Shown here: in pieces, positions 1 to 64,000 of the stretch
Position numbering within the stretch: position 1 is the stretch's first letter
How the letters are laid out: each line of letters starts with the position of its first letter
Source: Holothuria scabra
Lineage: Eukaryota > Echinodermata > Holothuroidea > Aspidochirotida > Holothuriidae
DNA: 64,000 nucleotides
NCBI GenBank assembly: GCA_037179385.1
Contig: CM074185.1
Coordinates: 7,435,371-7,499,370, forward strand
Direction: 5' to 3'
Translations under genes and position numbers: made by a program
Notes under the pieces: generated by a model
The model's database searches: none
Seen by the model: the letters and a program-made list of their open reading frames with translations, nothing else
Told to the model about the DNA's origin: nothing

Positions 1-77
1 CGACTCGCTTTCTATCATGATTAAAAGATTAGTAAAAAGTAAGATATTCCCTAATAAATAATGAGACAACCTCTTTG

Positions 78-85
78 ATGCAAAT
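78..85. promoter_or_regulatory. Octamer motif ATGCAAAT (unit 1; repeated in units 2-14)
   Basis: An exact ATGCAAAT (reverse complement ATTTGCAT) occurs at unit position 78 in all full units and is deleted in unit 15. In animals the octamer binds Oct/POU factors and is typical of snRNA distal elements and histone promoters. Here it lies about 387 bp upstream of the TATATAA box, and about 360 bp upstream of the minus-strand U2-like segment of the preceding unit. An 8-mer can occur by chance; its position upstream of both candidates is the only reason to mark it. Confidence 0.4.
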
Positions 86-229
86 CAGCCAGACCTGAGA
101 CAAGATCCCAGAAAATGTTTCATTGATAAAATGAAATAAACCTCGACAGATGTATATAAAAATAAATTTTGAGTAAAGTTACAGTTACCTCAGTAGGTTT
201 AACTGTCCTCGTACGAACCAGAGAAATTG

Positions 230-254
230 TGACGTTCTAGTGACGTATCTGTCA
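230..254 (+). promoter_or_regulatory. Phased TGACGT half-sites (CRE/ATF-like)
   Basis: TGACGT occurs at 230-235 and 241-246 (11 bp apart, one helical turn), followed by an inverted half-site GTCA at 251-254. The arrangement is the same in every unit, including unit 15. CREB/ATF-family factors bind TGACG half-sites. The sites lie about 220 bp upstream of the TATA box. Function is inference. Confidence 0.35.
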
Positions 255-464
255 CATAAGCCTCCATTTAGAGCGAAAATGAGAAAAATAAAGAAGAAAC
301 ATCACTCGTAGAGGAAAATCTTGTCAAGAAACATGCAAAAATAATTAAAAACTTAATATACGAATATTTGATAAACGTAATTCTTTTATGCTAACACTAC
401 ATCTGGCTGAAAATTTTGCTTTGAAAATTCCACTCCAACGTGTGATAGATGCAGATGTTCAAGC

Positions 465-471
465 TATATAA
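465..471 (+). promoter_or_regulatory. TATA box TATATAA (unit 1; invariant in all 15 units)
   Basis: TATATAAGG sits at the AT-rich to GC-richer boundary and is unchanged in all fifteen copies (each unit start + 464, or 50576-50582 in unit 15). A start about 30 bp downstream would place transcription at the beginning of the conserved GC-richer stretch. No proximal sequence element was identified with confidence, so a Pol II and a Pol III (type 3) reading are both possible. Confidence 0.4.
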
Positions 472-494
472 GGCATCTTCTACTATAACCTGCG

Positions 495-756
495 TGGCAC
501 GCTGACGCCAAACCGGACGGTAGTGTTCACACATGGTCCTACTCTGATTGCACTGGGAGGCGAGTAGTGTTCCTCCCCAATGTATCGCCGGTCCTTGAGT
601 GGAGTCCCGAGGAAAGATTGCTGTCGTATGCAAAGCACGCTGAGCGTCACTGTATGCAGAAGGGTACTAGAGAGGCGCCTGAGTTGGTTCTCTGTTGTAG
701 TTGACAGGACACATAGCCGGCCAGAGACCTTGAACGCTTGGCTTCAATCTTTTGGG
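495..756 (+). ncRNA. Candidate non-coding transcript between TATA box and T-run (unit 1; one per unit)
   Basis: About 260 nt of comparatively GC-rich sequence lies between the TATATAA box and a T-run (757-765 here, T8-T22 in other units). TATA box, body and T-run resemble a Pol III type-3 gene. The body is nearly invariant across units apart from a few single-base changes. It does not match U1, U2, U4-U6, 7SK, 7SL, RNase P, MRP or U3 as I remember them. The plus-strand frame from ATG 580 would read into the variable T/GT repeat and ends at different lengths in different units, which argues against a protein. Boundaries are predicted from motif spacing only. The alternative is that it is an inert piece of satellite. 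Confidence 0.3.
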
Positions 757-778
757 TTTTGTTTTGTGTGTGTGTGTG
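757..778 (+). repeat. T-run plus GT microsatellite (unit 1; length varies in each unit)
   Basis: T4-G-T4 followed by about six GT repeats. The same position holds T9-C-T4 type tracts in most units, T22 in unit 10 and T17-(GT)12 in unit 12. It is the fastest-changing site in the otherwise conserved block. If the upstream transcript is real, the T-run would be its terminator. Confidence 0.85.
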
Positions 779-901
779 AGGCGCCACCTTGTAAAAGAAA
801 ATCGAAAAACCTAAATGAAGCACGATAAAGTACCTAACCCCCATTAATTTTTCCATTGACTTACACACAAAATCCAAAAAGAAAAGAGGGCCTCTAAAAG
901 G

Positions 902-922
902 CTTGTCAAAGTTTTCGACAAG
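902..922. other. Conserved small hairpin (unit 1, repeated in all units)
   Basis: CTTGTC and GACAAG form a perfect 6-bp inverted repeat with a 9-nt loop. Just upstream GCCT/AGGC (about 890-902) can form another short stem. Both are unchanged in all units. It does not fit the histone 3' stem-loop consensus. Confidence 0.4.
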
Positions 923-1788
923 TGCAAGCTACCAGTCATATGAAAGCTGACGAGTTGGCCATCCATGGCATTTTCAATTTTCCATATCATGACCGTGAAG
1001 ATATTTTTCTATTTTAGCTCAAAGTTCAATCACCCTTTTCCGGGCCTTGTTTTTCACTAAAAGCTTGGTATGCCTCCGCCGAATTCTAAAGCCCATAATT
1101 TCCACAAAAATGCTTCAATTAAGCTCATTTTTTCACCAGTGGTACTTCATTGAATATACTTTAATAAAAAGATTACAAAACACCCCATCATATTAGATAT
1201 CATATCAAAAAAGTGCTCTCTTTAGGAACCCTATCTGAGGGCGAACAAACGGGACCCATTAACACACCAGCTATACTGGGATATGCTCACAAAGGAGAAA
1301 AAAGACAAGAAAGCCCCCAGTTGGAAATGAAAACTTTTTAAAACAGACTTAACTGATGCTGCTTTGATTTCTCATTCCGAACAAATACCACCTTTATGGG
1401 TTAACGTGTAATGCATGCGCAGAGTAGCCTGGATAAAGGAAGGGTATGTGGGACAAGGGTGAGCTGGAGTCAATGATAAATAGGAAAGGATCGAGGGACC
1501 GTTAAATCGAGCAGCTGTTTAAGGTCGAAGGTGAATAGTTTTTCGAGTTCGTATGTAATATATCACCGTTCTCGGTTACTTTCTCAGATTGATTTATGTA
1601 TCTCTTTTTCTCGGCATCGCCTTACTCGACAAGCTCTCTTGATATTTCAGAGTGTTTATATACTTTCTCAATGTCCGTATTATATAATGTTCCTTTACTA
1701 TTTGTGTAACTTAACGTAAAAACTATTTCAAATATTATGAAACCCAATAAATGAATAGAAATGAAATCATGGATTAGCTAAAAGTGAT

Positions 1789-1818
1789 TCGACCCTCGAA
1801 TTTCGGACTTCGAGTCGA
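1789..1818. other. Imperfect palindrome in the variable region
   Basis: Left arm TCGACCCTCGAA and right arm TTCGAGTCGA pair except for bulges. In B-type units the right arm reads TTTGAGTCGA, which weakens the stem. The stem is therefore better kept in A-type copies and shows no sign of compensation. Confidence 0.4.
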
Positions 1819-1992
1819 TTATGTAGCCTGTAAAAAATAAGTTTTTATCTATGAAAAATTCGAAACAAAAGGCCAGATTTACCATTCTGGGCCTTGGACA
1901 GAAGTAAATTTGGGGCCCAGACTATAATTCTTTACCCGTGGAGTTATCGTGGAGAAAATAGCGTATTCGCCGGGATGGGCAAGTAGAAACCC

Positions 1993-2009
1993 GCCCCCCC
2001 CTCCCCCGG
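1993..2009. repeat. Poly-C rich tract, length-variable in each unit
   Basis: A C-rich run in the context CCCG..CCCC..CGGC occurs here in unit 1. B units carry it as CTCGTC(C)n with n from about 4 to 12 (for example around 37900, 41497 and 45075). Length differences change the frames of the short ORFs that cross it, so those ORFs are not conserved as proteins. Confidence 0.8.
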
Positions 2010-3189
2010 CTAAAGAAGGACTTCCAAAGAAATGATGAACTCAAACCAGCGGGGTGAAAAGAGGGCAAATTAGTAAAAGATTACGAAAAGGTAAAACGGA
2101 GATAAAGGGAAAGGTAGACGAAAGAAAGGAAACTATTTAGCTTAATATCAGAGAGACTGCTTGACTAGTTAACCCTTATTCGAGGAACTTATGAAAGTTA
2201 CATGTTATGCATTCAATTCCAATTAGTCAATGTTCGTCTGATTAACGCAGCAAAAGCTCTTCTCAGTTCCTTTTAACAATTCCTACATTTTCGCCCGTAA
2301 CATATATGTACCCATGACACCGCCTGTACAACACTGATGCCGTACTCCAGAGAATCAGTTATCGGACACTTTTCCAAATGAACTTAAGGTGTTAAACTAA
2401 TCTGATATCTCCGGGATTTGAAATTTGGGCAGGATCTGGACAATTGGGGCAAACCATGTTAGTATTAAGAAAAACAAATCAGATTTCTTTTAATTACGAA
2501 AATGCCCTCATCCAATCCATTCACACATTTGGCAGGAAAATTAGACAGAATCATAATGGGCAGGGCAAATATTTTAGGAAGGAAGAAGATTACAAAAATT
2601 TGCCTTATGTTAGGAAAACCAATGAAAAGACAATGTCAGCCCCAATCCAAATTTTTGCGTGCCGCACTTTGCCCAAAATAATAGATTATTCAAGCGAAAG
2701 TGAAAACCAAAATCTGCGACGTTTTTGATTGCCATATGACGGACAGACGGGGAGAGGGGTACATGTCATATATATGTCTTAATGCTTTAAAACATTTTTC
2801 CGAAAAGTGTTAGTACCGTAGTAGCCTATTTTGATCTATTAAGGTGTACCTTCTGTCAAATAATTCAAAAATATAACTTAAACAGCACGAAAAATGAATT
2901 CTTTCAGTCCAACTCCCATCTTCAAAGGACATTCTTGAGCCGACGTATAAATCGTTGACTTTTTTTTTTGAAGGGAAACTGTATTTACAATCACGGGCAT
3001 ATTTACACTATTTACAAAATTGAAATATGAAATCGAATAAAACAGAATAAAAATAAAATAAGTGAAAACATCATAACACAAACAAAATGTTGAAATTTAT
3101 TCACTTAAAGCAATTGAGTACATTGCGTAACAACAACTAGTGACAATTTTGTTGTGCGATTAACATTACCTGAAAGACCACACTTGGCC

Positions 3190-3308
3190 AATTCTTACCT
3201 CCCTAAGACCATTAAAAGATCATAGGTGTGTCATGTATGGCTCAATTGTAGACTGGAAGAATAGAAAAGATACTGCACATGTTCTCAGCCAAAGGGCCGA
3301 TCAGCTTT
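3190..3308 (-). ncRNA. U2 snRNA-like segment (pseudogene or derived RNA), one per full unit
   Basis: Read on the minus strand from 3308, the sequence aligns without gaps to U2 nucleotides 1-46 (human U2 recalled from memory) with about 35 matches. These include CGGCC-TTT-GGCT of stem I and AGTATCT next to the branch-point recognition site, where U2 GTAGTA reads GCAGTA. Stem I can still form: 9-24, 10-23, 11-22, 12-21, 13-20 and 14-19 pair around a CTTT loop, and the C10/A23 mismatch of U2 becomes C-G. The middle is diverged, but TAATGG and AGGGAGGTAAGAATTGG fall near the expected spacing of U2 AAATGG and AGGAGTTGGAATAGG. The Sm site ATTTTTGG is not recognisable. Equivalent copies are given in each unit entry. 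Most likely a decayed U2 gene or a U2-derived repeat, not a working U2. Confidence 0.5.
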
Positions 3309-3592
3309 TTCTAAATTCCCCCCGACCCTCTGGCAAAGGGCCGTTCGGCGAAACATAAGCTTTCGACCAAACTTTAAAATTTGCCTTCAATAAGCAAAGT
3401 TACGTGCGCCAGGAAACGAATTTTGTCCCAGAATTTGCAGGCCTGAACAAAATGACCTGATCTATTACACTAATAGGGATGATTATTTGAATTCTAGTTA
3501 TTTAAGTTGTAAATGGTTTGGTGTTCTCAGAATAACCCATCTAGAATTACATATCAACATTTATTAAACAAGTTGGTAACACCTTTTGAGAA

Positions 3593-6500
3593 CGACTCGC
3601 TTTCTATCATGATTAAAAGATTAGTAAAAAGTAAGATATTCCCTAATAAATAATGAGACAACCTCTTTGATGCAAATCAGCCAGACCTGAGACAAGATCC
3701 CAGAAAATGTTTCATTGATAAAATGAAATAAACCTCGACAGATGTATATAAAAATAAATTTTGAGTAAAGTTACAGTTACCTCAGTAGGTTTAACTGTCC
3801 TCGTACGAACCAGAGAAATTGTGACGTTCTAGTGACGTATCTGTCACATAAGCCTCCATTTAGAGCGAAAATGAGAAAAATAAAGAAGAAACATCACTCG
3901 TAGAGGAAAATCTTGTCAAGAAACATGCAAAAATAATTAAAAACTTAATATACGAATATTTGATAAACGTAATTCTTTTATGCTAACACTACATCTGGCT
4001 GAAAATTTTGCTTTGAAAATTCCACTCCAACGTGTGATAGATGCAGATGTTCAAGCTATATAAGGCATCTTCTACTATAACCTGCGTGGCACGCTGACGC
4101 CAAACCGGACGGTAGTGTTCACACATGGTCCTACTCTGATTGCACTGGGAGGCGAGTAGTGTTCCTCCCCAATGTATCGCCGGTCCTTGAGGGGAGTCCC
4201 GAGGAAAGATTGCTGTCGTATGCAAAGCACGCTGAGCGTCACTGTATGCAGAAGGGTACTAGAGAGGCGCCTGAGTTGGTTCTCTGTTGTAGTTGACAGG
4301 ACACATAGCCGGCCAGAGACCTTGAACGCTTGGCTTCAATCTTTTGGGTTTTTTTTTTCTTTTGTGTGTGTGTGTGAGGCGCCACCTTGTAAAAGAAAAT
4401 CGAAAAACCTAAATGAAGCACGATAAAGTACCTAACCCCCATTAATTTTTCCATTGACTTACACACAAAATCCAAAAAGAAAAGAGGGCCTCTAAAAGGC
4501 TTGTCAAAGTTTTCGACAAGTGCAAGCTACCAGTCATATGAAAGCTGACGAGTTGGCCATCCATGGCATTTTCAATTTTCCATATCATGACCGTGAAGAT
4601 ATTTTTCTATTTTAGCTCAAAGTTCAATCACCCTTTTCCGGGCCTTGTTTTTCACTAAAAGCTTGGTATGCCTCCGCCGAATTCTAAAGCCCATAATTTC
4701 CACAAAAATGCTTCAATTAAGCTCATTTTTTCACCAGTGGTACTTCATTGAATATACTTTAATAAAAAGATTACAAAACACCCCATCATATTAGATATCA
4801 TATCAAAAAAGTGCTCTCTTTAGGAACCCTATCTGAGGGCGAACAAACGGGACCCATTAACACACCAGCTATACTGGGATATGCTCACAAAGGAGAAAAA
4901 AGACAAGAAAGCCCCCAGTTGGAAATGAAAACTTTTTTAAAACAGACTAAACTGATGCTGCTTTGATTTCTCATTCCGAACAAATACCACCTTTATGGGT
5001 TAACGTGTAATGCATGCGCAGAGTAGCCTGGATAAAGGAAGGGTATGTGGGACAAGGGTGAGCTGGAGTCAATGATAAATAGGAAAGGATCGAGGGACCG
5101 TTAAATCGAGCAGCTGTTTAAGGTCGAAGGTGAATAGTTTTTCGAGTTCGTATGTAATATATCACCGTTCTCGGTTACTTTCTCAGATTGATTTATGTAT
5201 CTCTTTTTCTCGGCATCGCCTTACTCGACAAGCTCTCTTGATATTTCAGAGTGTTTATATACTTTCTCAATGTCCGTATTATATAATGTTCCTTTACTAT
5301 TTGTGTAACTTAACGTAAAAACTATTTCAAATATTATGAAACCCAATAAATGAATAGAAATGAAATCATGGATTAGCTAAAAGTGATTCGACCCTCGAAT
5401 TTCGGACTTCGAGTCGATTATGTAGCCTGTAAAAAATAAGTTTTTATCTATGAAAAATTCGAAACAAAAGGCCAGATTTACCATTCTGGGCCTTGGACAG
5501 AAGTAAATTTGGGGCCCAGACTATAATTCTTTACCCGTGGAGTTATCGTGGAGAAAATAGCGTATTCGCCGGGATGGGCAAGTAGAAACCCGCCCCCCCC
5601 TCCCCCGGCTAAAGAAGGACTTCCAAAGAAATGATGAACTCAAACCAGCGGGGTGAAAAGAGGGCAAATTAGTAAAAGATTACGAAAAGGTAAAACGGAG
5701 ATAAAGGGAAAGGTAGACGAAAGAAAGGAAACTATTTAGCTTAATATCAGAGAGACTGCTTGACTAGTTAACCCTTATTCGAGGAACTTATGAAAGTTAC
5801 ATGTTATGCATTCAATTCCAATTAGTCAATGTTCGTCTGATTAACGCAGCAAAAGCTCTTCTCAGTTCCTTTTAACAATTCCTACATTTTCGCCCGTAAC
5901 ATATATGTACCCATGACACCGCCTGTACAACACTGATGCCGTACTCCAGAGAATCAGTTATCGGACACTTTTCCAAATGAACTTAAGGTGTTAAACTAAT
6001 CTGATATCTCCGGGATTTGAAATTTGGGCAGGATCTGGACAATTGGGGCAAACCATGTTAGTATTAAGAAAAACAAATCAGATTTCTTTTAATTACGAAA
6101 ATGCCCTCATCCAATCCATTCACACATTTGGCAGGAAAATTAGACAGAATCATAATGGGCAGGGCAAATATTTTAGGAAGGAAGAAGATTACAAAAATTT
6201 GCCTTATGTTAGGAAAACCAATGAAAAGACAATGTCAGCCCCAATCCAAATTTTTGCGTGCCGCACTTTGCCCAAAATAATAGATTATTCAAGCGAAAGT
6301 GAAAACCAAAATCTGCGACGTTTTTGATTGCCATATGACGGACAGACGGGGAGAGGGGTACATGTCATATATATGTCTTAATGCTTTAAAACATTTTTCC
6401 GAAAAGTGTTAGTACCGTAGTAGCCTATTTTGATCTATTAAGGTGTACCTTCTGTCAAATAATTCAAAAATATAACTTAAACAGCACGAAAAATGAATTC

Positions 6501-7191
6501 TTTCAGTCCAACTCCCATCTTCAAAGGACATTCTTGAGCCGACGTATAAATCGTTGACTTTTTTTTTTGAAGGGAAACTGTATTTACAATCACGGGCATA
6601 TTTACACTATTTACAAAATTGAAATATGAAATCGAATAAAACAGAATAAAAATAAAATAAGTGAAAACATCATAACACAAACAAAATGTTGAAATTTATT
6701 CACTTAAAGCAATTGAGTACATTGCGTAACAACAACTAGTGACAATTTTGTTGTGCGATTAACATTACCTGAAAGACCACACTTGGCCAATTCTTACCTC
6801 CCTAAGACCATTAAAAGATCATAGGTGTGTCATGTATGGCTCAATTGTAGACTGGAAGAATAGAAAAGATACTGCACATGTTCTCAGCCAAAGGGCCGAT
6901 CAGCTTTTTCTAAATTCCCCCCGACCCTCTGGCAAAGGGCCGTTCGGCGAAACATAAGCTTTCGACCAAGCTTTAAAATTTGCCTTCAATAAGCAAAGTT
7001 ACGTGCGCCAGGAAACGAATTTTGTCCCAGAATTTGCAGGCCTGAACAAAATGACCTGATCTATTACACTAATAGGGATGATTATTTGAATTCTAGTTAT
7101 TTAAGTTGTAAATGGTTTGGTGTTCTCAGAATAACCCATCTAGAATTACATATCAACATTTATTAAACAAGTTGGTAACACCTTTTGAGAA
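3593..7191 (+). repeat. Array unit 2 (subgroup A)
   Basis: 3599 bp, nearly identical to unit 1 over its whole length, so the pair is a recent local duplicate. TATA 4057-4063; U2-like segment 6789-6907 (minus strand). The T-run is T10-C-T4 before the GT repeat. Confidence 0.95.
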
Positions 7192-10100
7192 CGACTCGCT
7201 TTCTATCATGATTAAAAGATTAGTAAAAAGTAAGATATTCCCTAATAAATAATGAGACAACCTCTTTGATGCAAATCAGCCAGACCTGAGACAAGATCCC
7301 AGAAAATGTTTCATTGATAAAATGAAATAAACCTCGACAGATGTATATAAAAATAAATTTTGAGTAAAGTTACAGTTACCTCAGTAGGTTTAACTGTCCT
7401 CGTACGAACCAGAGAAATTGTGACGTTCTAGTGACGTATCTGTCACATAAGCCTCCATTTAGAGCGAAAATGAGAAAAATAAAGAAGAAACATCACTCGT
7501 AGAGGAAAATCTTGTCAAGAAACATGCAAAAATAATTAAAAACTTAATATACGAATATTTGATAAACGTAATTCTTTTATGCTAACACTACATCTGGCTG
7601 AAAATTTTGCTTTGAAAATTCCACTCCAACGTGTGATAGATGCAGATGTTCAAGCTATATAAGGCATCTTCTACTATAACCTGCGTGGCACGCTGACGCC
7701 AAACCGGACGGTAGTGTTCACACATGGTCCTACTCTGATTGCACTGGGAGGCGAGTAGTGTTCCTCCCCAATGTATCGCCGGTCCTTGAGGGGAGTCCCG
7801 AGGAAAGATTGCTGTCGTATGCAAAGCACGCTGAGCGTCACTGTATGCAGAAGGGTACTAGAGAGGCGCCTGAGTTGGTTCTCTGTTGTAGTTGACAGGA
7901 TACATAGCCGGCCAGAGACCTTGAACGCTTGGCTTCAATCTTTTGGGTTTTTTTTTTTCTTTTTTTTGTGTGTGTGAGGCGCCACCTTTTAAAAGAAAAT
8001 CGAAAAACCTAAATGAAGCACGATAAAGTACCTAACCCCCATTAATTTTTCCATTGACTTACACACAAAATCCAAAAAGAAAAGAGGGCCTCTAAAAGGC
8101 TTGTCAAAGTTTTCGACAAGTGCAAGCTACCAGTCATATGAAAGCTGACGAGTTGGCCATCCATGGCATTTTCAATTTTCCATATCATGACCGTGAAGAT
8201 ATTTTTCTATTTTAGCTCAAAGTTCAATCACCCTTTTCCGGGCCTTGTTTTTCACTAAAAGCTTGGTATGCCTCCGCCGAATTCTAAAGCCCATAATTTC
8301 CACAAAAATGCTTCAATTAAGCTCATTTTTTCACCAGTGGTACTTCATTGAATATACTTTAATAAAAAGATTACAAAACACCCCATCATATTAGATATCA
8401 TATCAAAAAGTGCTCTCTTTAGGAACCCTATCTGAGGGCGAACAAACGGGACCCATTAACACACCAGCTATACTGGGATATGCTCACAAAGGAGAAAAAG
8501 ACAAGAAAGCCCCCAGTTGGAAATGAAAACTTTTTCAAACAGACTAAACTGATGCTGCTTTGATTTCTCATTCCGAACAAATACCACCTTTATGGGTTAA
8601 TGTGTAATGCATGCGCAGAGTAGCCTGGGTAAAGGAATGGTATGTGGGACGAGGGTGAGCTGGAGTCAATGATAATTAGGGAGGGATCGAGGACCCGTAA
8701 AATCATCGAGCAGCTGTTTAAGGTCGAAGGTGAATAGTTTTTCGTGTTCGTATGTAATATCACCGTTCTCGGTTACTTTATCAACTTGATTTATGTATCT
8801 CTATTTCTCGGCATCACCTTACTCGACAAGCTCTCTTGATATTTCAGAGTGTTTTTATACTTTCTCACTGTCTTTGTATTATATAATGTTCCTTTACTAC
8901 TTGTGTAACTTACTGTAAAAACTATTTCAAATATTGTGAAACCCAATAAATGAAAAGAAATGCAATCATGGATTAGCTAAAAGTTGATTCGACCCTCGAA
9001 TTTCGGACTTTGAGTCGATTACGTAGCCTGTTAATCAGAAGTTATTAGGCTATCTATGAAATCCGAAAAACAAGGCCAGATTTATCATTCTGGGCCTTGG
9101 ACGGAAGTAAATTTGGGGCCCACACTATAACTCTTTTCCCGTGGTGTTATCGTGGAGAAAATAGCGTATTTGCCGGGATGGACAAGTGGAAACTCGTCCC
9201 CACACCTCACCCGGCCAAAGAAGAGCTTCCAAAGAGATGATGAACTCAAACCAGCGGGTTGAAAAGAGGACAAATTAAGAGAAGGTGAAACGGAGATTAA
9301 GTGAAAGGAAGACGAAAGAAAGGAAACTATTTAGCTTAATATCGGAGAAGCCGCTTGACTAGTTTATCCGTATTCGAGGAACTTATTAAAGTTACGTGTA
9401 ATGCATTAAATTCCAATCAATCAATGTTCGTCTGATTAACGCAGCAAAAAGTTCTTTTCAGTTCCTTTTAGCAATTCCTACATTTTCACCCGTAACATAA
9501 TGTACCCATGACACCGCCTGTACAACACTGATGCCGTACTCCAGAGAATCAGTTATCGGACACTTTTCCAAATGAACTTAAGGTGTTTAACTAAGCTGAT
9601 ATCTTCGGGATTTGAAATTTGGGCAGGATCTGGACAATTCGGGCAAACCATGTTACTTTTAAGACAAAAAACAAATAAGATTTCTTTTAATTACGAAAAA
9701 GCTCTCATCCAATCCATTCACACATTTGGCAGGAAAATTAGACAGAGTCATAGTCGGCATGGCAAACTTTTTAGGAAGGAAGAAGATTACAAAAATTTGC
9801 TTTATGGTAGGGAAACCTATGAAAAGACAATGTAAGCCCCAGTCCATATTTTTGCGTGCCGCACTTTGCCCGAAATAATAGATTATTCAAGAGAGAGTGA
9901 AAAATAAAAATCCGCGACGTTTTTGATTGCCATATGACGGGGCAGACGGGGAGAGGGATACATGTCATATATATGTCTTTATGCTTTAAAACATTTGTCC
10001 GAAAAGTGGTAGTACTGTAGTAGCCTATTTTGATCTATTTAAGTGTACCTCCAGTCGAATAATTCAAAAATATAATTTTAAAAGCACGAAAAATAAAATC

Positions 10101-10793
10101 TTTCAGTCCAACTCCCATCTTCAAAGGACATTCTTGAGCCGAGATATAAAACGTTGACCTGTTTTTTTAAGGGAAACTGTATTTACAATCACGAGTATAT
10201 TTACACTATTTACAAATTAAATTGAAATATGAAATCGAATAAAATAGAATAAAAATGAAATAAGTGAAAACATCATAACACAAAACAAAATGTTGAAATT
10301 TATTCACTTAAAACAATTGAGTACATTGCGTAACAACAACTAGTGACAATTTTGTTGTGCGATTAACATTACCTGAAGGACCACACTTGACCAATTCTCA
10401 CCGCCCTCAGACCATTAAAAGATCATTGGTGTGTCATGTATGGCTCAATTCTAGATTGGAAGAATAGAAAAGATATTGCACATGTTTTCAGCCAAAGGGC
10501 CGATCAGCTTTTTCTAAAGTCCCCGACCCTCTGGCAAAGGGCCGTTCGGCGAAACATAAGCTTTCGACCAAACTTTAAAATTTGCCTTCAATAAGCAAAG
10601 TTACGTGCGCCAGGAAACGAATTTTGTCCCAGAATTTGCAGGCCTGAACAAAATGACCTGATCTATTACACTAATAGGGATGATTACTTGAATTATATTT
10701 ATTTAAGTTGTAAATGGTTTGGTGTTCTCAGAATAACCCATCTAGAATTACATATCAACATTTATTAAACAAGTTGGTAACACCTTTTGAGAA
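7192..10793 (+). repeat. Array unit 3 (transitional A to B)
   Basis: 3602 bp. TATA 7656-7662; U2-like segment 10393-10511 (minus strand). The first 1.4 kb and some diagnostic sites up to about 8630 match subgroup A. The rest of the variable region is B-type but still has the 22-bp segment deleted in units 5-14, so it resembles an ancestral B copy. Confidence 0.94.
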
Positions 10794-13700
10794 CGACTCG
10801 CTTTCTATCATGATTAAAAGATTAGTAAAAAGTAAGATATTCCCTAATAAATAATGAGACAACCTCTTTGATGCAAATCAGCCAGACCTGAGACAAGATC
10901 CCAGAAAATGTTTCATTGATAAAATGAAATAAACCTCGACAGATGTATATAAAAATAAATTTTGAGTAAAGTTACAGTTACCTCAGTAGGTTTAACTGTC
11001 CTCGTACGAACCAGAGAAATTGTGACGTTCTAGTGACGTATCTGTCACATAAGCCTCCATTTAGAGCGAAAATGAGAAAAATAAAGAAGAAACATCACTC
11101 GTAGAGGAAAATCTTGTCAAGAAACATGCAAAAATAATTAAAAACTTAATATACGAATATTTGATAAACGTAATTCCTTTATGCTTACACTACATCTGGC
11201 TGAAAATTTTGCTTTGAAAATTCCACTCCAACGTGTGATAGATGCAGATGTTCAAGCTATATAAGGCATCTTCTGCTATAACCTGCGTGGCACGCTGACG
11301 CCAAACCGGACGGTAGTGTTCACACATGGTCCTACTCTGATTGCACTGGGAGGCGAGTAGTGTTCCTCCCCAATGTATCGCCGGTCCTTGAGGGGAGTCC
11401 CGAGGAAAGATTGCTGTCGTATGCAAAGCACGCTGAGCGTCACTGTATGCAGAAGGGTACTAGAGAGGCGCCTGAGTTGGTTCTCTGTTGTAGTTGACAG
11501 GACACATAGCCGGCCAGAGACCTTGAACGCTTGGCTTCAATCTTTTGGGTTTTTTTTTCTTTTGTGTGTGTGAGGCGCCACCTTGTAAAAGAAAATCGAA
11601 AAACCTAAATGAAGCACGATAAAGTACCTAACGCCCATTAATTTTTCCATTGACTTACACACAAAATCCAAAAAGAAAAGAGGGCCTCTAAAAGGCTTGT
11701 CAAAGTTTTCGACAAGTGCAAGCTACCAGTCATATGAAAGCTGACGAGTTGGCCATCCATGGCATTTTCAATTTTCCATATCATGACCGTGAAGATATTT
11801 TTCTATTTTAGCTCAAAGTTCAATCACCCTTTTCCGGGCCTTGTTTTTCACTAAAAGCTTGGTATGCCTCCGCCGAATTCTAAAGCCCATAATTTCCACA
11901 AAAATGCTTCAATTAAGCTCATTTTTTCACCAGTGGTACTTCATTGAATATACTTTAATAAAAAGATTACAAAACACCCCATCATATTAGATATCATATC
12001 AAAAAGTGCTCTCTTTAGGAACCCTATCTGAGGGCGAACAAACGGGACCCATTAACACACCAGCTATACTGGGATATGCTCACAAAGGAGAAAAAGACAA
12101 GAACGCCCCCAGTTGGAAATGAAAACTTTTTCAAACAGACTTAACTGATGCTGCTTTGATTTCTCATTCCGAACAAATACCACCTTTATGGGTTAATGTG
12201 TAATGCATGCGCAGAGTAGCGTGGGTAAAGGAATGGTATGTGGGACGAGGGTGAGCTGGAGTCAATGATAATTAGGGAGGGATCGAGGACCCGTAAAATC
12301 ATCGAGCAGCTGTTTAAGGTCGAAGGTGAATAGTTTTTCGTGTTCGTATGTAATATCACCGTTCTCGGTTACTTTCTCAGATTGATTTATGTATCTCTTT
12401 TTCTCGGCATCGCCTTACTCGACAAGCTCTCTTGATATTTCAGAGTGTTTATATACTTTCTCAATGTCCGTATTATATAATGTTCCTTTACTATTTGTGT
12501 AACTTAACGTAAAAACTATTTCAAATATTATGAAACCCAATAAATGAATAGAAATGAAATCATGGATTAGCTAAAAGTGATTCGACCCTCGAATTTCGGA
12601 CTTCGAGTCGATTATGTAGCCTGTAAAAAATAAGTTTTTATATATGAAAAATTCGAAACAAAAGGCCAGATTTACCATTCTGGGCCTTGGACAGAAGTAA
12701 ATTTGGGGCCCAGACTATAATTCTTTACCCGTGGAGTTATCGTGGAGAAAATAGCGTATTTGCCGGGATGGGCAAGTAGAAACCCGCCCCCCCCCTTCCC
12801 CCGGCTAAAGAAGGACTTCCAAAGAAATGATGAACTCAAACCAGCGGGGTGAAAAGAGGGCAAATTAGTAAAAGATTACGAAAAGGTAAAACGGAGATAA
12901 AGGGAAAGGTAGACGAAAGAAAGGAAACTATTTAGCTTAATATCAGAGAGACTGCTTGACTAGTTAACCCTTATTCGAGGAACTTATGAAAGTTACATGT
13001 TATGCATTCAATTCCAATTAGTCAATGTTCGTCTGATTAACGCAGCAAAAGCTCTTCTCAGTTCCTTTTAACAATTCCTACATTTTCGCCCGTAACATAT
13101 ATGTACCCATGACACCGCCTGTACAACACTGATGCCGTACTCCAGAGAATCAGTTATCGGACACTTTTCCAAATGAACTTAAGGTGTTAAACTAATCTGA
13201 TATCTCCGGGATTTGAAATTTGGGCAGGACCTGGACAATTGGGGCAAACCATGTTAGTATTAAGACAAAAAACAAATCAGATTTCTTTTAATTACGAAAA
13301 TGCTCTCATCCAATCCATTCACACATTTGGCAGGAAAATTAGACAGAATCATAATGGGCAGGGCAAACTTTTTAGGAAGGAAGAAGATTACAAAAATTTG
13401 CCTTATGTTAGGAAAACCAATGAAAAGACAATGTCAGCCCCAATCCATATTTTTGCGTGCCGCACTTTGCCCAAAATAATAGATTATTCAAGAGAAAGTG
13501 AAAACCAAAAATCCGCGACGTTTTTGATTGCCATATGACGGACAGACGGGGAGAGGGATACATGTCATATATATGTCTTAATGCTTTAAAACATTTGTCC
13601 GAAAAGTGTTAGTACTGTAGTAGCCTATTTTGATCTATTTAGGTGTACCTTCTGTCAAATAATTCAAAAATATAATTTAAAAAGCACGAAAAATGAATTC

Positions 13701-14398
13701 TTTCAGTCCAACTCCCATCTTCAAAGGACATTCTTGAGCCGAGATATAAAACGTTGACCTGTTTTTTTTTTGAAGGGAAACTGTATTTACAATCACGAGT
13801 ATATTTACACTATTTACAAATTAAATTGAAATATGAAATCGAATAAAATAGAATAAAAATAAAATAAGTGAAAACATCATAACACAAAACAAAATGTTGA
13901 AATTTATTCACTTAAAGCAATTGAGTACATTGCGTAACAACAACTAGTGACAATTTTGTTGTGCGATTAACATTACCTGAAGGACCACACTTGACCAATT
14001 CTCACCTCCCTCAGACCATTAAAAGATCATAGGTGTGTCATGTATGGCTCAATTGTAGATTGGAAGAATAGAAAAGATATTGCACATGTTTTCAGCCAAA
14101 GGGCCGATCAGCTTTTTCTAAAGTCCCCCGACCCTCTGGCAAAGGGCCGTTCGGCGAAACATAAGCTTTCGACCAAACTTTAAAATTTGCCTTCAATAAG
14201 CAAAGTTACGTGCGCCAGGAAACGAATTTTGTCCCAGAATTTGCAGGCCTGAACAAAATGACCTGATCTATTACACTAATAGGGATGATTATTTGAATTA
14301 TATTTATTTAAGTTGTAAATGGTTTGGTGTTCTCAGAATAACCCATCTAGAATTACATATCAACATTTATTAAACAAGTTGGTAACACCTTTTGAGAA
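10794..14398 (+). repeat. Array unit 4 (B/A/B mosaic)
   Basis: 3605 bp, the longest unit. TATA 11258-11264; U2-like segment 13997-14115 (minus strand). It is B-type up to about 12370, switches to A-type wording through about 13680, and then mixes A and B sites to the end. The 22-bp segment is retained. This is a recombinant unit. Confidence 0.94.
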
Positions 14399-17300
14399 CG
14401 ACTCGCTTTCTATCATGATTAAAAGATTAGTAAAAAGTAAGATATTCCCTAATAAATAATGAGACAACCTCTTTGATGCAAATCAGCCAGACCTGAGACA
14501 AGATCCCAGAAAATGTTTCATTGATAAAATGAAATAAACCTCGACAGATGTATATAAAAATAAATTTTGAGTAAAGTTACAGTTACCTCAGTAGGTTTAA
14601 CTGTCCTCGTACGAACCAGAGAAATTGTGACGTTCTAGTGACGTATCTGTCACATAAGCCTCCATTTAGAGCGAAAATGAGAAAAATAAAGAAGAAACAT
14701 CACTCGTAGAGGAAAATCTTGTCAAGAAACATGCAAAAATAATTAAAAACTTAATATACGAATATTTGATAAACGTAATTCCTTTATGCTAACACTACAT
14801 CTGGCTGAAAATTTTGCTTTGAAAATTCCACTCCAACGTGTGATAGATGCAGATGTTCAAGCTATATAAGGCATCTTCTACTATAACCTGCGTGGCACGC
14901 TGACGCCAAACCGGACGGTAGTGTTCACACATGGTCCTACTCTGATTGCACTGGGAGGCGAGTAGTGTTCCTCCCCAATGTATCGCCGGTCCTTGAGGGG
15001 AGTCCCGAGGAAAGATTGCTGTCGTATGCAAAGCACGCTGAGCGTCACTGTATGCAGAAGGGTACTAGAGAGGCGCCTGAGTTGGTTCTCTGTTGTAGTT
15101 GACAGGACACATAGCCGGCCAGAGACCTTGAACGCTTGGCTTCAATCTTTTGGGTTTTTTTTTCTTTTGTGTGTGTGTGTGAGGCGCCACCTTGTAAAAG
15201 AAAATCGAAAAACCTAAATGAAGCACGATAAAGTACCTAACCCCCATTAATTTTTCCATTGACTTACACACAAAATCCAAAAAGAAAAGAGGGCCTCTAA
15301 AAGGCTTGTCAAAGTTTTCGACAAGTGCAAGCTACCAGTCATATGAAAGCTGACGAGTTGGCCATCCATGGCATTTTCAATTTTCCATATCATGACCGTG
15401 AAGATATTTTTCTATTTTAGCTCAAAGTTCAATCACCCTTTTCCGGGCCTTGTTTTTCACTAAAAGCTTGGTATGCCTCCGCCGAATTCTAAAGCCCATA
15501 ATTTCCACAAAAATGCTTCAATTAAGCTCATTTTTTCACCAGTGGTACTTCATTGAATATACTTTAATAAAAAGATTACAAAACACCCCATCATATTAGA
15601 TATCATATCAAAAAAGTGCTCTCTTTAGGAACCCTATCTGAGGGCGAACAAACGGGACCCATTAACACACCAGCTATACTGGGATATGCTCACAAAGGAG
15701 AAAAAGACAAGAACGCCCCCAGTTGGAAATGAAAACTTTTTCAAACAGACTTAACTGATGCTGCTTTGATTTCTCATTCCGAACAAATACCACCTTTATG
15801 GGTTAATGTGTAATGCATGCGCAGAGTAGCGTGGGTAAAGGAATGGTATGTGGGACGAGGGTGAGCTGGAGTCAATGATAATTAGGGAGGGATCGAGGAC
15901 CCGTAAAATCATCGAGCAGCTGTTTAAGGTCGAAGGTGAATAGTTTTTCGTGTTCGTATGTAATATCACCGTTCTCGGTTACTTTATCAACTTGATTTAT
16001 GTATCTCTATTTCTCGGCATCACCTTACTCGACAAGCTCTCTTGATATTTCAGAGTGTTTTTATACTTTCTCACTGTCTTTGTATTATATAATGTTCCTT
16101 TACTACTTGTGTAACTTACTGTAAAAACTATTTCAAATATTGTGAAACCCAATAAATGAAAAGAAATGCAATCATGGATTAGCTAAAAGTTGATTCGACC
16201 CTCGAATTTCGGACTTTGAGTCGATTACGTAGCCTGTTAATCAGAAGTTATTAGGCTATCTATGGAAATCCGAAAAACAAGGCCAGATTTATCATTCTGG
16301 GCCTTGGACGGAAGTAAATTTGGGGCCCACACTATAACTCTTTTCCCTTGGTGTTATCGTGGAGAAAATAGCGTATTTGCCGGGATGGACAAGTGGAAAC
16401 TCGTCCCCCCACCCCACCCGGCCAAAGAAGAGCTTCCAAAGAGATGATGAACTCAAACCAGCGGGTTGAAAAGAGGACAAATTAAGAGAAGGTGAAACGG
16501 AGATTAAGTGAAAGGAAGACGAAAGAAAGGAAACTATTTAGCTTAATATCGGAGAAGCCGCTTGACTAGTTTATCCGTATTCGAGGAACTTATTAAAGTT
16601 ACGTGTAATGCATTAAATTCCAATCAATCAATGTTCGTCTGATTAACGCAGCAAAAAGTTCTTTTCAGTTCCTTTTAGCAATTCCTACATTTTCACCCGT
16701 AACATAATGTACCCATGACACCGCCTGTACAACACCGATGCCGTACTCCAGAGAATCAGTTATCGGACACTTTTCCAAATGAACTTAAGGTGTTTAACTA
16801 AGCTGATATCTTCGGGATTTGAAATTTGGGCAGGATCTGGACAATTCGGGCAAACCATGTTACTTTTAAGACAAAAAACAAATAAGATTTCTTTTAATTA
16901 CGAAAAAGCTCTCATCCAATTCATTCACACATTTGGCAGGAAAATTAGACAGAGTCATAGTCGGCATGGCAAACTTTTTAGGAAGGAAGAAGATTACAAA
17001 AATTTGCTTTATGGTAGGGAAACCTATGAAAAGACAATGTAAGCCCCAGTCCATATTTTTGCGTGCCGAACTTTGCCTGAAATAATAGATTATTCAAGAG
17101 AGAGTGAAAAATAAAAATCCGCGACGTTTTTGATTGCCATATGACGGGGCAGACGGGGAGAGGGATACATGTCATATATATGTCTTTATGCTTTAAAACA
17201 TTTGTCCGAAAAGTGGTAGTACTGTAGTAGCCTATTTTGATCTATTTAAGTGTACCTCCAGTCGAATAATTCAAAAATATAATTTTAAAAGCACGAAAAA

Positions 17301-17978
17301 TAAAATCTTTCAGTCCAACTCCCATCTTCAAAGGACATTCTTGAGCCGAGATATAAAACGTTGACCTGTTTTTTAAGGGAAACTGTATTTACAATCACGA
17401 GTATATTTACACTATTTACAAATTAAATTGAAATATGAAATCGAATAAAATAGAATAAAAAATGAAATAAGTGAAAACATCATAACACAAAACAAAATGT
17501 TGAAATTTATTCACTTAAAACAATTGAGTGACAATTTTGTTGTGCGATTAACATTACCTGAAGGACCACACTTGACCAATTCTCACCGCCCTCAGACCAT
17601 TAAAAGATCATTGGTGTGTCATGTATGGCTCAATTCTAGATTGGAAGAATAGAAAAGATATTGCACATGTTTTCAGCCAAAGGGCCGATCAGCTTTTTCT
17701 AAAGTCCCCGACCCTCTGGCAAAGGGCCGTTCGGCGAAACATAAGCTTTCGACCAAACTTTAAAATTTGCCTTCAATAAGCAAAGTTACGTGCGCCAGGA
17801 AACGAATTTTGTCCCAGAATTTGCAGGCCTGAACAAAATGACCTGATCTATTACACTAATAGGGATGATTACTTGAATTATATTTATTTAAGTTGTAAAT
17901 GGTTTGGTGTTCTCAGAATAACCCATCTAGAATTACATATCAACATTTATTAAACAAGTTGGTAACACCTTTTGAGAA
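14399..17978 (+). repeat. Array unit 5 (subgroup B1, first with the 22-bp deletion)
   Basis: 3580 bp. TATA 14863-14869; U2-like segment 17578-17696 (minus strand). First unit from the left that lacks the 22-bp segment (junction at about 17528). Carries the B1 markers shared with units 6-10, such as CCCTTGGTG near 16346 and GCCGAACTTTGCCTG near 17065. Confidence 0.95.
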
Positions 17979-20900
17979 CGACTCGCTTTCTATCATGATT
18001 AAAAGATTAGTAAAAAGTAAGATATTCCCTAATAAATAATGAGACAACCTCTTTGATGCAAATCAGCCAGACCTGAGACAAGATCCCAGAAAATGTTTCA
18101 TTGATAAAATGAAATAAACCTCGACAGATGTATATAAAAATAAATTTTGAGTAAAGTTACAGTTACCTCAGTAGGTTTAACTGTCCTCGTACGAACCAGA
18201 GAAATTGTGACGTTCTAGTGACGTATCTGTCACATAAGCCTCCATTTAGAGCGAAAATGAGGAAAATAAAGAAGAAACATCACTCGTAGAGGAAAATCTT
18301 GTCAAGAAACATGCAAAAATAATTAAAAACTTAATATACGAATATTTGATAAACGTAATTCCTTTATGCTTACACTACATCTGGCTGAAAATTTTGCTTT
18401 GAAAATTCCACTCCAACGTGTGATAGATGCAGATGTTCAAGCTATATAAGGCATCTTCTGCTATAACCTGCGTGGCACGCTGACGCCAAACCGGACGGTA
18501 GTGTTCACACATGGTCCTACTCTGATTGCACTGGGAGGCGAGTAGTGTTCCTCCCCAATGTATCGCCGGTCCTTGAGGGGAGTCCCGAGGAAAGATTGCT
18601 GTCGTATGCAAAGCACGCTGAGCGTCACTGTATGCAGAAGGGTACTAGAGAGGCGCCTGAGTTGGTTCTCTGTTGTAGTTGACAGGATACATAGCCGGCC
18701 AGAGACCTTGAACGCTTGGCTTCAATCTTTTGGGTTTTTTTTTCTTTTTTTTTGTGTGTGTGAGGCGCCACCTTTTAAAAGAAAATCGAAAAACCTAAAT
18801 GAAGCACGATAAAGTACCTAACCCCCATTAATTTTTCCATTGACTTACACACAAAATCCAAAAAGAAAAGAGGGCCTCTAAAAGGCTTGTCAAAGTTTTC
18901 GACAAGTGCAAGCTACCAGTCATATGAAAGCTGACGAGTTGGCCATCCATGGCATTTTCAATTTTCCATATCATGACCGTGAAGATATTTTTCTATTTTA
19001 GCTCAAAGTTCAATCACCCTTTTCCGGGCCTTGTTTTTCACTAAAAGCTTGGTATGCCTCCGCCGAATTCTAAAGCCCATAATTTCCACAAAAATGCTTC
19101 AATTAAGCTCATTTTTTCACCAGTGGTACTTCATTGAATATACTTTAATAAAAAGATTACAAAACACCCCATCATATTAGATATCATATCAAAAAAGTGC
19201 TCTCTTTAGGAACCCTATCTGAGGGCGAACAAACGGGACCCATTAACACACCAGCTATACTGGGATATGCTCACAAAGGAGAAAAAGACAAGAACGCCCC
19301 CAGTTGGAAATGAAAACTTTTTCAAACAGACTTAACTGATGCTGCTTTGATTTCTCATTCCGAACAAATACCACCTTTATGGGTTAATGTGTAATGCATG
19401 CGCAGAGTAGCGTGGGTAAAGGAATGGTATGTGGGACGAGGGTGAGCTGGAGTCAATGATAATTAGGGAGGGATCGAGGACCCGTAAAATCATCGAGCAG
19501 CTGTTTAAGGTCGAAGGTGAATAGTTTTTCGTGTTCGTATGTAATATCACCGTTCTCGGTTACTTTATCAACTTGATTTATGTATCTCTATTTCTCGGCA
19601 TCACCTTACTCGACAAGCTCTCTTGATATTTCAGAGTGTTTTTATACTTTCTCACTGTCTTTGTATTATATAATGTTCCTTTACTACTTGTGTAACTTAC
19701 TGTAAAAACTATTTCAAATATTGTGAAACCCAATAAATGAAAAGAAATGCAATCATGGATTAGCTAAAAGTTGATTCGACCCTCGAATTTCGGACTTTGA
19801 GTCGATTACGTAGCCTGTTAATCAGAAGTTATTAGGCTATCTATGGAAATCCGAAAAACAAGGCCAGATTTATCATTCTGGGCCTTGGACGGAAGTAAAT
19901 TTGGGGCCCACACTATAACTCTTTTCCCTTGGTGTTATCGTGGAGAAAATAGCGTATTTGCCGGGATGGACAAGTGGAAACTCGTCCCCCACCCCACCCG
20001 GCCAAAGAAGAGCTTCCAAAGAGATGATGAACTCAAACCAGCGGGTTGAAAAGAGGACAAATTAAGAGAAGGTGAAACGGAGATTAAGTGAAAGGAAGAC
20101 GAAAGAAAGGAAACTATTTAGCTTAATATCGGAGAAGCCGCTTGACTAGTTTATCCGTATTCGAGGAACTTATTAAAGTTACGTGTAATGCATTAAATTC
20201 CAATCAATCAATGTTCGTCTGATTAACGCAGCAAAAAGTTCTTTTCAGTTCCTTTTAGCAATTCCTACATTTTCACCCGTAACATAATGTACCCATGACA
20301 CCGCCTGTACAACACCGATGCCGTACTCCAGAGAATCAGTTATCGGACACTTTTCCAAATGAACTTAAGGTGTTTAACTAAGCTGATATCTTCGGGATTT
20401 GAAATTTGGGCAGGATCTGGACAATTCGGGCAAACCATGTTACTTTTAAGACAAAAAACAAATAAGATTTCTTTTAATTACGAAAAAGCTCTCATCCAAT
20501 TCATTCACACATTTGGCAGGAAAATTAGACAGAGTCATAGTCGGCATGGCAAACTTTTTAGGAAGGAAGAAGATTACAAAAATTTGCTTTATGGTAGGGA
20601 AACCTATGAAAAGACAATGTAAGCCCCAGTCCATATTTTTGCGTGCCGAACTTTGCCTGAAATAATAGATTATTCAAGAGAGAGTGAAAAATAAAAATCC
20701 GCGACGTTTTTGATTGCCATATGACGGGGCAGACGGGGAGAGGGATACATGTCATATATATGTCTTTATGCTTTAAAACATTTGTCCGAAAAGTGGTAGT
20801 ACTGTAGTAGCCTATTTTGATCTATTTAAGTGTACCTCCAGTCGAATAATTCAAAAATATAATTTTAAAAGCACGAAAAATAAAATCTTTCAGTCCAACT

Positions 20901-21559
20901 CCCATCTTCAAAGGACATTCTTGAGCCGAGATATAAAACGTTGACCTGTTTTTTTAAGGGAAACTGTATTTACAATCACGAGTATATTTACACTATTTAC
21001 AAATTAAATTGAAATATGAAATCGAATAAAATAGAATAAAAATGAAATAAGTGAAAACATCATAACACAAAACAAAATGTTGAAATTTATTCACTTAAAA
21101 CAATTGAGTGACAATTTTGTTGTGCGATTAACATTACCTGAAGGACCACACTTGACCAATTCTCACCGCCCTCAGACCATTAAAAGATCATTGGTGTGTC
21201 ATGTATGGCTCAATTCTAGATTGGAAGAATAGAAAAGATATTGCACATGTTTTCAGCCAAAGGGCCGATCAGCTTTTTCTAAAGTCCCCCGACCCTCTGG
21301 CAAAGGGCCGTTCGGCGAAACATAAGCTTTCGACCAAACTTTAAAATTTGCCTTCAATAAGCAAAGTTACGTGCGCCAGGAAACGAATTTTGTCCCAGAA
21401 TTTGCAGGCCTGAACAAAATGACCTGATCTATTACACTAATAGGGATGATTACTTGAATTATATTTATTTAAGTTGTAAATGGTTTGGTGTTCTCAGAAT
21501 AACCCATCTAGAATTACATATCAACATTTATTAAACAAGTTGGTAACACCTTTTGAGAA
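17979..21559 (+). repeat. Array unit 6 (subgroup B1)
   Basis: 3581 bp. TATA 18443-18449; U2-like segment 21158-21276 (minus strand). Private A>G in the A-rich stretch near 18261. Otherwise almost identical to units 5, 7 and 9. Confidence 0.95.
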
Positions 21560-24500
21560 CGACTCGCTTTCTATCATGATTAAAAGATTAGTAAAAAGTA
21601 AGATATTCCCTAATAAATAATGAGACAACCTCTTTGATGCAAATCAGCCAGACCTGAGACAAGATCCCAGAAAATGTTTCATTGATAAAATGAAATAAAC
21701 CTCGACAGATGTATATAAAAATAAATTTTGAGTAAAGTTACAGTTACCTCAGTAGGTTTAACTGTCCTCGTACGAACCAGAGAAATTGTGACGTTCTAGT
21801 GACGTATCTGTCACATAAGCCTCCATTTAGAGCGAAAATGAGAAAAATAAAGAAGAAACATCACTCGTAGAGGAAAATCTTGTCAAGAAACATGCAAAAA
21901 TAATTAAAAACTTAATATACGAATATTTGATAAACGTAATTCCTTTATGCTTACACTACATCTGGCTGAAAATTTTGCTTTGAAAATTCCACTCCAACGT
22001 GTGATAGATGCAGATGTTCAAGCTATATAAGGCATCTTCTACTATAACCTGCGTGGCACGCTGACGCCAAACCGGACGGTAGTGTTCACACATGGTCCTA
22101 CTCTGATTGCACTGGGAGGCGAGTAGTGTTCCTCCCCAATGTATCGCCGGTCCTTGAGGGGAGTCCCGAGGAAAGATTGCTGTCGTATGCAAAGCACGCT
22201 GAGCGTCACTGTATGCAGAAGGGTACTAGAGAGGCGCCTGAGTTGGTTCTCTGTTGTAGTTGACAGGATACATAGCCGGCCAGAGACCTTGAACGCTTGG
22301 CTTCAATCTTTTGGGTTTTTTTTTCTTTTTTTTTTGTGTGTGTGAGGCGCCACCTTTTAAAAGAAAATCGAAAAACCTAAATGAAGCACGATAAAGTACC
22401 TAACCCCCATTAATTTTTCCATTGACTTACACACAAAATCCAAAAAGAAAAGAGGGCCTCTAAAAGGCTTGTCAAAGTTTTCGACAAGTGCAAGCTACCA
22501 GTCATATGAAAGCTGACGAGTTGGCCATCCATGGCATTTTCAATTTTCCATATCATGACCGTGAAGATATTTTTCTATTTTAGCTCAAAGTTCAATCACC
22601 CTTTTCCGGGCCTTGTTTTTCACTAAAAGCTTGGTATGCCTCCGCCGAATTCTAAAGCCCATAATTTCCACAAAAATGCTTCAATTAAGCTCATTTTTTC
22701 ACCAGTGGTACTTCATTGAATATACTTTAATAAAAAGATTACAAAACACCCCATCATATTAGATATCATATCAAAAAAGTGCTCTCTTTAGGAACCCTAT
22801 CTGAGGGCGAACAAACGGGACCCATTAACACACCAGCTATACTGGGATATGCTCACAAAGGAGAAAAAGACAAGAACGCCCCCAGTTGGAAATGAAAACT
22901 TTTTCAAACAGACTTAACTGATGCTGCTTTGATTTCTCATTCCGAACAAATACCACCTTTATGGGTTAATGTGTAATGCATGCGCAGAGTAGCGTGGGTA
23001 AAGGAATGGTATGTGGGACGAGGGTGAGCTGGAGTCAATGATAATTAGGGAGGGATCGAGGACCCGTAAAATCATCGAGCAGCTGTTTAAGGTCGAAGGT
23101 GAATAGTTTTTCGTGTTCGTATGTAATATCACCGTTCTCGGTTACTTTATCAACTTGATTTATGTATCTCTATTTCTCGGCATCACCTTACTCGACAAGC
23201 TCTCTTGATATTTCAGAGTGTTTTTATACTTTCTCACTGTCTTTGTATTATATAATGTTCCTTTACTACTTGTGTAACTTACTGTAAAAACTATTTCAAA
23301 TATTGTGAAACCCAATAAATGAAAAGAAATGCAATCATGGATTAGCTAAAAGTTGATTCGACCCTCGAATTTCGGACTTTGAGTCGATTACGTAGCCTGT
23401 TAATCAGAAGTTATTAGGCTATCTATGGAAATCCGAAAAACAAGGCCAGATTTATCATTCTGGGCCTTGGACGGAAGTAAATTTGGGGCCCACACTATAA
23501 CTCTTTTCCCTTGGTGTTATCGTGGAGAAAATAGCGTATTTGCCGGGATGGACAAGTGGAAACTCGTCCCCCACCCCACCCGGCCAAAGAAGAGCTTCCA
23601 AAGAGATGATGAACTCAAACCAGCGGGTTGAAAAGAGGACAAATTAAGAGAAGGTGAAACGGAGATTAAGTGAAAGGAAGACGAAAGAAAGGAAACTATT
23701 TAGCTTAATATCGGAGAAGCCGCTTGACTAGTTTATCCGTATTCGAGGAACTTATTAAAGTTACGTGTAATGCATTAAATTCCAATCAATCAATGTTCGT
23801 CTGATTAACGCAGCAAAAAGTTCTTTTCAGTTCCTTTTAGCAATTCCTACATTTTCACCCGTAACATAATGTACCCATGACACCGCCTGTACAACACCGA
23901 TGCCGTACTCCAGAGAATCAGTTATCGGACACTTTTCCAAATGAACTTAAGGTGTTTAACTAAGCTGATATCTTCGGGATTTGAAATTTGGGCAGGATCT
24001 GGACAATTCGGGCAAACCATGTTACTTTTAAGACAAAAAACAAATAAGATTTCTTTTAATTACGAAAAAGCTCTCATCCAATTCATTCACACATTTGGCA
24101 GGAAAATTAGACAGAGTCATAGTCGGCATGGCAAACTTTTTAGGAAGGAAGAAGATTACAAAAATTTGCTTTATGGTAGGGAAACCTATGAAAAGACAAT
24201 GTAAGCCCCAGTCCATATTTTTGCGTGCCGAACTTTGCCTGAAATAATAGATTATTCAAGAGAGAGTGAAAAATAAAAATCCGCGACGTTTTTGATTGCC
24301 ATATGACGGGGCAGACGGGGAGAGGGATACATGTCATATATATGTCTTTATGCTTTAAAACATTTGTCCGAAAAGTGGTAGTACTGTAGTAGCCTATTTT
24401 GATCTATTTAAGTGTACCTCCAGTCGAATAATTCAAAAATATAATTTTAAAAGCACGAAAAATAAAATCTTTCAGTCCAACTCCCATCTTCAAAGGACAT

Positions 24501-25140
24501 TCTTGAGCCGAGATATAAAACGTTGACCTGTTTTTTTAAGGGAAACTGTATTTACAATCACGAGTATATTTACACTATTTACAAATTAAATTGAAATATG
24601 AAATCGAATAAAATAGAATAAAAATGAAATAAGTGAAAACATCATAACACAAAACAAAATGTTGAAATTTATTCACTTAAAACAATTGAGTGACAATTTT
24701 GTTGTGCGATTAACATTACCTGAAGGACCACACTTGACCAATTCTCACCGCCCTCAGACCATTAAAAGATCATTGGTGTGTCATGTATGGCTCAATTCTA
24801 GATTGGAAGAATAGAAAAGATATTGCACATGTTTTCAGCCAAAGGGCCGATCAGCTTTTTCTAAAGTCCCCGACCCTCTGGCAAAGGGCCGTTCGGCGAA
24901 ACATAAGCTTTCGACCAAACTTTAAAATTTGCCTTCAATAAGCAAAGTTACGTGCGCCAGGAAACGAATTTTGTCCCAGAATTTGCAGGCCTGAACAAAA
25001 TGACCTGATCTATTACACTAATAGGGATGATTACTTGAATTATATTTATTTAAGTTGTAAATGGTTTGGTGTTCTCAGAATAACCCATCTAGAATTACAT
25101 ATCAACATTTATTAAACAAGTTGGTAACACCTTTTGAGAA
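21560..25140 (+). repeat. Array unit 7 (subgroup B1)
   Basis: 3581 bp. TATA 22024-22030; U2-like segment 24740-24858 (minus strand). Nearly identical to units 6 and 9, differing mainly in homopolymer lengths. Confidence 0.95.
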
Positions 25141-28100
25141 CGACTCGCTTTCTATCATGATTAAAAGATTAGTAAAAAGTAAGATATTCCCTAATAAATA
25201 ATGAGACAACCTCTTTGATGCAAATCAGCCAGACCTGAGACAAGATCCCAGAAAATGTTTCATTGATAAAATGAAATAAACCTCGACAGATGTATATAAA
25301 AATAAATTTTGAGTAAAGTTACAGTTACCTCAGTAGGTTTAACTGTCCTCGTACGAACCAGAGAAATTGTGACGTTCTAGTGACGTATCTGTCACATAAG
25401 CCTCCATTTAGAGCGAAAATGAGAAAAATAAAGAAGAAACATCACTCGTAGAGGAAAATCTTGTCAAGAAACATGCAAAAATAATTAAAAACTTAATATA
25501 CGAATATTTGATAAACGTAATTCCTTTATGCTTACACTACATCTGGCTGAAAATTTTGCTTTGAAAATTCCACTCCAACGTGTGATAGATGCAGATGTTC
25601 AAGCTATATAAGGCATCTTCTACTATAACCTGCGTGGCACGCTGACGCCAAACCGGACGGTAGTGTTCACACATGGTCCTACTCTGATTGCACTGGGAGG
25701 CGAGTAGTGTTCCTCCCCAATGTATCGCCGGTCCTTGAGGGGAGTCCCGAGGAAAGATTGCTGTCGTATGCAAAGCACGCTGAGCGTCACTGTATGCAGA
25801 AGGGTACTAGAGAGGCGCCTGAGTTGGTTCTCTGTTGTAGTTGACAGGACACACAGCCGGTCAGAGACCTTGAACGCTTGGCTTCAATCTTTTGGTTTTT
25901 TTTTTCTTTTATTTTGTGTGTGTGAGGCGCTACCTTTTAAAAAAAAATCGATAAACTCAATGGAGCACGATAAGGTACCTTGCCCCCATCAATTCTTCCA
26001 TTGACTTACACACAAAATCCAAAAAGAAAAGAGGGCCTCTAAAAGGCTTGTCAAAGTTTTCGACAAGTGCAAGCTACCAGTCATATGAAAGCTGACGAGT
26101 TGGCCATCCATGGCATTTTCAATTTTCCATATCATGACCGTGAAGATATTTTTCTATTTTAGCTCAAAGTTCAATCACCCTTTTCCGGGCCTTGTTTTTC
26201 ACTAAAAGCTTGGTATGCCTCCGCCGAATTCTAAAGCCCATAATTTCCACAAAAATGCTTCAATTAAGCTCATTTTTTCACCAGTGGTACTTCATTGAAT
26301 ATACTTTAATAAAAAGATTACAAAACACCCCATCATATTAGATATCATATCAAAAAAGTGCTCTCTTTAGGAACCCTATCTGAGGGCGAACAAACGGGAC
26401 CCATTAACACACCAGCTATACTGGGATATGCTCACAAAGGAGAAAAAGACAAGAACGCCCCCAGTTGGAAATGAAAACTTTTTCAAACAGACTTAACTGA
26501 TGCTGCTTTGATTTCTCATTCCGAACAAATACCACCTTTATGGGTTAATGTGTAATGCATGCGCAGAGTAGCGTGGGTAAAGGAATGGTATGTGGGACGA
26601 GGGTGAGCTGGAGTCAATGATAATTAGGGAGGGATCGAGGACCCGTAAAATCATCGAGCAGCTGTTTAAGGTCGAAGGTGAATAGTTTTTCGTGTTCGTA
26701 TGTAATATCACCGTTCTCGGTTACTTTATCAACTTGATTTATGTATCTCTATTTCTCGGCATCACCTTACTCGACAAGCTCTCTTGATATTTCAGAGTGT
26801 TTTTATACTTTCTCACTGTCTTTGTATTATATAATGTTCCTTTACTACTTGTGTAACTTACTGTAAAAACTATTTCAAATATTGTGAAACCCAATAAATG
26901 AAAAGAAATGCAATCATGGATTAGCTAAAAGTTGATTCGACCCTCGAATTTCGGACTTTGAGTCGATTACGTAGCCTGTTAATCAGAAGTTATTAGGCTA
27001 TCTATGGAAATCCGAAAAACAAGGCCAGATTTATCATTCTGGGCCTTGGACGGAAGTAAATTTGGGGCCCACACTATAACTCTTTTCCCTTGGTGTTATC
27101 GTGGAGAAAATAGCGTATTTGCCGGGATGGACAAGTGGAAACTCGTCCCCCACCCCACCCGGCCAAAGAAGAGCTTCCAAAGAGATGATGAACTCAAACC
27201 AGCGGGTTGAAAAGAGGACAAATTAAGAGAAGGTGAAACGGAGATTAAGTGAAAGGAAGACGAAAGAAAGGAAACTATTTAGCTTAATATCGGAGAAGCC
27301 GCTTGACTAGTTTATCCGTATTCGAGGAACTTATTAAAGTTACGTGTAATGCATTAAATTCCAATCAATCAATGTTCGTCTGATTAACGCAGCAAAAAGT
27401 TCTTTTCAGTTCCTTTTAGCAATTCCTACATTTTCACCCGTAACATAATGTACCCATGACACCGCCTGTACAACACCGATGCCGTACTCCAGAGAATCAG
27501 TTATCGGACACTTTTCCAAATGAACTTAAGGTGTTTAACTAAGCTGATATCTTCGGGATTTGAAATTTGGGCAGGATCTGGACAATTCGGGCAAACCATG
27601 TTACTTTTAAGACAAAAAACAAATAAGATTTCTTTTAATTACGAAAAAGCTCTCATCCAATTCATTCACACATTTGGCAGGAAAATTAGACAGAGTCATA
27701 GTCGGCATGGCAAACTTTTTAGGAAGGAAGAAGATTACAAAAATTTGCTTTATGGTAGGGAAACCTATGAAAAGACAATGTAAGCCCCAGTCCATATTTT
27801 TGCGTGCCGAACTTTGCCTGAAATAATAGATTATTCAAGAGAGAGTGAAAAATAAAAATCCGCGACGTTTTTGATTGCCATATGACGGGGCAGACGGGGA
27901 GAGGGATACATGTCATATATATGTCTTTATGCTTTAAAACATTTGTCCGAAAAGTGGTAGTACTGTAGTAGCCTATTTTGATCTATTTAAGTGTACCTCC
28001 AGTCGAATAATTCAAAAATATAATTTTAAAAGCACGAAAAATAAAATCTTTCAGTCCAACTCCCATCTTCAAAGGACATTCTTGAGCCGAGATATAAAAC

Positions 28101-28718
28101 GTTGACCTGTTTTTTAAGGGAAACTGTATTTACAATCACGAGTATATTTACACTATTTACAAATTAAATTGAAATATGAAATCGAATAAAATAGAATAAA
28201 AATGAAATAAGTGAAAACATCATAACACAAAACAAAATGTTGAAATTTATTCACTTAAAACAATTGAGTGACAATTTTGTTGTGCGATTAACATTACCTG
28301 AAGGACCACACTTGACCAATTCTCACCGCCCTCAGACCATTAAAAGATCATTGGTGTGTCATGTATGGCTCAATTCTAGATTGGAAGAATAGAAAAGATA
28401 TTGCACATGTTTTCAGCCAAAGGGCCGATCAGCTTTTTCTAAAGTCCCCGACCCTCTGGCAAAGGGCCGTTCGGCGAAACATAAGCTTTCGACCAAACTT
28501 TAAAATTTGCCTTCAATAAGCAAAGTTACGTGCGCCAGGAAACGAATTTTGTCCCAGAATTTGCAGGCCTGAACAAAATGACCTGATCTATTACACTAAT
28601 AGGGATGATTACTTGAATTATATTTATTTAAGTTGTAAATGGTTTGGTGTTCTCAGAATAACCCATCTAGAATTACATATCAACATTTATTAAACAAGTT
28701 GGTAACACCTTTTGAGAA
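25141..28718 (+). repeat. Array unit 8 (subgroup B1, with a foreign patch)
   Basis: 3578 bp. TATA 25605-25611; U2-like segment 28318-28436 (minus strand). Between about 25853 and 25997 it carries a dense cluster of substitutions around the T-run and GT repeat, while both flanks match its neighbours almost perfectly. See the finding on the conversion patch. Confidence 0.95.
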
Positions 28719-31700
28719 CGACTCGCTTTCTATCATGATTAAAAGATTAGTAAAAAGTAAGATATTCCCTAATAAATAATGAGACAACCTCTTTGATGCA
28801 AATCAGCCAGACCTGAGACAAGATCCCAGAAAATGTTTCATTGATAAAATGAAATAAACCTCGACAGATGTATATAAAAATAAATTTTGAGTAAAGTTAC
28901 AGTTACCTCAGTAGGTTTAACTGTCCTCGTACGAACCAGAGAAATTGTGACGTTCTAGTGACGTATCTGTCACATAAGCCTCCATTTAGAGCGAAAATGA
29001 GAAAAATAAAGAAGAAACATCACTCGTAGAGGAAAATCTTGTCAAGAAACATGCAAAAATAATTAAAAACTTAATATACGAATATTTGATAAACGTAATT
29101 CCTTTATGCTTACACTACATCTGGCTGAAAATTTTGCTTTGAAAATTCCACTCCAACGTGTGATAGATGCAGATGTTCAAGCTATATAAGGCATCTTCTA
29201 CTATAACCTGCGTGGCACGCTGACGCCAAACCGGACGGTAGTGTTCACACATGGTCCTACTCTGATTGCACTGGGAGGCGAGTAGTGTTCCTCCCCAATG
29301 TATCGCCGGTCCTTGAGGGGAGTCCCGAGGAAAGATTGCTGTCGTATGCAAAGCACGCTGAGCGTCACTGTATGCAGAAGGGTACTAGAGAGGCGCCTGA
29401 GTTGGTTCTCTGTTGTAGTTGACAGGATACATAGCCGGCCAGAGACCTTGAACGCTTGGCTTCAATCTTTTGGGTTTTTTTTTCTTTTTTTTGTGTGTGT
29501 GAGGCGCCACCTTTTAAAAGAAAATCGAAAAACCTAAATGAAGCACGATAAAGTACCTAACCCCCATTAATTTTTCCATTGACTTACACACAAAATCCAA
29601 AAAGAAAAGAGGGCCTCTAAAAGGCTTGTCAAAGTTTTCGACAAGTGCAAGCTACCAGTCATATGAAAGCTGACGAGTTGGCCATCCATGGCATTTTCAA
29701 TTTTCCATATCATGACCGTGAAGATATTTTTCTATTTTAGCTCAAAGTTCAATCACCCTTTTCCGGGCCTTGTTTTTCACTAAAAGCTTGGTATGCCTCC
29801 GCCGAATTCTAAAGCCCATAATTTCCACAAAAATGCTTCAATTAAGCTCATTTTTTCACCAGTGGTACTTCATTGAATATACTTTAATAAAAAGATTACA
29901 AAACACCCCATCATATTAGATATCATATCAAAAAAGTGCTCTCTTTAGGAACCCTATCTGAGGGCGAACAAACGGGACCCATTAACACACCAGCTATACT
30001 GGGATATGCTCACAAAGGAGAAAAAGACAAGAACGCCCCCAGTTGGAAATGAAAACTTTTTCAAACAGACTTAACTGATGCTGCTTTGATTTCTCATTCC
30101 GAACAAATACCACCTTTATGGGTTAATGTGTAATGCATGCGCAGAGTAGCGTGGGTAAAGGAATGGTATGTGGGACGAGGGTGAGCTGGAGTCAATGATA
30201 ATTAGGGAGGGATCGAGGACCCGTAAAATCATCGAGCAGCTGTTTAAGGTCGAAGGTGAATAGTTTTTCGTGTTCGTATGTAATATCACCGTTCTCGGTT
30301 ACTTTATCAACTTGATTTATGTATCTCTATTTCTCGGCATCACCTTACTCGACAAGCTCTCTTGATATTTCAGAGTGTTTTTATACTTTCTCACTGTCTT
30401 TGTATTATATAATGTTCCTTTACTACTTGTGTAACTTACTGTAAAAACTATTTCAAATATTGTGAAACCCAATAAATGAAAAGAAATGCAATCATGGATT
30501 AGCTAAAAGTTGATTCGACCCTCGAATTTCGGACTTTGAGTCGATTACGTAGCCTGTTAATCAGAAGTTATTAGGCTATCTATGGAAATCCGAAAAACAA
30601 GGCCAGATTTATCATTCTGGGCCTTGGACGGAAGTAAATTTGGGGCCCACACTATAACTCTTTTCCCTTGGTGTTATCGTGGAGAAAATAGCGTATTTGC
30701 CGGGATGGACAAGTGGAAACTCGTCCCCCCCCCCACCCGGCCAAAGAAGAGCTTCCAAAGAGATGATGAACTCAAACCAGCGGGTTGAAAAGAGGACAAA
30801 TTAAGAGAAGGTGAAACGGAGATTAAGTGAAAGGAAGACGAAAGAAAGGAAACTATTTAGCTTAATATCGGAGAAGCCGCTTGACTAGTTTATCCGTATT
30901 CGAGGAACTTATTAAAGTTACGTGTAATGCATTAAATTCCAATCAATCAATGTTCGTCTGATTAACGCAGCAAAAAGTTCTTTTCAGTTCCTTTTAGCAA
31001 TTCCTACATTTTCACCCGTAACATAATGTACCCATGACACCGCCTGTACAACACCGATGCCGTACTCCAGAGAATCAGTTATCGGACACTTTTCCAAATG
31101 AACTTAAGGTGTTTAACTAAGCTGATATCTTCGGGATTTGAAATTTGGGCAGGATCTGGACAATTCGGGCAAACCATGTTACTTTTAAGACAAAAAACAA
31201 ATAAGATTTCTTTTAATTACGAAAAAGCTCTCATCCAATTCATTCACACATTTGGCAGGAAAATTAGACAGAGTCATAGTCGGCATGGCAAACTTTTTAG
31301 GAAGGAAGAAGATTACAAAAATTTGCTTTATGGTAGGGAAACCTATGAAAAGACAATGTAAGCCCCAGTCCATATTTTTGCGTGCCGAACTTTGCCTGAA
31401 ATAATAGATTATTCAAGAGAGAGTGAAAAATAAAAATCCGCGACGTTTTTGATTGCCATATGACGGGGCAGACGGGGAGAGGGATACATGTCATATATAT
31501 GTCTTTATGCTTTAAAACATTTGTCCGAAAAGTGGTAGTACTGTAGTAGCCTATTTTGATCTATTTAAGTGTACCTCCAGTCGAATAATTCAAAAATATA
31601 ATTTTAAAAGCACGAAAAATAAAATCTTTCAGTCCAACTCCCATCTTCAAAGGACATTCTTGAGCCGAGATATAAAACGTTGACCTGTTTTTTTAAGGGA

Positions 31701-32297
31701 AACTGTATTTACAATCACGAGTATATTTACACTATTTACAAATTAAATTGAAATATGAAATCGAATAAAATAGAATAAAAATGAAATAAGTGAAAACATC
31801 ATAACACAAAACAAAATGTTGAAATTTATTCACTTAAAACAATTGAGTGACAATTTTGTTGTGCGATTAACATTACCTGAAGGACCACACTTGACCAATT
31901 CTCACCGCCCTCAGACCATTAAAAGATCATTGGTGTGTCATGTATGGCTCAATTCTAGATTGGAAGAATAGAAAAGATATTGCACATGTTTTCAGCCAAA
32001 GGGCCGATCAGCTTTTTCTAAAGTCCCCGACCCTCTGGCAAAGGGCCGTTCGGCGAAACATAAGCTTTCGACCAAACTTTAAAATTTGCCTTCAATAAGC
32101 AAAGTTACGTGCGCCAGGAAACGAATTTTGTCCCAGAATTTGCAGGCCTGAACAAAATGACCTGATCTATTACACTAATAGGGATGATTACTTGAATTAT
32201 ATTTATTTAAGTTGTAAATGGTTTGGTGTTCTCAGAATAACCCATCTAGAATTACATATCAACATTTATTAAACAAGTTGGTAACACCTTTTGAGAA
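28719..32297 (+). repeat. Array unit 9 (subgroup B1)
   Basis: 3579 bp. TATA 29183-29189; U2-like segment 31897-32015 (minus strand). The poly-C tract near 30724 is longer and purer than in units 6-8. Otherwise a standard B1 copy. Confidence 0.95.
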
Positions 32298-33053
32298 CGA
32301 CTCGCTTTCTATCATGATTAAAAGATTAGTAAAAAGTAAGATATTCCCTAATAAATAATGAGACAACCTCTTTGATGCAAATCAGCCAGACCTGAGACAA
32401 GATCCCAGAAAATGTTTCATTGATAAAATGAAATAAACCTCGACAGATGTATATAAAAATAAATTTTGAGTAAAGTTACAGTTACCTCAGTAGGTTTAAC
32501 TGTCCTCGTACGAACCAGAGAAATTGTGACGTTCTAGTGACGTATCTGTCACATAAGCCTCCATTTAGAGCGAAAATGAGAAAAATAAAGAAGAAACATC
32601 ACTCGTAGAGGAAAATCTTGTCAAGAAACATGCAAAAATAATTAAAAACTTAATATACGAATATTTGATAAACGTAATTCCTTTATGCTTACACTACATC
32701 TGGCTGAAAATTTTGCTTTGAAAATTCCACTCCAACGTGTGATAGATGCAGATGTTCAAGCTATATAAGGCATCTTCTACTATAACCTGCGTGGCACGCT
32801 GACGCCAAACCGGACGGTAGTGTTCACACATGGTCCTACTCTGATTGCACTGGGAGGCGAGTAGTGTTCCTCCCCAATGTATCGCCGGTCCTTGAGGGGA
32901 GTCCCGAGGAAAGATTGCTGTCGTATGCAAAGCACGCTGAGCGTCACTGTATGCAGAAGGGTACTAGAGAGGCGCCTGAGTTGGTTCTCTGTTGTAGTTG
33001 ACAGGACACATAGCCGGCCAGAGACCTTGAACGCTTGGCTTCAATCTTTTGGG

Positions 33054-33088
<35 letters not shown>

Positions 33089-35890
33089 TGTGAGGCGCCA
33101 CCTTTTAAAAGAAAATCGAAAAACCTAAATGAAGCACGATAAAGTACCTAACCCCCATTAATTTTTCCATTGACTTACACACAAAATCCAAAAAGAAAAG
33201 AGGGCCTCTAAAAGGCTTGTCAAAGTTTTCGACAAGTGCAAGCTACCAGTCATATGAAAGCTGACGAGTTGGCCATCCATGGCATTTTCAATTTTCCATA
33301 TCATGACCGTGAAGATATTTTTCTATTTTAGCTCAAAGTTCAATCACCCTTTTCCGGGCCTTGTTTTTCACTAAAAGCTTGGTATGCCTCCGCCGAATTC
33401 TAAAGCCCATAATTTCCACAAAAATGCTTCAATTAAGCTCATTTTTTCACCAGTGGTACTTCATTGAATATACTTTAATAAAAAGATTACAAAACACCCC
33501 ATCATATTAGATATCATATCAAAAAAGTGCTCTCTTTAGGAACCCTATCTGAGGGCGAACAAACGGGACCCATTAACACACCAGCTATACTGGGATATGC
33601 TCACAAAGGAGAAAAAGACAAGAACGCCCCCAGTTGGAAATGAAAACTTTTTCAAACAGACTTAACTGATGCTGCTTTGATTTCTCATTCCGAACAAATA
33701 CCACCTTTATGGGTTAATGTGTAATGCATGCGCAGAGTAGCGTGGGTAAAGGAATGGTATGTGGGACGAGGGTGAGCTGGAGTCAATGATAATTAGGGAG
33801 GGATCGAGGACCCGTAAAATCATCGAGCAGCTGTTTAAGGTCGAAGGTGAATAGTTTTTCGTGTTCGTATGTAATATCACCGTTCTCGGTTACTTTATCA
33901 ACTTGATTTATGTATCTCTATTTCTCGGCATCACCTTACTCGACAAGCTCTCTTGATATTTCAGAGTGTTTTTATACTTTCTCACTGTCTTTGTATTATA
34001 TAATGTTCCTTTACTACTTGTGTAACTTACTGTAAAAACTATTTCAAATATTGTGAAACCCAATAAATGAAAAGAAATGCAATCATGGATTAGCTAAAAG
34101 TTGATTCGACCCTCGAATTTCGGACTTTGAGTCGATTACGTAGCCTGTTAATCAGAAGTTATTAGGCTATCTATGGAAATCCGAAAAACAAGGCCAGATT
34201 TATCATTCTGGGCCTTGGACGGAAGTAAATTTGGGGCCCACACTATAACTCTTTTCCCTTGGTGTTATCGTGGAGAAAATAGCGTATTTGCCGGGATGGA
34301 CAAGTGGAAACTCGTCCCCCACCCCACCCGGCCAAAGAAGAGCTTCCAAAGAGATGATGAACTCAAACCAGCGGGTTGAAAAGAGGACAAATTAAGAGAA
34401 GGTGAAACGGAGATTAAGTGAAAGGAAGACGAAAGAAAGGAAACTATTTAGCTTAATATCGGAGAAGCCGCTTGACTAGTTTATCCGTATTCGAGGAACT
34501 TATTAAAGTTACGTGTAATGCATTAAATTCCAATCAATCAATGTTCGTCTGATTAACGCAGCAAAAAGTTCTTTTCAGTTCCTTTTAGCAATTCCTACAT
34601 TTTCACCCGTAACATAATGTACCCATGACACCGCCTGTACAACACCGATGCCGTACTCCAGAGAATCAGTTATCGGACACTTTTCCAAATGAACTTAAGG
34701 TGTTTAACTAAGCTGATATCTTCGGGATTTGAAATTTGGGCAGGATCTGGACAATTCGGGCAAACCATGTTACTTTTAAGACAAAAAACAAATAAGATTT
34801 CTTTTAATTACGAAAAAGCTCTCATCCAATTCATTCACACATTTGGCAGGAAAATTAGACAGAGTCATAGTCGGCATGGCAAACTTTTTAGGAAGGAAGA
34901 AGATTACAAAAATTTGCTTTATGGTAGGGAAACCTATGAAAAGACAATGTAAGCCCCAGTCCATATTTTTGCGTGCCGAACTTTGCCTGAAATAATAGAT
35001 TATTCAAGAGAGAGTGAAAAATAAAAATCCGCGACGTTTTTGATTGCCATATGACGGGGCAGACGGGGAGAGGGATACATGTCATATATATGTCTTTATG
35101 CTTTAAAACATTTGTCCGAAAAGTGGTAGTACTGTAGTAGCCTATTTTGATCTATTTAAGTGTACCTCCAGTCGAATAATTCAAAAATATAATTTTAAAA
35201 GCACGAAAAATAAAATCTTTCAGTCCAACTCCCATCTTCAAAGGACATTCTTGAGCCGAGATATAAAACGTTGACCTGTTTTTTTTAAGGGAAACTGTAT
35301 TTACAATCACGAGTATATTTACACTATTTACAAATTAAATTGAAATATGAAATCGAATAAAATAGAATAAAAATGAAATAAGTGAAAACATCATAACACA
35401 AAACAAAATGTTGAAATTTATTCACTTAAAACAATTGAGTGACAATTTTGTTGTGCGATTAACATTACCTGAAGGACCACACTTGACCAATTCTCACCGC
35501 CCTCAGACCATTAAAAGATCATTGGTGTGTCATGTATGGCTCAATTCTAGATTGGAAGAATAGAAAAGATATTGCACATGTTTTCAGCCAAAGGGCCGAT
35601 CAGCTTTTTCTAAAGTCCCCCGACCCTCTGGCAAAGGGCCGTTCGGCGAAACATAAGCTTTCGACCAAACTTTAAAATTTGCCTTCAATAAGCAAAGTTA
35701 CGTGCGCCAGGAAACGAATTTTGTCCCAGAATTTGCAGGCCTGAACAAAATGACCTGATCTATTACACTAATAGGGATGATTACTTGAATTATATTTATT
35801 TAAGTTGTAAATGGTTTGGTGTTCTCAGAATAACCCATCTAGAATTACATATCAACATTTATTAAACAAGTTGGTAACACCTTTTGAGAA
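32298..35890 (+). repeat. Array unit 10 (subgroup B1, expanded T-run)
   Basis: 3593 bp. TATA 32762-32768; U2-like segment 35489-35607 (minus strand). The extra length comes mostly from an uninterrupted T22 at 33054-33075 followed by (GT)8. The internal C seen in most units is absent. Confidence 0.95.
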
Positions 35891-38800
35891 CGACTCGCTT
35901 TCTATCATGATTAAAAGATTAGTAAAAAGTAAGATATTCCCTAATAAATAATGAGACAACCTCTTTGATGCAAATCAGCCAGACCTGAGACAAGATCCCA
36001 GAAAATGTTTCATTGATAAAATGAAATAAACCTCGACAGATGTATATAAAAATAAATTTTGAGTAAAGTTACAGTTACCTCAGTAGGTTTAACTGTCCTC
36101 GTACGAACCAGAGAAATTGTGACGTTCTAGTGACGTATCTGTCACATAAGCCTCCATTTAGAGCGAAAATGAGAAAAATAAAGAAGAAACATCACTCGTA
36201 GAGGAAAATCTTGTCAAGAAACATGCAAAAATAATTAAAAACTTAATATACGAATATTTGATAAACGTAATTCCTTTATGCTTACACTACATCTGGCTGA
36301 AAATTTTGCTTTGAAAATTCCACTCCAACGTGTGATAGATGCAGATGTTCAAGCTATATAAGGCATCTTCTACTATAACCTGCGTGGCACGCTGACGCCA
36401 AACCGGACGGTAGTGTTCACACATGGTCCTACTCTGATTGCACTGGGAGGCGAGTAGTGTTCCTCCCCAATGTATCGCCGGTCCTTGAGGGGAGTCCCGA
36501 GGAAAGATTGCTGTCGTATGCAAAGCACGCTGAGCGTCACTGTATGCAGAAGGGTACTAGAGAGGCGCCTGAGTTGGTTCTCTGTTGTAGTTGACAGGAC
36601 ACATAGCCGGCCAGAGACCTTGAACGCTTGGCTTCAATCTTTTGGGTTTTTTTTTTCTTTTTTTTTGTGTGTGTGAGGCGCCACCTTTTAAAAGAAAATC
36701 GAAAAACCTAAATGAAGCACGATAAAGTACCTAACCCCCATTAATTTTTCCATTGACTTACACACAAAATCCAAAAAGAAAAGAGGGCCTCTAAAAGGCT
36801 TGTCAAAGTTTTCGACAAGTGCAAGCTACCAGTCATATGAAAGCTGACGAGTTGGCCATCCATGGCATTTTCAATTTTCCATATCATGACCGTGAAGATA
36901 TTTTTCTATTTTAGCTCAAAGTTCAATCACCCTTTTCCGGGCCTTGTTTTTCACTAAAAGCTTGGTATGCCTCCGCCGAATTCTAAAGCCCATAATTTCC
37001 ACAAAAATGCTTCAATTAAGCTCATTTTTTCACCAGTGGTACTTCATTGAATATACTTTAATAAAAAGATTACAAAACACCCCATCATATTAGATATCAT
37101 ATCAAAAAAGTGCTCTCTTTAGGAACCCTATCTGAGGGCGAACAAACGGGACCCATTAACACACCAGCTATACTGGGATATGCTCACAAAGGAGAAAAAG
37201 ACAAGAACGCCCCCAGTTGGAAATGAAAACTTTTTCAAACAGACTTAACTGATGCTGCTTTGATTTCTCATTCCGAACAAATACCACCTAAATGGGTTAA
37301 TGTGTAATGCATGCGCAGAGTAGCGTGGGTAAAGGAATGGTATGTGGGACGAGGGTGAGCTGGAGTCAATGATAATTAGGGAGGGATCGAGGACCCGTAA
37401 AATCATCGAGCAGCTGTTTAAGGTCGAAGGTGAATAGTTTTTCGTGTTCGTATGTAATATCACCGTTCTCGGTTACTTTATCAACTTGATTTATGTATCT
37501 CTATTTCTCGGCATCACCTTACTCGACAAGCTCTCTTGATATTTCAGAGTGTTTTTATACTTTCTCACTGTCTTTGTATTATATAATGTTCCTTTACTAC
37601 TTGTGTAACTTACTGTAAAAACTATTTCAAATATTGTGAAACCCAATAAATGAAAAGAAATGCAATCATGGATTAGCTAAAAGTTGATTCGACCCTCGAA
37701 TTTCGGACTTTGAGTCGATTACGTAGCCTGTTAATCAGAAGTTATTAGGCTATCTATGGAAATCCGAAAAACAAGGCCAGATTTATCATTCTGGGCCTTG
37801 GACGGAAGTAAATTTGGGGCCCACACTATAACTCTTTTCCCGTGGTGTTATCGTGGAGAAAATAGCGTATTTGCCGGGATGGACAAGTGGAAACTCGTCC
37901 CCCCCCCCCCCACCCGGCCAAAGAAGAGCTTCCAAAGAGATGATGAACTCAAACCAGCGGGTTGAAAAGAGGACAAATTAAGAGAAGGTGAAACGGAGAT
38001 TAAGTGAAAGGAAGACGAAAGAAAGGAAACTATTTAGCTTAATATCGGAGAAGCCGCTTGACTAGTTTATCCGTATTCGAGGAACTTATTAAAGTTACGT
38101 GTAATGCATTAAATTCCAATCAATCAATGTTCGTCTGATTAACGCAGCAAAAAGTTCTTTTCAGTTCCTTTTAGCAATTCCTACATTTTCACCCGTAACA
38201 TAATGTACCCATGACACCGCCTGTACAACACCGATGCCGTACTCCAGAGAATCAGTTATCGGACACTTTTCCAAATGAACTTAAGGTGTTTAACTAAGCT
38301 GATATCTTCGGGATTTGAAATTTGGGCAGGATCTGGACAATTCGGGCAAACCATGTTACTTTTAAGACAAAAAACAAATAAGATTTCTTTTAATTACGAA
38401 AAAGCTCTCATCCAATCCATTCACACATTTGGCAGGAAAATTAGACAGAGTCATAGTCGGCATGGCAAACTTTTTAGGAAGGAAGAAGATTACAAAAATT
38501 TGCTTTATGGTAGGGAAACCTATGAAAAGACAATGTAAGCCCCAGTCCATATTTTTGCGTGCCGCACTTTGCCCGAAATAATAGATTATTCAAGAGAGAG
38601 TGAAAAATAAAAATCCGCGACGTTTTTGATTGCCATATGACGGGGCAGACGGGGAGAGGGATACATGTCATATATATGTCTTTATGCTTTAAAACATTTG
38701 TCCGAAAAGTGGTAGTACTGTAGTAGCCTATTTTGATCTATTTAAGTGTACCTCCAGTCGAATAATTCAAAAATATAATTTTAAAAGCACGAAAAATAAA

Positions 38801-39474
38801 ATCTTTCAGTCCAACTCCCATCTTCAAAGGACATTCTTGAGCCGAGATATAAAACGTTGACCTGTTTTTTAAGGGAAACTGTATTTACAATCACGAGTAT
38901 ATTTACACTATTTACAAATTAAATTGAAATATGAAATCGAATAAAATAGAATAAAAATGAAATAAGTGAAAACATCATAACACAAAACAAAATGTTGAAA
39001 TTTATTCACTTAAAACAATTGAGTGACAATTTTGTTGTGCGATTAACATTACCTGAAGGACCACACTTGACCAATTCTCACCGCCCTCAGACCATTAAAA
39101 GATCATTGGTGTGTCATGTATGGCTCAATTCTAGATTGGAAGAATAGAAAAGATATTGCACATGTTTTCAGCCAAAGGGCCGATCAGCTTTTTCTAAAGT
39201 CCCCCGACCCTCTGGCAAAGGGCCGTTCGGCGAAACATAAGCTTTCGACCAAACTTTAAAATTTGCCTTCAATAAGCAAAGTTACGTGCGCCAGGAAACG
39301 AATTTTGTCCCAGAATTTGCAGGCCTGAACAAAATGACCTGATCTATTACACTAATAGGGATGATTACTTGAATTATATTTATTTAAGTTGTAAATGGTT
39401 TGGTGTTCTCAGAATAACCCATCTAGAATTACATATCAACATTTATTAAACAAGTTGGTAACACCTTTTGAGAA
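35891..39474 (+). repeat. Array unit 11 (subgroup B2)
   Basis: 3584 bp. TATA 36355-36361; U2-like segment 39073-39191 (minus strand). First unit with the B2 marker CCACCTAAATGGG (near 37286) in place of CCACCTTTATGGG. It lacks the B1 substitutions. Confidence 0.95.
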
Positions 39475-42400
39475 CGACTCGCTTTCTATCATGATTAAAA
39501 GATTAGTAAAAAGTAAGATATTCCCTAATAAATAATGAGACAACCTCTTTGATGCAAATCAGCCAGACCTGAGACAAGATCCCAGAAAATGTTTCATTGA
39601 TAAAATGAAATAAACCTCGACAGATGTATATAAAAATAAATTTTGAGTAAAGTTACAGTTACCTCAGTAGGTTTAACTGTCCTCGTACGAACCAGAGAAA
39701 TTGTGACGTTCTAGTGACGTATCTGTCACATAAGCCTCCATTTAGAGCGAAAATGAGAAAAATAAAGAAGAAACATCACTCGTAGAGGAAAATCTTGTCA
39801 AGAAACATGCAAAAATAATTAAAAACTTAATATACGAATATTTGATAAACGTAATTCCTTTATGCTAACACTACATCTGGCTGAAAATTTTGCTTTGAAA
39901 ATTCCACTCCAACGTGTGATAGATGCAGATGTTCAAGCTATATAAGGCATCTTCTACTATAACCTGCGTGGCACGCTGACGCCAAACCGGACGGTAGTGT
40001 TCACACATGGTCCTACTCTGATTGCACTGGGAGGCGAGTAGTGTTCCTCCCCAATGTATCGCCGGTCCTTGAGGGGAGTCCCGAGGAAAGATTGCTGTCG
40101 TATGCAAAGCACGCTGAGCGTCACTGTATGCAGAAGGGTACTAGAGAGGCGCCTGAGTTGGTTCTCTGTTGTAGTTGACAGGACACATAGCCGGCCAGAG
40201 ACCTTGAACGCTTGGCTTCAATCTTTTGGGTTTTTTTTTTTTTTTTTGTGTGTGTGTGTGTGTGTGTGTGTGAGGCGCCACCTTTTAAAAGAAAATCGAA
40301 AAACCTAAATGAAGCACGATAAAGTACCTAACCCCCATTAATTTTTCCATTGACTTACACACAAAATCCAAAAAGAAAAGAGGGCCTCTAAAAGGCTTGT
40401 CAAAGTTTTCGACAAGTGCTAGCTACCAGTCATATGAAAGCTGACGAGTTGGCCATCCATGGCATTTTCAATTTTCCATATCATGACCGTGGAGATATTT
40501 TTCTATTTTAGCTCAAAGTTCAATCACCCTTTTCCGGGCCTTGTTTTTCACTAAAAGCTTGGTATGCCTCCGCCGAATTCTAAAGCCCATAATTTCCACA
40601 AAAATGCTTCAATTAAGCTCATTTTTTCACCAGTGGTACTTCATTGAATATACTTTAATAAAAAGATTACAAAACACCCCATCATATTAGATATCATATC
40701 AAAAAAGTGCTCTCTTTAGGAACCCTATCTGAGGGCGAACAAACGGGACCCATTAACACACCAGCTATACTGGGATATGCTCACAAAGGAGAAAAAGACA
40801 AGAACGCCCCCAGTTGGAAATGAAAACTTTTTCAAACAGACTTAACTGATGCTGCTTTGATTTCTCATTCCGAACAAATACCACCTAAATGGGTTAATGT
40901 GTAATGCATGCGCAGAGTAGCGTGGGTAAAGGAATGGTATGTGGGACGAGGGTGAGCTGGAGTCAATGATAATTAGGGAGGGATCGAGGACCCGTAAAAT
41001 CATCGAGCAGCTGTTTAAGGTCGAAGGTGAATAGTTTTTCGTGTTCGTATGTAATATCACCGTTCTCGGTTACTTTATCAGCTTGATTTATGTATCTCTA
41101 TTTCTCGGCATCACCTTACTCGACAAGCTGTCTTGATATTTCAGAGTGTTTTTATACTTTCTCACTGTCTTTGTATTATATAATGTTCCTTAACTACTTG
41201 TGTAACTTACTGTAAAAACTATTTCAAATATTGTGAAACCCAATAAATGAAAAGAAATGCAATCATGGATTAGCTAAAAGTTGATTCGACCCTCGAATTT
41301 CGGACTTTGAGTCGATTACGTAGCCTGTTAATCAGAAGTTATTAGGCTATCTATGAAATCCGAAAAACAAGGCCAGATTTATCATTCTGGGCCTTGGACG
41401 GAAGTAAATTTGGGGCCCACACTATAACTCTTTTCCCGTGGTGTTATCGTGGAGAAAATAGCGTATTTGCCGGGATGGACAAGTGGAAACTCGTCCCCCC
41501 CCCCCTTCCACCCGGCCAAAGAAGAGCTTCCAAAAAGATGATGAACTCAAACCAGCGGGTTGAAAAGAGGACAAATTAAGAGAAGGTGAAACGGAGATTA
41601 AGTGAAAGGAAGACGAAAGAAAGGAAACTATTTAGCTTAATATCGGAGAAGCCGCTTGACTAGTTTATCCGTATTCGAGGAACTTATTAAAGTTACGTGT
41701 AATGCATTAAATTCCTATCAATCAATGTTCGTCTGATTAACGCAGCAAAAAGTTCTTTTCAGTTCCTTTTAGCAATTCCTACATTTTCACCCGTAACATA
41801 ATGTACCCATGACACCGCCTGTACAACACCGATGCCGTACTCCAGAGAATCAGTTATCGGACACTTTTCCAAATGAACTTAAGGTGTTTAACTAAGCTGA
41901 TATCTTCGGGATTTGAAATTTGGGCAGGATCTGGACAATTCGGGCAAACCATGTTACTTTTAAGACAAAAAACAAATAAGATTTCTTTTAATTACGAAAA
42001 AGCTCTCATCCAATCCATTCACACATTTGGCAGGAAAATTAGACAGAGTCATAGTCGGCATGGCAAACTTTTTAGGAAGGAAGAAGATTACAAAAATTTG
42101 CTTTATGGTAGGGAAACCTATGAAAAGACAATGTAAGCCCCAGTCCATATTTTTGCGTGCCGCACTTTGCCCGAAATAATAGATTATTCAAGAGAGAGTG
42201 AAAAATAAAAATCCGCGACGTTTTTGATTGCCATATGACGGGGCAGACGGGGAGAGGGATACATGTCATATATATGTCTTTATGCTTTAAAACATTTGTC
42301 CGAAAAGTGGTAGTACTGTAGTAGCCTATTTTGATCTATTTAAGTGTACCTCCAGTCGAATAATTCAAAAATATAATTTTAAAAGCACGAAAAATAAAAT

Positions 42401-43065
42401 CTTTCAGTCCAACTCCCATCTTCAAAGGACATTCTTGAGCCGAGATATAAAACGTTGACCTGTTTTTTTTTAAGGGAAACTGTATTTACAATCACGAGTA
42501 TATTTACACTATTTACAAAATATGAAATCGAATAAAATAGAATAAAAATGAAATAAGTGAAAACATCATAACACAAAACAAAATGTTGAAATTTATTCAC
42601 TTAAAACAATTGAGTGACAATTTTGTTGTGCGATTAACATTACCTGAAGGACCACACTTGACCAATTCTCACCGCCCTCAGACCATTAAAAGATCATTGG
42701 TGTGTCATGTATGGCTCAATTCTAGATTGGAAGAATAGAAAAGATATTGCACATGTTTTCAGCCAAAGGGCCGATCAGCTTTTTCTAAAGTCCCCGGACC
42801 CTCTGGCAAAGGGCCGTTCGGCGAAACATAAGCTTTCGACCAAACTTTAAAATTTGCCTTCAATAAGCAAAGTTACGTGCGCCAGGAAACGAATTTTGTC
42901 CCAGAATTTGCAGGCCTGAACAAAATGACCTGATCTATTACACTAATAGGGATGATTACTTGAATTATATTTATTTAAGTTGTAAATGGTTTGGTGTTCT
43001 CAGAATAACCCATCTAGAATTACATATCAACATTTATTAAACAAGTTGGTAACACCTTTTGAGAA
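39475..43065 (+). repeat. Array unit 12 (subgroup B2, expanded T/GT tract)
   Basis: 3591 bp. TATA 39939-39945; U2-like segment 42664-42782 (minus strand). T17 at 40231-40247 is followed by (GT)12 at 40248-40271, the longest GT tract in the array. A private small deletion removes TTGAAAT-type sequence at about 42519. Confidence 0.95.
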
Positions 43066-46000
43066 CGACTCGCTTTCTATCATGATTAAAAGATTAGTAA
43101 AAAGTAAGATATTCCCTAATAAATAATGAGACAACCTCTTTGATGCAAATCAGCCAGACCTGAGACAAGATCCCAGAAAATGTTTCATTGATAAAATGAA
43201 ATAAACCTCGACAGATGTATATAAAAATAAATTTTGAGTAAAGTTACAGTTACCTCAGTAGGTTTAACTGTCCTCGTACGAACCAGAGAAATTGTGACGT
43301 TCTAGTGACGTATCTGTCACATAAGCCTCCATTTAGAGCGAAAATGAGAAAAATAAAGAAGAAACATCACTCGTAGAGGAAAATCTTGTCAAGAAACATG
43401 CAAAAATAATTACAAACTTAATATACGAATATTTGATAAACGTAATTCCTTTATGCTAACACTACATCTGGCTGAAAATTTTGCTTTGAAAATTCCACTC
43501 CAACGTGTGATAGATGCAGATGTTCAAGCTATATAAGGCATCTTCTACTATAACCTGCGTGGCACGCTGACGCCAAACCGGACGGTAGTGTTCACACATG
43601 GTCCTACTCTGATTGCACTGGGAGGCGAGTAGTGTTCCTCCCCAATGTATCGCCGGTCCTTGAGGGGAGTCCCGAGGAAAGATTGCTGTCGTATGCAAAG
43701 CACGCTGAGCGTCACTGTATGCAGAAGGGTACTAGAGAGGCGCCTGAGTTGGTTCTCTGTTGTAGTTGACAGGACACATAGCCGGCCAGAGACCTTGAAC
43801 GCTTGGCTTCAATCTTTTGGGTTTTTTTTCTTTTCTTTTTTGTGTGTGTGTGAGGCGCCACCTTTTAAAAGAAAATCGAAAAACCTAAATGAAGCACGAT
43901 AAAGTACCTAACCCCCATTAATTTTTCCATTGACTTACACACAAAATCCAAAAAGAAAAGAGGGCCTCTAAAAGGCTTGTCAAAGTTTTCGACAAGTGCT
44001 AGCTACCAGTCATATGAAAGCTGACGAGTTGGCCATCCATGGCATTTTCAATTTTCCATATCATGACCGTGGAGATATTTTTCTATTTTAGCTCAAAGTT
44101 CAATCACCCTTTTCCGGGCCTTGTTTTTCACTAAAAGCTTGGTATGCCTCCGCCGAATTCTAAAGCCCATAATTTCCACAAAAATGCTTCAATTAAGCTC
44201 ATTTTTTCACCAGTGGTACTTCATTGAATATACTTTAATAAAAAGATTACAAAACACCCCATCATATTAGATATCATATCAAAAAAGTGCTCTCTTTAGG
44301 AACCCTATCTGAGGGCGAACAAACGGGACCCATTAACACACCAGCTATACTGGGATATGCTCACAAAGGAGAAAAAGACAAGAACGGCCCCAGTTGGAAA
44401 TCAAAACTTTTTCAAACAGACTTAACTGATGCTGCTTTGATTTCTCATTCCGAACAAATACCACCTAAATGGGTTAATGTGTAATGCATGCGCAGAGTAG
44501 CGTGGGTAAAGGAATGGTATGTGGGACGAGGGTGAGCTGGAGTCAATGATAATTAGGGAGGGATCGAGGACCCGTAAAATCATCGAGCAGCTGTTTAAGG
44601 TCGAAGGTGAATAGTTTTTCGTGTTCGTATGTAATATCACCGTTCTCGGTTACTTTATCAGCTTGATTTATGTATCTCTATTTCTCGGCATCACCTTACT
44701 CGACAAGCTCTCTTGATATTTCAGAGTGTTTTTATACTTTCTCACTGTCTTTGTATTATATAATGTTCCTTTACTACTTGTGTAACTTACTGTAAAAACT
44801 ATTTCAAATATTATGAAACCCAATAAATGAAAAGAAATGCAATCATGGATTAGCTAAAAGTTGATTCGACCCTCGAATTTCGGACTTTGAGTCGATTACG
44901 TAGCCTGTTAATCAGAAGTTATTAGGCTATCTATGGAAATCCGAAAAACAAGGCCAGATTTATCATTCTGGGCCTTGGACGGAAGTAAATTTGGGGCCCA
45001 CACTATAACTCTTTTCCCGTGGTGTTATCGTGGAGAAAATAGCGTATTTGCCGGGATGGACAAGTGGAAACTCGTCCCCCCCCCCCCCACCCGGCCAAAG
45101 AAGAGCTTCCAAAGAGATGATGAACTCAAACCAGCGGGTTGAAAAGAGGACAAATTAAGAGAAGGTGAAACGGAGATTAAGTGAAAGGAAGACGAAAGAA
45201 AGGAAACTATTTAGCTTAATATCGGAGAAGCCGCTTGACTAGTTTATCCGTATTCGAGGAACTTATTAAAGTTACGTGTAATGCATTAAATTCCTATCAA
45301 TCAATGTTCGTCTGATTAACGCAGCAAAAAGTTCTTTTCAGTTCCTTTTAGCAATTCCTACATTTTCACCCGTAACATAATGTACCCATGACACCGCCTG
45401 TACAACACCGATGCCGTACTCCAGAGAATCAGTTATCGGACACTTTTCCAAATGAACTTAAGGTGTTTAACTAAGCTGATATCTTCGGGATTTGAAATTT
45501 GGGCAGGATCTGGACAATTCGGGCAAACCATGTTACTTTTAAGACAAAAAACAAATAAGATTTCTTTTAATTACGAAAAAGCTCTCATCCAATCCATTCA
45601 CACATTTGGCAGGAAAATTAGACAGAGTCATATTCGGCATGGCAAACTTTTTAGGAAGGAAGAAGATTACAAAAATTTGCTTTATGGTAGGGAAACCTAT
45701 GAAAAGACAATGTAAGCCCCAGTCCTTATTTTTGCGTGCCGCACTTTGCCCGAAATAATAGATTATTCAAGAGAGAGTGAAAAATAAAAATCCGCGACGT
45801 TTTTGATTGTCATATGACGGGGCAGACGGGGAGAGGGATACATGTCATATATATGTCTTTATGCTTTAAAACATTTGTCCGAAAAGTGGTAGTACTGTAG
45901 TAGCCTATTTTGATCTATTTAAGTGTACCTCCAGTCGAATAATTCAAAAATACAATTTTAAAAGCACGAAAAATAAAATCTTTCAGTCTAACTCCCATCT

Positions 46001-46647
46001 TCAAAGGACATTCTTGAGCCGAGATATAAAACGTTGACCTGTTTTTTAAGGGAAACTGTATTTACAATCACGAGTATATTTACACTATTTACAAAATTGA
46101 AATATGAAATCGAATAAAATAGAATAAAAATAAAATAAGTGAAAACATCATAACACAAAACAAAATGTTGAAATTTATTCACTTAAAACAATTGAGTGAC
46201 AATTTTGTTGTGCGATTAACATTACCTGAAGGACCACACTTGACCAATTCTCACCCCCCTCAGACCATTAAAAGATCATTGGTGTGTCATGTATGGCTCA
46301 ATTCTAGATTGGAAGAATAGAAAAGATATTGCACATGTTTTCAGCCAAAGGGCCGATCAGCTTTTTCTAAAGTCCCCCGACCCTCTGGCAAAGGGCCGTT
46401 CGGCGAAACATAAGCTTTCGACCAAACTTTAAAATTTGCCTTCAATAAGCAAAGTTACGTGCGCCAGGAAACGAATTTTGTCCCAGAATTTGCAGGCCTG
46501 AACAAAATGACCTGATCTATTACACTAATAGGGATGATTACTTGAATTATATTTATTTAAGTTGTAAATGGTTTGGTGTTCTCAGAATAACCCATCTAGA
46601 ATTACATATCAACATTTATTAAACAAGTTGGTAACACCTTTTGAGAA
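43066..46647 (+). repeat. Array unit 13 (subgroup B2)
   Basis: 3582 bp. TATA 43530-43536; U2-like segment 46246-46364 (minus strand). An open frame at 44287-44484 that is interrupted in units 1-12 is uninterrupted here. Confidence 0.95.
44287..44484 (+). pseudogene. Relic open frame intact only in units 13-15 (unit 13 copy)
   Basis: Without an ATG (the first listed codon is GTG), the frame runs 65 codons and ends ...HSEQIPPKWVNV before a stop. It continues open for about ten codons upstream. In units 3-12 the codon at W-K-S is TGA (ATGA for ATCA). In units 1-2 the A-run frame is shifted as well. Copies in units 14 (47868-48065) and 15 (51334-51531) differ by a G/A residue. Composition looks protein-like (charged, no low complexity), but I recognise no family. 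It could be a captured exon or transposon fragment, or a chance open frame. Confidence 0.2.
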
Positions 46648-49600
46648 CGACTCGCTTTCTATCATGATTAAAAGATTAGTAAAAAGTAAGATATTCCCTA
46701 ATAAATAATGAGACAACCTCTTTGATGCAAATCAGCCAGATCTGAGACAAGATCCCAGAAAATGTTTCATTGATAAAATGAAATAAACCTCGACAGATGT
46801 ATATAAAAATAAATTTTGAGTAAAGTTACAGTTACCTCAGTAGGTTTAACTGTCCTCGTACGAACCAGAGAAATTGTGACGTTCTAGTGACGTATCTGTC
46901 ACATAAGCCTCCATTTAGAGCGAAAATGAGAAAAATAAAGAAGAAACATCACTCGTAGAGGAAAATCTTGTCAAGAAACATGCAAAAATAATTACAAACT
47001 TAATATACGAATATTTGATAAACGTAATTCCTTTATGCTAACACTACATCTGGCTGAAAATTTTGCTTTGAAAATTCCACTCCAACGTGTGATAGATGCA
47101 GATGTTCAAGCTATATAAGGCATCATCTACTATAACCTGCGTGGCACGCTGACGCCAAACCGGACGGTAGTGTTCACACATGGTCCTACTCTGATTGCAC
47201 TGGGAGGCGAGTAGTGTTCCTCCCCAATGTATCGCCGGTCCTTGAGGGGAGTCCCGAGGAAAGATTGCTGTCGTATGCAAAGCACGCTGAGCGTCACTGT
47301 ATGCAGAAGGGTACTAGAGAGGCGCCTGAGTTGGTTCTCTGTTGTAGTTGACAGGACACATAGCCGGCCAGAGACCTTGAACGCTTGGCTTCAATCTTTT
47401 GGGTTTTTTTCTTTTCTTTTTTGTGTGTGTGTGAGGCGCCACCTTTTAAAAGAAAATCGAAAAACCTAAATGAAGCACGATAAAGTACCTAACCCCCATT
47501 AATTTTTCCATTGACTTACACACAAAATCCAAAAAGAAAAGAGGGCCTCTAAAAGGCTTGTCAAAGTTTTCGACAAGTGCAAGCTACCAGTCATATGAAA
47601 GCTGACGAGTTGGCCATCCATGGCATTTTCAATTTTCCATATCATGACCGTGGAGATATTTTTCTATTTTAGCTCAAAGTTCAATCACCCTTTTCCGGGC
47701 CTTGTTTTTCACTAAAAGCTTGGTATGCCTCCGCCGAATTCTAAAGCCCATAATTTCCACAAAAATGCTTCAATTAAGCTCATTTTTTCACCAGTGGTAC
47801 TTCATTGAATATACTTTAATAAAAAGATTACAAAACACCCCATCATATTAGATATCATATCAAAAAAGTGCTCTCTTTAGGAACCCTATCTGAGGGCGAA
47901 CAAACGGGACCCATTAACACACCAGCTATACTGGGATATGCTCACAAAGGAGAAAAAGACAAGAACGCCCCCAGTTGGAAATCAAAACTTTTTCAAACAG
48001 ACTTAACTGATGCTGCTTTGATTTCTCATTCCGAACAAATACCACCTAAATGGGTTAATGTGTAATGCATGCGCAGAGTAGCGTGGGTAAAGGAATGGTA
48101 TGTGGGACGAGGGTGAGCTGGAGTCAATGATAATTAGGGAGGGATCGAGGACCCGTAAAATCATCGAGCAGCTGTTTAAGGTCGAAGGTGAATAGTTTTT
48201 CGTGTTCGTATGTAATATCACCGTTCTCGGTTACTTTATCAGCTTGATTTATGTATCTCTATTTCTCGGCATCACCTTACTCGACAAGCTCTCTTGATAT
48301 TTCAGAGTGTTTTTATACTTTCTCACTGTCTTTGTATTATATAATGTTCCTTTACTACTTGTGTAACTTACTGTAAAAACTATTTCAAATATTATGAAAC
48401 CCAATAAATGAAAAGAAATGCAATCATGGATTAGCTAAAAGTTGATTCGACCCTCGAATTTCGGACTTTGAGTCGATTACGTAGCCTGTTAATCAGAAGT
48501 TATTAGGCTATCTATGGAAATCCGAAAAACAAGGCCAGATTTATCATTCTGGGCCTTGGACGGAAGTAAATTTGGGGCCCACACTATAACTCTTTTCCCG
48601 TGGTGTTATCGTGGAGAAAATAGCGTATTTGCCGGGATGGACAAGTGGAAACTCGTCCCCCCCCCCCCCACCCGGCCAAAGAAGAGCTTCCAAAGAGATG
48701 ATGAACTCAAACCAGCGGGTTGAAAAGAGGACAAATTAAGAGAAGGTGAAACGGAGATTAAGTGAAAGGAAGACGAAAGAAAGGAAACTATTTAGCTTAA
48801 TATCGGAGAAGCCGCTTGACTAGTTTATCCGTATTCGAGGAACTTATTAAAGTTACGTGTAATGCATTAAATTCCAATCAATCAATGTTCGTCTGATTAA
48901 CGCAGCAAAAAGTTCTTTTCAGTTCCTTTTAGCAATTCCTACATTTTCACCCGTAACATAATGTACCCATGACACCGCCTGTACAACACCGATGCCGTAC
49001 TCCAGAGAATCAGTTATCGGACACTTTTCCAAATGAACTTAAGGTGTTTAACTAAGCTGATATCTTCGGGATTTGAAATTTGGGCAGGATCTGGACAATT
49101 CGGGCAAACCATGTTACTTTTAAGACAAAAAACAAATAAGATTTCTTTTAATTACGAAAAAGCTCTCATCCAATCCATTCACACATTTGACAGGAAAAGT
49201 AGACAGAGTCATAGTCGGCATGGCAAACTTTTTAGGAAGGAAGAAGATTACAAAAATTTGCTTTATGGTAGGGAAACCTATGAAAAGACAATGTAAGCCC
49301 CAGTCCATATTTTTGCGTGCCGCACTTTGCCCGAAATAATAGATTATTCAAGAGAGAGTGAAAAATAAAAATCCGCGACGTTTTTGATTGCCATATGACG
49401 GGGCAGACGGGGAGAGGGATACATGTCATATATATGTCTTTATGCTTTAAAACATTTGTCCGAAAAGTGGTAGTACTGTAGTAGCCTATTTTGATCTATT
49501 TAAGTGTACCTCCAGTCGAATAATTCAAAAATACAATTTTAAAAGCACGAAAAATAAAATCTTTCAGTCCAACTCCCATCTTCAAAGGACATTCTTGAGC

Positions 49601-50230
49601 CGAGATATAAAACGTTGACCTGTTTTTTTTAAGGGAAATTGTATTTACAATCACGAGTATATTTACACTATTTACAAAATTGAAATATGAAATCGAATAA
49701 AATAGAATAAAAATAAAATAAGTGAAAACATCATAACACAAAACAAAATGTTGAAATTTATTCACTTAAAACAATTGAGTGACAATTTTGTTGTGCGATT
49801 AACATTACCTGAAGGACCACACTTGACCAATTCTCACCCCCCTCAGACCATTAAAAGATCATTGGTGTGTCATGTATGGCTCAATTCTAGATTGGAAGAA
49901 TAGAAAAGATACTGCACATGTTTTCAGCCAAAGGGCCGATCAGCTTTTTCTAAAGTCCCCCGACCCTCTGGCAAAGGGCCGTTCGGCGAAACATAAGCTT
50001 TCGACCAAACTTTAAAATTTGCCTTCAATAAGCAAAGTTACGTGCGCCAGGAAACGAATTTTGTCCCAGAATTTGCAGGCCTGAACAAAATGACCTGATC
50101 TATTACACTAATAGGGATGATTACTTGAATTATATTTATTTAAGTTGTAAATGGTTTAGTGTTCTCAGAATAACCCATCTAGAATTACATATCAACATTT
50201 ATTAAACAAGTTTGTAACACCTTTTGAGAA
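46648..50230 (+). repeat. Array unit 14 (subgroup B2)
   Basis: 3583 bp. TATA 47112-47118; U2-like segment 49829-49947 (minus strand). The U2-like segment keeps GCAGTATC as in subgroup A, although the rest of the unit is B2. The open frame at 47868-48065 is intact. Confidence 0.95.
47868..48065 (+). pseudogene. Relic open frame, unit 14 copy
   Basis: Same frame as at 44287, with Ala in place of Gly at one site and no interruption. No recognised family and no ATG start. Confidence 0.18.
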
Positions 50231-53200
50231 CGACTCGCTATCTATCATGATTAAAAGATTAGTAAAAAGTAAGATAATTTTGAGTAAAGTTACAGTTACC
50301 TCAGTAGGTTTAACTGTCCTCGTACGAACCAGAGAAATTGTGACGTTCTAGTGACGTATCTGTCACATAAGCCTCCATTTAGAGCGAAAATGAGAAAAAT
50401 AAAGAAGAAACATCACTCGTAGAGGAAAATCTTGTCAAGAAACATGCAAAAATAATTACAAACTTAATATACGAATATTTGATAAACGTAATTCCTTTAT
50501 GCTAACACTACATCTGGCTGAAAATTTTGCTTTGAAAATTCCACTCCAACGTGTGATAGATGCAGATGTTCAAGCTATATAAGGCATCTTCTACTATAAC
50601 CTGCGTGGCACGCTGACGCCAATCCGGACGGTAGTGTTCACACATGGTCCTACTCTGATTGCACTGGGAGGCGAGTAGTGTTCCTCCCCAATGTATCGCC
50701 GGTCCTTGAGGGGAGTCCCGAGGAAAGATTGCTGTCGTATGCAAAGCACGCTGAGCGTCACTGTATGCAGAAGGGTACTAGAGAGGCGCCTGAGTTGGTT
50801 CTCTGTTGTAGTTGACAGGACACATAGCCGGCCAGAGACCTTGAACGCTTGGCTTCAATCTTTTGGGGTTTTTTTTCTTTTCTTTTTTGTGTGTGTGTGA
50901 GGCGCCACCTTTTAAAAGAAAATCGAAAAACCTAAATGAAGCACGATAAAGTACCTAACCCCCATTAATTTTTCCATTGACTTACACACAAAATCCAAAA
51001 AGAAAAGAGGGCCTCTAAAAGGCTTGTCAAAGTTTTCGACAAGTGCAAGCTACCAGTCATATGAAAGCTGACGAGTTGGCCATCCATGGCATTTTCAATT
51101 TTCCATATCATGACCGTGAAGATATTTTTCTATTTTAGCTCAAAGTTCAATCACCCTTTTCCGGGCCTTGTTTTTCACTAAAAGCTTGGTATGCCTCCGC
51201 CGAATTCTAAAGCCCATAATTTCCACAAAAATGCTTCAATTAAGCTCATTTTTTCACCAGTGGTACTTCATTGAATATACTTTAATAAAAAGATTACAAA
51301 ACACCCCATCATATTAGATATCATATCAAAAAAGTGCTCTCTTTAGGAACCCTATCTGAGGGCGAACAAACGGGACCCATTAACACACCAGCTATACTGG
51401 GATATGCTCACAAAGGAGAAAAAGACAAGAACGGCCCCAGTTGGAAATCAAAACTTTTTCAAACAGACTTAACTGATGCTGCTTTGATTTCTCATTCCGA
51501 ACAAATACCACCTAAATGGGTTAATGTGTAATGCATGCGCAGAGTAGCGTGGGTAAAGGCATGGTATGTGGGACGAGGGTGAGCTGGAGTCAATGATAAT
51601 TAGGGAGGGATCGAGCAGCTGTTTAAGGTCGAAGGTGAATAGTTTTTCGTGTTCGTATGTAATATCACCGTTCTCGGTTACTTTATCAGCTTGATTTATG
51701 TATCTCTATTTCTCGGCATCATCTTACTCGACAAGCTCTCTTGATATTTCAGAGTGTTTTTATACTTTCTCACTGTCTTTGTATTATATAATGTTCCTTT
51801 ACTACTTGTGTAACTTACTGTAAAAACTATTTCAAATATTATGAAACCCAATAAATGAAAAGAAATGCAATCATGGATTAGCTAAAAGTTGATTCGACCC
51901 TCGAATTTCGGACTTTGAGTCGATTACGTAGCCTGTTAATCAGAAGTTATTAGGCTATCTATGGAAATCCGAAAAACAAGGCCAGATTTATCATTCTGGG
52001 CCTTGGACGGAAGTAAATTTGGGGCCCACACTATAACGCTTTTCCCGTGGTGTTATCGTGGAGAAAATAGCGTATTTGCCGGGATGGACAAGTGGAAACT
52101 CGTCCCCCCCCCCCCACCCGGCCAAAGAAGAGCTTCCAAAGAGATGATGAACTCAAACCAGCGGGTTGAAAAGAGGACAAATTAAGAGAAGGTGAAACGG
52201 AGATTAAGTGAAAGGAAGACGAAAGAAAGGAAACTATTTAGCTTAATATCGGAGAAGCCGCTTGACTAGTTTATCCGTATTCGAGGAACTTATTAAAGTT
52301 ACGTGTAATGCATTAAATTCCAATCAATCAATGTTCGTCTGATTAACGCAGCAAAAAGTTCTTTTCAGTTCCTTTTAGCAATTCCTACATTTTCACCCGT
52401 AACATAATGTACCCATGACACCGCCTGTACAACACCGATGCCGTACTCCAGAGAATCAGTTATCGGACACTTTTCCAAATGAACTTAAGGTGTTTAACTA
52501 AGCTGATATCTTCGGGATTTGAAATTTGGGCAGGATCTGGACATTTCGGGCAAACCATGTTACTTTTAAGACAAAAAACAAATAAGATTTCTTTTAATTA
52601 CGAAAAAGCTCTCATCCAATCCATTCACACATTTGGCAGGAAAATTAGACAGAGTCATAGTCGGCATGGCAAACTTTTTAGGAAGGAAGAAGATTACAAA
52701 AATTTGCTTTATGGTAGGGAAACCTATGAAAAGACAATGTAAGCCCCAGTCCATATTTTTGCGTGCCGCACTTTGCCCGAAATAATAGATTATTCAAGAG
52801 AGAGTGAAAAATAAAAATCCGCGACGTTTTTGATTGCCATATGACGGGGCAGACGGGGAGAGGGATACATGTCATATATATGTCTTTATGCTTTAAAACA
52901 TTTGTCCGAAAAGTGGTAGTACTGCAGTAGCCTATTTTGATCTATTTAAGTGTACCTCCAGTCGAATAATTCAAAAATATAATTTTAAAAGCACGAAAAA
53001 TAAAATCTTTCAGTCCAACTCCCATCTTCAAAGGACATTCTTGAGCCGAGATATAAAACGTTGACCTGTTTTTTTTAAGGGAAACTGTATTTACAATCAC
53101 GAGTATATTTACACTATTTACAAAATTGAAATATGAAATCGAATAAAATAGAATAAAAACAAAATAAGTGAAAACATCATAACACAAACAAAATGTTGAA

Positions 53201-53302
53201 ATTTATTCGATTAAAACAATTGAGTACATTGCGCAACAATTAGTGACAATTTTGTTGTGCGATTCACATTACCTGAAGGACCACACTTGGCCAGTTCTCA
53301 CC
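50231..53302 (+). repeat. Array unit 15 (terminal, truncated and decayed)
   Basis: 3072 bp, the right edge of the array. It lacks 119 bp corresponding to unit positions 47-165 (junction at about 50276), which removes the octamer. A second deletion of 19 bp at about 51614 lies between ATCGAG direct repeats. TATA 50576-50582 is retained, as is an open frame at 51334-51531. It keeps the 22-bp segment that units 5-14 lost, and its last 100 bp are more diverged than any other copy. It ends just inside the 3' side of the U2-like segment, so it has no U2-like 5' part. Confidence 0.95.
51334..51531 (+). pseudogene. Relic open frame, unit 15 copy
   Basis: Same 65-codon frame as in unit 13, intact in the edge unit even though that unit is otherwise the most decayed. 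Confidence 0.18.
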
Positions 53303-53904
53303 AAATTCCCGCGGTTGGGGGGGGGGGGGAGGCAAAATTATGGAATTTCCCCAGATTTTTCCCATTCAGTATGGATGTATTTGATGTAAAAAATGCAAAT
53401 ATATAAGTATAACAACATCGCAATGTCATTATGTTATATTACCTGCATTTTCAATCATCAAGTATAACATAAAGCAATTGGAATTAACAGCTCTTAGTAT
53501 ATTATTTTGGTCAACAATATCTGGTTTATTTGTATGTACTAACGCTACCCAGGAATTCTCTGAAGTGGGGGGGGGGGGGCATGCAGTATGATCTAAGGGG
53601 AGGGGTGTCCGGAAATTTTTTGACGAAAAAATTGGCGCAAGATTGGTGCATGCAAAATGTTTCAAGATTTTCTGCTTTGACAGGAACAGTGTAAAAAGTT
53701 GAATCGTGGTGGTTCATGGGGATAAAACTGAAACTTTTGTGTCTTTACATGCATTCTTATGCCATTTATGCTACCTTACGAAGTAAAACTTGACATCAAA
53801 TTTGCACACTTTTAGGAGTCAAAATAAAAGAGTATTGATCGGTATAGGATTTCTTCTATTTCTTGGCCACAAAACGTTACTTCGTCATAAAGATTATCTA
53901 AGCG

Positions 53905-54008
53905 GAGCGCCACCATTGGTTGGCGCGGAGCGTAGAGAAAATTTCGAAAAATCAGACCCCTCAGATGGTAGGAAATAGCATTTTCCAGACTACTTATACG
54001 AAGAATCT
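53905..54008 (+). repeat. Dispersed repeat copy 1 with near-palindromic core
   Basis: Contains the 20-bp near-palindrome at 53907-53926 (GCGCCA and TGGCGC arms around CCATTGGT), then GGAGCGTA, an A-rich stretch with TTTCGAAA, and CCCCTCAGATGG. It matches 54711-54820 in the same orientation. Possibly a short non-autonomous element. Confidence 0.6.
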
Positions 54009-54710
54009 ACCCAGTCACTACCTTCTTTTGTCGTTTGCAAATAAAATCCTGCCTTCAAAATATGTTCTCAAAATGCAAAATGATCAAAGAGTTAAAAGAA
54101 GGGTTTAAGGTCACAACAGGATTTGGTGTGTTAGAGCGGTACTCATTCTAAGCATTTTGGTGAATTTTGCATTGAAATCCGATGTGTGGTTCTCAAGATA
54201 TGAGCATGTGAAGTTGTCACATTTTCAACAAAAAGTGATCTTGAAGCAAGCGCATATGACATCACATCCCCACATTAGAGCACAGTCTTTTGTTTTTCTG
54301 TAAACTTCAGACTTGATTATCTCAACTTATCTCCCCAACAATCACACATTATTAAAATGTGATTGCATAAGTACCATGAGAACTTAACAAACTTTTCATC
54401 CCCCACAGGGAGGTCCTATTCCTATTAACTTCAAGATCAACAAAACAGTCTGATAAAACAAAGTGAAACAAAGCATTCCTTGTCAACGTGAGGGAGTGAT
54501 AAAAGCTCTGCTGCCCTCAAACTCACTTTTGAACACAAATCTACTTAATTCATTTTCCAATATCTCAAGAAATACATGTCCGATTTGAATGAAATTTTCA
54601 CCAAACTGTGTAGATTTGGCTCCTCTCTCACATATGAAAATCAAGTGTTTGTTTAAACCTTCCCTTTAAGGGGTAACCTGACCCCAAAATGTAATTTTGC
54701 CCAAAAGACT

Positions 54711-54820
54711 GAGCGAAACGTCACCATTGGTTGGCGCGGAGCGTAACAATAATTTCGAAAGATGATCAGTCCCCTCAGATGGTTAAAAAATAGCGTATTC
54801 ATGCTTGAAAAGAGAATCTA
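54711..54820 (+). repeat. Dispersed repeat copy 2
   Basis: Shares CACCATTGGTTGGCGCGGAG, TTTCGAAA, CCCCTCAGATGG and AGAATCT with 53905-54008, in the same order, with small indels. The left palindrome arm has decayed to ACGTCA. Confidence 0.6.
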
Positions 54821-54842
54821 AACATGTAGTCTTTATTTTTAT

Positions 54843-55107
54843 CGATGCCACCAGTGGGAAACAGAGTCTATCCTTTAAAGTAAAAATTGAAATTTGACAG
54901 AATTTGCCCATTTGTAGGAATTAAAATTCTGGCATCCCTGAGGGACGTACTTGCAGAGATAATCCTTCTCCTTTGAAAATTTTTGAAAAATTGGGTGTCC
55001 TTTTATGCAACTGGTGCCACATATGCTATCTGTTGAAGTAAAATCTGTGTTACTAAAGTTTAACTACTTATTTTTAAGAACAAAGAAAAAATGGCATCTC
55101 TGAGGGG
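54843..55107 (+). repeat. Two degenerate tandem copies of a short repeat, with a third at 53760-53830
   Basis: Segments at about 54843-54947 and 55012-55107 share the order TGCCAC, AAGTAAAA, TTTTAGGA or TTTGTAGGA, ATGGCATC(C/T)CTGAGG. The segment at 53760-53830 has TGCCA, AAGTAAAACTTG and TTTTAGGAGTCAAAAT. Similarity is partial and was judged by eye. Confidence 0.35.
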
Positions 55108-55141
55108 GGGGGGGGGTATGACACAAAACCCCCCCCCCCCC
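55104..55141. repeat. Poly-G13 / poly-C13 inverted pair
   Basis: G13 at 55104-55116 and C13 at 55129-55141 are separated by a 12-nt spacer, so the strand can fold into a G:C hairpin. Runs of this length also have G-quadruplex potential and are error-prone in sequencing. Confidence 0.8.
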
Positions 55142-55486
55142 TTCGTACGCCACTAAAAGGAGGCCTGATAGTGGCTCGATCACACAGGACATCCTGTTCA
55201 AACAGCAGTCTGTTAAGTGAAGAAGGCTACAAGGTACTCATGGACCCGTTTATTGTTACACCCCAAGTGAACAGAAAGCTATTTTCCCGAACTAGCCTGT
55301 AAGCCTCCAAGGATTAGGCTAAGTTACAAAATCTAAGTATACCAATGGATCCCGTTCACTGTAATTTGTAGACTAAATTTAAGTTAATCGTTGGCCATGG
55401 ATTGTTTCAGCCCCATCCATCGTTATGTACACAGAGTAAAATCGGTATAGCTACTACTAGCTTGTGCATGACAATATAATAAACTC

Positions 55487-55500
55487 GGGGGGGGGGGGGG
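55487..55500 (+). repeat. Poly-G14 tract at the LINE 5' coding edge
   Basis: Fourteen G between AACTC and ATGG. It encodes the Gly run at the start of the open frame and makes the native start impossible to place. Confidence 0.85.
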
Positions 55501-56069
55501 ATGGTTACAAAGCTCTTCAACTTTCTAAGTCTGATGATACATGGTATTGTTCCAATTGTGACTCACCCTGTGGAATTTGTTCTAAAAGGGTCAGGGATTG
55601 TGACGCCGCGATTGAATGTGATAACTGTAAGAAGTGGATTCATAACAGGTGTTCCCTGGTGGATGACTCACACTATAATCATATACAGGCAACAAACTGT
55701 GTGTGGATCTGTCCCAATTGTGACAATAGTAATATAGCAAGCATAGGGGGTCAAACAGCCTCTCGGCTGAGTAACAGCTTTGATGCCCTTGATCCTTCCG
55801 ACCTGTCCAACATTAACCCCATGGCAACTTCGGTGCGGCAACCTAGTCAATCTGCCGGTGGTAAGACAGCTCTCAAGAAGGAGATTTCTATTGTCTCAAT
55901 TAACATAAATGGTATTAGGGGAAAAAAACTAGATCTCCAAGCCACCCTTAGCTTATCAGACCCTGATGTGATGGCACTTCAGGAGACCAAGATTGACAAT
56001 TCTGTCACCAGCTCTGAACTTATTCCTGTTTGTTTAGGCTATGATATCTTTCGGAATGACCGCACTTTA

Positions 56070-56082
56070 GGGGGGGGGGGGG
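56070..56082 (+). repeat. Poly-G13 tract inside the LINE endonuclease
   Basis: Thirteen G in the context CTTTA-(G)13-CGGAAC. The reading frame changes here. Related elements would be expected to have a short Gly-rich loop at this point, so the tract has probably expanded. Confidence 0.85.
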
Positions 56083-57774
56083 CGGAACCATGTTATTAAT
56101 CAAAAGTTGTTTGGCTCCAACCCAAGTTTGCTTTTCTGGGGATGGGTCTGAATCTGTCTAGGCTAAGGTCTCCATTAATGGGACCTGGCATTATTTTGCC
56201 TCGTGGTATAGAGATCCTGATGCCCATGCTGAGCATATATCTCTGTTACGGGACCAACTTACCAAAATTATGACCTGGCATAAGAATTCAAAGATGCCAT
56301 GTTTTCATGTCCTGGGTGATTTTAACTTTAACAAAATTGACTGGACCAGTAGGTTACACAAAGAAAGTGGTGGCTGTTTATCCAATTGTTCAGGTAAATT
56401 ACTTTTGGACATAATTAATGACTTTGCTGCTGACCAACTTGTGAATTTTCCCACTAGAGGGGATAGTACACTTGACTTGGTTATCTCAAATATTCCTAGT
56501 CAATACACTGATGTTAGCGCCATCGATTCTCCAAGTGATCATGAGGGTATCTCTTGTAAATTGAAGTGTTTGTTTCTTGATTCTAAGCAACCTCGTAGGC
56601 TCATTTTACAGTACTCTAAAGGGAATTTTGTTGCTATGAGGGAGGACGCACGGGGTTTCTCATCTACCTATTTTAACGGGGGGCAAGATAATCGCACTGT
56701 GGAAGAAAATTGGCAACTCATTAAGTCCTTTCTTGAAAGAACTGTGAAGGATAATATTCCAACTAGATTGGCCAAATCCAGAAAATCTCTTCCATGGATA
56801 ACCGACAGTATTCGCAGGCTAGTTAGGCGTAGGAACAGATTGCATGCCCTTTTTAAAAAAACCCGGAAGACTGGTATTTATGGGAGATGGGCTCATCTGC
56901 GAACTAAAATCAAAAGAGAGATTCACACCTCCCATAAAAAGTACATCAATGGAATGATCGGCGATATCAAAGCCGATGCCAAACCCTTCTGGAGATATAT
57001 TAATGGTCAGAAGAAAGATAGGCATAATCTCCCCCCTCTTAAGAACGATGATAAGCTAGCTGTCACTGTCTTGGACAAAGTTCGTGCTCTCAATAACCAG
57101 TTCTGTAATGTATTTACTAAAACAGTGTTTCATACTGTTCCCCTCATCAGACCCACGTGTAAGAGAATGAGTGATATAACTATATCCACCTTTGGCGTTG
57201 AAAAGCTTCTGCATGGTCTTAAAATCAATAAGGCCATGGGACCAGATGGCATCCATCCTTGGGTCCTGAGAGAGATTGCCACTGATTTTGCACCTGTTCT
57301 AAGCCATCTCTTTCAGCAATCCCTTACAAAAGGATGCATTCCAGAGGACTGGAAGACTGCAAATGTTTGCCCTATTTTCAAAAAAGGTGACAGTTCCCTA
57401 CCTTGTAATTACAGGCCTGTTTCTCTTACATGTGTCTGCTGTAAATTGTTAGAACATATTATTGCCTCAAACCTTATGAACCATTTTGAAATACATAACT
57501 TACTCTCTCCCACCCAGCACGCCTTTCGTAAGTCTCATAGTTGCGAAACACAACTTGTGTCGATAATTGAGGACTGGGCTTCCTCCCTTGATGCCCATAA
57601 ACAAATCGATGTGTTTATCTTGGATTTTGAGAAGGCCTTCGATACTGTTCCTCATGAACTGCTGAAGACCAAGCTGTATACACTTGGTGTTTCAAATCAG
57701 ATTCTTCGTTGGGTTGATGACTTTCTTGTTGATCGTAAACAATCTGTTGTTGTCAATGGAACCCGGTCTCCCCG
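56083..57774 (+). pseudogene. LINE part 2: endonuclease C-terminal part and reverse transcriptase fingers/palm
   Basis: After the poly-G break the coding frame continues with endonuclease sequence and meets an in-frame TAG at 56159-56161, where a Trp codon would fit (E-S-V-stop-A-K-V). From ATG 56270 the frame is open. GDFN at residues 16-19, STLDLVISN at 66-74 and SDHE at 89-92 are the endonuclease C-terminal motifs, including the catalytic His. RT motifs follow: MGPDGI, NYRPVSLT, QHAFRKSHSCETQL, and ILDFEKAFDTVPH with the first catalytic Asp at 57623-57625. The frame drifts off at about 57770, just before the SGVPQGSVLGP motif, and stops at 57814 in the wrong frame. Confidence 0.88.
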
Positions 57775-58224
57775 ATGCAAGTTCTGTCTGGAGTTCCCCA
57801 GGGGTCTGTCCTAGGACCGATTCTCTTCTTGGTTCATATCAATGATATCGTCGATGGTGTTTCTTCCAAGGTTCGCCTTTTTGCAGATGATTGTGTCTGT
57901 TACCGTATTATTGAGTCCGATGAGGATTGTCATAAACTTCAGAATGATATCAAGCAGTTGGGGCTGTGGGCTTCCACGTGGGGAATGAGATTTCAGCCCA
58001 CTAAGTGTAGCGTTATTACTTTTGCTCGGAAAAAAAGTCCCATACTTTTTAGGTATGCTCTAAATAGGATTGAGCTCCCGAGGGTAGATAGTATTAAGTA
58101 TCTTGGAATTACCATCACTAAAGATCTGAACTGGGAGCAGCATATTCAAAACATCTGTAACAAGGGAAATAAGATTCTTGGTATTTTGTATAGAAATCTA
58201 TCTTCCTGCCCTGGTGGCTTATAA
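57775..58224 (+). pseudogene. LINE part 3: reverse transcriptase palm with FADD active site
   Basis: Opens directly with SGVPQGSVLGP and the INDI motif, then VRLFADDC. The FADD catalytic box is at 57880-57891 and intact. Next come GMRFQPTKCSVITF and IKYLGITITKDLNWEQHI, the usual RT C-terminal motifs. The frame overlaps the end of part 2, so one base is missing or two are extra near 57770. It ends with LYRNLSSCPGGL at a stop created by the next lesion. Confidence 0.88.
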
Positions 58225-58672
58225 AGGAATTCTTCGGCCTGTGCTGGAGTACGCCGGTAGTGTTTGGGACCCCCACCAGGCTTACCTGCGCGACAAGCTT
58301 GAGTGTATACAAAAACGGTCTGCTAGATTTATTGCCTCTGACTATTCAAGGGAGCCAGGCTCAATGACCAGGCTCCTTAAGGAACTAAACCTTCTGCCCT
58401 TAACTGAAAGGCGGAGGAAAAGTAGATTGATCCTTTTTTCCAAAGGTATGTTTGGCCTGGCTCAATTACCTGTTGATTGTCTCCAGCGGCCTACTCGTAG
58501 AACCCGTTTAATGCATGACCTTCATGTCTGTCTCCCACATACTAGTACTAACTGTTATAAATTTAGCTTCCTGCCTCGAACCATTAAGGATTGGAATCAT
58601 CTCCCCCTGAATGTAATGAGGGTTGCCTCTGTCCATAAGGACCCTATCACCTATATTACTGGGCATATTTAG
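58205..58672 (+). pseudogene. LINE part 4: RT thumb and C-terminal region
   Basis: The frame resumes at about 58212 with AYKGILRPVLEYAGSVWDPH. It continues through IQKRSARFIASDY and LPLTERRRKSRLILFSKG to the ending WNHLPLNVMRVASV...YITGHI and a TAG at 58670-58672. Compared with related LINEs, a few residues are missing between LSSCP and AYKG, so a small deletion probably caused the frameshift. The C-terminus looks complete. Confidence 0.85.
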
Positions 58673-58725
58673 CCTCTCGACCCATGCGTGGTGAAAGAAT
58701 GTCCTTTGGATGTGTCACCTTTATT

Positions 58726-58740
58726 GAAGAAGAAGAAGAA
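58726..58740 (+). repeat. (GAA)5 tail, LINE 3' end
   Basis: Five GAA repeats follow about 50 bp of 3' UTR after the LINE stop codon. Short 3' tandem repeats are typical ends of non-LTR elements that lack a poly-A tail. This marks the 3' boundary within a few bases. Confidence 0.75.
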
Positions 58741-58743
58741 GAT

Positions 58744-59123
58744 TATCCATCCAGATCGAAACCCGACGAGTAAAAAGTCAAGAGATTCCGAAGATATAAA
58801 GCTTGTCACAGCCCACCCAAGTGGAATTTATTCCAAAATTCGGAGTGGGCACAATTGCAAAATAACTGCAACTGCGTGGATCTATATCGCAAGTGTCATA
58901 TATTACCCGGGTAGCCCGATTGAATACTATCATTGGCCAGCATGAATATAATTTTTTTTGCCCAGGTCGCCAGTGATTGGGGGAGGGCTGCTGGGGGGGG
59001 GGGACTGGGTGATTCAGCCAGTGGGGTCCCCCCCCCCCGTAGCCACGTCTGGGGACGACTAAACACATGCGCACACTCAACCCTGCACGTTTGACCCTAT
59101 TTGGGGCGTTGTGCAGTACTCAT
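58744..59123. other. Non-coding stretch between LINE and MITE
   Basis: No credible gene; short frames only. Contains a poly-G11 / poly-C11 pair (58993-59003 and 59028-59038) and is somewhat richer in CpG than the DNA further right. Confidence 0.6.
58993..59038. repeat. Poly-G11 / poly-C11 hairpin-forming pair
   Basis: G11-ACTGGG...CAGTGGGGT-C11. The equal-length arms and a 24-nt spacer that contains ACTGG and CCAGT permit an extended hairpin. Confidence 0.75.
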
Positions 59124-59130
59124 CCAGATC

Positions 59131-59220
59131 CAAGGGCCCGTTCTACAAAGAGTTACGCACGATTTACTGTTGGCTTATGTATGGTGAATCAATTTTGCGT
59201 AACTCTTTGTGGAACGGCCC
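59131..59220. mobile_element. MITE-like element, 90 bp, with 7-bp target duplication
   Basis: Terminal inverted repeats of about 25 bp: left arm from 59134 (GGGCCCGTTCTACAAAGAG...) and right arm ending at 59220 (...CTTTGTGGAACGGCCC), with two mismatches and one indel. The centre is about 35 bp. CCAGATC occurs at 59124-59130 and again at 59221-59227, consistent with a 7-bp target-site duplication, possibly longer if the CA after the left copy is an indel. It encodes nothing and would depend on an unidentified transposase. Confidence 0.75.
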
Positions 59221-59227
59221 CCAGATC

Positions 59228-59700
59228 AGTGTCTGTCCGTAGCCTGCATAGTCGTCGTAGCACCTGTGTCGGATGCACTCGTAGTGATGACCAGCAGGAC
59301 GAAAAAATTTCGTCCACCCCGCTATAGCCTGCGCAGTTCGTAGCGGACGTGAACTGAATTTTTCATAACATACACCCATGCGTCTGCGCTGCCCTAGTAG
59401 TAGTACTGGTAGCGAGATAGAGACTGCAAGCATACTCCATCGATGGTACCTTAGTTATTACACCTTCCCCGTACTAATATGGTACACGTTCATCTCGAAT
59501 GGATATTGCGTGACATGCAGACGTCAACTTTTCCAAAATTTCCACAACAAAGTTCTGAGGTACTGAAGGGAAAGAATTACTCAAGGTTCATGAAAGGGGC
59601 ATAAGCGTTAATTAAGCGTCTCTTTGTAAAGTTATAAATGATTCCAACACTGCTAACAATTAACTTCCATCATGACGTTAAATGCACGGATACCATTAAA
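59228..59700. other. Non-coding, CpG-richer stretch
   Basis: Short frames (62-89 codons) on both strands with no family resemblance. The small palindrome CGAAA-AAA-TTTCG at about 59299 is the only local structure. It could hold an untranslated exon or regulatory DNA, but nothing decides this. Confidence 0.4.
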
Positions 59701-59724
59701 ACCAGAGTGCACTAATGTCCACTA

Positions 59725-60095
59725 ACTTAATAGGCCTAGGCCTAACTGTTAGGCTACTGTAGGTTAGGTAAGAGTTACAACTTACAGTAGCTACTGTAGG
59801 CTAGATATATGGCCTAGCCTAACTTAGGTAGGGCCTTATAAAGTTCTGCTCTTCCTTCCACTGTAGCGTTACTTTACGTGAGGCCTAGCCCTACTGTACC
59901 TGTTTAATGTTTGGCCCATTGTTAGGTTGTAGAAGCCTGCTACTAATTAACCTAGCCTAGTTGAGCCCTTAGTTTTTGGGTACAGTGCAGTATGGTAGGG
60001 CCAAATTTCAAACATCAAGAATTTAAATAAGCCTAGCCTACTGTAGCTCTTATGTCAATCACTTATTTATCAGCTACAGCATATGGCAGTAGGCA
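59725..60095. repeat. TAGGCCTA / CTACTGTAG-rich low-order repeat
   Basis: Many short overlapping occurrences of TAGGCC, CCTAGCC, TACTGTAG and TTAGGTA on both strands, without a fixed period. Further scattered copies lie at 60300-60480 and 60910-60960. Such motif-rich DNA is common in some marine invertebrate genomes. Confidence 0.6.
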
Positions 60096-63020
60096 TATAG
60101 GCAATATTTTTTTTTTTCAATTTACAAAAACACCATTAATGAAAATTTTCCTCCACATGGTTTGGTCAAGACTGACAATTATTTTGCATTGATCAGTGAT
60201 CAATAAGCATTTTTATGAGGTGTTGGCATTCAATTTAGAACCTGTTCGTGACTTTTAACCTAGTTCAAACAACCATTAATTCCTTTTCATACCTGAAAGT
60301 AGCATATGCCTTTGCATAGCCTAGGTCATTTAGGTATATAGCCCATCCCTAACCCTAACCCAGTATTGCTATGCCTACATAACCCTAACCTCATTACCTG
60401 TGCATACATAATCCTATAGCCCTGAAAATGTGGGTATGTAAACCCAATTAGAGCTGTTTTGGGTTTTAAAACTTAGGCCTAGGAGAGTTTGGATAAAAAG
60501 TAACAACATAAAAATTTAGACTTATACATACTACCTGTATGTAACTGTAAGTTAAGCTTCACCTTGTAACTGACATGTCTTAAAATCAGTGCAGGTGACG
60601 GGCAAAATTTTGCCAGATCCAATTTAGAATCAGCCTAAGTTTCCGTACCAGCTAAATTGCCAGTATTCAACCTTTTCAGGAACTTCCAGCAACTTTTCCT
60701 CCCAATTACTGGAATGACATGAATCAAAATGTTTTTGTTAGTTATTATTATGGCTAGTGTGTTACCATCAAAAAACATTGGATTCAATCAAATTTCCCTT
60801 CAGAGAAACTGAAGTTTGAATTTGTCTACCCAAAACCCCTGTTACTAGGCTAGTTTCCAATTTTGGGGACCAATATTCACCCCTGATCATTATCCCCACA
60901 AAAATTATTATGCTTAGTTAGGTTAAGTAGGTACAGGTAGCCTTCAATTTAGATGAAAGTTCTGTTTATATCATGGAAATGTAAATTACCTTTATTTGCT
61001 CATTTTTTGATTCTTAAAGAATTTTTAATTAGCCTGTGCAGTTCTGAGGGAAATTTGAGCCTGCATTATTTCATTTTGCTTAAATAGGTCCGAACAGGTG
61101 TATAGCACACATTTTTTTATTACAAAGTTATTTATTCTAGGATAATTTCTAAAAGACTCAATTTTTGTTTGCAGGAATATGCAGAATTACTTGACAATAA
61201 TGACTTCTTCTAGAAATGAGCAGAAAACTTTGTTTAACATCTTCCATGTTCATCTTTGGTTCCATACAGTAGATGGATGCACCAGGGGGTTGAGAAATGG
61301 GTAGTGGCTCAGGTAAAGAGACCACCTTTTTGAACCCCCTTCAATTTCCCTTCAGATTTTCTGTAATATCACTTTTTTCCTAAAGTTTGTAAATGAATTG
61401 CTGCATTGCAATGTGATGTTAACCTTGGCATTCATTAATTATTTTAACCATTCTCTTTTCAAACTTGGATAACAGAAAGTAAGATTCATTTGATTTTAGC
61501 CATGTTTTCTTACATGATCTTTTAAGAATAGCTTTATCTTTTAAGAAATTCCCCAAAATCTTGTTCAGAAATAATGCCAGTAGGTATCTCTGAAAATACA
61601 CATTTGGGAATCTTTTTACCCTCAATAACTTCATTCTTTGTTACAACATTAATACAAATCATATGCAATTTGAAGTGTTTTAAGAACAGTTAAATGTTTT
61701 TTAAAAGGCCAAAATGTTAGTAAATTAAAAAGGCCATTCGTTCCAGAGTTTCATGCTATTCTAAATTAATCGAAAGAAGGCTGAAAAGGGGCTCTGATTT
61801 CTTCAAGAAATTCATTGTTTATAACTATCTACTGTAGCCTTAAAATCTCAAGAAAAATGGTCTGCTGAACTTGGAAGCAACAATTTAAGTTGGAATTTAA
61901 TTTGTAAGTTACCCTTTAGCTTGCATTTGGAGGGTAAATTTTCTTGGTTTCAGTACAGAATTAATTCTAGAATTCTGTCAACAAATACTTACTTAAAAAA
62001 TATACAGTAATATTTTAGGTCATGATTTTTTGTACTTTCTGTTCAACAGAAAAAGAAACAATTAGCCATACTGTAGTTTGTTTAACTGTGAAAAAGTACA
62101 ACCTTTGTGGAGACAGTTTCAGAATTTTTTAATGCTAATACTAATAATTCTTTATACCTAGTCCACAGACTATGATTTTTGGCATCCTGAATGATCAACC
62201 TGAAAACAAAGAGCCCTGTAAATGTACTGATGATATGGTTCAAATTTTCACAAGTGCAAAATGCATAATACTACCTTAAATTTTGTTCACTTTCAAAATT
62301 ATGCAAGGAGTTCTGATATAAATGCATTCATGAGACAATTGGCAGCCATGGTTTAAAAGCCTTCATCTTAATATTGCGTAACCCATTCAATTTCCCCCGT
62401 AGTTTGCTTTATGTTCAATATTGTTATAACTGTAATAACTTGCATTGATCATTATTTTGTACATATCATTGACTGAGAAAAACCATAAATAAAAAAATAA
62501 AAAAAAATTCTGCAAATAAGTGACACAAAAGTGTATGATTCAGGAGAGCTACGTAGTTGTTATCATGTTTGGTGTACATGAACTGTAATTTTACAGTAGC
62601 CTATGTGAGATGGAGCTACAGTATTTTACTACACTGTAAATGTATTTTCTAGCCCTAGACCTTGCTGCAAGCAGTTCAAATCATCAAGGAATTAAAGGCA
62701 TGTTCTGTTGGCTTTTTGCCTCTTTCTTGTAAGACAAACAAAAAAACATTCCACACCATGTCCTATCACAATACCATTTTCCTAACTCAAGATACTGTAT
62801 CTCACTTAAAAGATTGGTTATTTCTGTTAAAAAATACCTCTGCTTTTCAACAAAGCCACAGAAAGTTATTTAATGTGGGCACATTGCTTCAAATTCTTTT
62901 TGTTTTTCTTAATAATTGAACATCTTGTTTGTGTTTGAAATTTGAAATTGTTGGAATATTTGGATATCTTTTCTTGTACATCTAGTGTTACCCTGTACCC
63001 ATATGTAGATCCCAACTAGT
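60096..63020. other. AT-rich non-coding DNA
   Basis: No gene is supported. The 71-codon minus frame at 61419-61634 and the 85-codon plus frame at 62662-62919 have AT-driven composition and no recognisable motif. A-rich TAAA-type sequence at about 62485-62510 could be the 3' end of an old retrocopy or UTR, but no coding sequence precedes it. Confidence 0.6.
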
Positions 63021-63095
63021 GTTTGCACGGGTCCTAAAAATTAGGACCCGGGTACCCGATCGCCATACCCGTCAGGTACCTGGGTTACCCGGTGT
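63016..63095. other. Perfect hairpin with GGGTACCCG-rich flank, possible hAT-like terminus
   Basis: 63028-63037 (CGGGTCCTAA) and 63041-63050 (TTAGGACCCG) are perfect 10-bp arms around AAA. GGTACCCG, ACCCGTCAGGTACC and TGGGTTACCCGG follow. The left boundary reads TAGTGTTTGCACGGG, which resembles ends of hAT-type elements. No matching second end was found to the right, so it may be truncated. Confidence 0.35.
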
Positions 63096-64000
63096 TACAT
63101 ACGGTGACTAAAAGATATGAGCATTTTGTAAGGCATACTCCATATTACATGCAAGGTAACATTAACATCTGTATTGGATAGGTATAGCGATCACAGTTCC
63201 CAAGTTCAAAAACATTTAATTTGTTAGAAGGTTTAATCGTCTCGTTTTGTTTTAGATCAAAATGACAAGTTAAAAAAAAAACGTAACAGAAAACAGTCAA
63301 ATAAGAAAATTATACTTCCCAAGGCCTATATCAATTTGATATTGAATTTTGCAACGCTTTCCTACTCGAAAAGCCAGCATAGTAAGAGCTCGAAGCTTCT
63401 CCTTTTAAACCACTGATTTAAAAATATCAACTAATCAGAGCCCTGTATTATGGTATTCTCTTGCACGTCAAAAATTACTGATTGTAAACAAACGACGTCA
63501 TGTTTGTGAACTTCCCTCATACTACTTTGCAATGTGTGTTGGAATTATCGCTAATGGGGTATGTACGTTCTTACGTAGCTAGCCTCGTGTCGACATCCAG
63601 GCACGGTAACATAACTTTCGCACATAAACTTCGTAGTCTCTTCGAGCGCCATTTTGGGGCAAAATAACGTAATATATACTGGCCTATTTTAAAAAAAAAA
63701 TTGTGAATGTTTACGGTGTTATTACATTGATGTCGTTTTACTTTGCAGATAGCGGCAAAGTGTTGATTTGCGTAAAACTGACACCTTTAACCGTTAAGAA
63801 ATATTCAAGGATTATACTCGAGGTGGCATACCGTATTGATAATAAGATCGTATATACATGCAAGGCTCAGTTTACCTAGCATGCTGAACGTTACGGGCAC
63901 TGTCTTTGCGAGCTGGGCGGGGGTGATACAGTATGTCTTGCTATGTCTGCGTGAAACAGTGCGATGTGATTTTGAATCCGCCGTCAGATAGCTTGCTTTC
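63096..64000. other. Right-edge non-coding DNA with promoter-like motifs
   Basis: No coding region is recognised. GACGTCA (7 of 8 bases of a CRE) is at 63494-63500, and GCGCCATTTT, on the minus strand a YY1-like AAAATGGCGC, is at 63646-63655. CpG content rises in the last 500 bp. This would fit a promoter of a gene beyond the window, but the motifs are short and could be chance. Confidence 0.25.

Follow-up and report, generated by a model that had tools for sequence, protein, structure and literature searches.

Background

To our knowledge, SINEs nearly always borrow a tRNA, 5S or 7SL promoter, and those headed by an snRNA form a small class known from crocodilians only. The crocodilian SINEU elements, reportedly described by Kojima in 2015, are said to have heads derived from U1 or U2 snRNA; these heads were reportedly acquired repeatedly, and insertion into another repeat is said to be preferred. 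The repeat family described here resembles SINEU in that its head is copied from an snRNA gene and in being non-coding and dispersed. It differs in occurring in another animal phylum and in having a U2 head only, and the likeness is to the description of SINEU rather than to the sequence of its body or tail. No report of a U2-headed SINE in holothurians or other echinoderms was met among the papers listed in literature searches, which constitutes weak evidence of absence.

Other links between U2 and repeats are described in PMC4640811: U2_sat, a satellite of sea squirts derived from a U2 gene, and Utopia and Keno, non-LTR retrotransposons (LINEs) that target U2 genes. Utopia is reported there from sea urchins and a starfish, the U2 sequence after its insertions beginning at nt 39 (PMC4640811). 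The present locus shares with U2_sat the form of a satellite with U2-derived sequence, and with Utopia and Keno the joining of a retroelement to U2 sequence. Unlike in U2_sat, the U2 part here appears to have come as a SINE head, ~50 nt of a 3.6-kb unit, and unlike Utopia, whose 3' flank starts at U2 nt 39, U2 nt 1-51 belong to the element itself. Measured against the Rfam U2 family (RF00004), stem I and the branch-point region are recognisable in the copy studied here, but it lacks the 3' half, the Sm site and a detectable promoter, and scores below the cut-off.

A U2-like segment in the units of a tandem array

The window, a 64,000-nt stretch of Holothuria scabra DNA (C7:7435371-7499370, in a searched assembly of 1.19 Gb and 31 contigs), contains a head-to-tail array of ~3.6-kb units (Table 1). 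The array copies are 93-100% alike, and the array runs on leftwards beyond the window, with matches to C7:7427118. A first-pass annotation had proposed that each unit carries a U2 snRNA-like segment on the minus strand, matching the 5' end of U2 without gaps at about 35 of 46 bases and beyond chance. These observations hold. Of the 15 array copies present, 14 contain the segment and the 15th is cut within it at 53302; in copy 1 the match runs from 3308 down to ~3259. Compared without gaps to nt 1-46 of human-type U2, copies c01 and c02 are identical at 36/46 positions, c03-c13 at 34/46 and c14 at 35/46, and the top ungapped score in the unit (+1/-1) is 27, compared with 10-17 from 300 dinucleotide shuffles.

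Table 1. Positions in the window of the array and of the SINE-derived features within it
Feature	Position	Strand	Remarks
~3.6-kb unit array, head-to-tail	1..53302	.	14 full copies and a partial 15th
U2-derived SINE head, copy 1 (U2 nt 4-51)	3258..3305	-	83% over 47 nt to host U2
SINE body, first ~88 nt, copy 1	3170..3257	-	consensus 4-139 on 3305-3170, 76%, E 3e-23
3' tail of another SINE copy, adjoining head upstream	3305..3354	-	48/50 to SINE tail; RNAfold hairpins
Tail-head-body block, copy 2	6769..6953	-	SINE consensus match
Tail-head-body block, copy 3	10373..10555	-	SINE consensus match
Tail-head-body block, copy 4	13977..14160	-	SINE consensus match
Tail-head-body block, copy 5	17558..17740	-	SINE consensus match
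Tail-head-body block, copy 6	21138..21321	-	SINE consensus match
Tail-head-body block, copy 7	24720..24902	-	SINE consensus match
Tail-head-body block, copy 8	28298..28480	-	SINE consensus match
Tail-head-body block, copy 9	31877..32059	-	SINE consensus match
Tail-head-body block, copy 10	35469..35652	-	SINE consensus match
Tail-head-body block, copy 11	39053..39236	-	SINE consensus match
Tail-head-body block, copy 12	42644..42827	-	SINE consensus match
Tail-head-body block, copy 13	46226..46409	-	SINE consensus match
Tail-head-body block, copy 14	49809..49992	-	SINE consensus match
SINE body remnant, partial 15th copy, array end	53273..53302	-	30 nt at 90%

The covariance model of U2, suggested earlier as a check, gives a divided answer: RF00004 ranks first of 4227 families by cmscan, but at 23.4 bits against a cut-off of 46 (E 0.08 with 3.7 kb searched, 0.017 with 0.8 kb), and nothing in the window reaches any family's gathering score in this search of Rfam. 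Alignment to the host's true U2, suggested likewise, extends over 47 nt; of the two units tested, the one of type A has 83% identity and the one of type B 79% (see below for the unit types). Both the window copy and host U2 read ATCATGTG, with T at nt 30, where the Rfam consensus has AUCAAGUG; this T, shared with the host and missing from the Rfam consensus, independently points to true homology. Neither the window variant nor canonical U2 turned up in exact-pattern scans of viral contigs.

The weaker similarity that had been noted around U2 nt 95-120 does exist (20/30 over U2 91-120 at the expected spacing, nominal 0.002 after the fact), but the window place facing U2 95-120 aligns to a SINE body, not to U2. 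U2 49-90 and 121-188 match the window at chance level. When gaps are allowed, U2 from nt 49 onward scores 30, not above shuffles (95% point 43.5), and restriction to U2 49-125 gives a borderline 30 vs 29.

The last array copy (50231-53302) is without unit positions 47-164 and stops inside the SINE body; the flank beyond starts AAATTCCCGCGG. The array end at 53302 was considered as an empty site of the U2 segment and rejected, the shared AAATTC being short and the flank otherwise unrelated.

A dispersed family with a U2 head

A 501-nt query around the segment, for which the best 40 of 2,262 candidates were scored, brought up relatives of the array at C7:12.39-12.42 Mb and C7:11.59-11.61 Mb, together with single matches on C7, C16, C17 and C23. 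The last three contigs preserve the U2 part much better (58.3, 54.2, 51.0 and 50.7 bits on C17, C16 and C23, all over the RF00004 cut-off); the copy at C7:8.56 Mb (L014) scores 29.1 bits. The head of the C17 copy is identical to host U2 nt 4-51 at 48/48 positions, with non-U2 sequence beyond. Using this copy and its upstream part as query, with the best 40 of 3,747 first-look candidates scored, at least 69 matches on at least 19 of the 31 contigs were obtained; those over 220 nt have 84-100% identity, and short pieces go down to 79%.

The dispersed element is ~228 nt long and non-coding, consisting of U2 nt 1-51, a ~127-nt non-U2 body and a ~50-nt tail with two predicted hairpins, which ends TTTAGAAAAA (TTTAGAAAAAG, GGTCGGGAGGACTTTAGAAAAA tail). 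A consensus built from 27 near-full-length copies has 225 nt and starts at U2 nt 4 (head 48 nt), several copies carrying U2's ATC before this point. The consensus head is identical to host U2 nt 4-51 at 48/48 positions, and the alignment of U2 to the element stops there. Young copies are nearly identical to one another. A 25-nt pattern spanning the head/body junction, with at most one mismatch, has 2,489 matches (1,206 forward and 1,283 reverse), compared with 0 for the reversed pattern. Nine copies in four dispersed loci were scored against RF00004, of which seven are over the cut-off (48.8-65.9 bits) and two below (41.3 and 35.0). For the 14 copies listed from outside the window array, the corresponding figures are 11 (48.8-65.9) and three (41.3, 35.0 and 29.1), true U2 scoring 186.1. 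Array copies score 26.2 bits in L009 and have no match at E 0.5 in L010 and L012. A scan of the element for an internal pol III promoter found a best A box of 10/12 and a best B box of 7/11 in an unconvincing arrangement.

Consensus nt 4-139 matches all 14 full units of the window at 76-79% (E 3e-23 to 1e-26), while the match of U2 to the same segment is far weaker (E 2e-8 for the tested unit of type A, 1e-6 for that of type B). In all 14 the head is immediately preceded by consensus nt 179-228, the tail of another copy, at 96-98%; in copy 1 this tail contains two predicted hairpins and ends TTTAGAAAAAG, and AAA stands at 3308-3306, just ahead of the head, where U2 has ATC. The 3' part of the SINE body is missing from the units, with array-specific sequence in its place. 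The first-pass annotation had named a better match to an unrelated repeat family as the outcome that would speak against its U2 reading; the SINE is such a better match, though the family itself carries U2 sequence.

Insertion hallmarks

Two samples of the family bear on its mode of insertion. The tandem sample comprises 20 clusters from the top matches of a tandem-type query, and is hence biased to tandem copies. Fifty copies (>=90%) in it reach the 3' end, 29 of these starting at query nt 1-4, and 23/50 share at least 6 nt between their flanks, compared with 10.9% when flanks are re-paired. The same short word lies between neighbouring copies in several clusters (e.g. L049, L052, L058 and L063), as expected if each copy inserted at the same place in turn. 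The less biased C1 sample consists of 20 of the first 26 C1 places listed, all with the exact junction; of the remainder, two are in a cluster already covered and four others were omitted. Twelve of the 20 start at consensus nt 1-5 and the rest further in, and 14 end no more than 6 nt from where the consensus stops. Among the 20 alignment rows reaching the end, which include some neighbouring copies or tail pieces, six have flanking repeats of at least 7 nt, compared with 4% when re-paired, and 14 do not. Where present, the flanking repeats are variable (7-16 nt). They come from dispersed copies, with no target-site repeat established for the window's own copy. Taken together, the common 3' end, the starts at U2 nt 1-5 and the flanking repeats are the marks of a SINE. 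Pattern-bearing C1 copies range from 72% to 100% identity to the consensus, implying that the family holds both young and old members.

The same flank, TAGCCCTTAACATTATGCTGGC or near it, is found beside SINE copies in L049, L059, L073, L075 and L086, and a flank like GTTTTGTCGAAAGCTT, which resembles the window at ~3375-3355 (minus), is common to L053, L061 and L065. These recurring flanks suggest preferred insertion into particular repeats. A second SINE-like family is present in the same clusters, its tail being ~76-82% like the first and its head vaguely U2-like; it was seen at L015:4420-4220 (minus) and in L016, L055, L057, L059, L060, L063, L064, L066, L067, L072 and L083.

The host's U2 genes

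An RF00004 search of the host genome, limited to scoring the best 46 of 80,574 first-look candidates, identified at least 46 U2 genes, all at C1:4296014-4398411, with 182.9-186.6 bits and in a ~727-bp tandem array. Thirty loci were fetched; U2 nt 1-51 are identical among them, and the SINE tail is absent from all 30. A comparison of the 3.6-kb unit with the U2 repeat (-300 to +427) yields the 47-nt head as the sole significant match, others having E 0.15 or worse. One 6.4-kb stretch of the U2 array without scored U2 matches, inspected for U2-targeting LINEs, holds just further U2 repeats. A proximal sequence element had been anticipated at 3355-3375 of the window; no U2-like promoter is detectable upstream of the head (true U2 -75..-36 against 100 nt, 154/200 shuffles equal or better), although a divergent element might escape this comparison, and the 50 nt immediately upstream are SINE tail (Table 1).

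Variation between units and related arrays

The units of the window are of two types, A (c01, c02 and c04) and B (the rest). Between c01 and c07 there are 162 substitutions, only 6 of them in 1-1300, and c04 is a mosaic, which looks like exchange between units. Constraint was considered as the cause of the near-identity of A and B over 1-1300, but the 11 B copies vary there too (variable columns: 38 in 1,573 bp, or 16 when the slippage stretch at 700-830 is left aside, compared with 34 in 2,019 bp), so that an exchange tract is likelier. Within the head, the two types differ at 2/46 sites, both away from U2 in B, with c14 having only one of these changes.

Two diverged arrays on C7 retain, at the corresponding places, the tail and those 88 nt of body, with a more degraded head between, too decayed to be found with a head query yet alignable. 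The body match breaks at one and the same place in L010-L013, and long pieces of the arrays are 75-83% alike. This common positioning of tail, body and break indicates that both capture and truncation of the block predate the divergence of the arrays. At L011:1985-1810 (minus), in the 12.4-Mb array, a young SINE (head 98% and body 100% to the L015 copy) lies beside the old block, having inserted later into a unit of this kind. A further array, with a period of ~2.7-3 kb, was seen in L016 (C16:31710000-31718000), containing pieces of the 3.6-kb unit and young SINEs in direct and inverted orientation.

The window array, the two other C7 arrays, L014 and L017 have in common a C at U2 nt 34, where young copies match U2. 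The 20-copy C1 sample was selected with a pattern that requires T at this position. It is conceivable, though rather doubtful, that a recently active holothurian SINE repeatedly retakes its 5' end from U2 snRNA by template switching, which would leave old heads drifted and young ones U2-identical, and that this element, having no obvious internal promoter, stacks head-to-tail by inserting at its own ends.

Origin of the segment

The window segment is very probably a SINE copy that has degenerated, the SINE being headed at its 5' end by the first ~51 nt of host U2 snRNA. U2 would thus have entered the unit as the 5' head of a retroposed element. A LINE reverse transcriptase recognising the tail may copy such elements by target-primed reverse transcription, and the U2 head would have been born when the enzyme switched template onto U2 RNA. 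SINE copies may then have accumulated one behind another in the ancestral unit, after which a rearrangement would have removed the 3' half; the unit would later have been amplified as a satellite, with the SINE fossil drifting along in it. Having no tail of its own, the window copy should not be mobile.

The clear U2 homology of the 5' part, and the tandem arrangement of the host's real U2 genes, would also be expected if the unit held a U2 pseudogene, or if the array were a U2 gene array decayed in place. This is very improbable, as the homology ends at U2 nt 51 and is followed by a body common to ~2,500 dispersed copies, neither the promoter side nor the 3' flank of U2 has a significant match in the unit, the upstream sequence is SINE tail, and the length and sequence of the unit are unrelated to those of the ~727-bp U2 repeat. 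The first-pass annotation was right about the U2 ancestry. Its suggestion that a U2 gene founded the array, or was captured by it, is not supported: the host's U2 array is elsewhere, on C1, and only the 47-nt head of the unit matches its repeat. Production from each unit of a U2-like snRNA, functional though divergent, or of a decoy RNA is barely credible on the sequence. Stem I and some of the branch-point region can be made out, and a hairpin is predicted at the stem I region, but the score is half the family cut-off and the conserved 5' block of U2 (stem I, GUAGUA) is altered, with GCAGTA or GCAATA for GTAGTA among other changes. The highly conserved U2 nt 25-46 depart from host U2 at three sites in A units and up to five in B. 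The Sm site (AUUUUUGG) is absent from the aligned place in the RF00004 alignment of cmscan, there is no promoter match, and the 3' stem-loops are absent, the body there being non-U2. The predicted fold is ordinary (z -0.80; 41/200 shuffles fold equally well), and the divergence of the head between unit types is close to that of the whole unit (2/46 vs 162 in ~3.6 kb). Judged on these features, the array segment is not a splicing RNA: nothing in its score, branch-point block, Sm site or promoter supports a U2 role.

The dispersed family might itself not be a retroposed SINE, and instead have been spread by DNA transposition or recombination, or consist of satellite fragments. Many copies do lie in tandem clusters, inverted copies occur at L016, and a clear flanking repeat is missing from most sampled rows. 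Such an origin is nevertheless quite unlikely, given matches that start at U2 nt 1, copies that are truncated at the 5' side but share a fixed 3' end, flanking repeats that vary in length (7-16 nt) where present, and an occurrence on at least 19 of the 31 contigs and on both strands.

An apparently young U2-headed SINE in an echinoderm, with ~2,500 junction copies, would suggest that this route to a new element arose more than once. It also offers a system in which to study the transcription of a SINE that has no obvious internal pol III promoter, and the possible renewal of heads from snRNA. A practical caution is that U2 matches over the Rfam cut-off (48.8-65.9 bits here) can be SINE heads.

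Other sequences in the unit and its flank

A permissive Rfam search of the whole unit for other structured RNAs returned, besides U2, two matches with E 7 and 9.5, and no tRNA genes were found in the unit. Protein-coding content was rejected as well, comparison of 7 of the 21 unit ORFs with Pfam giving one insignificant match (E 0.06). At 466-760 of the window (plus strand), TATATAAG is followed by a GC-richer stretch of ~260 nt with a terminal T run, in the units inspected. A plus-strand RNA gene after TATATAAG at ~466 was considered and rejected, 495-755 folding no better than shuffles (z +0.96) and having no Rfam match.

A frameshifted LINE occupies 55461-58672 (plus strand); it matches endonuclease and reverse transcriptase and, below threshold, a PHD finger. 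The top named matches of this right-flank reverse transcriptase are from Holothuria leucospilota (67% and 74% identity over 74% and 59% of the query), followed by Apostichopus japonicus (61% over 71% of the query), and by molluscs and two bacterial bins at 44-49%.
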